Shown: positions 1 to 52,210 of the stretch, one piece after another
Layout: each line of letters opens with the position of its first letter
Position numbering within the stretch: the first letter of the stretch is position 1
Source of the DNA: Pengzhenrongella frigida
Lineage (GTDB): Bacteria; Actinomycetota; Actinomycetes; Actinomycetales; Cellulomonadaceae
Length of the DNA stretch: 52,210 nt
Direction of reading: 5' to 3'
Assembly (NCBI RefSeq): GCF_004168625.1
Contig: NZ_SDWW01000034.1
Coordinates: 1-52,210, forward strand
The notes under the pieces: generated by a model
Seen by the model: the letters and a program-made list of their open reading frames with translations, nothing else
Databases searched by the model: none
What the model was told of the DNA's origin: nothing
Program-made: the position numbers and the translations under genes

Positions 1-189
1 GAGCACGATGCCGACGACCTCACGGGTGTTGGTCCAGATCTCCTCGGCGTTGTGCTCGACCCAGCCCGCGCGCGGGAGGATCTGCTCGTGCTCGAGCGTG
101 CTGGTCTCGACGATGGTGCCGCCGTGGTTGAAGAGGATCGCCCGGGAGCTCGTGGTCCCTTGGTCGATCGCAAGAACGTAGTCGGCCAT
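1..189 (-). CDS. glpK: Glycerol kinase, N-terminal fragment (runs off window)
   Basis: Glycerol kinase phosphorylates glycerol to sn-glycerol 3-phosphate with ATP in the cytoplasm. Only the first 63 codons lie here; the gene continues beyond position 1. The start is the ATG at 189. The fragment reads [20 protein letters not shown], the phosphate-binding first motif of the FGGY sugar-kinase family, and continues through a stretch containing [11 protein letters not shown], which is typical of GlpK. It lies 213 bases downstream of glpD on the same strand, so glycerol 3-phosphate made here feeds the GlpD dehydrogenase. No glpF permease gene lies between the two, although glpF often does; it may lie beyond the edge. 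Confidence 0.95.
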
Positions 190-298
190 GTGCGTCGTTC
201 CTCCGTGTCATGAGGCTGCGCGGGGGTGGTGACACGGGTTGGCCGCGCCCCACCAGGCAGCGGGGGTCGCAGCGGCGCGAGAGCCCTCACAAAGTGCT

Positions 299-325
299 GG
301 GGGACCGCAGCGGGTGCGGTCCCCC
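299..325 (-). terminator. Stem-loop between glpD and glpK
   Basis: A perfect 10-bp stem (GGGGGACCGC / GCGGTCCCCC) encloses a 7-base loop. It sits about 75 bases past the glpD stop and 110 bases before glpK. There is no U-tract, so it may be a partial terminator or an mRNA-stabilising element that sets the glpD:glpK ratio rather than a full stop. Confidence 0.5.
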
Positions 326-402
326 CACTCACGTACCTCGGTCCCGTCCGGCCGTCCGAGCCGTCGGGGGGACCGATGGACCGGACGTGCCGGACGGCGC
401 TC

Positions 403-2151
403 TCAGGGAGCGACCAGCTCTCTGAGCGGGGCGATCTCGGCGGCCTGCAGGCGCACCTTCTCGGCCGACTCGTCGTCGGGCTCGAGCTCGGACGCGGCCT
501 CGGCCTCGGCGCGCTCGCGGTAGGCGGCGACCTCGCGGGTGCGGGTGGCGTCGTCCCAGCCGAGCAGCGGCGCCATGATGTCAGCGATCTCCTCGAGCGC
601 GCCCACCCCACGGTCGAGCTGCTCGTAGTTGAGCCGGGTGCGGTGCATGAGCACGTCGTCCAGGTGCAGCGCACCTTCGTGCGTGACGGCGTACGCGATC
701 TCGGCCCGCAGGTACGCCGGTGCCCCGGCCAGCGCCTTGCCCAGACCGGGCTCGGCGTCCACCGACTCGGTCAGCTCGCTGATCAGCGACCCGTACCGGT
801 GCAGCAGGTGATCGAGCACGGCCGCGCTCCAGCCGTAGCGGCTCTGGATCGTCGTGGCCCGCAGGCGGACCTCCTTGAGGCCGGTCGCCCCGGCGAGCGG
901 GATGGTCTTGGTCACGCACGGGTTCGAGCGCGCACGGTTGCCGAGGGCGAAGTCGACGGCGTCCTTGGCCATCACCCGGTAGGTGGTGAGCTTGCCGCCG
1001 GCGATCACGGTCAGGCCCGGGGTGGGGGAGGCCACGGTGTGCTCGCGGGAGACCTTCGCCGACGAGGTGCCTTCCTTGGTGCCCGGCTGCAGCAGCGGCC
1101 GCAGCCCGGCCCAGGTGCCGATGACGTCCTTGCGGGACAGCGGTCGCGCCAGCACGGCGTTCGCGTGGTCGATGACGTAGTCGATGTCCGCGGACGTGGC
1201 CACGGGGTGCGTGAGCTCGAGCTTCCACGGGGTGTCGGTGGTGCCGATCACCCAGTAGCGCGACCACGGGATGACGAACAGGACGCTCTTCTCGGTCTGC
1301 AGGAGCAGGCCGGTCTCGCCGGCGATGCAGTCGCGCGGCACGACGATGTGGATGCCCTTGGACGCCAGCACCTTCAGGCCGCCCTCGGTCTTGGCGAGCG
1401 ACTCGGTCTCCTCGGTCCAGACCCCGGTCGCGTTGATGACCTGGTGCGCGTGCACCTCGATCTGCTGGCCCGTCTCGAGATCCTGGACCGTGGCACCGGT
1501 GACCGTGCCCCGGTCGTTGGTCGCCAACGCGACCACCTGGGTGCGGGAGGCGGCGGCCGCGCCGTGCGTGACTGCCGTGCGGATCAGGGTGGACACCAGG
1601 CGGGCGTCGTCGACGGTGGCGTCCCAGTACCGGATGGCGCCGATCGCGGCCTCGTGGCGCAGGTCGGGGAAGAGCTTCTCGAGGCCGTGGCGGGTCACGT
1701 GGCTGTGCAGCGGCAGCGCGCGGCGCCGGCCGTTGATGCTCGCCAGGGTGTCGTACAGCGCGATGCCGGCGCCGACGTAGGCGCGCTCCCAGACGCGGTG
1801 CTCCAGCGGGTACAGGAACGACACCGGGCGCACGAGGTGGGGGGCGAGCTCGGTGAGGAGCAGGTCGCGCTCGGTGAGCGCCTCACGGACGAGGTGGAAG
1901 TCGAGCATCTGCAGGTAGCGCAGCCCGCCGTGGACGAGCTTGCTCGACCGGCTCGAGGTGCCGCTGGACCAGTCCTGGCCCTCGACGATGCCGACCGTCA
2001 GCCCGCGGGTTGCGGCGTCGAGCGCGATCCCGGCGCCCGTCACGCCGCCACCGATGACCAGGACGTCGAGCTCGTGGCCGGGAGTGCTGCTCGCCTGGAG
2101 TGTCTCCAGCGCGGCGGTGCGCGTCTGGACTGTGAGTGGCGCCGTGTTCAC
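403..2151 (-). CDS. glpD: Glycerol-3-phosphate dehydrogenase (aerobic, FAD)
   Basis: A 582-residue FAD enzyme that oxidises sn-glycerol 3-phosphate to dihydroxyacetone phosphate and passes electrons to the quinone pool at the inner face of the membrane. The N-terminal dinucleotide-binding motif is visible (VLVIGGGVTGAGIALDAATR), followed by the GlpD signatures SSRSSKLVHGGLRYL and, later, IGTTDTPW and GGKLTTYR. The C-terminal part is the DAO-C helical domain. I chose the GTG at 2151 because a strong Shine-Dalgarno (GGAGGAAACA) directly precedes it; in-frame starts farther upstream add about 47 residues without family similarity. Length fits the actinobacterial family. It is the first gene of a glpD-glpK unit, with a 13-bp inverted repeat about 100 bases upstream. 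Confidence 0.95.
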   Translation of the reverse strand: MNTAPLTVQTRTAALETLQASSTPGHELDVLVIGGGVTGAGIALDAATRGLTVGIVEGQDWSSGTSSRSSKLVHGGLRYLQMLDFHLVREALTERDLLLTELAPHLVRPVSFLYPLEHRVWERAYVGAGIALYDTLASINGRRRALPLHSHVTRHGLEKLFPDLRHEAAIGAIRYWDATVDDARLVSTLIRTAVTHGAAAASRTQVVALATNDRGTVTGATVQDLETGQQIEVHAHQVINATGVWTEETESLAKTEGGLKVLASKGIHIVVPRDCIAGETGLLLQTEKSVLFVIPWSRYWVIGTTDTPWKLELTHPVATSADIDYVIDHANAVLARPLSRKDVIGTWAGLRPLLQPGTKEGTSSAKVSREHTVASPTPGLTVIAGGKLTTYRVMAKDAVDFALGNRARSNPCVTKTIPLAGATGLKEVRLRATTIQSRYGWSAAVLDHLLHRYGSLISELTESVDAEPGLGKALAGAPAYLRAEIAYAVTHEGALHLDDVLMHRTRLNYEQLDRGVGALEEIADIMAPLLGWDDATRTREVAAYRERAEAEAASELEPDDESAEKVRLQAAEIAPLRELVAP

Positions 2152-2248
2152 TGTTTCCTCCTTGCCCGTGTTTTTCGCACGAGCTGCGCGCCGCCGGTGG
2201 CCCCGACTGCATCGTCGAGGTATCGACCAAGCGGCGTGTCCCATGCTC

Positions 2249-2299
2249 ACCCCGCGTGCACGGATGCGCAAATCACTTGCACATGTGTGCACGCGGGGT
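2249..2299. promoter_or_regulatory. 13-bp inverted repeat upstream of glpD (candidate operator)
   Basis: ACCCCGCGTGCAC (2249-2261) is exactly repeated in reverse complement at 2287-2299, with 25 bases between. The spacer also carries TGCGCA and TTGCACA half-sites. It lies 98-148 bases upstream of the glpD start. The placement suits an operator for a glycerol-responsive regulator (IclR/GylR or DeoR/GlpR type), but no such regulator gene is in the window, so the binding protein is unknown. Confidence 0.45.
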
Positions 2300-2386
2300 C
2301 GTTCTGAGCCCGCAATCGGCGTCGCGCACCCCGGAACGGCAGCCGAAGGTGCACCCGAGCAGCGTCAGATGCCGACCCGGTGACGC

Positions 2387-3127
2387 CTATCGCGGGCCGG
2401 AGCCCGCGACGTCGATGGTCCGTGCGACGTCCCACGGCTCAGTCCACCCGAGGCCGTCGAAAAGCTCGTTCATGACGATCGCGGTGAATCCCCACACGAC
2501 ATGCGGACCCACGAGGAACGCGGGGGTGCGGTACACCCGGCCACCGCGGCGCAGGGTCGCGGTCCGGCGCAGGTCGGGGTCCAGCAGGTCGGCGACCGGA
2601 GCGCGGAACACGGCCGCGGACTCGCCGACGTCGACGACGTCGACCGGCGACGGCGTCGCCCACCAGGCGAGGACGGGGGTCACGAGGTGGTCGCTGACGG
2701 GGACCGGGAGCTCGCCGAGCGTGCCGAGCACCTCCACGCCGTCGGAGTCGAGCCCCGTCTCCTCGACCGCCTCGCGAATCGCCGCCGCGACCGGTCCGGC
2801 GTCGCCGGGGTCGACCCGGCCGCCGGGGAAGGCCACCTGACCGGAGTGATGGGTGAGGGTCGACGCCCGCCCGACCAGCAGCACGTCGAGGTCGGTGGGG
2901 ACGGCACCACCCCGGTGGTGCGCCGGCAACGAGTCGAGCACCCCGAAGAGCACCAGGACGGCGGCGGGCCGTCCCGGGGGCGAGCTCGCCGGGATCCGGG
3001 CGTGGTACGCCGCCCACGAGACCCCGCGCTCCACCAGCGCCGCGAGCTCGCCGCGGACCGGTCCGGGCGGCACAGGGCCGGTCGGCACCGGGCGGGACCC
3101 GGGGCCCGACCCGGCGCGGGAACTCAT
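2387..3127 (-). CDS. CoA-type Nudix hydrolase
   Basis: A 246-residue Nudix pyrophosphatase. The Nudix box is clear: FPGGRVDPGDAG followed by AAAIREAVEETGL, giving the catalytic REAVEE helix that binds Mg2+. The spacing with D instead of E after the first glycines matches the CoA-pyrophosphatase (NudL/CoAse) branch, which splits CoA and related nucleotides into 3',5'-ADP and 4'-phosphopantetheine; substrate is inferred. The N-terminal 35 residues are Pro/Gly-rich and probably disordered. The ATG at 3127 lies 11 bases after the guaB1 stop, so the two genes are probably cotranscribed. A 7-bp hairpin overlaps the last codons (2391-2408). Confidence 0.85.
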   Translation of the reverse strand: MSSRAGSGPGSRPVPTGPVPPGPVRGELAALVERGVSWAAYHARIPASSPPGRPAAVLVLFGVLDSLPAHHRGGAVPTDLDVLLVGRASTLTHHSGQVAFPGGRVDPGDAGPVAAAIREAVEETGLDSDGVEVLGTLGELPVPVSDHLVTPVLAWWATPSPVDVVDVGESAAVFRAPVADLLDPDLRRTATLRRGGRVYRTPAFLVGPHVVWGFTAIVMNELFDGLGWTEPWDVARTIDVAGSGPR

Positions 3128-3138
3128 CGGCCCGCCGG

Positions 3139-4596
<1,458 letters not shown>

Positions 4597-4660
4597 CGGT
4601 TCCGGCGATTCCGCCAGGGATCGGGTGAGGCTTCACTTAGCGCGGATCTGGCCCGCAAAC

Positions 4661-4666
4661 TACAGT
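4661..4666 (+). promoter_or_regulatory. Candidate -10 (TACAGT) for dxs
   Basis: TACAGT with a weak TTAGCG 18 bases upstream (4637-4642) lies about 85 bases before the dxs ATG, in the 167-base divergent gap between guaB1 and dxs. The implied leader is about 80 bases; I see no known riboswitch in it. Confidence 0.4.
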
Positions 4667-4751
4667 GGAGTCCCGCTCTCGGGCGTCGGCACCTCGCATC
4701 TGCCTTGCCATCTGCCCGTCGCCGCTGCCATCTGTAGGAAGAAGACACGTC

Positions 4752-6644
4752 ATGGGCCTGCTCGCCCGTATCCAGTCGCCGGCTGACCTCAGACGGTTGA
4801 GCGGCCGACAGGTCGACGAGCTGGCCGCCGAGATCCGTGAGTTCCTCGTCCAGTCCGTCTCGCGCACGGGCGGTCATCTGGGGCCGAACCTCGGGGTCGT
4901 GGAGCTCACGCTCGCACTGCACCGCGTCTTCGAGTCACCGCGCGACTCGATCGTCTTCGACACCGGCCACCAGTCCTACGTGCACAAGCTCGTCACCGGT
5001 CGGCAGAACTTCGGTGACCTGCGCAAGCGCGGGGGGCTGTCGGGCTACCCGAGCCGGTCCGAGTCCGTGCACGACATCGTCGAGAACTCGCACGCCTCGA
5101 CGGCGCTGAGCTGGGCCGACGGCATCGCGAAGGCCAACCAGGTCCAGGGCCGGACGGACCGGCACGTCGTCGCGGTGATCGGCGACGGTGCGCTCACCGG
5201 CGGCATGGCATGGGAAGCGCTCAACAACATCGCCGGCGGTCCCGACCGCCGCGTGGTCATCGTGGTGAACGACAACGGCCGGTCGTACGCGCCGACGATC
5301 GGCGGCCTCGCCCACCACCTCGACACGCTGCGCACGACCCGCGGGTACGAGAACTTCCTGTCCTGGGGCAAGCGCACGCTGCCGCGCCTGGGTGTCCCCG
5401 GTCAGATGGCGTACGACGCCCTGCACGGCCTGAAGAAGGGCATCAAGGACGTCGTCGCGCCGCAGGGCATGTTCGAGGACCTCGGGCTCAAGTACGTCGG
5501 CCCGGTGGACGGGCACGACACGGCCGCCGTCGAGCACGCGCTGCGTCGCGCCAAGGCCTACGGCGGACCCGTCATCGTGCACGTCATCACCGAGAAGGGC
5601 CGGGGCTACAGCCCGGCCGAGCAGGACTCGCTGGACCGGTTCCACGCCGTCGGGCAGATCCACCCGGAGACCGGGCTGCCGGTCGCGCCGTCCCGGTTCG
5701 GCTGGACCAAGGTCTTCGCCGACGAGATGGTCCAGATCGGTCGACGTCGGCCCGACGTCGTGGCGATCACCGCCGCGATGCTCGCGCCGGTCGGCCTCGC
5801 GCCGTTCGCCGCGGAGTTCCCCGGCCGGACGTTCGACGTCGGGATCGCCGAGCAGCACGCGGCGACCTCGGCCGCGGGCATGGCCTTCGCCGGGCTGCAC
5901 CCGGTCGTGGCCGTCTACGCCACGTTCCTCAACCGTGCGTTCGACCAGGTGCTGATGGACGTCGCGCTGCACCACGCGGGCGTCACGTTCGTGCTGGACC
6001 GCGCGGGCATCACGGGGGACGACGGCGCCAGCCACAACGGCATGTGGGACATGGCGATGCTCACCTCCGTGCCGGGGCTGCACCTCGCGGCGCCGCGCGA
6101 CGAGCCGACGCTGCGATCGGCGCTGCGCGCGGCCGTCGACATCGACGACGCCCCGAGCGTGGTGCGCTACCCCAAGGGGGCCGTCGTCGAGCCCATCACG
6201 GCGATCGACACGATCGACGGGGTGGACCTGCTGGCGCGCCACGAGGTCGGCACGGGCCGGGAGGTCCTCGTCGTCGGCGTCGGGGCGCTGGTCCCGACGG
6301 CTCTCGCGGTCGCCGAGCTGCTCGCCGCGCACGGTCTGCGCGTCACCGTGGCCGATCCCTGCTGGGTCCTGCCGATCCCGGCCGCGCTCGTGAAGCTCGC
6401 CGGCGAGCACGACCATGTCGTGACGATCGAGGACGGGCTGGCGGCGGGCGGTGTCGGCTCGATGCTGGCCCAGCGCTCGACCGAGGCGGGGGTGCGCACG
6501 CCGGTCCAGTCGATCGGCATCCCGCTCGGGTTCCTGGAGCACTCGAGCCGCGACCAGATCGTCGGCGACCTTCGGCTGCGACCGGAGGACATCACGCGTG
6601 ACGTCCTGACGGCGCTCGCGGCGGCCAACCCCGCCGGACGCTGA
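4752..6644 (+). CDS. dxs: 1-deoxy-D-xylulose-5-phosphate synthase
   Basis: A 630-residue thiamine-diphosphate enzyme that condenses pyruvate and glyceraldehyde 3-phosphate, the first step of the MEP isoprenoid pathway. The family order is intact: N-terminal [35 protein letters not shown], the ThDP/Mg site [16 protein letters not shown], the transketolase central domain with [18 protein letters not shown], and the C-terminal transketolase domain starting near residue 490. Length is standard. The ATG at 4752 follows GGAAGAAG at suitable spacing, and the protein begins [16 protein letters not shown] as in homologues. It is transcribed divergently from guaB1 and appears to be a single gene. The protein also draws on the pyruvate pool used by the downstream pflB. 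Confidence 0.96.
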
Positions 6645-6678
6645 AGGCACGGCGGCGCGGCCGCGGCGCCCGGCTCTA

Positions 6679-6718
6679 CGCGGTTCCCGCGCGCGCATTT
6701 TCGCGGTATCCGCGCGCG
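6679..6718. repeat. Two direct repeats upstream of pflB
   Basis: CGCGGTTCCCGCGCGCG (6679-6695) recurs as CGCGGTATCCGCGCGCG (6702-6718), 15 of 17 bases identical, with a 23-base period. They lie about 180-215 bases before pflB, just past the dxs stop. They could be tandem binding sites for a pflB regulator or part of the dxs transcript end; function is not known. Confidence 0.45.
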
Positions 6719-6770
6719 TACCGGCCGCGTAGCATCGTCACGTCCCCGATTGCCGCGTGCGTGGCGCAGG

Positions 6771-6786
6771 TGTGACGCAGATCGCA
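6771..6786. promoter_or_regulatory. CRP/FNR-like site upstream of pflB
   Basis: TGTGACGCAGATCGCA matches the CRP/FNR-family dyad TGTGA-N6-TCACA in 9 of 10 half-site positions. It is centred about 117 bases before the pflB start. A redox or carbon regulator here would suit an anaerobically induced pyruvate formate-lyase. A second short dyad, GTCAT-CCC-ATGAC (6832-6844), lies nearer the gene. Confidence 0.4.
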
Positions 6787-6894
6787 GGTCTGTTTGCGGT
6801 GTTTTGGCTCCACCGAGGCCCTTGGTCCCATGTCATCCCATGACTTTCCTCGTAGCGTCGAAGTATTAGGAAGCAACCCTGAGGAGCACACCTG

Positions 6895-9165
6895 ATGACG
6901 ACCACCGCAGTCCCCCAGCCGGCCACCGCCGACGGCACCCCCGGAGCCTGGAAGGGCTTCATCGCGGGACCGTGGAGCGATGGCATTGATGTCCGCGACT
7001 TCATCCAGAAGAACTACCTTCCCTACGCGGGAGACGCGACCTTCCTCGCGGGCGCGACGGAGCGCACCACGGGCATCTGGGCGAAGATCGCCGCGATGTT
7101 CCCGGCCGAGCGCGAGCGGGGCGTCTACGACGTCGACCCCCTCACCCCGTCGAGCATCACCTCGCACGCCGCGGGCTACATCGACCAGGCCAACGAGCTG
7201 ATCGTCGGCCTGCAGACCGATGCGCCGCTGAAGCGCGCGATCATGCCGTACGGCGGCTGGAAGATGGTCGAGAAGTCCCTCAAGACCTACGGCTACCCGG
7301 TCGACCCGCAGCTGTCGAAGATCTTCACCGAGTACCGCAAGACCCACAACGCCGGTGTCTTCGACGTGTACCCGCCCAACGTGCGCGCCGCTCGCAGCTC
7401 GCACATCATCACCGGCCTGCCGGACGCGTACGGCCGCGGCCGCATCATCGGTGACTACCGTCGCGTCGCCCTGTACGGCATCGACGCCCTGATCGCCGCG
7501 AAGAAGGTCGAGCGTCACCAGCTCGACATGGAGCGCTCGGTCGAGGACATCATCCGCGACCGCGAGGAGAACGCGGAGCAGATCCGCGCGCTCGGCGACC
7601 TCAAGAAGATGGCGGCGTCCTACGGCTGCGACATCTCGGGTCCCGCCACGAACGGCGCCGAGGCTGTGCAGTGGGTCTACTTCGGTTACCTGGGTGCGGT
7701 CAAGGACCAGAACGGCGCGGCGATGTCGCTGGGCCGCGTGTCGACCTTCCTCGACGTGTACCTGCAGCGCGACCTGGAGGCGGGCACGCTCACCGAGTCG
7801 GCCGCCCAGGAGCTCATCGATGACCTGGTCATCAAGCTGCGCATCGTGCGCTTCCTGCGCACCACCGAGTACGACGAGATCTTCGCGGGCGACCCGGTCT
7901 GGGTCACCGAGGCGATCGGTGGCATCGGCGAGGACGGGCGCGCGCTCGTCACGAAGAACTCCTTCCGGTTCCTGCAGACGCTCTACAACCTGGGCCCGGC
8001 TCCCGAGCCGAACCTGACCGTGCTGTGGAGCAGCCGCCTGCCCGAGGGCTTCAAGCGGTTCTGTGCGCAGGTGTCGATCGACACCTCCGCGATCCAGTAC
8101 GAGTCCGACGAGCTCATCCGTCCGGCCTGGGGCGACGACGCGTCGATCGCCTGCTGCGTCTCCGCCATGCGGACCGGCAAGCAGATGCAGTTCTTCGGCG
8201 CTCGCGTCAACCTCGCCAAGACGATGCTCTACGCGCTCAACGGCGGTCGTGACGAGGTCTCGGGCAAGCAGATCGCCCCGGCCACCGTGCCCGTCGCCGG
8301 TGACACGCTGGACTACGCCGACGTGATGGCCAAGTTCGACACCGAGATGGACTGGCTCGCCGAGACGTACATCGACGCGCTGAACTGCGTGCACTACATG
8401 CACGACAAGTACGCGTACGAGCGTCTCGAGATGGCCCTGCACGACGGGAACATCCTGCGGACGATGGCGTGCGGCATCGCCGGCCTGAGCGTCGTGGCCG
8501 ACTCGCTGTCCGCGATCAAGTACGCCAAGGTGCACCCGGTTCGCGACGAGTCCGGTCTCATCACGGACTACACCGTCGAGGGCGACTTCCCGATGTACGG
8601 CAACGATGACGACCGTGCCGACACGATCGCGATGGACCTGGTCGCGACGTTCATGGCGAAGATCCGTCGCCAGCAGACGTACCGCAACTCGCTGCACACC
8701 CAGTCGGTGCTGACGATCACGTCCAACGTGGTCTACGGCAAGGCCACGGGCAACACGCCCGACGGTCGCCGCAAGGGCGAGCCGTTCGCACCGGGTGCCA
8801 ACCCGATGAACGGGCGCGACACCCACGGCATGCTCGCCAGCGCCCTCAGCGTTGCCAAGCTCCCGTACTCCGAGTCGGCTGACGGCATCTCGCTCACGTC
8901 GACCGTCGTTCCCTCGGGCCTGGGTCGCAACCTCGACGAGCAGGTCTCCAACCTGGTCGGGCTGCTCGACGGCTACAACGTCTCCAGCGGATACCACCTC
9001 AACGTCAACGTGCTCAACCGCGAGACGCTCGAGGACGCCATGGAGCACCCGGAGAACTACCCGCAGCTCACCATCCGGGTTTCCGGGTACGCGGTGAACT
9101 TCGTCCGGCTCACGCGTGACCAGCAGCTCGACGTGCTGTCGCGTACGTTCCACGGCAGCCTGTAA
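6895..9165 (+). CDS. pflB: Formate C-acetyltransferase (pyruvate formate-lyase)
   Basis: A 756-residue glycyl-radical enzyme that converts pyruvate and CoA to acetyl-CoA and formate under anoxia. The adjacent catalytic cysteines are Cys420-Cys421 in [14 protein letters not shown], and the glycyl-radical loop is [14 protein letters not shown] with Gly731 near the C-terminus. Full-length compared with the roughly 760-residue family. The ATG at 6895 follows GAGGAG at 6881-6886. The gene is followed by its activase, pflA, after a strong hairpin. Codons look optimised (GAC, AAC, GTC dominate), which suggests high expression. This enzyme is uncommon among aerobic actinobacteria and points to a facultative fermenter such as Cellulomonas. 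Confidence 0.97.
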
Positions 9166-9182
9166 CACCAGCTGACCGGCAC

Positions 9183-9226
9183 TGCCGCGGGCCCGGGGAC
9201 GAGAAATCGTCGTCGGGCCCGCGGCA
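9183..9226 (+). terminator. Long stem-loop between pflB and pflA
   Basis: A perfect 13-bp outer stem (TGCCGCGGGCCCG / CGGGCCCGCGGCA) encloses a perfect 5-bp inner stem (GACGA/TCGTC) capped by a GAAA tetraloop, with two unpaired bases on each side. There is no T-tract, and pflA starts 32 bases later. It probably terminates or stabilises most pflB messages while letting some transcription reach pflA, giving much more lyase than activase. Confidence 0.7.
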
Positions 9227-9258
9227 CACCACGAGCGATTCAGGATGGGATCACCTTC

Positions 9259-10149
9259 ATGAGCAGCACGGCAGCTCCAACCGAGCACCCCACCGGCGCG
9301 CCCGTGGTCCAGCTCGGCGTCCCCCTCGTGGGCGGTTCCCACCACCGCGCCTCCGCCGGCACCGCCGGGCTCGACGCGAGCGACGCGGGCCGGTCCGAGC
9401 GGTTCTCCCAGGTGCGCACCGGCGAGCTCGGTTCGCTGCACTCGTGGGAGCTCGTCACGGCCGTCGACGGCCCCGGCACGCGCATGACCACCTTCCTCTC
9501 GGGCTGCCCGCTGCGCTGCCTGTACTGCCACAACCCCGACACGATGGAGATGCGCCGCGGCGAGCCCATCGAGGCCGAGGAGCTGCTCGCGCGGATCGCG
9601 CGCTACAAGAAGATCTTCGACGTCACCGGCGGCGGGATCACGATCTCCGGCGGCGAGCCGCTCATGCAGCCCGCGTTCGTCGCGCGGATCCTGCGCGGCG
9701 CCAAGGAGCTCGGGATCCACACCGCGATCGACACCTCGGGGTACCTGGGTGCGCACTGCACCGACGAGATGCTCGAGGACGTCGACCTCGTGCTGCTCGA
9801 CGTGAAGTCCGGCGACCCGGAGACCTACAAGCGGGTGACCGGCCAGGCGCTGCAGCCCACGTTGGACTTCGGCCGGCGGCTCGCCGCCCACGGGATCGAG
9901 ATCTGGATCCGGTTCGTGCTCGTCCCCGGGCTCACCGACGACCCCGCGAACGTGGAAGCCGTCGCGGAGTTCGCCGCGTCACTGCCGACCGTGAGCCGGC
10001 TCGAGGTGCTGCCGTTCCACCAGATGGGTCGGGACAAGTGGGAGACGCTCGGGATGAAGTACGAGCTCGACGACACCCCGGCGCCGAGCCTGGAGCTGGT
10101 CGAGCGCGTGCGCGGCCAGTTCCGCGCCAAGGGCCTCACCGTCTTCTGA
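9259..10149 (+). CDS. pflA: Pyruvate formate-lyase-activating enzyme (radical SAM)
   Basis: A 296-residue radical-SAM enzyme that installs the glycyl radical on PflB. The [4Fe-4S] motif CPLRCLYC supplies Cys83, Cys87 and Cys90; TISGGEP and the later LLDVKS segment are also typical. The conserved enzyme begins near LGSLHSWELVTAVDGPG, so about 55 residues at the N-terminus are extra compared with E. coli PflA and are low in family similarity. Either this is a real extension or translation begins farther in (for example at an in-frame GTG near 9412); the ATG at 9259 has only a modest GGATGGGAT upstream. It is the second gene of the pflBA unit. Confidence 0.93.
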   Translation: MSSTAAPTEHPTGAPVVQLGVPLVGGSHHRASAGTAGLDASDAGRSERFSQVRTGELGSLHSWELVTAVDGPGTRMTTFLSGCPLRCLYCHNPDTMEMRRGEPIEAEELLARIARYKKIFDVTGGGITISGGEPLMQPAFVARILRGAKELGIHTAIDTSGYLGAHCTDEMLEDVDLVLLDVKSGDPETYKRVTGQALQPTLDFGRRLAAHGIEIWIRFVLVPGLTDDPANVEAVAEFAASLPTVSRLEVLPFHQMGRDKWETLGMKYELDDTPAPSLELVERVRGQFRAKGLTVF

Positions 10150-10152
10150 TCC

Positions 10153-10192
10153 CCACCCGCCTGCTCCCAACCCGCCTGCTCCCACCCGCCTG
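10153..10192 (+). repeat. Three short tandem repeats after pflA
   Basis: The motif ACCCGCCTGCTCCCA is present three times in a row with small changes, directly after the pflA stop. C-rich, with few G residues on this strand. It may assist Rho-dependent termination (a C-rich rut-like stretch) ahead of the hairpin that follows; that is inference. Confidence 0.5.
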
Positions 10193-10202
10193 ACCCGGAA
10201 AA

Positions 10203-10270
10203 GCGCGCGAGTGCGGGGTTTCGGCTGCTCAGCAGGGTCGGCCAGCAGCAGATTCCGCGCACTCGCGCGC
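10203..10270. terminator. Shared hairpin between convergent pflA and fadB
   Basis: A perfect 13-bp stem (GCGCGCGAGTGCG at 10203-10215 with its reverse complement at 10258-10270) encloses a nested GCTGCT/AGCAGC stem (10224-10229 / 10244-10249). It lies between two convergent genes and is therefore a likely bidirectional transcription barrier. Confidence 0.65.
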
Positions 10271-10283
10271 CGGAACGGTCGGG

Positions 10284-12443
10284 TCAGGGGGTCGGGACGT
10301 TGGCGACGCCGTCGGGCAGGAGGCGTCGGCCCAGCAGCTTCTGGGAGTAGCCGGTGCGATCGAGGTACGGCGAGATGCCGCCGAGGTACAGCGGCCAGTT
10401 GGCGCCCATGATCATGCACAGGTCGATCTGGTCGGCGGAGGCGACGACGCCCTCGTCGAGCATGAGGCCGATCTCCTCGGTCAGACCGGTCAGGACGGCG
10501 TCGAGCACCCCGGCCTCGTCGAGCGCGGCAGGTCCGCCGGGCTCGCCGAACACGTCCTGGATCGCGGGGTCGGCCGACAGCTCGGCGCCGTGACCGTCCG
10601 GAGCGCCGGCGACGCGGCGCCCCTCGGCCAGGAGCCGCTCGAGCCCGGGGGACAGCGGAAAGCGGTCGCCGAGGTTCGTGTGCAGCAGGTCGAGCACGTG
10701 CAGGGCGACCTGCGGGCCGACGAGCTGGATGAGCGCGAACGGGGACATCGGGATCCCGAGCGGGCGCAGGGCGACGTCGGCCACCGTGACCGGGGTGCCG
10801 TTCTCGACGGTCCCCACGACCTCGGCGAGCATCCGCAGCAGGAGCCGGTTCACGACGAACCCCGGGTGGTCCTCGACCCCGACGGCGGTCTTGCGCAGCT
10901 TCTTCGCCACGGCGAACGCGGTCGCGACGGCCTGGTCGCTCGAGGAGGCCGTGCGCACGACCTCGACCAGCGGCATCTGGGCGACCGGGTTGAAGAAGTG
11001 CAGCCCGACGACGCGCTCGGGGTGGCGCAGGTGCTTCGCCATCTCGGTGACCGACAGGGCCGAGGTGTTGGTCGCGAGGATCGCGTCGGTCGCGATCACG
11101 TCCTCGAGCTCCGCGAACACCCGCTGCTTGAGCTCGAGGACCTCGGTGACGGCCTCGATCACGAGGTCCGCCTCGGCCAGCGAGCGCAGGTCGGTGCTCA
11201 CGGAGATCGACCCGAGGATCCGGTTCGTCTCGTCCGCGGCGATGCCCTTCTTCGTGAGCATGCCGACGATCGCGCGAATGCCGTCGAGCCCGGCGGCGAC
11301 CCGCTCGTCGTTGATCTCGCGCATCACCACGGGCACCCGGAGCCGCTGGGCGATGAGGACCGCGAGCTGACCGGCCATCAGCCCGGCGCCGACGATGCCG
11401 ACCGTGCGCACCGGCCGGGCGAGCTCCTCGGCCGGCGCACCGGCCGGCTTGCGCGACCGGCGGGTGGTCAGGTCGAACGCGTACAGGCTCGCGCGCAGAC
11501 CGTCGGACATGATCAGGTCGGTGAGCGCGTCCTCCTCGGCGGCGAAGGCCGTGTCCCGGTCGGACGTGCGGGCCGCGCTGACCAGGTCGAGCGCGCGGTA
11601 CGGGGCCGGCCGGGAGCCGTGCAGGCGCTGGTCGAGCAGGTCCCGGGTCGACGCGACGATCGCGTCCCACTCGCTCGCGCTCTCGAGCTCGGGCCGGTGG
11701 ACCGTCACCCGGCCGGCGAGCACGTCCGCCGTCCAGACGATGGACTGCTCGAGGAAGTCGGCGGGGTGGAACAGGGCGTCGGCGCACCCGAGCTCGAGGA
11801 CCGCGGCCGCCTTGGTCATCCGGTTGCCGGCGAGCGGGCGGTTGATGATGAGGTCGAGCGCCCGGCGCACGCCGACGAGCTGGGGGAGCAGGAAGCAGCC
11901 GCCCCATCCGGGGACCAGGCCCAGGAAGGTCTCGGGCAGGCCGACCGCCTGCACGTCGCCGGCGATCGTCCGGTAGGTGCAGTTCAGGGCGACCTCGAAG
12001 CCGCCGCCGAGGGCGACCCCGTTGATGTAGGCGAACGTCGGCACGGCCATCTCGCCGAGCAGACGGAAGGCAGCATGCCCGACCTCGCCGAGCTCGCGTG
12101 CCTCGGACTGCGACACCATGAGCGATGCGGCCGTCAGGTCGGCGCCCGCGGCCAGGTAGTTCGGCTTGCCGGTGACGCCGACCGCGACGATCTCGCCGTC
12201 GGCCGCGCGCCGGTGCAGGGTGAGGAGGGCCGTCCGGAGCTCGCGCAGCCCGATCAGCCCGAGCGTGGTCGGCACGGCGGGGTCCAGGCCGTTGTCGAGC
12301 GTGACGAGCGCGAGGGTCCCCGCGCCGTCGGGCAGGGTGACGTCGCGGACCAGCGCGTGGGTGACCCGCTCGGGTCGGGCTCCGCCCGGGTGCCCGGCCG
12401 CGGGACGGTCGGTGGGAGGGGTCGTCGTGGCGGTATCGGTCAT
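10284..12443 (-). CDS. fadB: Fatty-acid oxidation multifunctional protein (enoyl-CoA hydratase / 3-hydroxyacyl-CoA dehydrogenase)
   Basis: A 719-residue bifunctional beta-oxidation enzyme. Residues about 25-330 form the crotonase domain (NYLAAGADL, INGVALGGGFEVAL, LPETFLGLVPGWGG, with the two catalytic glutamates). Residues about 370-550 form the NAD-binding 3-hydroxyacyl-CoA dehydrogenase domain (VGIVGAGLMAGQLAVLIAQ, ATNTSALSVTEMA, GLHFFNPVAQMPLVEVV). C-terminal dehydrogenase domains follow. The ATG at 12443 overlaps the stop of the upstream thiolase gene by four bases (ATGA), so the two are translationally coupled and probably form the FadAB trifunctional complex. Together they turn enoyl-CoA into acetyl-CoA plus a shortened acyl-CoA. 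Confidence 0.93.
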   Translation of the reverse strand: MTDTATTTPPTDRPAAGHPGGARPERVTHALVRDVTLPDGAGTLALVTLDNGLDPAVPTTLGLIGLRELRTALLTLHRRAADGEIVAVGVTGKPNYLAAGADLTAASLMVSQSEARELGEVGHAAFRLLGEMAVPTFAYINGVALGGGFEVALNCTYRTIAGDVQAVGLPETFLGLVPGWGGCFLLPQLVGVRRALDLIINRPLAGNRMTKAAAVLELGCADALFHPADFLEQSIVWTADVLAGRVTVHRPELESASEWDAIVASTRDLLDQRLHGSRPAPYRALDLVSAARTSDRDTAFAAEEDALTDLIMSDGLRASLYAFDLTTRRSRKPAGAPAEELARPVRTVGIVGAGLMAGQLAVLIAQRLRVPVVMREINDERVAAGLDGIRAIVGMLTKKGIAADETNRILGSISVSTDLRSLAEADLVIEAVTEVLELKQRVFAELEDVIATDAILATNTSALSVTEMAKHLRHPERVVGLHFFNPVAQMPLVEVVRTASSSDQAVATAFAVAKKLRKTAVGVEDHPGFVVNRLLLRMLAEVVGTVENGTPVTVADVALRPLGIPMSPFALIQLVGPQVALHVLDLLHTNLGDRFPLSPGLERLLAEGRRVAGAPDGHGAELSADPAIQDVFGEPGGPAALDEAGVLDAVLTGLTEEIGLMLDEGVVASADQIDLCMIMGANWPLYLGGISPYLDRTGYSQKLLGRRLLPDGVANVPTP

Positions 12444-13714
12444 GACTGCGCTCCAGAGAGGGTGCGGGTGGCGGCATCGACGGCGGCCGGCGGGTAGCCG
12501 TCGTAGTCGGCGTGGTGGGGGTTCTCCCAGATGACGGTGCCGCCCTGACCGAGTCCGACGCACATCGTGGTGAGGCCGAAGCGGATGTCCGGGCGCTCGG
12601 CGAACTGCCGGGCGAGCTGGGTCATCAGCCGGATGCCCGAGCTCGCGAGCGGGTGCCCGACGGCGATCGCGCCGCCGTAGGGGTTGACCCGGGGGTCCTC
12701 GTCGTCGATGCCGAACGCGTCGAGGAAGGACAGCACCTGGACCGCGAACGCCTCGTTGATCTCGAACAGCCCGATGTCGGCAGCGGTGAGCCCGGCGCTC
12801 GCCAGCGCGCGGTGCGTCGCGGGGACGGGCCCCAGGCCCATGACGTCCGGTGCGACGCCGGCGTACGCGAACGAGACCATCCGCATCCGGGCGCCGAGCC
12901 CGAGCTCGGCGGCGGTGTCCTCGGCCGCGAGCAGGCAGGCGGCGGCGCCGTCGGTGAGCGGTGCCGACGAGGCCGCCGTCACCCGGCCCCCGGGCCGGAA
13001 CGGCGTGCGCAGGTTCTGGATGGACTCGAACGTGGTGCCGGGCCGGGGAAGCTCGTCGGCGGTGGCCAGCCCCCAGCCGAGGTTCGGGTCGCGCAGGGCC
13101 ACCGGGACGAGGTCGCCGGTGATCTGGCCGGCCGCGAGGGCGGCGGCGTACTTGGCCTGGCTGGCCACGCCGAACGCATCTGCGCGGGCGCGGGTCAGGG
13201 TGGGGAAGCGGTCGTGCAGGTTCTCTGCGGTCCGCCCCATGTCGAGGGCGTCCGTGGTCACCAGTCGTTCCGTGAAGAACCGCGGGTTCGGGTCGGCGCC
13301 CGCCCCCATCGGGTGGCGGCCCATGTGCTCGACGCCACCGGCGAGCACGACGTCCTGCGCGCCGACCGCGATGCCCGAGGCGGTGGTCGTGACGGCGGTC
13401 ATGCCGCCGGCGCACATCCGGTCGATCGCGAAGCCGGGCACGGAGCGGGGCAGCCCGGACAGGAGGCCGACCGTCCGGCCCAGGGTCAGGCCCTGGTCAC
13501 CCGTCTGGGTCGTCGCGGCGATCGCGACCTCGTCGATGCGGTCGAGCGGCAGCTGGGGGTGTCGGCGAAGCACCTCACGGATCGCCTTCACCGCGAGGTC
13601 GTCCGCCCGGGTGTGGGCGTACAGACCGTCCGCCTTTGCTCGGCCGAAGGGGGTACGGACCCCGTCGACGAACACGACGGAACGCAGGGTGCGGCCTAGA
13701 GGGGTGCTCGTCAT
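12440..13714 (-). CDS. fadA: Acetyl-CoA C-acyltransferase (3-ketoacyl-CoA thiolase)
   Basis: A 424-residue thiolase that cleaves 3-ketoacyl-CoA with CoA in the last step of beta-oxidation. The acyl-accepting cysteine lies in FAIDRMCAGGMTAV, the NEAF motif in LFEINEAFAVQ, the GHP histidine in YGGAIAVGHPLASSG and the second cysteine in TTMCVGLGQGGTV, so all catalytic residues are present. The ATG at 13714 follows AGGAG. It is the first gene of a fadA-fadB unit with a 4-base overlap. The C-terminal 25 residues after the last motif are a short family-atypical tail. Confidence 0.95.
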   Translation of the reverse strand: MTSTPLGRTLRSVVFVDGVRTPFGRAKADGLYAHTRADDLAVKAIREVLRRHPQLPLDRIDEVAIAATTQTGDQGLTLGRTVGLLSGLPRSVPGFAIDRMCAGGMTAVTTTASGIAVGAQDVVLAGGVEHMGRHPMGAGADPNPRFFTERLVTTDALDMGRTAENLHDRFPTLTRARADAFGVASQAKYAAALAAGQITGDLVPVALRDPNLGWGLATADELPRPGTTFESIQNLRTPFRPGGRVTAASSAPLTDGAAACLLAAEDTAAELGLGARMRMVSFAYAGVAPDVMGLGPVPATHRALASAGLTAADIGLFEINEAFAVQVLSFLDAFGIDDEDPRVNPYGGAIAVGHPLASSGIRLMTQLARQFAERPDIRFGLTTMCVGLGQGGTVIWENPHHADYDGYPPAAVDAATRTLSGAQS

Positions 13715-13801
13715 TGAGTCTCCTGGAGTGGACGGCGGTGTCCTGGTGCGCCGGTGCGGCGCCTCATGTCGGGGGACATCTCGCCCTCCGCACGAGCGAT
13801 G

Positions 13802-15190
13802 TTACTTGAGAGTAACGAAACCGTCGGCGAGTTCGGCGGACAGAAGCTCGACCTGCCAGGGACGCGCACCCCCGGCGGTGAGCACCGCGGTGATCGCGGC
13901 CGTGTCGAGCGTGGCCGGCGGGCTCCAGCACAGGCGCCGGAGCAGATCGGGCTGCAAGAGGTTCTCCACCGGGATGTGGTGCTGCACCGACAGTGCGGTC
14001 ACCACGCCGCGGGCGGCGGCGAGGCGGGCGGCCGCGGCGGGGTCGCGGTCGGCCCAGGCACGCGGCGGCGGTGGTGCATCGGTGCGGGGTCCGCGCACCG
14101 AGGGGAGCTCGCCCTCGGGGGTGGTCAGTCCGCGGTCGATGGCCTGCTGCCACAGGGCGGCGCGACGTCGGGCGCCCTTGCCGGAGAACGCGGCGAGCGC
14201 GGTGAGCTGGTCGACGGTGCGGGGCATCGCCTGGGCGGCGGCCACGATCGCATAGTCCGGCAGGACCCGGCCGGGGGAGATGTCGCGGTGCCGGGCGTTC
14301 TCGTCGCGCGTGGTCCACAGCTCGCGGACGACGGCGAGCCGGCGGGCGTCCCGGATCACGTGCAGGCCCGAGACGCGCCGCCAGGGGTCGATCCGCGGCG
14401 GCGCCGGCGGAGCGGTCCGCAGGGCCTCGAACTCCTGCGCGGCCCATTCGGCCTTGCCCGCCTCCGCGAGCCGGTCGGCCATGACCTCGCGGAGCTCGAC
14501 GAGCACCTCGACATCGAGGGCCGCGTACCGCAGCCAGTCCTCCGGCAGGGGACGGGTCGACCAGTCGACCGCCGAGTGCTCCTTCGCGAGCCCGAGGCCG
14601 AGCAGCTCGGCCACGACGGCACCGAGCCCGACCCGGTCGAGGCCGAGCAGGCGAGCACCGACCTCGGTGTCGAACACGCGGCTGGGGAACAGACCCTGCT
14701 CGGAGAGTCCGGGCAGATCCTGAGACGACGCGTGCAGCACCCATTCGACGCCCACGAGGGCCTCGGACAGGCTGGACAGATCAGGCAGCGCGATCGGGTC
14801 GATGAGGGCGGTACCCGCACCCTCGCGTCGCAGCTGGACGAGGTAGGTCGCCTGGCCGTACCGGTAGCCGGAGGCCCGTTCCGCGTCGACGGCCACGGGC
14901 CCGGTGCCGGCAGCGAACGCGGCGACGACCTGGGCCAGGGCCTCGAGGGTCACGGTGACCGGCGGGATCCCGTCCGCGGGCTCGACCAGGGGGACGACCT
15001 CGAGCGCGGCCGGCGCCTCGATCGGCTCGGTGGTCGCGGCGTCATCGACCTCAGCCGCGGCGGGAGCGACGGCGGGGGGTGCAGCGGGCTCGATGCCGGC
15101 CGAGGTGTCGGACGGGGCTCGGGCCACGTCACCGGTCCCGACCGGCGCGTCGAGGGGTCCGACCGGGTAGGCCGGTGTCTCGAGATCCAT
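13802..15190 (-). CDS. rnd: RNase D-like 3'-5' exonuclease with HRDC domain
   Basis: A 462-residue protein with a DEDD exonuclease domain (about 85-260) and an HRDC domain (about 280-365). Visible elements are VAVDAERASGYRYGQ, VLHASSQDLPGL, FDTEVGARLLGL and the final YAALDVEVLVELR with the acidic residue after the tyrosine, that is, the DEDDy set. RNase D trims the 3' ends of structured RNAs such as tRNA precursors. The first 80 residues are a Pro/Ala/Glu-rich, probably disordered extension. I chose the ATG at 15190; it has no Shine-Dalgarno but a TACCGT -10 seven bases upstream suggests a leaderless mRNA. A farther in-frame start would add 25 residues. Confidence 0.85.
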   Translation of the reverse strand: MDLETPAYPVGPLDAPVGTGDVARAPSDTSAGIEPAAPPAVAPAAAEVDDAATTEPIEAPAALEVVPLVEPADGIPPVTVTLEALAQVVAAFAAGTGPVAVDAERASGYRYGQATYLVQLRREGAGTALIDPIALPDLSSLSEALVGVEWVLHASSQDLPGLSEQGLFPSRVFDTEVGARLLGLDRVGLGAVVAELLGLGLAKEHSAVDWSTRPLPEDWLRYAALDVEVLVELREVMADRLAEAGKAEWAAQEFEALRTAPPAPPRIDPWRRVSGLHVIRDARRLAVVRELWTTRDENARHRDISPGRVLPDYAIVAAAQAMPRTVDQLTALAAFSGKGARRRAALWQQAIDRGLTTPEGELPSVRGPRTDAPPPPRAWADRDPAAAARLAAARGVVTALSVQHHIPVENLLQPDLLRRLCWSPPATLDTAAITAVLTAGGARPWQVELLSAELADGFVTLK

Positions 15191-15194
15191 GGGG

Positions 15195-15212
15195 TCAACG
15201 GTAAGCCGTTGA
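15195..15212 (-). promoter_or_regulatory. Dyad over the rnd promoter/start
   Basis: TCAACGG-taag-CCGTTGA is a perfect 7-bp dyad ending 4 bases before the rnd ATG. On the minus strand it contains TACCGT (-10, at 15198-15203) at leaderless spacing. A protein bound here would block both promoter and start. Confidence 0.4.
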
Positions 15213-15293
15213 ACGGCGGGGTCGGCACAGCGCGCGCCGAGGGGGCGGTACGAGGTCCAGATCACACCCGAGCGGACACCGGGGCGAAACCGG

Positions 15294-15854
15294 TCAGGGC
15301 ATCAGGCCCGAGCGGATGACCGTCGCGACGAGCTCGGCCCGGTCGCCGGTGCCGAGCTTGCGGGAGATCCGGGCCAGGTGGCTCTTGACGGTCAGGGCCG
15401 AGAGCCCGAGGTCTTCGCCGATGTTCCGGTTGCTCCGACCGTCCGCGACGAGCTTGAGCACGCCGAGCTCGCGGGCGGTCAGCTCCGGGTGCGCGGGGGC
15501 CGGCTCCGCGACGGGGACGGGCGCCGGTGCCGGAGCGACGGGTCGCGGGGCTCCGGGGACGAGCTGCATGCGGCGCGGGTCGGCGGCGACGGCGCCACGG
15601 AGGCCGCCGGACAGGAGCTGGACGAGCTCGCGGCGGGCCGCGCGGCGGGCGAGGAGGACGACCCGGGTCGTCCCGCGGCGGCCGAGGTTGCGCACGAGTG
15701 CGGTGCCCTCACCCTCGCCGAGCTCGTTGACGACGATGCACATCTGTCCCGTGGGGACCGGGCGACGGACGGGGCTGCCGGGCGCTCGAACAGGACCGAC
15801 CGGCGCGACCGCGCGGTGAAGCGTCGACGTGGTGCGCAAGGACTCGATGCTCAC
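15294..15854 (-). CDS. LuxR-family helix-turn-helix regulator (receiver-like N-terminus)
   Basis: A 186-residue protein whose C-terminal 65 residues are a LuxR/GerE DNA-binding domain (LTARELGVLKLVADGRSN, then NIGEDLGLSALTVKSHLARI). The N-terminal 95 residues have beta-alpha alternation (CIVVNELGEGEGTALVRNLG, then TTRVVLLARRAA), possibly a degenerate receiver without an obvious phosphorylatable aspartate, joined by a Pro/Ala linker (PVAPAPAPVPVAEPAPA). No partner kinase is adjacent, so it may act without phosphorylation. The GTG at 15854 follows GGAGAG at good spacing. Target genes are unknown. Confidence 0.8.
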   Translation of the reverse strand: MSIESLRTTSTLHRAVAPVGPVRAPGSPVRRPVPTGQMCIVVNELGEGEGTALVRNLGRRGTTRVVLLARRAARRELVQLLSGGLRGAVAADPRRMQLVPGAPRPVAPAPAPVPVAEPAPAHPELTARELGVLKLVADGRSNRNIGEDLGLSALTVKSHLARISRKLGTGDRAELVATVIRSGLMP

Positions 15855-15963
15855 AACGACTCTCCGGCTGACGGGGATGGTGTACTCCAGTCATATCGGC
15901 CCCGGGTGGGAAGACCTTGAGTCGGAACCGAATTTCATCCTCGATCGCGACCCCGGAGTGGCG

Positions 15964-16539
15964 TCAGCGGCGCGAGCCCATGGCGGTGACGCCCGGCGGC
16001 AGCGGGGGCAGTCCGGCCGCCTGGCACAGGAGTACGGACCAGGCCCGCAGGTGCGGACCGAGGTCGCCGTCGGGCGCCGTCCAGGACGCCCGGATCTCGA
16101 CCTCGATCTCGTCGGGACGGTCGGCGAGGGAGCCGAAGCTCTTCGAGAGGATCCGCGTGACCGTCCCCCCGGCGGCGCGGGGGTGCACACCGGCGTCGGC
16201 GAGGGCGTCGGCGAACCAGGTCCAGGCGACCTCCGCGAGCAGGTCTTCGGCCCCCAGCTCAGCCTCGAGCCGCGCGCGGACGAGGGTCACCAGCCGGAAC
16301 GTCCCGTCCCACGCCTCCTGGCCGGCGGGATCGTGCAGGACGACGAACCGGCCCGACGCGAGCTCGTCGTCGGTGTGCGGATCGACGACCTCGGCGGTGA
16401 GCGCCACGCTGAACGGTGCGACCCGTCCCGGTCCGGGCACCTCCTCGAGGTGGACCTCCGTGCGCACCCGGGTCGCGCGCAGCGAATGCAGCGCCCGCGC
16501 GAACTCCGCGGGAACCTGCGCCGGACCAGAGTTGATCAC
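15964..16539 (-). CDS. DUF3000 family protein
   Basis: A 191-residue protein of the actinobacterial DUF3000 family, of unknown function. The recognisable stretch is VPAEFARALHSLRATRVRTEVHLEEVPGPGRVAPFSVALTAEV (residues about 9-50, shown here in part: EVHLEEVPGPGRVAPFSVAL), followed by a conserved segment around TWTWFADALADAG-like AWTWFADALADAG. I chose the GTG at 16539, not the ATG at 16569, because family members start near here and a TACGCT -10 lies seven bases upstream (16547-16552), which fits leaderless translation. The gene is divergent from gnd and lies next to the RNase D gene, an arrangement I believe is common in actinobacteria. Confidence 0.75.
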   Translation of the reverse strand: MINSGPAQVPAEFARALHSLRATRVRTEVHLEEVPGPGRVAPFSVALTAEVVDPHTDDELASGRFVVLHDPAGQEAWDGTFRLVTLVRARLEAELGAEDLLAEVAWTWFADALADAGVHPRAAGGTVTRILSKSFGSLADRPDEIEVEIRASWTAPDGDLGPHLRAWSVLLCQAAGLPPLPPGVTAMGSRR

Positions 16540-16613
16540 GAGTGTGAGCGTAGGCGCGCGGGCACCCATGGCCCAGGCTTTGGGCTCCCGAGGGGTTCAC
16601 GGCGTGTCGCCGT

Positions 16614-16619
16614 TAGGCT
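16614..16619 (+). promoter_or_regulatory. -10 element (TAGGCT) of gnd
   Basis: TTAGGCT lies about 40 bases before the gnd ATG, giving a leader of roughly 32 bases that contains the AAGGAG ribosome site. The same hexamer recurs before several other genes in this window. Confidence 0.5.
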
Positions 16620-16657
16620 GGCCGCTCAGCTTGCCCCGCGACGAAGGAGCTCCCCGC

Positions 16658-18100
16658 ATGTCCGCAACTGCGCAGATCGGTGTCACTGGCCTGGCCGTGA
16701 TGGGTCGGAACTTGGCTCGGAACTTCGCTCGGCGTGGGTACACGGTGGCGGTGCACAACCGGTCGTATGCGAAGACGGCGTCGTTGGTCGCCGACCACGG
16801 CACCGAGGGCACGTTCGTGGCGTCGGAGTCGATGGCGGACTTCGTGGCGTCGCTGGCGGTGCCGCGCAAGGTCGTGATCATGGTCAAGGCCGGGGGGCCG
16901 ACCGACGCGGTGATCGCCGAGCTGGTCCCGCTGCTGGCCGCGGGCGACATCGTGATCGACGCGGGCAACGCGCACTTCCCGGACACGATCCGCCGCGAGG
17001 CCGAGCTGGCCGCGCACGGGCTGCACTTCGTGGGCACGGGGGTCTCGGGCGGTGAGGAGGGTGCGCTGAACGGCCCGTCGATCATGCCCGGCGGCTCGCC
17101 GGAGTCCTACGCGGTCCTGGGCCCGATCCTCGAGAGCATCGCGGCGCAGGTCGACGGGGTGCCGTGCTGCACGTACGTGGGCGCCAACGGGGCCGGGCAC
17201 TTCGTGAAGATGGTGCACAACGGCATCGAGTACGCCGACATGCAGCTCATCGCCGAGGCGTACGACCTGCTGCGCCTGGGCCTGGGCGCCACCGCGGCGC
17301 AGATCAGTGAGATCTTCGCGCAGTGGAACACCGGGGACCTGGAGTCGTTCCTGATCGAGATCTCCGCCGACGTGCTGGCCCACACCGACCCGGTCACCGG
17401 CGCGGCGTTCGTCGACGTCGTGCTGGACCAGGCCGAGCAGAAGGGCACCGGGCGCTGGACGGTGCAGAACGCGTTGGACCTGGGCGTGCCGATCACCGGC
17501 ATCGCCGAGGCCACCTTCGCCCGCGCCCTGTCGGGGTCGGTGCCGCAGCGCGCCGCCGCGGTCGGGGTGCTGCCCGCGCACGCCGCGGCGTGGGACATCG
17601 CGCCCGAGGACCGGGCCGCGTTCATCGAGGACGTGCGCCTGGCGCTGTACGCGTCGAAGGTCGTGGCGTACTCGCAGGGCTTCGACCAGATCGCCGCGGC
17701 GTCGGCCGAGTTCGGCTGGGACGTCGACCGCGGTGCGATGGCGCGGATCTGGCGGGGCGGGTGCATCATCCGGGCCCGGTTCCTGAACCGGATCACCGAG
17801 GCCTACGAGCGCGACGCGCACCTGCCGCTGCTGCTCGCCGACGCGTACTTCACCGGGGTGATGGACGACGGCGTCGGGGCGTGGCGCCGGATCGTGGCCG
17901 CGGCCGCGCTGCACGGGGTGCCCACCCCCGGGTTCTCCTCGTCGCTGTCGTACTACGACGGGGTGCGGGCCGAGCGGCTGCCCGCGGCCCTGATCCAGGC
18001 CCAGCGGGACTTCTTCGGCGCGCACACCTACCGGCGCGTGGACCGCGCGGGCACCTTCCACACCGAATGGACCGGCGACCGCAGCGAGACCGCCCTGTGA
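16658..18100 (+). CDS. gnd: 6-phosphogluconate dehydrogenase, decarboxylating
   Basis: A 480-residue enzyme of the oxidative pentose phosphate pathway that converts 6-phosphogluconate to ribulose 5-phosphate and CO2 with NAD(P)+ reduction. The N-terminal Rossmann motif (GVTGLAVMGRNLARNFARRG), the substrate motif VGTGVSGGEEGALNGPSIMPGG with GGEEGA, and the catalytic lysine in GHFVKMVHNGIEYADMQL are present; the C-terminal helical domain ends with AQRDFFGAHTYRRVD. Length fits the long (about 470-residue) form. The ATG at 16658 follows AAGGAG. Its stop overlaps the next gene's GTG start by four bases, so the ATP-grasp ligase downstream is coupled to it. Confidence 0.96.
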   Translation: MSATAQIGVTGLAVMGRNLARNFARRGYTVAVHNRSYAKTASLVADHGTEGTFVASESMADFVASLAVPRKVVIMVKAGGPTDAVIAELVPLLAAGDIVIDAGNAHFPDTIRREAELAAHGLHFVGTGVSGGEEGALNGPSIMPGGSPESYAVLGPILESIAAQVDGVPCCTYVGANGAGHFVKMVHNGIEYADMQLIAEAYDLLRLGLGATAAQISEIFAQWNTGDLESFLIEISADVLAHTDPVTGAAFVDVVLDQAEQKGTGRWTVQNALDLGVPITGIAEATFARALSGSVPQRAAAVGVLPAHAAAWDIAPEDRAAFIEDVRLALYASKVVAYSQGFDQIAAASAEFGWDVDRGAMARIWRGGCIIRARFLNRITEAYERDAHLPLLLADAYFTGVMDDGVGAWRRIVAAAALHGVPTPGFSSSLSYYDGVRAERLPAALIQAQRDFFGAHTYRRVDRAGTFHTEWTGDRSETAL

Positions 18101-19389
18101 GCGCGGCCGTCCCTGCGCCCGACGCCACCGACGCGGCCGCGACAGAGCGCGGCACCGCGCCGCTGCTGCCGGTCATCCTCGGCGCTGACATCGGCGTGTA
18201 CGCCCTTGCCCGGTCCTTCCACGAGGCGTACGGCGTGCGCTCGATCGTGGTCAGCGGTGCGGCGCTGGGACCGGTCGCGCGGTCCCAGATCATCGACAAC
18301 GTGCTGCTCGGGCCCGACGCGACGCCCGAGCACATGGTCGATCGCCTGGTCGAGCTCGCGGCGGAGCACCCCGGTCGTCGTCTGGTGCTCCTGGCCAACT
18401 CGGACTGGCTCGTGCGCGTCGTGGTACGTCACCGCGCGCGCCTCGAGCCGCACTACATCGTGCCGTTCCTCTCGGGCGACCTGCTCGACCGGATCTCGGA
18501 CAAGGCGACCTTCGCCGAGATCTGCGCGGACCTGGGCATCGACGTGCCCCGCACGATCGTGCAGGACTTCGCCGGGGCGGGCGAGGCGGGCTGGCAGCCG
18601 GTGGCGGTCGACCTCGACTACCCGCTCATCGCCAAGGCGGCGAGCAGTGCCGACTACCAGGACGTGCACTTCGACGGCAAGAAGAAGGTCTTCGAGATCG
18701 CGTCGCCCGCCGAGCTCGACGCCCTGTGGGTGTCGTTGGCGGCGGCCGGCTTCCGGGGGCGGTTCGTGGTGCAGGACCTCGTCCCCGGGGACGACACGCA
18801 CATGCGGTCCATCACGGCGTACGTCGACAGCCGCGGCGCGATCACGCTGCTGTGCTCGGCGCACGTGCTGATCGAGGAGCACACCCCGTCGGGGCTGGGC
18901 AACCCCGCGGCGATGATCACGCAGCGGATCGACCCGATGCTCGAGCAGGCGCGGACGTTCCTCACCGCGACGGGCTACATCGGGTTCGCGAACTTCGACG
19001 TGAAGGTCGACCCTCGCGACGGGACCTACCGGTTCTTCGAGGTCAACCCTCGGATCGGGCGCAACAACTACTACCTGACCGCGGCGGGCGCGAACCCCAT
19101 GCGGTTCCTGGTCGGCGACCGGGTCGACGGCCTCGCGGTCGAGCCCGTCGTGGTCGACCGGCAGGTGCTGTACTCGATCCTGCCGCACCGCCTGCTGCTG
19201 CGGTACGTGCTCGACCCCGCGCTCAACGCGCGGGTGCGTGCCCTGGTCAAGGCGGGCGACGTCGTGCACCCGCTGCGCTACCGCGGGGACCGGTCGTTGC
19301 GCCGTCGGGCGTACGTGGCGGCGGCGCTGGTCAATCAGGTCCGCAAGTTCCGGACCTACTACCCCCGGCCGACGTCGACCGGGTTCTGA
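18097..19389 (+). CDS. ATP-grasp carboxylate-amine ligase
   Basis: A 430-residue ATP-grasp protein. The N-terminal domain (LPVILGADIGVYALARSFHEAYG) is followed by the ATP-binding core (YPLIAKAASSADY, FVVQDLVPGDDTHM) and the metal-binding strand FFEVNPRIGRNNYYLTAAG. Such ligases join a carboxylate to an amine with ATP hydrolysis through an acyl phosphate. The length and layout resemble D-aspartate ligase of enterococcal cell-wall cross-bridges. Cellulomonas-type peptidoglycan carries D-Asp or D-Glu bridges, so a cell-wall role is a reasonable guess, but the substrate is not shown by the sequence. The GTG start overlaps the gnd stop (GTGA), so translation is coupled. Confidence 0.75.
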   Translation: MSAAVPAPDATDAAATERGTAPLLPVILGADIGVYALARSFHEAYGVRSIVVSGAALGPVARSQIIDNVLLGPDATPEHMVDRLVELAAEHPGRRLVLLANSDWLVRVVVRHRARLEPHYIVPFLSGDLLDRISDKATFAEICADLGIDVPRTIVQDFAGAGEAGWQPVAVDLDYPLIAKAASSADYQDVHFDGKKKVFEIASPAELDALWVSLAAAGFRGRFVVQDLVPGDDTHMRSITAYVDSRGAITLLCSAHVLIEEHTPSGLGNPAAMITQRIDPMLEQARTFLTATGYIGFANFDVKVDPRDGTYRFFEVNPRIGRNNYYLTAAGANPMRFLVGDRVDGLAVEPVVVDRQVLYSILPHRLLLRYVLDPALNARVRALVKAGDVVHPLRYRGDRSLRRRAYVAAALVNQVRKFRTYYPRPTSTGF

Positions 19390-19419
19390 ACCCGGGCCGG
19401 GTGCCGGCTCAGCCCCGGA

Positions 19420-19965
19420 TCAGCCCAGCTCGCTGGTGCCCGAGTACAGGTGCAGGACGGGGACCTGCAGCGTCTCGCGGGCCCGCGAGGCCCAGTCGCG
19501 GTGGAAGGTGTCCTCCACGGCGTGCGGGTAGGTGACCACGACGATCTCGCGCACGATCCCGGCGGCGACCTCGGCACGCAGGGCCGGCAGCGGGTCGTCC
19601 TCGACGATCAGGCCCTCGGCCGTCGCCCCGGCCGCGGTGAACGCCGCGACGCTCGCCGCGAGCTGCTCGGCGGCCTCGGCCTTGGCCTCGGTGGGCTTCG
19701 GCTCGCGCCGCAGGACGTCGGAGAGCGCCTCACGCAGCTCGCCGAGGCCGAGGTGGTCGACGAACGACACGAGCATGTTGCGCTCGGTGTCGGCCGGGAC
19801 GAGCACCCGGTAGATCAGCGCGGGGTCGCCGTGCAGCTCCAGCACGTGCGCGACGTCGGCGTCGAGCAGGGTGTCCTCGGTCAGCACGACGATCGTGCTG
19901 GCGTCGGCCGGCGGCTGCGGGACGGTGGAGTTCGGGTCGGCGGGCGCGCTCGTGGGGTCGGTCAC
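19420..19965 (-). CDS. Hypothetical protein, USP/Rossmann-like
   Basis: A 181-residue protein I do not recognise with certainty. It alternates hydrophobic strands and helices (STIVVLTEDTLLDADVAHVL, ALIYRVLVPADTERNMLVSF, EIVVVTYPHAVEDTFHRDWA, VPVLHLYSGTSEL), compatible with a universal-stress or other Rossmann-like fold, and ends with a conserved-looking LHLYSGTSELG. The first 25 residues are Pro/Ser-rich. The GTG at 19965 has no Shine-Dalgarno but a TAGGCT -10 six bases upstream, which overlaps the stop codon of the upstream gene. So it can be transcribed on its own as a leaderless mRNA, within a run of minus-strand genes. Confidence 0.6.
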   Translation of the reverse strand: MTDPTSAPADPNSTVPQPPADASTIVVLTEDTLLDADVAHVLELHGDPALIYRVLVPADTERNMLVSFVDHLGLGELREALSDVLRREPKPTEAKAEAAEQLAASVAAFTAAGATAEGLIVEDDPLPALRAEVAAGIVREIVVVTYPHAVEDTFHRDWASRARETLQVPVLHLYSGTSELG

Positions 19966-19974
19966 CTGACGAGC

Positions 19975-20796
19975 CTAGAGGAGCCACCGACCGAGCAGAA
20001 CCGCGTCGGCGTGCAAGAGGTGGGCCGGGGTCGCGGCGAGGGCGGGGACGAACCACGGGGCCCCGTCGACGACCCGCGGCGCGGGACCACCGACGACCAG
20101 GGGGCTCCACGTCAGGCAGAGCTCGTCGACCAGCCCGGCCGTCAGCAGCTGGCCCAGCAGGCGGGGGCCGCCCTCGGCGAGCACCCGCACCAGGCCGCGG
20201 TCGGCGAGCGCCGCGAGCGCGGCGGGCAGGTCCACCCGGCCAGTGCCCGCGACGATCACCCGGTCGGCGCCGATCCGGGCCCGGAGGGCCTCGAGGTCGG
20301 GCCGGTCGGTGATGGTGACCACCAGCGGCGGGTGGTCCGAGTCGAGCAGGGCGGCCGGGAGCTCCCCGGTGCCGCTGACCACGGCGAGCTCCAGCGCGGC
20401 GCGCTGGCCTCGCGCCGCCCGGGACGCGGCGAGCTGCGCGGGCACGTCGATCGAGCCGTAGCCCTCGGCCCGGGCGGTCCCCGCGCCGATGAGGACGACG
20501 TCGGCAGCGGCGCGCAGCACGCCGAACACCCGCAGGTCCGCGTCGCCGTTGATCGTCCCGGAGCGGCGGTCCGCGCCGGTGGCGGCCCCGTCGAGGCTGG
20601 AGATCATGTTCACCCGCAGCCACACGGCCTTGCCTGAGGACGCAGCAGGGCCCGACGACGCGGCCGTGCCCGACGACGCCGGCGGGTGGGGGTAGAGCGC
20701 GATCAGCGCGCGTTCGCCGGGGTCGGCCGGCAGGTGCTCGCCGGCACGGGCGAGCGGGAGCAGGACGTCGAGCCCGGGCGGCTGGTGATCGGACAT
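19975..20796 (-). CDS. RibD C-terminal domain (pyrimidine) reductase family protein
   Basis: A 273-residue protein with the RibD-C / dihydrofolate-reductase-like fold. Signatures are LRVNMISSLDGAATGADRRS, INGDADLRVFGVLRAAADVV followed by LIGAGTARAEGYG, and the C-terminal VLAEGGPRLLGQLLTAGLVD plus ELCLTWSPLVVGG. RibD-C reduces a riboflavin-pathway pyrimidine intermediate with NADPH, but stand-alone members without the deaminase domain are common in actinobacteria and their substrate is usually unproven. An N-terminal 45-residue extension contains the small repeat ASSGTAASSGPAASSG. The ATG at 20796 has TAACCT (20803-20808) six bases upstream, so the mRNA is probably leaderless. It is divergent from the ATPase gene. 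Confidence 0.8.
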   Translation of the reverse strand: MSDHQPPGLDVLLPLARAGEHLPADPGERALIALYPHPPASSGTAASSGPAASSGKAVWLRVNMISSLDGAATGADRRSGTINGDADLRVFGVLRAAADVVLIGAGTARAEGYGSIDVPAQLAASRAARGQRAALELAVVSGTGELPAALLDSDHPPLVVTITDRPDLEALRARIGADRVIVAGTGRVDLPAALAALADRGLVRVLAEGGPRLLGQLLTAGLVDELCLTWSPLVVGGPAPRVVDGAPWFVPALAATPAHLLHADAVLLGRWLL

Positions 20797-20802
20797 GGCC
20801 CC

Positions 20803-20854
20803 AGGTTAGGTCCGACCGGGGGTGGCCCGGGCGCGGGGGAGCCGGGCTTAGGCT
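20803..20854. promoter_or_regulatory. Divergent leaderless promoters
   Basis: On the minus strand TAACCT (20803-20808) lies 6 bases before the reductase ATG; on the plus strand TAGGCT (20849-20854) lies 8 bases before the ATPase GTG. Neither gene has a Shine-Dalgarno. The two -10 elements are only about 40 bases apart, so the two promoters overlap face to back. Confidence 0.5.
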
Positions 20855-20862
20855 CGCTGATC

Positions 20863-21918
20863 GTGACCCTCACCGACGTCGGCAGCCCCGCTCCTGCCAG
20901 TCTCGCGGAGCGGCGACCGCGGGTCCCCACCGCCCGGCTGCTGGGTGAGCTGGTTCCGCCGCGCCACTTCGCCGGGGAGTCGTTCGACACCTACCGGCCG
21001 GATCCGGCCTTCGACAGCCAGCTGGCCGCCGTCACGCGGCTGCGCGTCGTGGCCGAGGTGATCAGCGTCGCGGCCGGTGGTTCCTGGCGCACCCGCCGGC
21101 GTCGGGCGGCGCCGCCGGCCGTGTACCTGGACGGCGGGTTCGGGGTCGGCAAGACCCACCTGCTGGCCGCCATGGCGCACGCCGTCGGCCCGGCCGACGC
21201 CGCCTTCGGGACCTTCGTGGAGTACACGAACCTCGTGGGGGCCCTCGGGTTCGCCGCGACCGTCGAGGCGCTGGCGACCAACCGGCTGGTCGCCATCGAC
21301 GAGTTCGAGCTGGACGACCCGGGGGACACCGTGCTGATGTCGCGGCTCCTGCGGGAGCTCGCGGACCGCGGGGTCGCGCTGGCGGCGTCCTCGAACACGC
21401 TGCCGGACTCGCTCGGCGAGGGCCGGTTCGCCGCGGAGGACTTCCTGCGCGAGATCCAGGCGATGGCGGCCCGCTTCGAGGTGCTCCGCATCGACGGTGA
21501 GGACTACCGCCACCGCGCGACGGTCACCGACGCGAGCCCGTTGCCCGACGCCGTCGTGCGCGCGGCCGTGCTGGGCGACCCGGCGGCGACGCTCGACGAC
21601 TTCGCGACCTTGCTCGGCCACCTCGCGGCGGTGCACCCCAGCCGGTACGGCGCCCTGCTCGACGACGTCTCGCTCGTCGGGTTGACCGGGGTGGCCCCGG
21701 TCACCGACCAGAACGCCGCGCTGCGGCTGGTCGTGCTGGTCGACCGGCTCTACGACCGCGACGTGCCGGTCCTGCTCGGCGGCACCGGGGAGCACGGGCT
21801 GTTCACCCCGGCCATGCTGCAGGGCGGCTACCGCAAGAAGTACTACCGCGCCCTGTCGCGGCTCGGCGCGCTCGCCGAGCAGGGGCGGGCGGGGACCCGG
21901 CCCACGTCGGCGGCGTAG
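20863..21918 (+). CDS. zapE: AFG1/ZapE-type ATPase
   Basis: A 351-residue P-loop ATPase of the AFG1-like family; in E. coli ZapE associates with the Z-ring during division. The Walker A is YLDGGFGVGKTHLLAAMAH, Walker B is RLVAIDEFELDDPGD, and a sensor-like LAASSNTLPDSLGEGRF follows; the C-terminus has the conserved FTPAMLQGGYRKKYYRALSR. Actinobacterial members share the TYxPxxxFxSQ region (FDTYRPDPAFDSQ). The GTG at 20863 is chosen for the TAGGCT -10 eight bases upstream and lack of any Shine-Dalgarno. It is a single gene facing convergently toward ppk2. The role in division is inferred from family only. Confidence 0.85.
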   Translation: MTLTDVGSPAPASLAERRPRVPTARLLGELVPPRHFAGESFDTYRPDPAFDSQLAAVTRLRVVAEVISVAAGGSWRTRRRRAAPPAVYLDGGFGVGKTHLLAAMAHAVGPADAAFGTFVEYTNLVGALGFAATVEALATNRLVAIDEFELDDPGDTVLMSRLLRELADRGVALAASSNTLPDSLGEGRFAAEDFLREIQAMAARFEVLRIDGEDYRHRATVTDASPLPDAVVRAAVLGDPAATLDDFATLLGHLAAVHPSRYGALLDDVSLVGLTGVAPVTDQNAALRLVVLVDRLYDRDVPVLLGGTGEHGLFTPAMLQGGYRKKYYRALSRLGALAEQGRAGTRPTSAA

Positions 21919-21949
21919 CGGACGGTCACGCGTACCGGGCAGGGCCGGG

Positions 21950-22807
21950 TCAGAGCACCTGGGCGTCCAGCCGGTCCTTCTCGGCCTCGACGTCGAACGT
22001 GACCGGGGGCCAGCGGGGGTCGAGATCGCGCAGCGCCTGGGTCAACAGCTCGGCGACGGCGAGCCGGGCGTACCACTTGCGGTCGGCCGGGATCACGAAC
22101 CACGGCGCACGATCGGTGTTGGTCCGGTCGAACACCGCCTGGTAGGCCTCGGTGTACCGGGGCCAGAGCACGCGCTCGTCCAGATCACCGGGCTTGTACT
22201 TCCAGCGTTTGTCTTCGCGGTCCAGCCGCTCGCGCAACCGGGCCCGCTGCTCGTCCGGGGAGATGACCAGGGCGACCTTCACCACCGTCGTGCCGGAGTC
22301 GACCACGTCCTTCTCGAAGTCGTTGATCTCCTCGTAGCGCGCACCCCAGACGGTCGGCGGGACGAGGTCGTGCACGCGCACCACGAGCACGTCCTCGTAG
22401 TGCGAGCGGTCGAAGACGCCGATCCGGCCGGGCTCGGGGAGCGCCTGCCCGATCCGCCACAGGTAGTGGTGCGCGCGTTCCTGCTCGGTCGGCACCCCGA
22501 ACGCCCGGTGCGTGACGCCCTGCGGCTCGACGTAGCCGATGACGTGCCGCACGATCCCGCCCTTGCCGGAGGTGTCCATGCCCTGCAGCACGAGCAGGAC
22601 CGAGCGGCTGCCCCCGGTCCGGCTCTGCGCGAAGAGGCGTTCCTGGAGCTCGGCGAGCTCGAGGCCGACCTCGGCCAGCCGGGCCTCGGCGTCCTCCGAG
22701 TCGCCCTTCCAGCCCGGGGTCGACGACGGGTCGAGGTCCGCCAGGCGGAAGCCCCGGTCCGGCCGAAGCGCCTCGCGTGCGGGCCTGGTCCAACCGTCCT
22801 TGGCCAT
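21950..22807 (-). CDS. ppk2: Polyphosphate kinase 2 family protein
   Basis: A 285-residue PPK2-family phosphotransferase, which transfers phosphate from polyphosphate to a nucleoside (di)phosphate. The P-loop VLQGMDTSGKGGIVRHVIG, the lid-side FDRSHYEDVLVVRV, and DREDKRWKYKPGDLDER with the following W..Y.EAY motif are complete. A single-domain protein of this size belongs to the short PPK2 class; whether it makes ADP, ATP or both cannot be told here. The ATG at 22807 has an excellent GGGGAGGAA. A TAGGCT -10 (22836-22841) overlaps the last codon of treZ, so it may have its own promoter just downstream of the trehalose genes. Confidence 0.92.
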   Translation of the reverse strand: MAKDGWTRPAREALRPDRGFRLADLDPSSTPGWKGDSEDAEARLAEVGLELAELQERLFAQSRTGGSRSVLLVLQGMDTSGKGGIVRHVIGYVEPQGVTHRAFGVPTEQERAHHYLWRIGQALPEPGRIGVFDRSHYEDVLVVRVHDLVPPTVWGARYEEINDFEKDVVDSGTTVVKVALVISPDEQRARLRERLDREDKRWKYKPGDLDERVLWPRYTEAYQAVFDRTNTDRAPWFVIPADRKWYARLAVAELLTQALRDLDPRWPPVTFDVEAEKDRLDAQVL

Positions 22808-22838
22808 GGTTCCTCCCCGGGTTGCTCTTTGGTCGAGC

Positions 22839-24677
22839 CTATTGTTCGGGCGGTCCCTGGTGCCCGACGACGGCGACCGAGCGCCCGGGCAGGACGGCGT
22901 CGCCGTTCGCGAGGAACGCCGCACCCCAGTTCGCGAGCACCTGGCCGGTCCCCGACAGCTCGAGCGGGACCCGCCGTTCCTCCGCGGACAGGTTCACCAC
23001 GACCCGGACGTCGCCGCGGTGCACCACGATCCAGGACGCGTCCGCCGGGGTGGCCCAGCCGGCGGTGGTGTCCCACCGCACGCTCGTCCGGCGGCGGTCG
23101 CCGCTGCCGAGGTCGGCCACGGTCCGGCGCAGCGTGATCAGCTCGCGGTACCAGTCGAGCAGGCGGGCGCTCGCGGGCCGGGCCGGCTCGTCCCAGTCCA
23201 GCCGGCTGGCCGCGAGGGTCGCCGGGGACTGCGGGTCGGGCACGTCCAGCGTGCCGTCGATCGCGACGCTCGGGTACAGCTCCGCCCAGCCGTGCGTGGC
23301 GAACTCGGCGCGGCGCCCGACCCGGACCGCCTCGGCCAGATCGGGGTCGGAGTGGTCGGTGAAGTAGAGCCAGGGCGTGCGGGCGCCCCACTCCTCGCCC
23401 ATGAAGATCATCGGGGTGTACGGCGAGGTCAGCACGAGGGCGGCCGAGGCGGCGAGCGCACCCGCGTCGAGGTGGTCGGAGGGCCGGTCGCCGAGGGCGC
23501 GGTTGCCGACCTGGTCGTGGTCGGAGCCGAACACGACGAACCGGTGCCCGTCCAGGTCCGCGGGCACCGGCGCGCCCCAGGGCTTGCCCCGGAACCCGGA
23601 CCAGCCGCCGTCGGGCACGAAGACGCGGGTGAGGGCCGCGGTCAGCGCCGCAGGGGTCCCGGTGTCGGCGAAGTAGCCCTGACGCTCGCCGGTGAGCAGC
23701 GCGTGGATGGCATGGTGGACGTCGTCGGCCCACTGGGCGGTCATGCCCAGGCCCGAACTGGCGACCGGGGTCACCGTCGCCGGGTCGTTGCGGTCCGACT
23801 CCGCGATGAGCGACAGCGGCCGCCCGACGGCGCGCGAGAGCTCGGCGACCTCGTCCGAGAGCTGCGCCAGGAGGTGCCGGGGCGAGTCGTCGACCAGCGC
23901 GTGCACGGCGTCCAGCCGCAGCGCGTCGAGATGGAAGTCGCGCAGCCACCGCAGCGCGTTGTCGCAGATCCACCGCCGGACCTCGTCCGCGCCGGGGCCG
24001 TCGAGGTTGACCGCGCGACCCCACGGGGTGTGGTGCGTCTCGGTGAAGTACGGGCCGAACGTGTCGAGGTAGTTCCCGGAGGGCCCGAGGTGGTTGTAGA
24101 CCACGTCCAGGCAGACCGCGAGCCCGCGCACGTGCGCGGCGGCGACGAAGCGCTGCAGCGCGGCCGGACCGCCGTACGGCTCATGCACCGCGTACAGGTC
24201 GACGCCGTCGTACCCCCAGCCGTGCGTGCCCTCGAAGGCGGCCAGCGGCATGAGCTCGATCAGGTCGATCCCGAGGGTGGCGAGGTGGTCGAGCCGTTCG
24301 ATGGCGGCGTCGAGGGTGCCGGCCGGGGTGAACGTCCCGACGTGCAGCTCGTAGATGACCGAGTCGCGGACGTCCCGGCCGGCCCAGACGGTGTCCGGCC
24401 AGGCGAAGGCGGCGGTGTCGAAGACCCGGCTGGCCGCGTGCACGCCGGCCGGCTGCCAGGCGGATCGGGGGTCGGGACGCGGCGGGCCGCCGTCGACCGC
24501 GAACGCGTAGTCCGTGCCGTGGGCGAGCCCGGGGGCGTCGTCGGGCAGGTGCCACCGGCCGCCGTCGCCGCGCACGAGCGCGACCGGTGCGCTGGTCGGC
24601 CCGGACGGGGCCGGGCCCAGGTCGAGGTCGACCGAGACCGCGTCGGGGGCCCAGACGAACGGGCGGAAGGCCGTCAC
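22839..24677 (-). CDS. treZ: Malto-oligosyltrehalose trehalohydrolase
   Basis: A 612-residue GH13 enzyme that releases trehalose from maltooligosyltrehalose, the last step of the TreX-TreY-TreZ route from glycogen. An N-terminal CBM48-like domain (FVWAPDAVSVDLDL) precedes the barrel. Barrel motifs are CLDVVYNHLGPSGNYL, the nucleophile region LRLDAVHALVDDS, the acid/base region SLIAESDRNDP and VFGSDHDQVGNRA; MIFMGEEWGARTPWLYFTDH is typical for TreZ. The GTG start overlaps the treY stop by four bases. Length is near the family average. It ends 31 bases before the ppk2 start. Confidence 0.95.
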   Translation of the reverse strand: MTAFRPFVWAPDAVSVDLDLGPAPSGPTSAPVALVRGDGGRWHLPDDAPGLAHGTDYAFAVDGGPPRPDPRSAWQPAGVHAASRVFDTAAFAWPDTVWAGRDVRDSVIYELHVGTFTPAGTLDAAIERLDHLATLGIDLIELMPLAAFEGTHGWGYDGVDLYAVHEPYGGPAALQRFVAAAHVRGLAVCLDVVYNHLGPSGNYLDTFGPYFTETHHTPWGRAVNLDGPGADEVRRWICDNALRWLRDFHLDALRLDAVHALVDDSPRHLLAQLSDEVAELSRAVGRPLSLIAESDRNDPATVTPVASSGLGMTAQWADDVHHAIHALLTGERQGYFADTGTPAALTAALTRVFVPDGGWSGFRGKPWGAPVPADLDGHRFVVFGSDHDQVGNRALGDRPSDHLDAGALAASAALVLTSPYTPMIFMGEEWGARTPWLYFTDHSDPDLAEAVRVGRRAEFATHGWAELYPSVAIDGTLDVPDPQSPATLAASRLDWDEPARPASARLLDWYRELITLRRTVADLGSGDRRRTSVRWDTTAGWATPADASWIVVHRGDVRVVVNLSAEERRVPLELSGTGQVLANWGAAFLANGDAVLPGRSVAVVGHQGPPEQ

Positions 24678-27205
24678 AGTCCGGCTCGCACGAGGAGCGC
24701 CACCGGGAGCCGCTCGAGGAGCGGGGCGATGGGTTGCACGCCGCCGGTGACGACGCGGTCCGAGAGCACGTCGACCCAGTCACCCTCCGGCAGTGCGATG
24801 GTGTGCCCGGCCCAGCCGCGCAGCCGGTCGAGGCCGACGGCGAGCCGGGTGGCGAGCGTGACGACCTGCGGGGCGCCGTCCACGGTGCGTGCGAACGCGA
24901 ACGCGTGGCCGGTCGAGGTCGCGAGCGGGGTGTACCCCGCGTGCGTCCCGATGAACGCCTCGGGCAGGTCCCGGCGCAGGCGCAGGGCCCGCGAGGTGAC
25001 GAGCAGCTTCTCGTCGGCCAGGTCGCGCGGGGTCGTCCCGGTGTCGAGCCGGGCGAGCCGGGCGGCCAGCGCGTCGTGGTCGACCGGGCGACGGTTGTCC
25101 GGGTCGACCAGGGTGAGCGTGGGCACCTCCGTGCCCTGGTAGACGTCGGCCACGCCGGGGATGGTCAGCTGCACCAGCTTGGTGCCGAGGGTGGCCACCT
25201 GGACCCCGACCGCCGTGCGTGCGACCCAGTCGCCGAACAGCTCGGCCACCTTCGGGTCGGCGAGGGCGCGCGTCGCCACCTCGATCAGCGCCGCCTCGTA
25301 GGCCTCGTCGGGCGCGGTCCAGCGGGTCCGGTCCTTGGACTCCCGGGCCGCCTTGATGAGGTACTCGGTGACCCGGCCGGTGGCGATCGGGCCGTCCTCG
25401 GACCAGGTGCCCGCGAGGGTCTGCCAGAGCAGGTTCTCGGTCCGCCCGTCGAGCAGGGCGGTGCGGTAGCCCGCGCTCGCGGCCCGCAGGTCGTCGACCA
25501 GCACCGCCCACTCGGTGGACAGCTCGGTGAGCACCCCGAGGCGGTTGCGGGTGTCCTCGCCGCGCTTGGTGTCGTGCGTGGACAGCGTGGTCATGCCGAC
25601 CGGCGTCTGCCACTGGGCGCGCGCGGCCCAGGCGTGCAGCTCCTCGAGCCGGAACGAGAACCGGCTCGGCTCGCCGCCGACCTCGCACAGCCCGACCTCG
25701 TGCGTCCAGCGGTAGAACGCGGTGTCCTCGACCCCCTTGGCCATGACGGCCCCGCAGGTCTGCTGGAACCGGACCACGAGCTCGTCCCGGCGGGCACCGC
25801 GGGTGCGCCCGGCGCTGCCGGCCTCGCGGCCCATCAGCAGGTCCACGAGCACATCCATGGTGGCGGACCGCTCCGGTGTCAGCCGCGCCCGGGCGATCTC
25901 GGCCGCCGCGCCCAGGGCCTCGGCGCTCGCAGGGTGCATCGCCTCGCCGGGCACGACGTAGGCGCGGTACCGGTCGAAGGCGACCAGCAGCTCGATCAGG
26001 CAGTCCTGGAGGGCTCGCCAGGTGTGGTCCCGCAGCCGCAGGTCGTCCCGGCAGATGCTGGCGGCGAGCTCGGTGAGCCGGTGGACCTCGGCGTACAGGG
26101 CGCCGTCGACGATCTCGCGCTTGGCCTGGTCGATGATGCGGGGCAGATCGGCCGGGCTGTCTCCGGTGATCCGGTGCATGAGGGCGCCCAGGGTCGTGGC
26201 GCCGCCCGGGTCCGTGAACGTCGACTGCAGCCGCCACAGGCCTTCGTAGCCGGTGGTGCCGACGGTGACCCAGTCGGCGGGGAGCTCCTCGTCGCCGGCC
26301 AGGATCTTCTCGACGGCGACCCAGGCGCCGTCGGTCGCGTCCGCGAGGCGCGAGAGGTATCCGCCCGGGTCGGCCAGGCCGTCGGGGTGGTCGATGCGCA
26401 GGCCGTCGATGATGCCGGCGGCAAGGAGCTCGAGGACCAGGGCGTGGGACGCGTCGAAGACCTCGGGGTCCTCCACGCGGATGGCCGCGAGCGTGCCGAC
26501 GTCGAAGAACCGCCGGTAGTTGAGCTCCTCGTCCGCGACCCGCCAGTAGGCCAGGCGGTAGTGCTGGCGGTCGACGAGCTCGCCCAGCGGGAGGGCGGCC
26601 GTGCCGGTCCGGACCGGGAAGACGTGCTCGTGGTAGCGGAGCACGTCGATCTCGCCGGCGTCCTCGTGCCCCGGGATGACCGCGCGGTCCAGGACGAGCT
26701 CGCCGGAAGCGAGCACGGCCCCGATCCGGTCGCCCAGGACCGGCATGAGCAGCGCACCCTCGCCCGCCGACCAGTCGACGTCGAACCACGCGGCGTACTC
26801 GGACTCGGGACCGTCGCTCAGCACCGACCACAGCGCGCGGTTGTGCCAGACCGGGGTCGGCACGGCCATGTGGTTGGGCACGATGTCGAGGATGAGCCCG
26901 AGCCCGCGCCCGTGGGCCGCGGCGGCGAGCCGGTCGAGGGCCGCCCGCCCGCCCAGCAGCGGCGCGATCTCGGTGTGGTCGACGACGTCGTAGCCGTGCG
27001 TCGAGCCGGGCGCGGCGGTCAGCACGGGGGAGAGGTAGACGTGCGTGACGCCCAGGTCCGCGAGGTACGGGACGAGCGCGGCGGCGTCGTCCAGGGTGAG
27101 GTCGCTGCCGAGCTGCAGCCGGTAGGTCGAGACCGGGACCGGTCGGCCGGGGCCGGGCCGCCGCCGGGCCGAGCCGGCCTGGGTGCCCTCCGGCGCGTCG
27201 CTCAC
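24674..27205 (-). CDS. treY: Malto-oligosyltrehalose synthase
   Basis: An 843-residue GH13 enzyme that isomerises the reducing-end alpha-1,4 bond of a maltooligosaccharide to alpha-1,1, making maltooligosyltrehalose. TreY hallmarks are present: VSTYRLQLGSDLTLDDAAAL at the N-terminus, YLSPVLTAAPGSTHGYDVVD, ILDIVPNHMAV, GLRIDHPDGLADP with the catalytic aspartate, and MAKGVEDTAFYRWT. Length is somewhat above the usual 720-830. The first 22 residues are a Pro/Arg/Gly-rich lead. The GTG start overlaps the treX stop and its stop overlaps the treZ start, both as GTGA, so the three are one tightly coupled operon. Confidence 0.95.
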   Translation of the reverse strand: MSDAPEGTQAGSARRRPGPGRPVPVSTYRLQLGSDLTLDDAAALVPYLADLGVTHVYLSPVLTAAPGSTHGYDVVDHTEIAPLLGGRAALDRLAAAAHGRGLGLILDIVPNHMAVPTPVWHNRALWSVLSDGPESEYAAWFDVDWSAGEGALLMPVLGDRIGAVLASGELVLDRAVIPGHEDAGEIDVLRYHEHVFPVRTGTAALPLGELVDRQHYRLAYWRVADEELNYRRFFDVGTLAAIRVEDPEVFDASHALVLELLAAGIIDGLRIDHPDGLADPGGYLSRLADATDGAWVAVEKILAGDEELPADWVTVGTTGYEGLWRLQSTFTDPGGATTLGALMHRITGDSPADLPRIIDQAKREIVDGALYAEVHRLTELAASICRDDLRLRDHTWRALQDCLIELLVAFDRYRAYVVPGEAMHPASAEALGAAAEIARARLTPERSATMDVLVDLLMGREAGSAGRTRGARRDELVVRFQQTCGAVMAKGVEDTAFYRWTHEVGLCEVGGEPSRFSFRLEELHAWAARAQWQTPVGMTTLSTHDTKRGEDTRNRLGVLTELSTEWAVLVDDLRAASAGYRTALLDGRTENLLWQTLAGTWSEDGPIATGRVTEYLIKAARESKDRTRWTAPDEAYEAALIEVATRALADPKVAELFGDWVARTAVGVQVATLGTKLVQLTIPGVADVYQGTEVPTLTLVDPDNRRPVDHDALAARLARLDTGTTPRDLADEKLLVTSRALRLRRDLPEAFIGTHAGYTPLATSTGHAFAFARTVDGAPQVVTLATRLAVGLDRLRGWAGHTIALPEGDWVDVLSDRVVTGGVQPIAPLLERLPVALLVRAGL

Positions 27206-29547
27206 GCCACCTCCGTCGGGTCGGTGCCGGCCGCGTCGTCGGCCTTGGGCTTGGCCTTCTTCGTCGCGCGGCGCCGCGGTGCCTTGGCGGCCGTCGTCGG
27301 CGGTTCGGTCGGCGGGCTCACGGCGGCGGCCTCGGCCTCGGCTGCTGCCGCGCCCGCCGCTGCGGCACCGGCGCCCGCGGCCTCAGCCAGGGCGGTGGCC
27401 TCGGACACGGTGGCCGCCGCCGCCTCGACGCCGGCGGCACCGGCCAGCCGGGTCAGCACCACGGTGCTGCGCGCGGCCACCTGGACCGGTGAGTTCGTGG
27501 TGACCGTCTGCCCGTTCTCCAGGCTGTGGCCACTGTCCAGGACACAGGTCCAGGTGGCGCCGAAGGAGGGCGGCGGCACGACGAACGTCAGCTCCCGGTC
27601 GCTCGCGTTGAACATGACCAGGAAGCTGTCGTCGACGATCTCCTCGCCCCGCAGGTCGGGCTCGCTGATCGCGTCGCCGTTGAGGAAGACCATGACGGCG
27701 CGGGCGTGGAACAGCTGCCAGGCCTCCTGCTGCATGGGCTCGCCCGAGGGCTCGAGCCAGGCGATGTCGCGCAGGTCGGACTCGTCGTGCCGATCGGGCT
27801 GGCCGGCGAAGAACCGGCGGCGGCGGAGCACCGGGTGGTCCCGGCGCAGGTGGACCACGCGGCGGGTGAAGTCGAGGAGCTCCTGCTGGGCGGGGCTGAG
27901 GTCCCAGTGCACCCAGGAGAGCTCGTTGTCCTGGGCGTACACGTTGTTGTTGCCCTGCTGGGTGCGGCCGAGCTCGTCGCCGTGGGCGAGCATCGGCACG
28001 CCCTGGGAGAGCAGCAGCGTGGTGAGGAAGTTGCGCTGCTGGCGGGCGCGCAGCGCGTTGATCGTGGGGTCGTCGGTGGGGCCCTCGGCGCCGCAGTTCC
28101 AGGAGCGGTTGTGGCTCTCGCCGTCGGCCCCGCCCTCCCCGTTGGCGTCGTTGTGCTTCTCGTTGTACGACACCTGGTCGGCGAGCGTGAACCCGTCGTG
28201 CGCGGTGATGAAGTTGACCGACGCGATGGGCTTGCGGCCGGTGTGCTCGTACAGGTCGGACGAGCCGGTGACCCGGCTGGCGAACTTGCCCAGCGTGGAC
28301 GGCTCGCCACGCCAGAAGTCCCGGACGGTGTCGCGGTAGTCGCCGTTCCACTCGCTCCACAGGGGCGGGAAGCCGCCGACCTGGTAGCCGCCGTCGCCCA
28401 GGTCCCACGGCTCCGCGATCAGCTTGACCTGGCTGATGACCGGGTCCTGCTGGACCATGTCGAAGAACGCCGAGAGCCGGTCGACCTCGTGGAACTGGCG
28501 GGCCAGCGTCGAGGCGAGGTCGAACCGGAAGCCGTCCACGTGCATCTCGGTGACCCAGTACCGCAGCGAGTCCATGATCAGCTGGAGCACGTGCGGGTGG
28601 CGCATCAGCAGCGAGTTGCCGGTGCCGGTGGTGTCGAAGTAGTGGGCCTTGTCGGTGTCGACGAGCCGGTAGTACGCGGCGTTGTCGATGCCACGCATCG
28701 ACAGCGTCGGGCCGAGGTGGTTGCCCTCGGCGGTGTGGTTGTAGACCACATCGAGGATGACCTCGATGTTCGCCTCGTGCAGGGTCTTGACCATCGACTT
28801 GAACTCCTGCACCTGCTGGCCGGGCTGCGCGGACGCGGCGAAGCCGTTGTGCGGGGCGAAGAACCCGATCGTGTTGTAGCCCCAGTAGTTCGACAGGCCC
28901 TTGTCGACGAGGTGCGGGTCGTTGACGAACTGGTGCACGGGCATGAGCTCGATCGCGGTGATCCCGAGCTTGGTGAGGTGCTCGATGATCGCCGGGTGGG
29001 CCATGCCGGCGTAGGTGCCGCGCAGCCGTTCGGGGACGTCGGGGTGCAGCTGGGTCAGGCCCTTGACGTGAGCCTCGTAGATGACGCTCACGTGGTAGTC
29101 GTGCTGCGGCGGGTGGTCGTAGCCCCAGTCGAAGTAGGGGTTGACCACGACCGACGTCATGGTGTGCCCGGCGGAGTCGTCGTCGTTGCGCTCGTCCGGG
29201 GCGTCGAACCGGTAGGAGAACAGCGACTCGTCGCCGTCGATCTGACCGTCGATCGCCTTCGCGTACGGGTCGAGCAGGAGCTTGTTCGGGTTGCAGCGGT
29301 TCCCGTTGGGCAGGTCGTACGGGCCCCAGACGCGGTAGCCGTAGCGCTGACCGGGGGCCAGCTCGGGCAGGTAGCAGTGCCACACGAACGCGTCGACCTC
29401 GCGCAGCTCGATGCGGGTCTCGGCACCGTCCTCGGCGATCAGGCAGAGCTCGACCTTGTCGGCCGCCTCGGAGAAGAGGGCGAAGTTCGTGCCCGCGCCG
29501 TCGTACGTCGCGCCGAGCGGGTAAGGGTGTCCAGGCCAGATCTGCAT
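27202..29547 (-). CDS. treX: Glycogen debranching enzyme (isoamylase type) with Lys/Ala-rich tail
   Basis: A 781-residue GH13 debranching enzyme (TreX/GlgX) that cuts alpha-1,6 branches of glycogen, supplying linear chains to TreY. The CBM48 region (ATYDGAGTNFALFSEAADKV) is followed by ILDVVYNHTAEGNHLGPTL, FRFDLASTLARQ, LIAEPWDLGDGGYQVG and FITAHDGFTLADQVSYNEKH. The enzyme proper ends near residue 700. After it comes an odd tail of about 78 residues: a long Ala/Glu-rich stretch, then PRRRATKKAKPKADD, similar in look to histone-H1-like tails. No strong Shine-Dalgarno precedes the ATG at 29547; the mRNA may be leaderless. First gene of treXYZ, divergent from zur. Confidence 0.94.
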   Translation of the reverse strand: MQIWPGHPYPLGATYDGAGTNFALFSEAADKVELCLIAEDGAETRIELREVDAFVWHCYLPELAPGQRYGYRVWGPYDLPNGNRCNPNKLLLDPYAKAIDGQIDGDESLFSYRFDAPDERNDDDSAGHTMTSVVVNPYFDWGYDHPPQHDYHVSVIYEAHVKGLTQLHPDVPERLRGTYAGMAHPAIIEHLTKLGITAIELMPVHQFVNDPHLVDKGLSNYWGYNTIGFFAPHNGFAASAQPGQQVQEFKSMVKTLHEANIEVILDVVYNHTAEGNHLGPTLSMRGIDNAAYYRLVDTDKAHYFDTTGTGNSLLMRHPHVLQLIMDSLRYWVTEMHVDGFRFDLASTLARQFHEVDRLSAFFDMVQQDPVISQVKLIAEPWDLGDGGYQVGGFPPLWSEWNGDYRDTVRDFWRGEPSTLGKFASRVTGSSDLYEHTGRKPIASVNFITAHDGFTLADQVSYNEKHNDANGEGGADGESHNRSWNCGAEGPTDDPTINALRARQQRNFLTTLLLSQGVPMLAHGDELGRTQQGNNNVYAQDNELSWVHWDLSPAQQELLDFTRRVVHLRRDHPVLRRRRFFAGQPDRHDESDLRDIAWLEPSGEPMQQEAWQLFHARAVMVFLNGDAISEPDLRGEEIVDDSFLVMFNASDRELTFVVPPPSFGATWTCVLDSGHSLENGQTVTTNSPVQVAARSTVVLTRLAGAAGVEAAAATVSEATALAEAAGAGAAAAGAAAAEAEAAAVSPPTEPPTTAAKAPRRRATKKAKPKADDAAGTDPTEVA

Positions 29548-29622
29548 GGGCACACAATGCCAGGCGCGGGGCTGGGATGCGGTGCGCGGTGCCCGACCGG
29601 CCTCGGTCCCGAGCGCGGGAGC

Positions 29623-29628
29623 TAGCAT
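29623..29628 (+). promoter_or_regulatory. Candidate -10 (TAGCAT) of zur
   Basis: TAGCAT lies about 55 bases before the zur GTG in the 135-base divergent gap with treX. I do not see a clear long Zur-box dyad. Confidence 0.35.
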
Positions 29629-29682
29629 GTCAACCCGACAGATCCACCGATGCAGTGGCGAACGGATGAGGGAGCTGGGGTC

Positions 29683-30096
29683 GTGGCGGTGCAGCAGCGG
29701 AACACGCGTCAGCGCGCCGCGATCATCGAGCTCCTCGATGACGTCGAGGAGTTCCGCAGCGCGCAGCAGCTGCACGACCTGCTGACCGCGAAGGGCTCGA
29801 CGGTCGGGCTCGCGACCGTCTACCGCGCGATGCAGGCGCTCAGCGAGACCGGCGACGTCGACGTCCTGCGCTCGGGCGAGGGCGAGGCGCTCTACCGCCG
29901 CTGCGACAAGCGCGCCCATCACCATCACCTGGTCTGCCGCTCGTGCGGCACGGCGGTCGAGATCGACGGGCCGAGCGTGGAGGCCTGGGCGACGAAGGTC
30001 GGCGCTGCGCACGGGTTCACCGAGATCGAGCACACCATGGAGCTGTTCGGGCTGTGCGCGGCCTGCCGGGCCCGGATCGCGGCCGAGAACAGCTAG
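29683..30096 (+). CDS. zur: Fur-family repressor, Zur (FurB) type
   Basis: A 137-residue zinc-dependent Fur-family repressor. The winged helix reads [20 protein letters not shown] then [20 protein letters not shown]. The metal-site run [17 protein letters not shown] supplies the four histidines and the first CxxC, and LCAAC the second. This closely resembles mycobacterial FurB/Zur by eye, so zinc homeostasis is the best call over iron. The GTG at 29683 has GAGGGAG eight bases upstream; an ATG farther up (29650) lacks one. Its stop codon overlaps that of the convergent DUF255 gene in a shared CTAG. No zinc transporter is nearby, so its targets lie elsewhere. Confidence 0.85.
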
Positions 30097-32204
30097 CTCG
30101 CGTCACCCTCGCCCGCGTCACCCTCGCCCACGCGCGCGCCGAGGCTCCGGGCGAGCACGTCGGCCGCCGTGATCGGCAGACCGCACACACCGTCGCGACA
30201 GACGTAGGCCGCCGGTCGGCCCGCCACCAGCGGTCGGTCGACCAGGATCGCGGGGAGCGGGGCGCTGTCGTCGGGGTCGCCGACGGCGACGACCGCCCCG
30301 GGCGCCGTGCCTCGCAGCGCCGAGCGGTGCAGCGCCCGGGTCGCCTCGTGGGTCCAGGGGCCGACGACGGCGATCGTGCGCGGCCCGTCCGCGATCGCCT
30401 CGGCGATCGCGAGCCCCCAACCGGCCGCGCGCGGGTACTGCTCGGCCAGGCCGAGGATCTCGGTGAGCGCCTGCTCGGCGGCGATCCGGTGCGGGGTCGA
30501 TCCCGTCAGCGCGGCCGAGGTCACCAGGGCGCCGGCCGCCGCGGCCGCACCCGACGGGGCCGGGCCGTCCGCCGGATCGCGCGGTCGGCGGATCCGCGCC
30601 AGCACCGGGTCGGTCTCGTCGGCCGCGGTGTCGAAGAACCCGCGGTCCTCGTCCCGGAACTCGGTGAGCACGGTGTCGAGCAGCTCGCCGGCAAGGGTGC
30701 GCCACCGGTCGTCCGACGTGACGGCCGCCAGGGCGAGCAGGCCCTCGGCCACGTCGGCGTAGTCCTCCAGCACCGCGGCCGACGTGCCCGCGCGACCGGC
30801 CCGGGAGGTGCGGACCAGCCGCGGCCGGGCAGACCCCGGCCGCGGGCCGGGCGCGGCGGGTCGCAGGTGCACCCGCACGAGCAGCTCCGCGGCCGTCGTC
30901 GCCGCCGCGACCCACTCGGGCCGGTCCAGGAGGGCGCCGGCCTCGGCCAGCGCCGCGATCACCAGGCCGTTCCACCCCGCCACGACCTTGTCGTCACGCG
31001 CGGGCCGCACCCGCCGGTCGCGGGCGGTGCTCAGGCGCTCGCGGACGGACCCGTACCGCCCGCCGTCGACGGGGTCCGGATCGGACAGCAGCTGCAGCAC
31101 CGACGAGCCCCGCTCGAACGTGCCGACCGGCGTGACCGACCACAGCCCCGCGGCCCACGGGCCGTCGTCGGGCCCGAGGATCTCCCGGAGCTGGGCCGGG
31201 GTCCACACGTAGTAGGTCCCCTCGTGGCCCTCGCTGTCGGCGTCCAGCGAGGACGCGAAACCTCCCTCGGGGGTGCCGAGGTCGCGGATCAGCCACCCGG
31301 CCGTCTCCTCGACCACGCGCCGGGCCAGCGGCGAGCCGGTCGCCCGCCACCAGTGCGCGTAGACGCGTAGCAGCAGCGCGTTGTCGTACAACATCTTCTC
31401 GAAGTGCGGCACGACCCACCGCTCGTCGACCGAGTAGCGCGCGAACCCGCCACCGAGCTGGTCGTAGATCCCCCCGCGGGCCATCGCCTCGAGCGTGTGC
31501 TCCGCCATCGCGAGCGGGCGGGCATCCCCGGTCCGTGCCGCGCGGCGCAGCAGCCACTCGAGCACCATCGACGGCGGGAACTTCGGCGCCCGGCCGAACC
31601 CCCCGTGCGCGGGATCGAACTGGCGCGCGAGGAGGCTCAGCGCCGCGCCCAGCTGGAGCTCGAGCTCCGTGGGAGCCGGGAAGCCGCCCGCCGGCCCGGC
31701 GACGGGACGCTCCGCGAGCACGGCGCGCAGCTCGTCGGAGCTGTCCACGAGCTCGTCCCGCCGACCGTGCCACGCAGCGGTGATCGCCTCGAGGACCTGC
31801 CGGAACGACGCCTGCCCGCTCATCGGTTCGGCCGGGAAGTACGTCCCGCAGAAGAACGGCTCGCCGGTCGGCAGGGCGAACACGGTCATCGGCCACCCGC
31901 CTGACCCGGTCATGGCCTGCGTCGCGGCGAGGTAGACCGCATCGACGTCGGGGCGTTCCTCGCGGTCGACCTTGACGTTGACGAAGTGGCTGTTGAGGTA
32001 CGCGGCGGTCGCGTCGTCCTCGAACGACTCGTGCGCCATCACATGGCACCAGTGGCACGCGGCGTAGCCGACGGAGATCATCAGCGGTCGGTCCAGCCGT
32101 CGCGCCTCGGCGAACGCGTCGTCGCCCCACTCGAACCAGTCGACCGGGTTGTGAGCGTGCTGGAGCAGGTACGGACTCGTGGACGCGGCCAGGCGGTTCG
32201 CCAT
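30093..32204 (-). CDS. Thioredoxin-domain DUF255 protein (YyaL/SPATA20 family)
   Basis: A 703-residue protein. The N-terminal 160 residues are a thioredoxin-like DUF255 domain with the CxxC motif [18 protein letters not shown], and [16 protein letters not shown] and [17 protein letters not shown] follow. The rest is an (alpha/alpha)6 barrel resembling N-acylglucosamine 2-epimerase/cellobiose-epimerase folds ([30 protein letters not shown]). Function of the family is not established. The ATG at 32204 has AAAGG seven bases upstream; a GTG is adjacent at 32207. The C-terminus ends in a small repeated acidic run ([12 protein letters not shown]). Last codon overlaps the zur stop. Confidence 0.88.
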
Positions 32205-32351
32205 CACGTTGCCTTTCGATCACTGGGTTGAGTGACGCGGTCTGTCCGGTTGGGGCCTTGAACAGCGTAGGCGGCGGCTCGCACGGGCCTGCTCAGCACA
32301 GGGCATCCGAGTCTTCGGCGGGCTGCCCCGGCGGATCGTGTAGACGTGAAG

Positions 32352-32357
32352 TAGATT
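32352..32357 (+). promoter_or_regulatory. -10 element (TAGATT) of the toxin-antitoxin pair
   Basis: TAGATT lies 6 bases before the antitoxin ATG, giving a leaderless message. The near-repeat GTAGACGTGAAGTAGATTG around it could be the self-regulating antitoxin operator. Confidence 0.4.
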
Positions 32358-32363
32358 GCCTGC

Positions 32364-32591
32364 ATGAGTGAAACGACCACGGTCCGTGTCCGCACCTCGA
32401 CCCGTGACGAGCTCAATGCGCTCAGCGCTGAGCGGCGCGAGAGCGTTGACGACCTCGTCCGCGAGGGCATTGCCCTGATCCGCAGGGAAACCTGGCGCCG
32501 GCAGGCCGAGATCGACGCACGCCGGGCGGCTGCCGACCCCGCGGATCGGGCGGAGGTCGCCTCGTTGCTGCGCGACCTCACCGGCGAATGA
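32364..32591 (+). CDS. Antitoxin of a MazEF-like pair
   Basis: A 75-residue protein with a ribbon-helix-helix-like N-terminus (TTTVRVRTSTRDELNALSAE, then SVDDLVREGIALIRRE) followed by a charged helical tail (RAEVASLLRDLTGE) that would wrap the toxin. It starts at an ATG with a leaderless-type TAGATT promoter. Its last codons overlap the toxin start by ATGA, the usual arrangement for a type II antitoxin gene placed first. I infer the antitoxin role from this coupling and from the size. Confidence 0.75.
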   Translation: MSETTTVRVRTSTRDELNALSAERRESVDDLVREGIALIRRETWRRQAEIDARRAAADPADRAEVASLLRDLTGE

Positions 32592-32908
32592 GAGGCGACG
32601 TCTTCGTCCTGAAGGCAGCCTCAACCAAGGGGCACGAACAGCGCGGACCGCGGTTCGCCGTCGTCGTGCAGTCGTCCAGGCTCGAACACTTGAGCACCTG
32701 GCTGGTCGTGCCCACCAGCACCCGTGCGCAGCGGTACATCTTCAGGCCGGCGGTGACCATCCCGCACCATGGCGAGACGGTGGCCGTCTGCGACGCGATG
32801 ACGGCAGTGGATCCGCAGGCGCGACTGGGGGAGTACGTCGGCTACCTGCCGCTGGACCAGATGCAGCAGATCGACAGGGCCGTGCTCGCGCTCCTCGACC
32901 TGGACTGA
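32588..32908 (+). CDS. MazF/PemK-type endoribonuclease toxin
   Basis: A 106-residue MazF/PemK-like toxin, which cleaves RNA at short sequence motifs when free of its antitoxin. The N-terminal RGDVFVLKAASTKGHEQRGP with the following RFAVVVQSS matches the family's first beta-strands including the Gly-x-Glu-Gln-x-Gly loop and Arg; WLVVPTSTRAQ holds the second conserved Ser/Thr region, and YLPLDQMQQIDRAVLALL the C-terminal helix. Full length. Translationally coupled to the antitoxin. It lies in an accessory-looking cluster of small genes. Confidence 0.85.
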   Translation: MRGDVFVLKAASTKGHEQRGPRFAVVVQSSRLEHLSTWLVVPTSTRAQRYIFRPAVTIPHHGETVAVCDAMTAVDPQARLGEYVGYLPLDQMQQIDRAVLALLDLD

Positions 32909-32938
32909 CGCCTGTGAGCCCGCTGGACCAGACGCGGG

Positions 32939-33280
32939 CTAGACCAGCGCGCCGACGGGGGAGGCCAACGCCACGAACGGCGAGCCGGCGAGGACGGTCG
33001 CGTCGGGGCACTCCTGCCAGCGGCTCTGCGACAGGATCGCGAGGGTGAGCAGGCCGAGCGGGATGTTGGTCGACACGGACACGCCCACCCACAGGGACCC
33101 GGTGAGCACCGCGTAGGTCATCCAGATCAATCCGCTCAGCACCAGCAGCAGCTGGCCCAGGCGCGAGATCCCCGCGAGCTGCGCGGGGTCGTTCCGAAAC
33201 TTCCACACCCGGGCGGCCTGCGGCCACCACAGGATCAGCGACATCATCGACGCCGCACATCCGAGAATCTCCGTGCCCAC
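32939..33280 (-). CDS. PQ-loop (SemiSWEET-like) membrane protein
   Basis: A 113-residue protein with about three membrane helices and a PQ motif (SLILWWPQAARVWKFRNDP), followed by AGISRLGQLLLVLSGLIWMT and the helix VGVSVSTNIPLGLLTLAIL. This layout matches the half-transporter SemiSWEET/PQ-loop family, which works as dimers and may move sugars or other small molecules; the substrate is unknown. I chose the GTG at 33280 because GGAGAAG lies eight bases upstream. Earlier in-frame starts would add an arginine-rich, unlikely N-terminus. The C-terminal 25 residues after the last helix are unconserved. Confidence 0.65.
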   Translation of the reverse strand: MGTEILGCAASMMSLILWWPQAARVWKFRNDPAQLAGISRLGQLLLVLSGLIWMTYAVLTGSLWVGVSVSTNIPLGLLTLAILSQSRWQECPDATVLAGSPFVALASPVGALV

Positions 33281-33503
33281 GACGTGCTTCTCCACATCTC
33301 GCTCGCCTCGCCGGGCGTCGGCGCGAGTCGGCGCCCGGCGGGCTCTCAGGCCGTCGTGCGCACCCGCCGGCGGGTCATCCGGGGCTTCACTGAACGGGAC
33401 CACGAGCGTGCTCCCGCTGACCTACATCGGCTCGGGCAGGGCGTACTTGAGCGCCCGCCGCGACGGAGTTTGATCGGACCGCTCGCCGTCGTCGGTCGGC
33501 CGG
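33281..33503. other. Intergenic stretch with a GC palindrome, no gene seen
   Basis: 223 bases between two minus-strand genes. It contains the perfect 14-base palindrome ACCCGCCGGCGGGT (33362-33375). Small open frames on both strands lack ribosome sites and family similarity, though one minus-strand frame ends plausibly (LKYALPEPM), which may be a gene remnant. Confidence 0.4.
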
Positions 33504-33941
33504 TCACTCGCGTGATCGAGGCGGCCGCGCGGGCTTGGCGGTGGCCCGGCTGGACGCCAGGATCTCGTCGGGGTTCGCCTTGTAGGCGGCGTACTTCGTG
33601 ACGGCCTCATCGACGTACGCACCGACCGCGACCGGGTCGACGTCGTCGTCGAAGCCCAGGTCCCAGGTCTTGAGCACGGAGCTGCCCGCGCGCAGCACGG
33701 CACGGGGATCGTCGAGCAGCACGCCGTACAGGAACCGCAGGCCGACGCCCTTGCCGGTCACGTCGAGGGCGCAGACCCAGGTGCGCCAGTCGCCGTGCAG
33801 GGAGTACATCAGCATCTTGTACTTGAGCGCGGCCTCGAGCTCCGGGTGCGTGGTCCGGATCACGTCGTCGAGCGCGGTGACGACGGGCACGGCCCGGGCG
33901 TCGACCCCGGCCAGGTAGGTCTGCAGCACCGCGTCGCTCAT
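33504..33941 (-). CDS. DUF1801 domain protein
   Basis: A 145-residue protein of the DUF1801 (YdhG-like) family. The core is VVTALDDVIRTTHPELEAAL followed by KYKMLMYSLHGDWRTWVCAL and GVGLRFLYGVLLDDP, a small alpha/beta fold whose function is unknown. The C-terminal 20 residues are basic and Pro-rich (TAKPARPPRSRE). The ATG at 33941 follows AAGGGAC. It appears to be a single gene, divergent from the serine hydrolase. Confidence 0.75.
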   Translation of the reverse strand: MSDAVLQTYLAGVDARAVPVVTALDDVIRTTHPELEAALKYKMLMYSLHGDWRTWVCALDVTGKGVGLRFLYGVLLDDPRAVLRAGSSVLKTWDLGFDDDVDPVAVGAYVDEAVTKYAAYKANPDEILASSRATAKPARPPRSRE

Positions 33942-34044
33942 GGTTGGTCCCTTCGGTCGTGGCCGGTGACTCGTCCCGGCATCGGGGGCATTCCACGGTA
34001 TCGGTGCGGACGGACCGTGGCGCGGGCACCCGCCGCCGCCCGCC

Positions 34045-34050
34045 TATCGT
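34045..34050 (+). promoter_or_regulatory. -10 element (TATCGT), leaderless
   Basis: TATCGT lies 6 bases before the ATG of the serine hydrolase gene, which has no Shine-Dalgarno. Confidence 0.45.
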
Positions 34051-34056
34051 CAGGGC

Positions 34057-34869
34057 ATGGAGAGCGTTCGCACGATCGAGCAGTGGCCCGTCGACCATGC
34101 CGCGGCGGTCGTCGTGGCCGCCGACGGGTCGGTCCTGGGTGCGCACGGTGACCTGGACCGGGTCTTCGCGCTCGCGTCGGTGACGAAGCTGCTCACGGCC
34201 GTCGCCGTGCTCGTCGCGGTCGAGGAGGGGGCCCTCGCGCTGGCGGACGAGGCCGGGCCGCCGGGCGCGACGGTGCGGCACCTGCTGGCGCACGCGTCCG
34301 GTCTCGACTTCGCCCAGCGGACGGTCCGGGCGGCGCCCGGCGCGCGGCGGATCTACTCCAACGCCGGGTTCGAGGTGCTGGCCGAGACCGTCGAGCAGAG
34401 GTCCGGGATCCGCTTCGTCGACTACGTGCGCGAGGCGGTGCTGGCCCCGCTCGGGATGACGACGACGACATTGGGGTCACCTGCGGCCGGCGCGGCCTCG
34501 ACCGCGGCCGACCTCGTGCGGTTCGTCGCCGAGCTGCAGCGCCCCACGCTGCTCGACCCGAGCACGATCGCCACCGCGACCGACGTCGCGTTCCCCGGGT
34601 TGTCCGGCGTGCTGCCCGGGTTCGGCCGGCAGGCCCCGAACGACTGGGGGCTGGGCTTCGAGATCCGCGGCGGCAAGCAGCCGCACTGGACCGGCTCCCT
34701 GAGCTCGCCGCGCACGTTCGGGCACTTCGGTCAGGCCGGGACGTTCGCGTGGGTGGACCCGGCGGCCGGGGTGGGCTGCATCGCGCTCGCGGATCGCGAC
34801 TTCGGTCCGTGGGCCGCGCAGGCCTGGCCGGTGTTCACCGACGCGGTGCTCGCCGAGCTGCACAGCTGA
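34057..34869 (+). CDS. Beta-lactamase-family serine hydrolase
   Basis: A 270-residue protein of the beta-lactamase/transpeptidase-like (class C, DUF-type AmpC-like) family. The nucleophile motif is FALASVTKLLTAVAVLV (SxxK), the second motif is the YSN in RRIYSNAGFEVLAETV, and the third is HFGQAGTFAWVDP. There is no signal peptide, so it acts in the cytoplasm and is more likely an esterase or peptidase-like hydrolase than a drug-resistance beta-lactamase. It is shorter than most members (about 350), lacking extra loops. Leaderless start from TATCGT at 34045. Confidence 0.85.
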   Translation: MESVRTIEQWPVDHAAAVVVAADGSVLGAHGDLDRVFALASVTKLLTAVAVLVAVEEGALALADEAGPPGATVRHLLAHASGLDFAQRTVRAAPGARRIYSNAGFEVLAETVEQRSGIRFVDYVREAVLAPLGMTTTTLGSPAAGAASTAADLVRFVAELQRPTLLDPSTIATATDVAFPGLSGVLPGFGRQAPNDWGLGFEIRGGKQPHWTGSLSSPRTFGHFGQAGTFAWVDPAAGVGCIALADRDFGPWAAQAWPVFTDAVLAELHS

Positions 34870-34967
34870 CCGGTCCGGTGGCGCGGGCCGCGTACCGCGA
34901 CCGCGGTACCGCCTCTACTCGCCTGGGGCGACGACACCCGCCGTCGGGCACTGCGAGAATCGGTGCC

Positions 34968-35678
34968 ATGGTGATCGTGACCCCGCAGCCCCTGGACGCC
35001 GACGCTCGGACCCGCCTCGTCGAAAGGCCGGTCCGCACCGACGCACCGGATCGACCCGGCGACCCCGGTTCGGTCGGCGCCCCCGGGCTGGTCACGATCC
35101 GCAAGGCGGGTGTGTCCGACATCCCGGCGATCGCGCGGATCACCCAGGAGGGTCCGCCGCCCGAGGACATCGAGCCCGAGATGATGTCGCGGGCCACGCG
35201 GGTGCTGCTGACGCTGGTCGCTCTCGAGCACGGGGCGCTGTGGGTCGAGCAGGCGGCCGACGGGTCGATCCTGCGTGCGGTCACCGCCATCCCGGCGTCG
35301 CAGCTGCCGCCGCGGCCGGCCGTCATGCGCGACCTGGCCCACGAGCTCGGGATGCTCACGCCGCCGCACCGCGGTGCTGCCGAGCTGGGCAAGGAGCTGC
35401 TCGCCGCGCTGACCGCCATCGCGCCGGGTTGGGTGCTGATCGAGATCTCCCGGGCCATCCCGAGCCGGACCGCCGACCCTGCGCTGCTCGGGGCCGCGCT
35501 CGCCTGGACCCGCGCGCAGCCGGTCCCCGGCCCCGCCCCGGTCATGGTGCTGGCTGACTCGTTCCTCGAGCGCGAGGCCGCGGTCGCGCTCGGGTTCGTC
35601 GAGCACCGGACCTGGGGGCACGGGTGGCCGTGGTGGCTCGGCGTCGCGCCGCCGATGACGCCTGCCCCGCCCGCGTGA
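34968..35678 (+). CDS. Putative GNAT-like acetyltransferase
   Basis: A 236-residue protein. A lead of about 40 residues is followed by LVTIRKAGVSDIPAIARITQ, which looks like the start of a GNAT domain, and by a C-terminal LADSFLEREAAVALGFVEHR and WGHGWPWWLG that would match its last strands. The central part (ALWVEQAADGSILRAVTAIP) also fits, but the classic Q/RxxGxG/A acetyl-CoA loop is not obvious. So the family call is tentative. The ATG at 34968 has a GAGAAT seven bases upstream, probably leaderless. Its stop overlaps the kinase start (GTGA), so it heads a unit with the two-component genes. Confidence 0.5.
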   Translation: MVIVTPQPLDADARTRLVERPVRTDAPDRPGDPGSVGAPGLVTIRKAGVSDIPAIARITQEGPPPEDIEPEMMSRATRVLLTLVALEHGALWVEQAADGSILRAVTAIPASQLPPRPAVMRDLAHELGMLTPPHRGAAELGKELLAALTAIAPGWVLIEISRAIPSRTADPALLGAALAWTRAQPVPGPAPVMVLADSFLEREAAVALGFVEHRTWGHGWPWWLGVAPPMTPAPPA

Positions 35679-36973
35679 CCGCCTCGTCGCGGCGTCGGCC
35701 CTGGAAGGTGGACGACGACGGCGGGGTCGCGGTGCTGCCCTGGTTCGTCGGCCCCGACGGTCCGGGACGGGGTCGGCTCGTCGCCAACGTCGCGCTCAGC
35801 GCCGCCGTCCCCGTCCTGGCGCTCATCGACGTCGCGCAGAAGGAGCTCCCGGTGGGCGCGGCGGCGGGCGTCGTCGGGCTGTCGCTGATCGTCGGTGCGG
35901 CCGTCTACGTCCGGACCCGCTGGCCCGTCGCGCTGCTCGCTCTGGCGCTGGGCGCGGTGATCGTCACCGTGCTCGCCGACGTGCTCAGCCCACCGCTGGT
36001 CGCCGCGAGCGGGATCGCCGTCTTCACGGTGGCGTGCGTGCGCCCGCGCCGGGTGTCCGCGCCGTCCGCCCTCGTGGCGGCGCTCGTGCTGTTCGGGGCC
36101 GCCGGTGCGCGGACTCCCGGGCCGATGACCGAACCCCGGATGCTCATCGTGCTCGTGTGGACGGCGCTCGCGTTCGCGCTCGGGGTGGCCGTGCGCACCC
36201 AGCTCGCCTACGTCGACGCGCTCGCCGAACGCGCCCGGCGCGCGGAGGACACCCGCGAGCAGGAGGCGCGCGCCCGGATCGCGGAGGAGCGCCTGCGGAT
36301 CGCGCGGGAGCTGCACGACGTCGTCGCGCACCACATCGCGGTGATCAACGTCCACGCGGGCCTGGCTCGCCGCGCCGCGGGGCGCGACGCCGCCGTCGTC
36401 GACACCTCGCTCGCCCACGTGCAGACCGCGGCGAGCACCGTGCTGGCCGAGCTCGGGGCGGTGCTGCAGGTGCTGCGCTCGAACGACCCGCTCGAGCCGG
36501 GCACCGAACCGGCGCCGGGGCTCGACCGCCTCGACGCCCTGCTGGCGACGTTCGCGGCGACCGGCTTCACGGTGCGCACCCGGGCGACCGGACGACCGCA
36601 GCCCCTGGACGGCGCGTGCGACCTCGCCGCCTTCCGGATCGTCCAGGAGTCGCTGACCAATGCGTCGAAGCACGGCGCGGGCGCCCGCGCCGACCTCAGC
36701 CTCACCTACGGGGCCGACGCGCTCACCCTCGCGGTGGGCAACCCGGTCGCGTCCGCGTCCGCACCCGCGCCGGGGACCCTGGTGGCACCGGGGCACGGGC
36801 TGATCGGCATGCGCGAGCGTGCCGCGTCATGCGGCGGCTCGCTGTCCGCCGCACCGGACGGCCACGGTGCGTTCCGGATGACGGCCGTCATCCCGTACCG
36901 CCCGACCGCCGCCGTTCCGACCGCTGCCGCTCCGACCGGCGCCGTACCTCCCGCTGCCGTCGGTGCGCCGTGA
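35675..36973 (+). CDS. Sensor histidine kinase (HisKA_3, NarL-type partner)
   Basis: A 432-residue membrane kinase. Residues about 30-170 hold several hydrophobic helices (NVALSAAVPVLALIDV, ALLALALGAVIVTVLADVL, MLIVLVWTALAFALGVAV). A short coiled coil leads to the HisKA_3 dimerisation box LRIARELHDVVAHHIAVINV with the phospho-accepting His214. The ATPase domain carries the N-box (FRIVQESLTNASKHG) and GHGLIGMRERAASCGG. The C-terminal 25 residues are a Val/Pro/Ala repeat run. The GTG start overlaps the upstream gene and the stop overlaps the response regulator (GTGA), giving a coupled three-gene unit. The signal is unknown; the adjacent ABC exporter suggests sensing of envelope stress or a toxic compound. 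Confidence 0.92.
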   Translation: MTASSRRRPWKVDDDGGVAVLPWFVGPDGPGRGRLVANVALSAAVPVLALIDVAQKELPVGAAAGVVGLSLIVGAAVYVRTRWPVALLALALGAVIVTVLADVLSPPLVAASGIAVFTVACVRPRRVSAPSALVAALVLFGAAGARTPGPMTEPRMLIVLVWTALAFALGVAVRTQLAYVDALAERARRAEDTREQEARARIAEERLRIARELHDVVAHHIAVINVHAGLARRAAGRDAAVVDTSLAHVQTAASTVLAELGAVLQVLRSNDPLEPGTEPAPGLDRLDALLATFAATGFTVRTRATGRPQPLDGACDLAAFRIVQESLTNASKHGAGARADLSLTYGADALTLAVGNPVASASAPAPGTLVAPGHGLIGMRERAASCGGSLSAAPDGHGAFRMTAVIPYRPTAAVPTAAAPTGAVPPAAVGAP

Positions 36974-37656
36974 TCCGGATCGTGATCGCGGACGACCAGC
37001 CCCTGATCCGGGCGGGCCTGCGGGGCATCCTCGAGCTCGAGAGCGACTTCGAGGTGGTCGGGGAGGCAGCGACGGGCCGGCAGGCGGTGCAGGTGGCGGG
37101 CGACCGGGCGGTCGACGTCGTCCTGATGGACATCCGCATGCCCGAGATGGACGGCATCGAGGCGACCGCCACGATCTGCGCCGACCCCCGGCTGGCCGGG
37201 GTCCGGGTGCTCGTGCTGACCACGTTCGAGAGCGACGAGCACGTCCTCGACGCGCTGCGGGCCGGGGCGAGCGGCTTCATGGGGAAGGGCGCCGAACCGC
37301 AGGGCTTCGTCGATGCCATCCGCGTGGTCGCTCGCGGGGATGCACTGCTCTCCCCGGTCGCGACCCGGTCGCTGATCGAGCGCGTCCTGGGGCTTCCGGG
37401 CGCCGCGCCGATCGCGGGCGCGAGCCGGGACCCCGATCGACCGGAGGTGGACCTGGCCGCGCTGACCGATCGTGAGCGCGAGATCCTGGCCCTGGTCGGC
37501 GAGGGGCGGTCGAACGATGGCATCGCCGACCACCTCGTCATCTCCGTCCACACGGTCAAGACCCACGTCAACCACGCGATGACCAAGCTCGACGCGCACG
37601 ACCGCGCCCAGCTCGTGGTCCTCGCCTACGAGAGCGGCCTACTGCGGCGGCGGTAG
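36970..37656 (+). CDS. Response regulator, NarL/LuxR type
   Basis: A 228-residue regulator. The receiver holds the acidic pair in IRIVIADDQPLIRAGLRGIL, phospho-acceptor Asp54 in VVLMDIRMPEMDG, the Thr in VLVLTTFESDEHV and the Lys in GFMGKGAEP. The LuxR helix-turn-helix is LTDREREILALVGEGRSNDG then HLVISVHTVKTHVNHAM. Phosphorylated by the coupled kinase, it should control nearby promoters, most likely the ABC exporter 113 bases downstream. A 30-residue linker contains Pro/Asp-rich sequence. GTG start overlapping the kinase stop. Confidence 0.93.
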   Translation: MIRIVIADDQPLIRAGLRGILELESDFEVVGEAATGRQAVQVAGDRAVDVVLMDIRMPEMDGIEATATICADPRLAGVRVLVLTTFESDEHVLDALRAGASGFMGKGAEPQGFVDAIRVVARGDALLSPVATRSLIERVLGLPGAAPIAGASRDPDRPEVDLAALTDREREILALVGEGRSNDGIADHLVISVHTVKTHVNHAMTKLDAHDRAQLVVLAYESGLLRRR

Positions 37657-37734
37657 CGCTCCCGCGGCGAAGACGGCGAAGACACTGCAGCGGGGCGATG
37701 CCGTGACCGGGCCGCGGCGCGCAGGCTGGATCCC

Positions 37735-37773
37735 ATGAGGAACCTCCTGCACATCGCGGTGACGGCACGATGA
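37735..37773 (+). CDS. 12-residue upstream ORF before the ABC exporter
   Basis: ATG at 37735 opens a short frame encoding MRNLLHIAVTAR, whose stop TGA overlaps the ATG of the ABC ATPase gene (ATGA). The ATPase start itself has no Shine-Dalgarno, so its translation could depend on ribosomes finishing this small frame. Could be chance; no homologue known to me. Confidence 0.4.
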   Translation: MRNLLHIAVTAR

Positions 37774-38723
37774 TCGTCGTCGAGCACGTCACGAAGAACT
37801 ACGGCAAGAAGACCGCCGTCAACGACCTGAGCTTCACCGTCAGGCCTGGCGTGGTCACCGGCTTCCTCGGTCCCAACGGGGCCGGCAAGTCGACCACGAT
37901 GCGCATGATCGTCGGGCTGGACCGGCCCGACACGGGCTCCGTGACCGTGGGCGGGAAGCCCTACCGCGACCACGTCGCCCCGCTGCACGAGGTCGGCGCC
38001 CTGCTCGAGGCCCGCGCCATCCACCCCGGGCGCTCCGCGTACAACCACCTGCTCGCCCTGGCGACCACGACCGGGATCCCGCGCCGGCGGATCACCGAGG
38101 TGCTCGACCTGGTGGGCCTGTCGACCGTCGGCCGCAAGCGTGCGGGGGCGTTCTCGCTCGGGATGGGCCAGCGGCTGGGCATCGCGGCGGCCCTGCTCGG
38201 GGACCCCGACGTCGTGATCCTGGACGAGCCGGTCAACGGGCTCGACCCCGAGGGGATCGTGTGGATCCGCAACCTGCTCAAGTCCCTCGCGGACGAGGGC
38301 CGCACGGTGTTCGTCTCGTCCCACCTGATCTCCGAGATCGCCCTGGTCGCCGAGCACCTCATCGTGGTCGGCCGGGGTGAGCTGATCGCCGACACCTCGG
38401 TGAGCGAGATGCAGCGCGCGGCGTCGGGCGTCGTGGTGCGGGTGCGCTCGCCGCGGGCGAGCGAGCTGGCGCGCCTCCTGCTCGACGACGGCGTCACGGT
38501 CGAGAGCTCCGGGGGGCCGAGCGAGCTGCGGGTCACGGGGCTCGAGGCCGCCGTCATCGGTGATCGTGCGCTCGCGGCCGGGCTACCCGTCCACGCGCTG
38601 ATCCCGACGGAGGTCTCGCTCGAGCAGGCGTTCATGCAGCTCACGCACGACTCGGTCGAGTACGAGCCCACCGCACCCGCCCCCGAACCCGCCGGCACCC
38701 GACAGGAAGTGACGTCACGATGA
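37770..38723 (+). CDS. ABC transporter ATP-binding protein (BcrA/NatA type)
   Basis: A 317-residue ATPase subunit. Walker A is GFLGPNGAGKSTTMRMIVGL, the signature is AFSLGMGQRLGIAAALLGDP, Walker B is VVILDEPVNGLDPEGI, and the switch histidine is in TVFVSSHLISEIALVAEHL. The signature LGMGQ and the overall pattern match drug/bacteriocin exporters of the BcrA class. The C-terminal 100 residues form the usual regulatory extension ending with a Pro-rich tail. It overlaps the permease gene by ATGA. With the two-component pair upstream it forms a typical sensor-exporter module for antimicrobial stress (inference). Confidence 0.9.
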   Translation: MIVVEHVTKNYGKKTAVNDLSFTVRPGVVTGFLGPNGAGKSTTMRMIVGLDRPDTGSVTVGGKPYRDHVAPLHEVGALLEARAIHPGRSAYNHLLALATTTGIPRRRITEVLDLVGLSTVGRKRAGAFSLGMGQRLGIAAALLGDPDVVILDEPVNGLDPEGIVWIRNLLKSLADEGRTVFVSSHLISEIALVAEHLIVVGRGELIADTSVSEMQRAASGVVVRVRSPRASELARLLLDDGVTVESSGGPSELRVTGLEAAVIGDRALAAGLPVHALIPTEVSLEQAFMQLTHDSVEYEPTAPAPEPAGTRQEVTSR

Positions 38724-39601
38724 CCGCCACCGTTGTGCAGCCCCCGACCGTCCCGGCGCCCGTGTCGGCGCCCGCGACCGGCCTCCGGAGTCGCGCCGAC
38801 ACCGGCCGGCTCAAGGTGACCCTGCCGCGGGTGGTCGGGGCGGAGTGGTTCAAGTTCGCCAGCCTGCGCTCGTCGTGGATCACGATCGCGGTCGCACTCG
38901 CGGTCATCATCGGGTTCGGCGCGCTCGCGGCGGCGGTCGCGGCCGGCGACATCGAGCCCGCCCGCGGGGGTGGCCCGGGTGAAGGCGCCCTCGGGCTCGA
39001 CCCGACCAGCCTCAGCCTTGCCGGGGCCGGGCTGGCGCAGATCATCCTCGGGATCCTCGGGGTCCTGGCGATCTCGGGGGAGTACTCGAGCGGCATGATC
39101 CGCGCCACGTTGGCGGCGGTTCCCCGCCGGGTCCCGGTGCTGACGGCCAAGGCGATCGTGATCGCGGTCGTCGCCATCGTGGTGGCCGTGCCCGGGACCT
39201 ATGCCGCGTTCTTCGTCGGCCAGGCCATCTTCGGCGACGGCGCCAACGCCTCGCTGTCCGACGCCGGCGTGGGCCAGGCGGTGCTGGGCACGGGGGTCTA
39301 CCTCGCGGCCATCGCCGTGCTCGGGCTCGCGCTCGGCGCGCTCCTGCGGCACGCCGCGGGTGCCATCGGGGCGCTGTTCACGCTGCTGCTCCTGGCCCCG
39401 AACCTCCTGCCGCTCCTGCTCCCCGACAGCTGGGCCGAGGCGCTCGTGCCGTACCTGCCCTCGAACGCGGGCGCGGCGTTCACCTCGGTGGCCCCGGCCG
39501 ACGGTCTGCTCTCCGCGGGCGCCGGGATGGCCGTGCTCGCGGGCTGGATCGTCGTCCTGCTGGCCACCGCCGCGGTCCTGCTCCGGCGTCGCGACGCCTG
39601 A
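38720..39601 (+). CDS. ABC transporter permease
   Basis: A 293-residue membrane subunit with about six hydrophobic helices: ITIAVALAVIIGFGALAAAV, AQIILGILGVLAIS, AIVIAVVAIVVAVPGTYAAF, LGTGVYLAAIAVLGLALGALL, ALFTLLLLAPNLLPLLL and AVLAGWIVVLLATAAVLL. The ISGEYSSGMIRATLAAVPRR loop is typical of ABC-2 exporters of this family. It is coupled to the ATPase by ATGA and is the last gene of the unit, followed by two hairpins. The N-terminal 35 residues are cytoplasmic and Pro-rich. Confidence 0.88.
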   Translation: MTATVVQPPTVPAPVSAPATGLRSRADTGRLKVTLPRVVGAEWFKFASLRSSWITIAVALAVIIGFGALAAAVAAGDIEPARGGGPGEGALGLDPTSLSLAGAGLAQIILGILGVLAISGEYSSGMIRATLAAVPRRVPVLTAKAIVIAVVAIVVAVPGTYAAFFVGQAIFGDGANASLSDAGVGQAVLGTGVYLAAIAVLGLALGALLRHAAGAIGALFTLLLLAPNLLPLLLPDSWAEALVPYLPSNAGAAFTSVAPADGLLSAGAGMAVLAGWIVVLLATAAVLLRRRDA

Positions 39602-39621
39602 CCCGCGAGCCTGACCGCACG

Positions 39622-39670
39622 CTGGCCCGACGCGGGCCAGGACCCGCCCGGCGCGAACTCCGGGCGGGTC
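39622..39670 (+). terminator. Tandem hairpins after the ABC permease
   Basis: Two perfect adjacent stems: CTGGCCCG/CGGGCCAG with a 3-base loop (39622-39640) and an 11-bp stem GACCCGCCCGG with its complement (39641-39670) around an 8-base loop. A likely terminator of the regulator-exporter unit, 21 bases past the stop. Confidence 0.7.
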
Positions 39671-39739
39671 GTCAGGGTGGCGTGGTCGGAGAATCGGGTG
39701 CGATGCGAGAGCATCATGGGCGAAACCCAGGAGGCACCC

Positions 39740-40951
39740 ATGCGCGCCAGCGCACGAACCCGTCCCGAGAGCGTCCGAACCGTCCGCATCATGCTCGATC
39801 CCGGCAACGTGTGGCGCATCGGCTTCGTCGTGCTCGGGGTCGTCCTCGTGGCCCTGACGGTCCGATTCATCCTCGTGGGCGGCAGCACGCTGCTGTTCAC
39901 CGTGCTGATGGCCTGGTTCGCGTCGCTCGCCATGGACCCGCTGGTGAGCTGGTTGGCGCGCCGGATGCGCCGGGGCGCCGCGACGGCGATCGTGATGCTC
40001 GGGATCGTCGTGTTCCTGGTCATCTTCGTGGCGCTGTTCGGTCAGCTCTTCGTCGAGCAGGTCGGCCAGCTCGTCGAGGCCATGCCGAACCTGATCGAGG
40101 GCACGGTCGACTGGGTCAACCGCACGCTGGGGACCGAGTACGAGCTGGCGGAGATCCTCGCCAACCTCAACCTGACGCCGGAGAAGGCCGCCGGCTATGC
40201 CGCGACGCTCGCCGGCGGGGTGCTCGCGATCCTCGGGTCCGTGGCCGGCGCGGTCGCGAGCCTGTTCATGTTCGTGCTGTTCGCGTTCTACCTGTCCGCG
40301 GACGGTCCGCGGCTGCGGCTGTGGATCGCCTCGCTCTTCCCGCAGCGGATCCAGGAGCTCACGGTCGCCGTCTGGGACACCACCGCGGAGAAGACGGGTC
40401 GGTACGTCAGCGTGCGCGTGCTGCTCGCGGTCATCAACGGCACCACCAGCGGCATCTTCTTCCTGATCATCGGGCTGCCGTCGTGGTTGGCGCTGGGCAT
40501 CTGGACCGGGCTCGTCGCCCAGTTCGTGCCCGCGATCGGCACCTACATCTCCATCACCCTGCCCGTGATCGTCGGGCTGTTGAGCCCGAACCCCTGGCTC
40601 GGGGTCATCGTGCTCGGCTGGGCGATCGCCTACCAGCAGGTCGAGAACCTCACGATCGAGCCGCGGTTGAGCGCACGGGCCGTGAACGTGCACCCGGCGG
40701 TGAGCTTTGCCTCGGCGATCCTGGGCCTGGCGCTGTTCGGGATCGCCGGCGCGCTGCTCGCGATCCCGGTGGTGGCGATGCTGCTCACCCTGCTGGACAT
40801 CTACCGCACGCGGTACGAGCTGCTCCCCGGGTTGAGCGACTCCGCCCAGGACGGGCGCTCGCCGCGCCCTGAGCCGGACGAGGCGCGCGGGTCGGACGTG
40901 ACGGGCCCGGACGCGACCGGTCCGGACGCAGCGGGTCCCGGCACGGACTGA
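39740..40951 (+). CDS. AI-2E family transporter (PerM/YdgG type)
   Basis: A 403-residue membrane protein with about eight helices, including RIGFVVLGVVLVALTVRFIL, AIVMLGIVVFLVIFVALFGQ and ASAILGLALFGIAGALLAIP. The conserved VAQFVPAIGTYISITLPVIV stretch and the following VIVLGWAIAYQQVENLTIEP are diagnostic for the AI-2E (UPF0118) family. Members have been linked to autoinducer-2 export or Na+/H+ antiport; the substrate here is unknown. The ATG at 39740 has AGGAGG six bases upstream; an earlier in-frame ATG at 39716 lacks one. The C-terminal tail repeats TGPDATGPDAAGPG. Confidence 0.88.
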   Translation: MRASARTRPESVRTVRIMLDPGNVWRIGFVVLGVVLVALTVRFILVGGSTLLFTVLMAWFASLAMDPLVSWLARRMRRGAATAIVMLGIVVFLVIFVALFGQLFVEQVGQLVEAMPNLIEGTVDWVNRTLGTEYELAEILANLNLTPEKAAGYAATLAGGVLAILGSVAGAVASLFMFVLFAFYLSADGPRLRLWIASLFPQRIQELTVAVWDTTAEKTGRYVSVRVLLAVINGTTSGIFFLIIGLPSWLALGIWTGLVAQFVPAIGTYISITLPVIVGLLSPNPWLGVIVLGWAIAYQQVENLTIEPRLSARAVNVHPAVSFASAILGLALFGIAGALLAIPVVAMLLTLLDIYRTRYELLPGLSDSAQDGRSPRPEPDEARGSDVTGPDATGPDAAGPGTD

Positions 40952-40983
40952 AGCGCCGAGGGTCGAAACCCTTGCTAACCTGA

Positions 40984-41097
40984 CGCCACGCATAGGGGAG
41001 TATCCACTTCGCTGCAGACGTCAACACGCCGGGCTTCGATGCCCGGCCGGGTGCAGCGGTCAGCCGATTCGATGGGCTGACGGAGAGACCTATGGCG
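40984..41097 (+). ncRNA. yybP-ykoY (Mn2+) riboswitch upstream of terC
   Basis: The element has the family's conserved parts in order: AGGGGAGTA (40994-41002) on the 5' side, a GCCGGGC/GCCCGGC hairpin (41028-41047), a GTCAGCC/GGCTGAC hairpin (41059-41081) and the 3' GGAGAGACCT (41082-41091). The closing stem pairs CGCC plus ATAGG (40984-40996, with a bulge) with CCTATGGCG (41089-41097). The yybP-ykoY family senses Mn2+ and often sits before TerC-type membrane proteins, which is the case here. The expression platform (41098-41122) is short, so control of translation is more likely than of termination. Confidence 0.85.
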
Positions 41098-41122
41098 CCC
41101 ACCCATCGAAAGCGAAACCTCT

Positions 41123-42322
41123 GTGGACGTCTCTGGCCTGGTCTGGACCCTGACGATCGTCGGCATCATCGGCCTGTTGCTGTTCGACTTCTTCTTCCAC
41201 GTGCGCAAGGCGCACAGCCCGACGCTGAAGGAGGCCGGCCTCTGGTCGGCCCTGTACATCGGGATCGCCCTCGTGTTCGGGGTCGGCGTCTGGGTGTTCG
41301 GCGGTACCACCATGGGCACCGAGTACTTCGCCGGGTACGTGACGGAGAAGGCCCTGTCGGTCGACAACCTCTTCGTGTTCCTCATCATCATGTCCAGCTT
41401 CCGGGTCCCGCGGCAGGACCAGCAGAAGGTGCTGCTGTTCGGCATCGTCTTCTCGCTCATCGCGCGGAGCGGGTTCATCCTGCTCGGTGCGGCGCTGATC
41501 AACTCGTTCGCCTGGGTGTTCTACATCTTCGGGCTGATCCTGCTGGTCACGGCCGGCAACCTCCTGCGGCCCGAGAGCGAGGACAGCCACACCGCGGACA
41601 ACCTGGTGATCCGCCTCGCCCGGAAGGTCTTCCGCACCTCCGAGCGGTTCGACGGCGACAAGCTGTTCACCCTGGAGAACGGCAAGCGGGTGATGACGCC
41701 GATGCTGCTCGTGATGGTCGCCATCGGCGGGACCGACATCCTGTTCGCGCTCGACTCCATCCCCGCGATCTTCGGGCTCACGCAGAACGTGTTCATCGTG
41801 TTCACCGCGACGGCGTTCTCGCTGCTGGGGCTGCGCCAGCTGTACTTCCTCATCGACGGGCTGCTCGACCGCCTCATCTACCTGTCCTACGGTCTGGCGG
41901 CCATCCTCGGCTTCATCGGCGTCAAGCTCGTGCTGCACGCCCTGCACGAGAACAACCTGCCGTTCATCAACGACGGTCAGCCGGTCCCGGTCATCGAGAT
42001 CAGCACGAGCGTGTCGCTGTCGGTGATCATCGGGGTGCTCGTGGTGACCGTCATCGGCTCCCTGGTGAGCCCCCGGGGCAAGGCGCAGGCCGCGATCTCG
42101 GGCGCGCGTCGGCACGCGACGGAGTACCTCGACCTCGACTACGAGGCCGATCCCGCCCAGCGGGAGAAGATCTACGCGCGGCTGCTCGTGGACGAGGCCG
42201 CTACGAACGGTCTGCCCGCGAAGTACCGCGCCGAGATCAAGGATCCCGAGGAGCTCGCGGACCAGCTCCGTCTCGCCCACGAGGGGCACGACGCGTACCT
42301 GACCCGGTCGACCCAGCCCTGA
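41123..42322 (+). CDS. TerC family integral membrane protein
   Basis: A 399-residue TerC/Alx-type protein with about nine helices. Family motifs include FAGYVTEKALSVDNLFVFLI, the acidic FALDSIPAIFGLTQNVFIVF and FSLLGLRQLYFLIDGLLDRL. Members are tied to tellurite resistance and, more recently, Mn2+ export during metallation of secreted enzymes. The Mn2+ riboswitch in its leader supports a manganese role. The hydrophilic C-terminal 70 residues (SPRGKAQAAISGARRHATEY onward) are an extension beyond the membrane domain. The GTG at 41123 follows a weak purine run. Confidence 0.9.
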   Translation: MDVSGLVWTLTIVGIIGLLLFDFFFHVRKAHSPTLKEAGLWSALYIGIALVFGVGVWVFGGTTMGTEYFAGYVTEKALSVDNLFVFLIIMSSFRVPRQDQQKVLLFGIVFSLIARSGFILLGAALINSFAWVFYIFGLILLVTAGNLLRPESEDSHTADNLVIRLARKVFRTSERFDGDKLFTLENGKRVMTPMLLVMVAIGGTDILFALDSIPAIFGLTQNVFIVFTATAFSLLGLRQLYFLIDGLLDRLIYLSYGLAAILGFIGVKLVLHALHENNLPFINDGQPVPVIEISTSVSLSVIIGVLVVTVIGSLVSPRGKAQAAISGARRHATEYLDLDYEADPAQREKIYARLLVDEAATNGLPAKYRAEIKDPEELADQLRLAHEGHDAYLTRSTQP

Positions 42323-42328
42323 GCCGGC

Positions 42329-42360
42329 GAGGAGCGGGCGCCGGATGGCGCCCGCTCCTC
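42329..42360 (+). terminator. Strong hairpin after terC
   Basis: A perfect 14-bp stem (GAGGAGCGGGCGCC / GGCGCCCGCTCCTC) with a 4-base GGAT loop; the pairing extends two more bases outward to 42327-42362. Located just past the terC stop and facing the convergent arsC gene. Confidence 0.8.
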
Positions 42361-42428
42361 GCTCGGCTCGCGCTTCCCTCGCCCGTTCGCGCCGGCGGAC
42401 GTCGTCGGGCCGGTAGCGCGACGCGACG

Positions 42429-42860
42429 TCAGGCGGGCAGCGCGACCGGCTCGACGCCCAGCTCGTCGAGCAGCGTGAGCACGCGGGCGCGGATCTCGTC
42501 GCGGATCGGGCGGACGGACTCGATGCCCTGGCCGGCCGGGTCGTCGAGCTTCCAGTCCTCGTAGCGCTTGCCGGGGAAGATCGGGCACACGTCGCCGCAG
42601 CCCATGGTGATCACGACGTCCGACGCCTTGACCGCCTCGGTGGTGAGGACCTTGGGGTGCTCGGTGCGCAGGTCGATGCCGACCTCGAGCATCGCAGCCA
42701 CGGCGGCCGGGTTGATCTGGTCGGCGGGCATCGAGCCGGCCGAGCGGACCTCGACGGCACCGCCGGACAGGGCGGCGAGGAACCCGGCGGCCATCTGCGA
42801 GCGGCCGGCGTTGTGGACGCAGACGAACAGGGCGCTGGGGCGGGCGGGGGACTCGGTCAC
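42429..42860 (-). CDS. arsC: Arsenate reductase, LMW-phosphatase type
   Basis: A 143-residue arsenate reductase with the low-molecular-weight tyrosine phosphatase fold. The P-loop FVCVHNAGRSQMAAGF places the nucleophile Cys14 and Arg20; Cys88 and Cys92 in TMGCGDVCPIFPG are the relay pair, and DDPAGQ holds the acid. Corynebacterial ArsC of this type uses mycothiol, thioredoxin-type ones use thioredoxin; which applies here is not clear. The GTG at 42860 follows AGGAGCACCCC and overlaps the stop of the upstream arsR-arsC fusion (GTGA), so both are translated together. No arsenite pump is in this operon. Confidence 0.9.
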   Translation of the reverse strand: MTESPARPSALFVCVHNAGRSQMAAGFLAALSGGAVEVRSAGSMPADQINPAAVAAMLEVGIDLRTEHPKVLTTEAVKASDVVITMGCGDVCPIFPGKRYEDWKLDDPAGQGIESVRPIRDEIRARVLTLLDELGVEPVALPA

Positions 42861-43558
42861 GGGGTGCTCCTGTGGTGGTCGGCGGGTGCGGGGGTCGTGA
42901 GGCGGAGGGCGAGATCGTCGACCCGGCGCGTGAGCTGGTCGAATGCCTGGTCGAACGCTTCGTCGCTGCCGACCCGGACCGGATCGGGGATCGACCAGTG
43001 CAGTCGGCCGGTCGCGCCGAGCTCCTCGTGGGCGGCGTCGCACACGGTCACGAGGAAGTCGTCGGTGCGGGCGACGTCGGGCAACGCGCGCGGGACGCTT
43101 CGACCCAGCGAGAGCCCGTGCCGCTGGGCGGCAGCGAGCGCGCCCGGGTGCACCTGGGGGGCGGGGTGGGTGCCGGCCGAGGCCACCGGGACCCCGCTGC
43201 GGCGGCTCCACAGTGCGACGGCGAGCTGCGACCGGGCGGAGTTGTGGGTGCACACGAACACGACCCGGGGGGCCGCCAACGACTCCGGCACCAGCTGGTC
43301 CAGCGCGGCGGGGACCAGGCGCAGGTAGGTGCGGCGGCGGTCGCCCTCCGATCGCATCCGGGTCACCAGGCCGACGCGCTGCAGGACCGCCAGGTGGTGC
43401 GCGAGCAGGTTCGACGGCAGGTTGACGACCGACTGCAGCTCCGACGGCGACGCGTCGCCCAGGCGCAGGGCCTCCACCACGGCAAGGCGTGCGGGGTCGC
43501 CCAGGGCGGCGTGGATGCCGGCGCGCGTGATGAGCGCTGCCGACTGATCAGTTCTCAT
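42857..43558 (-). CDS. ArsR-type regulator fused to an ArsC/LMW-phosphatase domain
   Basis: A 233-residue fusion. Residues 1-85 are an ArsR winged helix (ALGDPARLAVVEALRLGDAS, PSNLLAHHLAVLQRVGLVT, EGDRRRTYLRL). Residues about 97-215 are an LMW-phosphatase/arsenate reductase domain with the intact P-loop VFVCTHNSARSQLAVAL (Cys103, Arg109) and the acid in HWSIPDPVRVG. The regulator probably represses its own operon and releases DNA on arsenic, with the second domain reducing arsenate or sensing it; such fusions occur in actinobacteria. No cysteine pair is evident in the winged helix, so sensing may differ from classic ArsR. A palindrome covers its start codon. Confidence 0.88.
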   Translation of the reverse strand: MRTDQSAALITRAGIHAALGDPARLAVVEALRLGDASPSELQSVVNLPSNLLAHHLAVLQRVGLVTRMRSEGDRRRTYLRLVPAALDQLVPESLAAPRVVFVCTHNSARSQLAVALWSRRSGVPVASAGTHPAPQVHPGALAAAQRHGLSLGRSVPRALPDVARTDDFLVTVCDAAHEELGATGRLHWSIPDPVRVGSDEAFDQAFDQLTRRVDDLALRLTTPAPADHHRSTP

Positions 43559-43567
43559 TGAGTCAAT
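43557..43567 (-). promoter_or_regulatory. Palindrome over the start of the arsR-arsC fusion
   Basis: ATTGAGTCAAT is a perfect 5+1+5 palindrome that overlaps the ATG (43556-43558) of the fusion gene by two bases. It is AT-rich amid very GC-rich DNA. This is where a self-repressing ArsR would bind. It also faces the divergent GGDEF-EAL gene 170 bases away. Confidence 0.5.
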
Positions 43568-43734
43568 ATTCGTTGCCGGTGCCGCCCGCTGTCAAGCTGA
43601 CCGGCTTGACCGGGCCTGACCGGTCTGGCGGCGCCGCGGTGGGGCGGTGGGGCGGTGGGCGTGGACCGCGCACGGTTCGTCGTGATTGTCTGGAGGCACG
43701 GGTTTTCGCAGCACAGCAGAGGCCGGGTGGGTCG

Positions 43735-46638
43735 ATGGGCGTCACCGAGACGGGTGGTCCGGGGCCGATCCCTGCGACGGCCCCGACGCTGGATCTCCCG
43801 GCCGCGCTGATCGCCTTGCCCGACCCGGTGGCCATCCTCGGTGCGGTCCGTGACCCGGCGGGCGCGGTCGTGGAGCTGCGGTTCAGGTTCCTGAACGAGG
43901 CTTCGGCGCGGTTGGTCGGTCGGCCCGCCGCGCCGCTGATCGGGCGGGGGCTGCTCGAGGTCTTCCCCGCGGTCCGGGAGCGAGGGGCCTTCGACGCCTT
44001 GGTCGGCGCGCTGACCGCGACGGAGCCGGTGTCGTTCGAGGTGCCGCGGATCCGAGGGAGCCAGGTGGAGAGCGTGTTCTTCCTCACCGCGACGGCCTTC
44101 GATGACGGCGTGCTGGTCTCCGCGCGGGACGTCACCGCGCAGCGGCGGGCCGAGGAGGCGGTCGTGGATGCTGGTCGCAGGTACCGGTTGCTCGCCGAGA
44201 GCGCGGCAGACTTCGTCGCGGAGACGGCGTCCGACGGCCAGATCACCTGGGTCTCGCCGGCCGTCACCCGCACGCTGGGGTGGGCGCCGGCGGAGCTGAT
44301 CGGCACGGCCGTCGCCGACCTGGTCCATCCGGAGGACCAGGCCGCCGCCGCCGCCCTGCGTGATGCGCCGGACGCGGGGGACCCGTTCACCGCCCCCAGC
44401 GGCGGCGTGGCGCTCCGGATGCGGATCAAGGGTGCGGGGTGGCGGTGGATGTCCGGCAGTTCGACCCCGATCCTCGATGAGTCCGGCGCGCCGGTCGGGG
44501 TGGTGGCGAGCCTGAAGGACGTCGACGAGCTGGTCCGTGCGCGCGAGGCTGCCCAGGCCGATCGGGCCCACCTGCGCGCGACGGTGGACTCCCTGCTGGA
44601 CCCGCACATCCTGCTGGCGGCGATCCGCGACGAGGCCGGTCAGATCGTGGACTTCGTCTACGTCGACGCGAACCCGGCCGCCTGCGCCTACAACCGGTTG
44701 GAGTACACGGAGCTGGTCGGTTCCCGGCTGCTCTCGATCTTTGTGGGTCACGCGGGCACGGATCTGCTGCAGTCCTACCGAGGGGTCGTCGAGAGCGGCG
44801 AGCCCCTGCAGGTGGACGACGTCGGCTACGTCCACGAGATCCTGGGCACCGAGCGGCGCTACGACATCCGCGCCGCGCGCGTCGGCGACGGGCTGTCGCT
44901 GACCTGGCGGGACGTCACCGACCGGTCGGCGGCTGCTGAGGCCCTGGCCCGGTCGGAGGAGCGGTACCGGCTGCTCGCCGAGAATGCCTCGGACGTGGTG
45001 CTGCAGCTGACTCCGAGCGGGACCTTCGAGTGGGTGTCCGAGGCCGTGACCGACATCCTGGGATGGCGACCGACCGACGTCGTCGGGAGCGAGATCGCTG
45101 CGTTCCTCCATCCCGAGGATCAGGTGCGGTTCCGGCAGGTGTGGGCGGACACAGCGCCGGGAAGCACCGCGAGCGTGGAGATCCGGTTCCGCTGCGCCGA
45201 CGGCAGCTACCGGTGGGTCGCGTGCCGCCTGCGCCTGAAGCGGACGCCCGACGGCGTGCCGATGGCGGTGGTGGGCGGCCTCGTCGACGTCGCGGACCGC
45301 AAGGCCGCCGAGGAGAAGCTGTCGTTCTCCGCCAGTCACGATCCGCTGACCGGGCTCGCCAACCGGGCCATGCTGCTCGAGGAGACCGGCCGTGCGCTTG
45401 CCGCCGGCCAGCGGTCGGGGCGGGCGACCGCCCTCCTGCTGCTGGATCTCGACCACTTCAAGAACGTCAACGACGCGATGGGGCACACGGTCGGGGACGA
45501 GCTGCTCCGGGCGGTGGCCGAGCGGATCACCAGGTCGGTGCGAGCGGTCGATCTCGTCGCCCGGCACGGGGGCGACGAGTTCGTGGTGCTGCAGCGGGAC
45601 CTGGGTGACCCGGGAGCGGCCCAGCGCCTGGCCGAGCGCCTCGTGACCGGGGCCCGAAAGCCCCTCGTGGTCGGGGACACGGAGCTGTTCGCGACGGCTT
45701 CGGTGGGGGTCGCGGTGACGATCCCGGGGGTCGACCCGGTCCGTGAGGCGGGGGACCTCATCCGGGAGGCCGACACGGCCATGTACGCGGCCAAGGTGGC
45801 CGGACGCGACCGGGTCGCGCAGTTCAACGAGGACCTGCGGCGCACGGTCGACGCGCGGCTGCGCATCGAGAGCGAGCTGCGGCACGCGCTCGCCCGTGAT
45901 GAGCTGGCGGTCTGGTACCAGCCGGAGATCGACCTGACCGACGGGACCGTCCGGGCCGCCGAGGCGCTTCTGCGGTGGCACCATCCCGACGGGAACCTGC
46001 GCGTGGCGGGCGAGTTCATCGACGTGGCCGAGGACAGCGGTCTGATCCTCGACATCGGGGCGTGGGTCCTCGGGCAGAGCTGCGCCGAAGCGGCGCACTG
46101 GGCTGCCGACCCTCAGCGCCGACGGCCGGTGCTGAGGGTCAACCTGTCCGCGCTGCAGCTGAGCGAACCCGGGATGCTCGACATCCTGGACGCGGCGCTC
46201 GACACCAGCGGGCTCGATCCGGACCTGCTGTGCATGGAGATCACCGAGACCGCCGTGCTGAGCCACAGCGCGACCGTCGAGGCCAACCTGCACGGGATCC
46301 GCGACCGCGGCGTGGACCTCGCGATCGACGACTTCGGGACCGGCTACGGCTCGCTGTCCTACCTGCGCCGCTACCCGATCGACCTCATGAAGATCGACCG
46401 GAGCTTCGTCGGCGGTATCGCGACGGACCTGAACGACCGGCGCCTGGTGGCCGGCGTCGTCGCGCTGGCGGAGCGCCTGGGCATCGCCGTGACCGCGGAG
46501 GGGGTGGAGACGGCCGCACAGGAGCGTGTCCTCGCCGCGATCGGCTGTGCGGGGGCCCAGGGCTTTTTGTATGCGCCCGCACTTCCCGGACCGGGGCTCG
46601 AGGAGTTCATGCGCGGGCACACCGGCTCCCGGGTGTGA
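43735..46638 (+). CDS. PAS-GGDEF-EAL cyclic-di-GMP protein
   Basis: A 967-residue soluble signalling protein. Four PAS-like sensor segments (about 20-135, 145-260, 275-395 and 405-525) are visible, two containing near-identical YRLLAESAADFV and YRLLAENASDVV starts. The diguanylate cyclase domain has an intact ARHGGDEFVVL (GGDEF at 612-616). The phosphodiesterase domain has an intact EALLRW (743-748), LCMEITETAVL, IDDFGTGYGSLSYLRRYPID and the late AEGVETAAQ. Both activities could therefore be present, making or breaking cyclic di-GMP. No membrane helix. The ATG at 43735 is chosen for its distance from the arsR promoter; a purine-rich GGCCGGGTGGG precedes it. Which signal the PAS domains bind is not apparent. 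Confidence 0.88.
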   Translation: MGVTETGGPGPIPATAPTLDLPAALIALPDPVAILGAVRDPAGAVVELRFRFLNEASARLVGRPAAPLIGRGLLEVFPAVRERGAFDALVGALTATEPVSFEVPRIRGSQVESVFFLTATAFDDGVLVSARDVTAQRRAEEAVVDAGRRYRLLAESAADFVAETASDGQITWVSPAVTRTLGWAPAELIGTAVADLVHPEDQAAAAALRDAPDAGDPFTAPSGGVALRMRIKGAGWRWMSGSSTPILDESGAPVGVVASLKDVDELVRAREAAQADRAHLRATVDSLLDPHILLAAIRDEAGQIVDFVYVDANPAACAYNRLEYTELVGSRLLSIFVGHAGTDLLQSYRGVVESGEPLQVDDVGYVHEILGTERRYDIRAARVGDGLSLTWRDVTDRSAAAEALARSEERYRLLAENASDVVLQLTPSGTFEWVSEAVTDILGWRPTDVVGSEIAAFLHPEDQVRFRQVWADTAPGSTASVEIRFRCADGSYRWVACRLRLKRTPDGVPMAVVGGLVDVADRKAAEEKLSFSASHDPLTGLANRAMLLEETGRALAAGQRSGRATALLLLDLDHFKNVNDAMGHTVGDELLRAVAERITRSVRAVDLVARHGGDEFVVLQRDLGDPGAAQRLAERLVTGARKPLVVGDTELFATASVGVAVTIPGVDPVREAGDLIREADTAMYAAKVAGRDRVAQFNEDLRRTVDARLRIESELRHALARDELAVWYQPEIDLTDGTVRAAEALLRWHHPDGNLRVAGEFIDVAEDSGLILDIGAWVLGQSCAEAAHWAADPQRRRPVLRVNLSALQLSEPGMLDILDAALDTSGLDPDLLCMEITETAVLSHSATVEANLHGIRDRGVDLAIDDFGTGYGSLSYLRRYPIDLMKIDRSFVGGIATDLNDRRLVAGVVALAERLGIAVTAEGVETAAQERVLAAIGCAGAQGFLYAPALPGPGLEEFMRGHTGSRV

Positions 46639-46716
46639 GTCGGCTGCGTGATCGTCCGGCGGTGAGGGTCCGCCAGTCCTGGTCCCGGGCCGCGCGCGTC
46701 CGGGCCGGGGGGGCGG

Positions 46717-46734
46717 TACCCGCCGGGGTATCCT
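46717..46734 (+). promoter_or_regulatory. CsoR/CstR-type operator and -10 of the repressor gene
   Basis: TACCC-GCCG-GGGTA (46717-46730) is a dyad with a GGGGTATCC right arm; TATCCT (46729-46734) is a -10 that overlaps it. The repressor ATG is 27 bases downstream. It matches two further sites in the window, pointing to self-repression. Confidence 0.7.
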
Positions 46735-46761
46735 GACCGGAACCGAGGCGGAGGAAGCACC

Positions 46762-47025
46762 ATGGAGCTCGACCCGAACGAGATGGGCAAGGTCATCAAC
46801 CGCCTCAAGCGCGCGCAGGGCCAGCTGGCCGGCGTGCTGCGGATGCTGGAGGAGGGCCGAGACTGCGAGGACATCGTCGTGCAGCTCTCCGCCGTCAGCA
46901 AGGCCCTGGACCGGGCCGGGTTCGCGATCATCGCCACCGGCATGCGGCAGTGCCTGGTGCAGACCGACGGCCAGGACACCCTCGACGTCCAGAAGCTCGA
47001 GAAGCTGTTCCTGTCGCTCGCCTGA
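46762..47025 (+). CDS. CsoR-family repressor, CstR-like (persulfide sensing)
   Basis: An 87-residue four-helix DUF156 repressor. It begins MELDPNEMGKVINRLKRAQG, the DNA-contacting start of the family. In copper sensors a Cys-His-Cys set binds Cu(I). Here the first cysteine is in EEGRDCEDIV and the second in GMRQCLVQTD, but the histidine four residues before the second cysteine is glycine. That Cys/Cys pattern without His is the pattern of CstR, which reacts with persulfides and derepresses sulfide-oxidising genes. The next gene is a sulfur-transfer fusion, which supports this call over copper. Binding sites precede it and two more genes. Confidence 0.85.
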   Translation: MELDPNEMGKVINRLKRAQGQLAGVLRMLEEGRDCEDIVVQLSAVSKALDRAGFAIIATGMRQCLVQTDGQDTLDVQKLEKLFLSLA

Positions 47026-47050
47026 CAGGGTTGTGACGCACGACACACTG

Positions 47051-47066
47051 ATACCCCTAGGGGTAT
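47051..47066 (+). promoter_or_regulatory. Perfect CstR-type operator before the sulfur fusion gene
   Basis: ATACCCCTAGGGGTAT is a perfect 16-base palindrome about 78 bases before the fusion gene's ATG and 26 bases after the repressor stop. The final TAT joins GCG to give TATGCG, a possible -10, so a bound repressor would block RNA polymerase. Confidence 0.85.
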
Positions 47067-47143
47067 GCGACGTTGGTCCTGCGGAGCGGTGCCTCCCCCC
47101 TCGTACGGTCGTGAGAACGAACCCAACGTGAGGACGCACCACC

Positions 47144-49738
47144 ATGAAGATCGTCGTCGTCGGCGGAGTAGCGGCAGGAATGTCGATCGCGGCGCGGGCC
47201 CGCCGGTTGGACGAGTTCGCCGAGATCGTGGTGTTCGAGCGGGGGCACCACGTCTCGTTCGCGAACTGCGGCCTGCCGTACCACATCGGTGGGGTGATCA
47301 CGGAGCGCAGCCGGTTGATGCTCCAGACGCCGCAGAGCCTGAGCGAGTCGCTCGACCTCGACGTGCGCATCGGCGTCGAGGTGATCTCGATCGACCGCGA
47401 GGCGAAGACCGTGCGGGCGCGCGACGTCGACTCCGGCAAGGAGTACGACGAGCCGTACGACGCCCTCGCGCTCGCCCCGGGCGCCAACCCCGTGCGCCCG
47501 AACCTGCCCGGCATCGACCTCCCGCAGATCCAGGTGCTGCGCCGGATCGGCGACATGGACGCGATCAAGGCCATGGTCGACGGCGCCGCAGGCGCAATGG
47601 TCGACGGCGCCGCAGGCGCAATGGTCGACGGCGCCGCAGGCGCAATGGTCGACGGCGCCGCAGGCGCAAATGTCGACAGCAAGGACCGCGCGGGTGGCAT
47701 CAAGCACGCCGTCGTGATCGGGGCGGGCTACATCGGCCTCGAGATGGCCGAGAACCTGCACGAGCGCGGCGTCGCGGTCGAGATCGTCGAGATGGCCGAC
47801 CAGATCGTGCCGCCGCTGGACCGCGAGATGACGACGCCGATGGAGAACTATCTGCGGGCGCACGGGATCGCGCTGCACCTGAAGACCGCGGCCGCGGCGT
47901 TCGCGCGGGGCCGCGGCGACCAGGTCAAGGTCGAGCTCAAGAACAACACGTTCATCGACACGGACCTCGTGATCCTCGCCGCGGGCGTGCGTCCCAGCAC
48001 CGAGCTCGCCGTGGCCGCCGGGCTCGAGCTCGGCCCGCGCGGCGGCATCCTCGTGGACAAGCACATGCGGACCTCTGACCCGGCCATCTTCGCGGCCGGC
48101 GACGCGGTCGAGGTCGAGCACACCGTGCTCCCCGGGACCTGGCTGATCCCGCTGGCCGGGCCGGCGAACCGCCAGGGGCGGGTCGCGGCCGAGAACATCT
48201 GCGGTCGGGACACCGTGTACGACTCCACCCAGGGCACGTCGGTCGTGAAGGTCTTCGAGATGGTCGCGGGCGGGACCGGTGCCACCGAGAAGCAGCTGAT
48301 CGCGGCCGGGCTGCCGTTCTCGGCCGTGTCGACCCACCCGAACGGGCACGCCGGGTACTACCCGGGCACCGCCATGATGACCGTCAAGGTCCTGTACGCG
48401 CCGGACACGGGCCGGATCCTGGGCGCGCAGGTGGCGGGGTTCGACGGCGTCGACAAGCGGCTGGACGTGCTCGCCACCGCGCTGCGGGCCGGGATGACCG
48501 TGTACGACCTGGAGACCCTCGAGCTGTCCTACGCCCCGCCGTTCGGTGCGGCCAAGGACCCGGTCAACATGGTCGGGTTCGTCGCGTCCAACGTGCTGCG
48601 CGGCGACCTCGCGCTGTGGCGGGCGAGCGACTACCCCGAGGCGACCGAGGGCGCGCGGATCATCGACGTGCGCGGCCCGGACGAGTTCGACGTGTGGCAC
48701 CTGCCGGGTGCGGAGAACGTTCCGCTCAAGGACCTGCGCGCTGCCCAGGAGAGCTGGGACCGCGCGACCCCGATCCGGCTGTACTGCTCGGTGGGTTTCC
48801 GCAGCTACCTCGCCTACCGGTCGCTGGCCCAGCGCGGGTTCCTCGACGTCAAGACCCTCTCGGGCGGGATGCGCACGTTCCGGGCGTTCCACGACGTCGC
48901 GCCGAGCGAGATCGACGCCCCGCTGCCGGTGACCTCGTACGCCGAGCACGTCCGCGCCGTCCCCGAGCCGGTGTCCACCGGCGTGTTCATCGACCTGGAC
49001 TGCACCGGGCTCGCCTGCCCGGGGCCGATCATGAAGCTGCAGGAACGGATCGGCACCCTGGCCCCGGGCGACGAGATCCTCGCGCACGTGTCCGACGCCG
49101 GCTTCCGGCTCGACGCCCCGGCGTGGGCGGCGAAGAACGGTCACGAGATCCTCGCGCTGACCCCGGAGGGTCCGGGCTACGCCGCGCGCATCCGCAAGGG
49201 GCGCCCGGCCGGTGCGGCGACCGGTCCCGGGGGAGCGGTGGCCTTCTCCGGTGCGGCCGCGCGCCTCAAGGACAAGAAGTCGTTCGTGGTGTTCTCGGGC
49301 GAGCTCGACAAGGTGCTGGCGGCGTTCATCCTCGCCAACGGCGCGGTCGCGATGGGCGACGAGGTGTCGATGTTCTTCACGTTCTGGGGCCTGAACTCCC
49401 TGCGGCGGGACAACCCGCCGGCGCGCGAGCGGTCGAAGCTCGACCGCATGTTCGGGGCGGTGCTGCCGTCCGGGGCCGGGAACCTGAAGCTGTCCACGCT
49501 CAACATGCTCGGCGGGGGCACGCTGCTCATGAAGAAGGTCATGAAGGACAACAAGGTGCCGACCCTGCCCGAGCTGATCGCCTCGGCTCAGGCCGCCGGC
49601 GTCCGCCTGGTCGGCTGCACGATGACGATGGACCTGCTGGGCATCGCGCCGGAGGACCTCATCGACGGCGTGGAGCTCGGCGGGGTCGCGACGTTCCTCG
49701 GCGAGGCCAACGAGTCCAACGGGGCGTTCTTCATCTGA
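47144..49738 (+). CDS. CoA-disulfide reductase - rhodanese - TusA - DsrE2 fusion
   Basis: An 864-residue four-part sulfur enzyme. (1) Residues 1-470 are a FAD/NAD(P)H CoA-disulfide/persulfide reductase with Cys42 in SFANCGLPYHIGG and GAGYIGLEMAENLHERG. (2) Residues 480-580 are a rhodanese with catalytic Cys548 in LYCSVGFRSYLAY. (3) Residues 610-680 are a TusA-like carrier with Cys625 in GLACPGPIMKLQ. (4) Residues 700-864 are DsrE2-like with Cys825 in VGCTMTMDLLG. The order suggests sulfane sulfur passed from the reductase along cysteines inside one polypeptide. The leading GAGGAC at the start is fair. It has a CstR-type operator. A 24-bp repeat array lies in the linker before the NAD(P)H domain. 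Confidence 0.92.
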   Translation: MKIVVVGGVAAGMSIAARARRLDEFAEIVVFERGHHVSFANCGLPYHIGGVITERSRLMLQTPQSLSESLDLDVRIGVEVISIDREAKTVRARDVDSGKEYDEPYDALALAPGANPVRPNLPGIDLPQIQVLRRIGDMDAIKAMVDGAAGAMVDGAAGAMVDGAAGAMVDGAAGANVDSKDRAGGIKHAVVIGAGYIGLEMAENLHERGVAVEIVEMADQIVPPLDREMTTPMENYLRAHGIALHLKTAAAAFARGRGDQVKVELKNNTFIDTDLVILAAGVRPSTELAVAAGLELGPRGGILVDKHMRTSDPAIFAAGDAVEVEHTVLPGTWLIPLAGPANRQGRVAAENICGRDTVYDSTQGTSVVKVFEMVAGGTGATEKQLIAAGLPFSAVSTHPNGHAGYYPGTAMMTVKVLYAPDTGRILGAQVAGFDGVDKRLDVLATALRAGMTVYDLETLELSYAPPFGAAKDPVNMVGFVASNVLRGDLALWRASDYPEATEGARIIDVRGPDEFDVWHLPGAENVPLKDLRAAQESWDRATPIRLYCSVGFRSYLAYRSLAQRGFLDVKTLSGGMRTFRAFHDVAPSEIDAPLPVTSYAEHVRAVPEPVSTGVFIDLDCTGLACPGPIMKLQERIGTLAPGDEILAHVSDAGFRLDAPAWAAKNGHEILALTPEGPGYAARIRKGRPAGAATGPGGAVAFSGAAARLKDKKSFVVFSGELDKVLAAFILANGAVAMGDEVSMFFTFWGLNSLRRDNPPARERSKLDRMFGAVLPSGAGNLKLSTLNMLGGGTLLMKKVMKDNKVPTLPELIASAQAAGVRLVGCTMTMDLLGIAPEDLIDGVELGGVATFLGEANESNGAFFI
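47573..47668 (+). repeat. Four perfect 24-bp tandem repeats within the fusion gene
   Basis: A 24-base unit (beginning ATGGTCGACGG and ending GCAGGCGCA) occurs four times without a single change, then breaks down into AATGTCGAC. Each unit encodes MVDGAAGA in frame, so copy number changes keep the reading frame. It falls at residues 144-175, between the FAD core and the NAD(P)H-binding Rossmann domain. Confidence 0.95.
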
Positions 49739-49745
49739 CCAGCCG

Positions 49746-51506
49746 CTATCTGACCGGCTGCTGTCTGACCGGCGCCGTCGGCAGCTCGAACCAGTTCAGC
49801 CCCGGGTCGCTCTGGCCCGGGCAGCTGGTCGGACTGCCGACCGGCCGGGCTCCCGGTGCGGCCGGCGGGGTCGGCGTCGCCGCGGCGAGGATCCGGCGGG
49901 CCTCGGCCAGGTAGCCGGGCAGGGCCGTCACCGGTGCACGGCGATCGTCGCGCGGGTAGGTCATCGACCCGTCGGAGGCGTACCGGATGTCGCTCAGTCG
50001 CAGCGGTGGCTCGGCGGGACGGGTGGCGTGCCGCCAGAGCCCCGTCGCGGGTTCGAAGCCGTACTCGTCGAGCAGGCGCCAGCCGTCCGAGCCGAGCAGG
50101 TCCACGGCGTCGATCAGGTAGTCGGCGACCGCGTCGGTGAGGAAGTAGTTGAGGTTCACTCGCGCCCAGCCGGGCTTGAGCCCGCTGCAGCCCGCACCGA
50201 TCGCCGTCTGGAAGGCGTCCGAGTGCCGGTCGTCGATGCCGAGCAGCTGGTGGCCGTACGGCCCGGCGCACGCGCAGCCGCCGCGGGCCTGGATCCCGAA
50301 CAGGTCGTTGAGCACCGCGACGAGGAAGTTGTGGTGCAGCAGGCGGCCCGAGGGTGCCCGCACCGTGAACGACACGATGGCGAGCCGGTCGGCCCCGGTG
50401 TCGCCGAGGATCTCGATCGCGGGGTTGGTGCGCCACCGGGCCAGGGCGCGCTCGAGCAGCGTCTGCTCCCGCGCCCGGATCGCCGCCGTGCCGACCGCGG
50501 CCTTGAGCTGCATGACCAGGCCGGCGCGGATCGACTCGACGATGGCGGGCGTGCCGCCCTCCTCCCGGAGCTCGACGTCGGACAGGTAGGCGTGCAGGTG
50601 CGGGGTCACGAAGGCGACCGTGCCGCCACCGGGTACGACCGGGACCCGGTTGTGCGCGAGGTCCCGGCGCACGAGGAGCACCCCCGGGGTTCCGGGGCCG
50701 CCGATGAACTTGTGCGGGCTGAGGAAGACCGCGTCCTTGGCCGTGGCCGGATCGGCGTCGGTCCCGTCCGGCCCGGTCGGCCCGTCCATGTCGATGTCGA
50801 CGTAGGGTGCGGCCGCCGCGAAGTCGAAGAACGCCAGCGCGCCGTGGCGGTGCAGCAGCGCGGCGACCGCGGCGGTGTCGGTGAGGATCCCGGTGACGTT
50901 GCTCGCGGCGGAGAAGGCCCCGATCTTGAGCGGTCGGTCCGCGTACCGCGTCAGCTCGGCCGCCAGCGACACCAGGTCGATGTGCCCGACGTCGTCGGCG
51001 CCGATCGCCACGACGTCCGCGATGGTCTCGCGCCAGGCGAGCTCGTTGGAGTGGTGCTCGTACGGGCCGACGAAGACGACCGGCCGCTGCTCCGGCGGGA
51101 TCTGGGCGGAGAGGTGGAACCGGTCGTCGAGGTCGGCCGGCACCCGCAGCTGCAGGATCCCGACGAGCTTGTCGATCGCCGCGGTGCAGCCCGATCCGCA
51201 GAACACCACGGCGGTGTCCTCGTCGGCCCCGGCCGCTGCGCGGATGATCTGGCGGGCGTCCTCGCGTAGCCGACCGGTAGCCAGCCCGGTGGCGCTCGAC
51301 TCGGTGTGGGTGTTCGCGTAGCGGGGAAGGACCTCGGCGCGGATGAAGTCCTCGAGGAACGCGAGCGAGCGCCCGGATGCGGTGTAGTCGGCGTAGGTGA
51401 TCCGGCGAGGACCGTAGGGCCCGGCCAGGACGTGATCCTCGCCGACGACGGCGGCCGCGATCGCCGCGATCAGGGCGTCGGGGGAGTGCGGTTCACTGGG
51501 GAGCAT
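49746..51506 (-). CDS. Class V aminotransferase (cysteine desulfurase-like)
   Basis: A 586-residue PLP enzyme of the class V aminotransferase fold. The PLP lysine is Lys266 in AVFLSPHKFIGGPGTPGVLL; upstream are GSGCTAAIDKLVGIL, FVGPYEHHSNELAWRETIAD and the DFAAAAPYVDIDMDG acidic site. A Cys-containing loop, GIQARGGCACAGPYGHQLLG, sits where cysteine desulfurases and related enzymes have their reactive cysteine, so sulfur or selenium chemistry is plausible but not proved. It is longer than IscS/SufS (about 400) by a 140-residue C-terminal part. It converges on the sulfur fusion gene with only 7 bases between stops, placing it physically inside the CstR cluster. Confidence 0.8.
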   Translation of the reverse strand: MLPSEPHSPDALIAAIAAAVVGEDHVLAGPYGPRRITYADYTASGRSLAFLEDFIRAEVLPRYANTHTESSATGLATGRLREDARQIIRAAAGADEDTAVVFCGSGCTAAIDKLVGILQLRVPADLDDRFHLSAQIPPEQRPVVFVGPYEHHSNELAWRETIADVVAIGADDVGHIDLVSLAAELTRYADRPLKIGAFSAASNVTGILTDTAAVAALLHRHGALAFFDFAAAAPYVDIDMDGPTGPDGTDADPATAKDAVFLSPHKFIGGPGTPGVLLVRRDLAHNRVPVVPGGGTVAFVTPHLHAYLSDVELREEGGTPAIVESIRAGLVMQLKAAVGTAAIRAREQTLLERALARWRTNPAIEILGDTGADRLAIVSFTVRAPSGRLLHHNFLVAVLNDLFGIQARGGCACAGPYGHQLLGIDDRHSDAFQTAIGAGCSGLKPGWARVNLNYFLTDAVADYLIDAVDLLGSDGWRLLDEYGFEPATGLWRHATRPAEPPLRLSDIRYASDGSMTYPRDDRRAPVTALPGYLAEARRILAAATPTPPAAPGARPVGSPTSCPGQSDPGLNWFELPTAPVRQQPVR

Positions 51507-51674
51507 CTCGGTCCAGACCGATCAGGGAGCGGCGGGGCGGTGGTCCTGGTCGGGACCGCATGGACGGCGCGCGGTCCGCCGGACGACCGGGCGCAGCCCT
51601 GATGATACGGACCCGGGGCGGCGGCACCGGAGGGCCTCGGTGGGCGAGCCCGTCCCTCGCCGCTTGCGCGACGG

Positions 51675-51690
51675 ATACCCCTGGGGGTAT
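51675..51690 (+). promoter_or_regulatory. CstR-type operator before the small Cys-rich gene
   Basis: ATACCCCTGGGGGTAT differs from the perfect operator at 47051 at one central position. Its TAT begins TATGGT (51688-51693), a -10, with TTGCGC 18 bases upstream (51664-51669) as -35. It lies 38 bases before the 38-residue ORF. Confidence 0.8.
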
Positions 51691-51727
51691 GGTCGTGACT
51701 CTCGTCGACCTACCAGAGGAGTCACTC

Positions 51728-51844
51728 ATGTGCAGTCCCGCCCGTTGTGCAAATTGCGGCAAGATCACCTGGTCCGGCTGCGGGATGCACGTCGACTCCG
51801 TGATGGAGAACGTCCAGCCGGCCCAGCGCTGCACCTGCCGCTGA
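51728..51844 (+). CDS. 38-residue cysteine-rich protein
   Basis: A tiny protein: MCSPARCANCGKITWSGCGM begins it and QRCTCR ends it, with six cysteines (positions 2, 7, 10, 18, 35, 37) and one histidine (21). CxxC and CxC pairs suggest a zinc or iron-sulfur knuckle, or a thiol scavenger. Similar short proteins with the pattern CxxC-GKxTWxGCGxHV are, to my memory, widespread in actinobacteria, but I know no function. The ATG at 51728 follows AGAGGAG. It has its own CstR-type operator and -10, linking it to the persulfide response. Too short for many gene finders. Confidence 0.85.
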   Translation: MCSPARCANCGKITWSGCGMHVDSVMENVQPAQRCTCR

Positions 51845-51925
51845 CCGGAGTGACCCCGCCGGGTGGCGCTGCTAGCCTGCAACGGCGGGCGACCTGGCCG
51901 GCAGGGTAGATCCGGGGGGACTGCG

Positions 51926-52150
51926 ATGGTGCCCGACGACCGGCGTTTTCCCCGGCGCGTCTACCGCACGGGGTCCGAGCCGGACATCCGGTTCTCGCTC
52001 GCGAACGAGCGCACCTTCCTGGCCTGGATCCGGACGTCGCTCGCCTTCCTGGCGGCCGGGATCGCGCTGGAGGCGCTCGAGCTGCCGATCGATCCGGCTC
52101 TGCGCCTCGCCGCGGCCCTCATCTTCGTGGCGCTGAGTGTGCCAGCCTGA
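51926..52150 (+). pseudogene. DUF202 membrane protein gene, 3' end replaced
   Basis: Encodes 74 residues of a DUF202 (YidH-like) inner-membrane protein: [20 protein letters not shown] then [20 protein letters not shown], followed by the second helix start [14 protein letters not shown]. The family has three helices in about 110-125 residues; here the reading frame meets TGA two codons after LSV. The DNA beyond about 52137 looks foreign, so the gene is probably interrupted. The ATG at 51926 follows GGGGGGA, with a TAGCCT -10 at 51873-51878. Confidence 0.65.
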
Positions 52151-52210
52151 GTTGGCCCCACTTGGACCGGTTTTGATGCTCTGATTTGGCCCCACTCCCG
52201 ACCCACCCGT
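52138..52210. mobile_element. Possible insertion-sequence end (runs off window)
   Basis: From about 52138 the sequence is less GC-rich than its surroundings and carries the direct repeat TTGGCCCCACT twice (52152-52162 and 52186-52196, 34 bases apart). Repeated short motifs at the tip are typical of IS21-family ends. Only 73 bases are visible and no transposase is in view, so the family is a guess. Confidence 0.4.

Follow-up and report, generated by a model that had tools for sequence, protein, structure and literature searches.

A putative CstR-controlled reactive-sulfur regulon in Pengzhenrongella frigida, with a recurrent cysteine-rich microprotein

Does a CsoR-family repressor that stands before a sulfurtransferase fusion and a 38-residue cysteine-rich protein in Pengzhenrongella frigida serve sulfur or copper, and which genes belong with it? 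The window is the whole stretch of DNA analysed, 52,210 nucleotides of contig NZ_SDWW01000034.1 (assembly GCF_004168625.1). The relevant features are the following:

46717..46730, no strand: operator 1, TACCC-N4-GGGTA, 31 bp upstream of the repressor start; its right arm begins TATCCT
46762..47025, + strand: predicted CstR-type repressor of the CsoR family, 87 aa, Cys35/Gly60/Cys64 (PF02583, 85 bits, and residues)
47051..47066, no strand: operator 2, perfect 16-bp palindrome ATACCCCTAGGGGTAT (pattern scan)
47144..49738, + strand: CoA-disulfide/persulfide reductase-rhodanese-TusA-DsrE2 fusion, 864 aa (Pfam domains; solved relatives including 8a56)
49746..51506, - strand: class V PLP enzyme, cysteine-desulfurase-like, 586 aa, optional member (PF00266)
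51675..51690, no strand: operator 3, between the divergent PLP and microprotein genes (pattern scan)
51728..51844, + strand: cysteine-rich microprotein, 38 residues, of a family without a Pfam or NCBIfam model (translation)

A scan of the window for TACCC-N2..6-GGGTA returned three matches (46717-46730, 47052-47065, and 51676-51689), all N4. The chance expectation from shuffles is 0.01, and none of 100 shuffles contained three matches. The preliminary description had reported three almost identical palindromes; three sites are indeed present, and sites 2 and 3 match the consensus ATACCCCTNGGGGTAT exactly, but the wording is loose for site 1 because it carries 3 mismatches in 16 positions. As first described, the palindromes precede the repressor (46762-47025), the four-domain enzyme (47144-49738), and the 38-residue protein (51728-51844), and a class V PLP gene is nested inside; this gene (49746-51506) is on the opposite strand, between the fusion enzyme and the microprotein. 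The proposal that each right arm supplies the TAT of a probable -10 also stands (TATCCT, TATGCG, and TATGGT at sites 1 to 3), although TATGCG is without the final T. Among 45 exact operators upstream of microprotein genes, the right-arm hexamer starts with TAT in 43 and ends with T in 30.

The repressor matches PF02583 with 85 bits against a cut-off of 22.8, which places it in the CsoR family. As had been noticed earlier, it keeps both cysteines (Cys35 and Cys64) and has glycine (Gly60) in place of the histidine that occurs in the genome's two copper-type paralogues. The CstR subfamily is characterized by two cysteines without a histidine at the copper ligand position and by sulfur-transfer or sulfide-oxidation genes near the operators, and both are found here. 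Of the Cys-His-Cys ligands of copper CsoRs, the histidine is replaced by Gly60, and the spacer of all three window sites is 4 bp instead of the copper-type 5 bp. The sensor residues in 103 distinct CstR-like stretches read Cys-X-Cys, where X is Gly (84), Ala (10), Ser (5), Asn (2), or Ile (2), and never His (0/103). The genome's paralogues on contigs C59 and C79 have His at the sensor position; the former neighbors an HMA protein and an HMA-bearing P-type ATPase, the latter P-type ATPases, HMA, and a multicopper oxidase. By sequence, the nearest solved chain is 6ahx, with His at the sensor position; the second is 7mq1, which we take to be a CstR, while the structure record itself says CsoR. 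The residue pattern and the comparison with relatives support a CstR-type assignment of the repressor. A reading of the repressor as a copper sensor was rejected on its sensor residue, its neighbors, and the spacer.

Operator spacing tracks sensor type, with 4 bp at sulfur-type and 5 bp at copper-type loci; this is a correlation. In three pooled locus sets, spacers near CstR-like genes were N4 in 77, N5 in 2, and N3 in 1, whereas those near His-bearing CsoR genes were N5 in 56, N12 in 2, and N4 in none; the pool counts loci, one genome can sit in two collections (G144 and L245, for example), the set labelled outside-order includes a few order loci, three matches were unclassifiable, and identical stretches were counted once per set. 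A copper-type comparison covers 40 of at least 62 CsoR-like matches, of which two bear Tyr instead of His at the sensor position among the 40. The sulfane-sulfur motif of ScCsoR, ATACCn6GGTAT in the accessible text of PMC7533328, agrees with the N4 sites, and the N5 spacer given for the copper CsoR of Streptomyces lividans in that of PMC3902906 agrees with the His-type loci. As a separate observation, the single N6 site of the 40-locus comparison lies at a Tyr-bearing CsoR-like gene.

Pfam assigns the fusion enzyme a CoADR-type pyridine nucleotide-disulfide oxidoreductase, a rhodanese, a TusA, and a DsrE2 domain, and its best solved relatives include the CoA-persulfide reductase 8a56. The translation contains Cys42 in SFANCG and one Cys in the rhodanese part (positions counted by eye), so that the combination of an oxidoreductase bearing the CoADR cysteine with a rhodanese, which marks CoAPR/CoADR-RHD enzymes, is present. 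The NCBIfam model for CoA-disulfide reductase, TIGR03385, scored 444.3 bits, below its cut-off of 578.8, and matched in two stretches, the better one from residue 185. A CoADR match at E 1e-60 occurs in 46 genomes; the microprotein and the repressor are each present in 45 of these. A CoADR match was also found in 12 of 20 annotated loci of relatives; PIGL labels in that annotation were disregarded, since the PIGL reference is low in complexity.

We consider it very probable that the stretch is part of a CstR-controlled reactive-sulfur response regulon. A two-cysteine CstR-type repressor would bind the TACCC-N4-GGGTA operators, whose right arm lies over the -10, and would silence its own gene, the CoA-persulfide-reductase/sulfurtransferase fusion, and the cysteine-rich microprotein. 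By analogy with Staphylococcus aureus CstR and Streptomyces coelicolor ScCsoR, persulfide or polysulfide would modify the repressor cysteines and release the protein from DNA. Judging from its domains, the fusion enzyme would reduce persulfides and hand sulfur among its rhodanese, TusA, and DsrE2 domains. The spacer difference of one base may be what insulates this unit from the cell's copper CsoR regulon.

Several known systems resemble this arrangement, as described in the accessible parts of the respective reports. ScCsoR of S. coelicolor (PMC7533328) is likewise an actinomycete two-cysteine CsoR-family repressor and is released by polysulfide; its motif is matched by window sites 2 and 3. 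The targets named in that part of the report are ScCsoR itself, a persulfide dioxygenase, a rhodanese, and a sulfite transporter, with no mention of the microprotein, whereas the P. frigida circuit has the CoADR fusion and the microprotein. In Enterococcus faecalis (PMC9405070, accessible part), CstR governs a CoA-persulfide reductase whose C terminus carries a rhodanese; here, in contrast, the fusion extends to TusA and DsrE2, and there is an additional microprotein. S. aureus (PMC5480029, accessible part) also has, next to its copper CsoR, a distinct CsoR paralogue that senses persulfide, but the target genes of the cst operon differ. The CstR homologue YrkD of Bacillus licheniformis (PMC9918477) governs DsrE, TusA, rhodanese, and thioredoxin-like genes; these are separate genes there and one fusion here, and the accessible text does not mention the microprotein. 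The copper CsoR of S. lividans (accessible part of PMC3902906) shares the protein family and the operator arms, but its spacer is 5 instead of 4 and its targets are copper efflux genes.

The microprotein and the CstR-type repressor repeatedly occur together. The order sample comprises 149 genomes with 92 microprotein copies; 73 genomes have the microprotein and 76 a CstR-like gene. An exact operator lies within 250 bp upstream of 45 of the 92 copies, versus 9 of 807 control windows, mostly coding, from the same loci; the remaining 47 genes have none. The reversed pattern was found at 0/92, and shuffled stretches gave a mean of 0.03/92 (100 shuffles). A CstR-like gene is present in 64 of the 73 microprotein genomes versus 76 of 149 overall; p-values from this and the other counts overstate the significance because related genomes are not independent. 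Such a gene lies within 500 bp of 33 copies and within 5 kb of 50. Another 33 copies belong to genomes that have a CstR-like gene but stand over 5 kb away from it, and 20 of these still have the operator. Where a genome lacks a CstR-like match, the operator was found at one of nine copies; conversely, 12 of the 76 CstR-like genomes have no microprotein match, and 20 of the 92 genes have no operator, no repressor within 5 kb, and no CoADR within 3 kb. Outside the order, a CstR-like gene within 5 kb of 14 of 33 copies extends the link to other families. The wider sample of relatives took in the best 80 of at least 581. Of the 80 named loci, 66 have an operator or repressor and 70 have one of these or a sulfur enzyme. 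In relatives, the repressor, the CoADR-rhodanese enzyme, and the microprotein repeatedly lie close together.

Six of the 38 microprotein residues are cysteines, and its motif consists of an N-terminal Met-Cys and a CxxCGK-W-GCG-H core. C7, C10, C18, and H21 are invariant, and C35 is (nearly) so. A subset of 89 of the 92 copies omits those of G118 (early stop), of contig C38 in the own genome (starts at Cys2, without ATG), and of G009 (divergent, E 7e-4). No Pfam or NCBIfam model exceeded its cut-off for the four members tried, and no PHROG fell under E 0.1 for the two tried. The structure model (pLDDT 84.7, pTM 0.50) returned nothing at E < 0.001 in a structure search. In the 40 listed of 76 plasmid records, the place of the microprotein is annotated with nothing or as "hypothetical protein"; one record is unannotated, and the gene table is incomplete.

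Our best guess, held tentatively and at somewhat less than even confidence, is that the microprotein accepts or transports sulfane sulfur and has a zinc-like CxxC/CxxH core. Within the same regulon, it could instead be a zinc/thiol buffer that holds zinc and thiols in reserve or shields them under sulfur stress. C7, C10, C18, H21, and the (nearly) invariant C35 resemble a zinc site, and the N-terminal 13 residues show a weak, non-significant similarity (E 0.3-0.8) to the beginning of Rpb10/Rpo10, an RNA polymerase subunit that is a zinc protein. However, all 20 of 20 aligned rows retain C2, C7, C10, C18, and C35, a number of cysteines beyond what a single zinc site would require, and the named loci contain a rhodanese, CoADR, or other sulfur-enzyme match in 43 of 80 and a thioredoxin match in 19 of 80. 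We regard this buffer as unlikely, if still a serious contender. That the repressor responds to a different thiol-active stress (nitroxyl, hypochlorite, or electrophiles) and not to persulfide is improbable: nitroxyl also reacts with S. aureus CstR (accessible part of PMC5480029), but the genes present are those of sulfur transfer and persulfide reduction. Slightly more improbable is an action of the microprotein on transcription, through the repressor or RNA polymerase as a feedback part; the repressor gene near 33 of the copies and the weakly Rpb10-like N-terminus would fit, whereas the lack of a Pfam match over cut-off and the 33 copies far from a repressor in genomes having one do not. MymT under RicR in mycobacteria is a case of a copper metallothionein, and an analogous pair of a copper CsoR and a copper metallothionein, in spite of the common family PF02583, similar operator arms, six cysteines, and the His-bearing 6ahx, is highly implausible given the absence of the ligand histidine among the CstR-like stretches, the sulfur-enzyme neighbors, the spacer of 4 and not 5, and a distance of more than 5 kb between each of the 92 microprotein genes and the CsoR-like genes listed (at least 62 in all).

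CstR-type sulfur regulons are already known, one in Streptomyces among them. If true, two points would be new: an unnamed, often unannotated microprotein that accompanies the repressor across many of the phylum's families, and a spacer of 4 versus 5 bp that tells sulfur from copper regulons in genome sequence. Neither was found in the open-licence literature searched, though the principal CstR reports (Grossoehme 2011, Fakhoury 2021) may give the spacing; for the microprotein motif, the sole match there concerns, by its title, Arabidopsis DNA motifs. The spacer rule, if true, would make CsoR-family sites assignable in actinobacterial genomes, and it poses the structural question of how paralogues with near-equal half-sites read one base pair. 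The combined proposal, that a microprotein family widespread in Actinomycetota is a dedicated sulfane-sulfur handler (a sulfur counterpart of metallothionein) under a CstR-type repressor and that one base pair of spacer sets sulfur versus copper control in this phylum, is rather doubtful.

The regulon looks wider than three sites. The own genome has 13 exact N4 sites versus 2 for the reversed pattern; five share a contig with a second CstR-like gene, and one is upstream of a second microprotein. About 10 of the 13 are plausible and at least three are probably false, because those on C31 and C43 fall within long reading frames and that on C58 overlaps the start of a tRNA-Gln gene. In the order sample, genomes with a CstR-like gene have a mean of 3.97 N4 sites (control 2.05), versus 1.22 (control 2.12) in those without; four of the 76 CstR-like genomes (G019, G040, G072, and G090) have no exact site. 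The original picture of a compact three-site reactive-sulfur unit is supported by the residues, the enzyme domains, the recurrence, and the 4-bp spacer, but not by the number of sites nor by the PLP gene, which is not a regular member.

The PLP enzyme was found in 10 of 149 genomes of the order sample (E 1e-40), which rules it out as the gene between repressor and microprotein in relatives. It is optional and not a core member of the regulon, though an operator lies close upstream of the gene in three of nine other copies. The protein scored 105.3 bits with the NCBIfam SufS model TIGR01979, below the cut-off of 475.1. Its sequence contains Lys266 in HK and Cys411 in GGCAC, presumably the PLP lysine and the cysteine of the C-terminal loop.

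The three palindromes of the form TACCC-N4-GGGTA (operators) that the preliminary description had placed in the window are real and beyond chance, and each lies upstream of the gene it was assigned to:

46762-47025, repressor gene (CsoR family, PF02583), preceded by an operator
47144-49738, gene for an 864-residue CoADR-rhodanese-TusA-DsrE2 fusion enzyme, preceded by an operator
51728-51844, gene for a 38-residue Cys-rich microprotein, preceded by an operator

A class V, cysteine-desulfurase-like PLP gene is nested between the fusion and microprotein genes, as described, and runs opposite to both. The count of three sites stands for the window, but not for the genome (4.3 Mb, 126 contigs; the window is contig C54), where a scan found 18 TACCC-N2..6-GGGTA sites versus 2 of the reversed pattern. 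The spacer is N4 in 13 of the 18; five of these 13 are on contig C91, and one precedes a second microprotein gene on contig C38. The sites outside the window include:

C91 (L021), 2257-12984, unit with a second CstR-like gene, five N4 operators and a sulfur-type gene set
C52 (L026), 4308-4321, N4 operator 121 bp upstream of a carbonic-anhydrase-family gene
C58 (L027), 5094-5107, N4 palindrome overlapping a tRNA-Gln gene (5028-5100, minus strand)

The C91 set comprises DsrC, DsrE2, rhodanese, CoADR-rhodanese, thioredoxin and two FAD-dependent oxidoreductases, which we label as the sulfide:quinone-reductase kind (Pyr_redox_2 in Pfam). Some relatives of the carbonic anhydrase family act on COS or CS2, so the C52 product may be a sulfur enzyme. 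The C58 palindrome was rejected as likely false because of its overlap with the tRNA gene.

Four genes in this genome match PF02583. The window protein retains both cysteines and has glycine in place of histidine (Cys-Gly-Cys), the CstR-like pattern previously noted, as does the C91 protein; the C59 and C79 proteins have Cys-His-Cys. The genes for the latter two have copper-type neighbours: on C59, an HMA protein and a P-type ATPase with an HMA domain; on C79, a pair of P-type ATPases together with an HMA protein and a multicopper oxidase domain. Histidine was found at the sensor position in none of 103 distinct CstR-like stretches from the fetched loci. The window repressor gave bimodal scores against 149 genomes of the order, in that 88 genes scored at least 63 bits and the other genes among the matches listed no more than 46. 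By sequence comparison, the closest solved chain (6ahx) has histidine at the sensor position and the second (7mq1) asparagine.

Spacer length followed sensor type. Upstream of CstR-like genes, N4 and N5 sites numbered 19:1, 19:1 and 21:0 in three sets. Among 40 copper-type loci, exact sites were N5 in 33 and N6 in one, at a Tyr-bearing gene. Pooled by sensor residue, with kinship ignored, CstR-like genes had 77 N4, two N5 and one N3 site, and His-type genes 56 N5, two N12 and no N4. Where an N5 site lay near a CstR-like gene (two loci), N4 sites were also present at one locus and absent from the other. In this genome, one N5 site is on C59 and two are on C79. Again ignoring kinship, the 76 order genomes with a CstR-like gene contain 302 N4 sites versus 156 of the reversed pattern, and the 73 without one contain 89 versus 155; the exact-pattern scan found no N4 site in four of the 76. 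Two published Streptomyces motifs fall one on each side of this rule (PMC7533328, PMC3902906).

The microprotein, of which the four members searched matched no Pfam or NCBIfam model above cut-off, occurs in 73 of the 149 order genomes (92 copies). Cys 2, 7, 10, 18 and 35 and His21 are invariant in the 89 copies compared, and Lys12 is present in 98%. An exact operator lies within 250 bp upstream of 45 of the 92 copies, versus 9 of 807 control windows from the same loci. Because these windows are mostly coding, the upstream stretches themselves were used as a second control: the reversed pattern occurred in 0 of 92, and the average over 100 shuffles was 0.03 stretches with an operator (maximum 1). 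The operator precedes 44 of 83 copies in genomes with a CstR-like gene and 1 of 9 in genomes without, and is retained in 20 of 33 copies lying more than 5 kb from such a gene in genomes that have one. A CstR-like gene lies within 500 bp of 33 of the 92 copies and within 5 kb of 50; no copy lies within 5 kb of any of the 62 copper-type CsoR genes listed. CoADR matches lie within 3 kb of 35 copies. Of the three links (operator, CstR-like gene, CoADR), 72 copies show one or more and 20 show none.

In the phylum sample, 36 of 296 genomes carry the microprotein, six of them from the order; outside the order, a CstR-like gene is found no more than 5 kb from 14 of 33 copies (12 of 30 genomes). Among 80 named loci (the best 80 of 581), the operator is present in 37, a CstR-like gene in 41 and one or both in 66; sulfur-enzyme matches occur in 43 and thioredoxin matches in 19. 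The microprotein, along with an N4 operator, is also present on a contig titled Rubrivirga (L291), a name from outside the actinobacteria; the contig may be misbinned. Homologues also occur on 76 plasmid records (43 from Rhodococcus) and in one phage record (MT835623.1, 19139-19282; 64.6% identical to the query).

The right arm was proposed to provide the TAT of a -10 element; 43 of the 45 operators upstream of microprotein genes contain it, with T at position 6 in 30. A repressor bound there would thus block polymerase. By analogy with ScCsoR and CstR, persulfide would release it (PMC7533328, PMC5480029). The microprotein is predicted, with moderate confidence, to form a short hairpin and a helix. 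Spacings like C7-C10 and C18-H21 are common among zinc ligands, and C2 becomes the exposed N-terminal residue if Met is removed. We hypothesize that C7, C10, C18 and H21 are zinc-like, leaving C2 and C35 for sulfur chemistry.

Fusion matches at E 1e-60 occur in 46 of the 149 genomes; the microprotein and the repressor are each present in 45 of these. Matches reaching the DsrE2 end occur in 12 genomes, and shorter CoADR-rhodanese matches in more. The PLP enzyme is at most an optional regulon member: it occurs in 10 of the 149 genomes. An operator sits just upstream of its gene in the window and in three relatives, G033, G049 and G093, which represent two genera of one family (f15); the six others lack one there.

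Within the fusion gene, a 24-bp tandem repeat (4.4 copies, 47573-47677) encodes added MVDGAAGA units from residue 144 onward; it is absent in the two named homologues more than 55% identical (L235 and L259). A DUF202 gene (51926-52210) is broken off near the contig end, and the ends of C54 and C91 have a 24-bp stretch in common (96% identical), perhaps an insertion sequence end.
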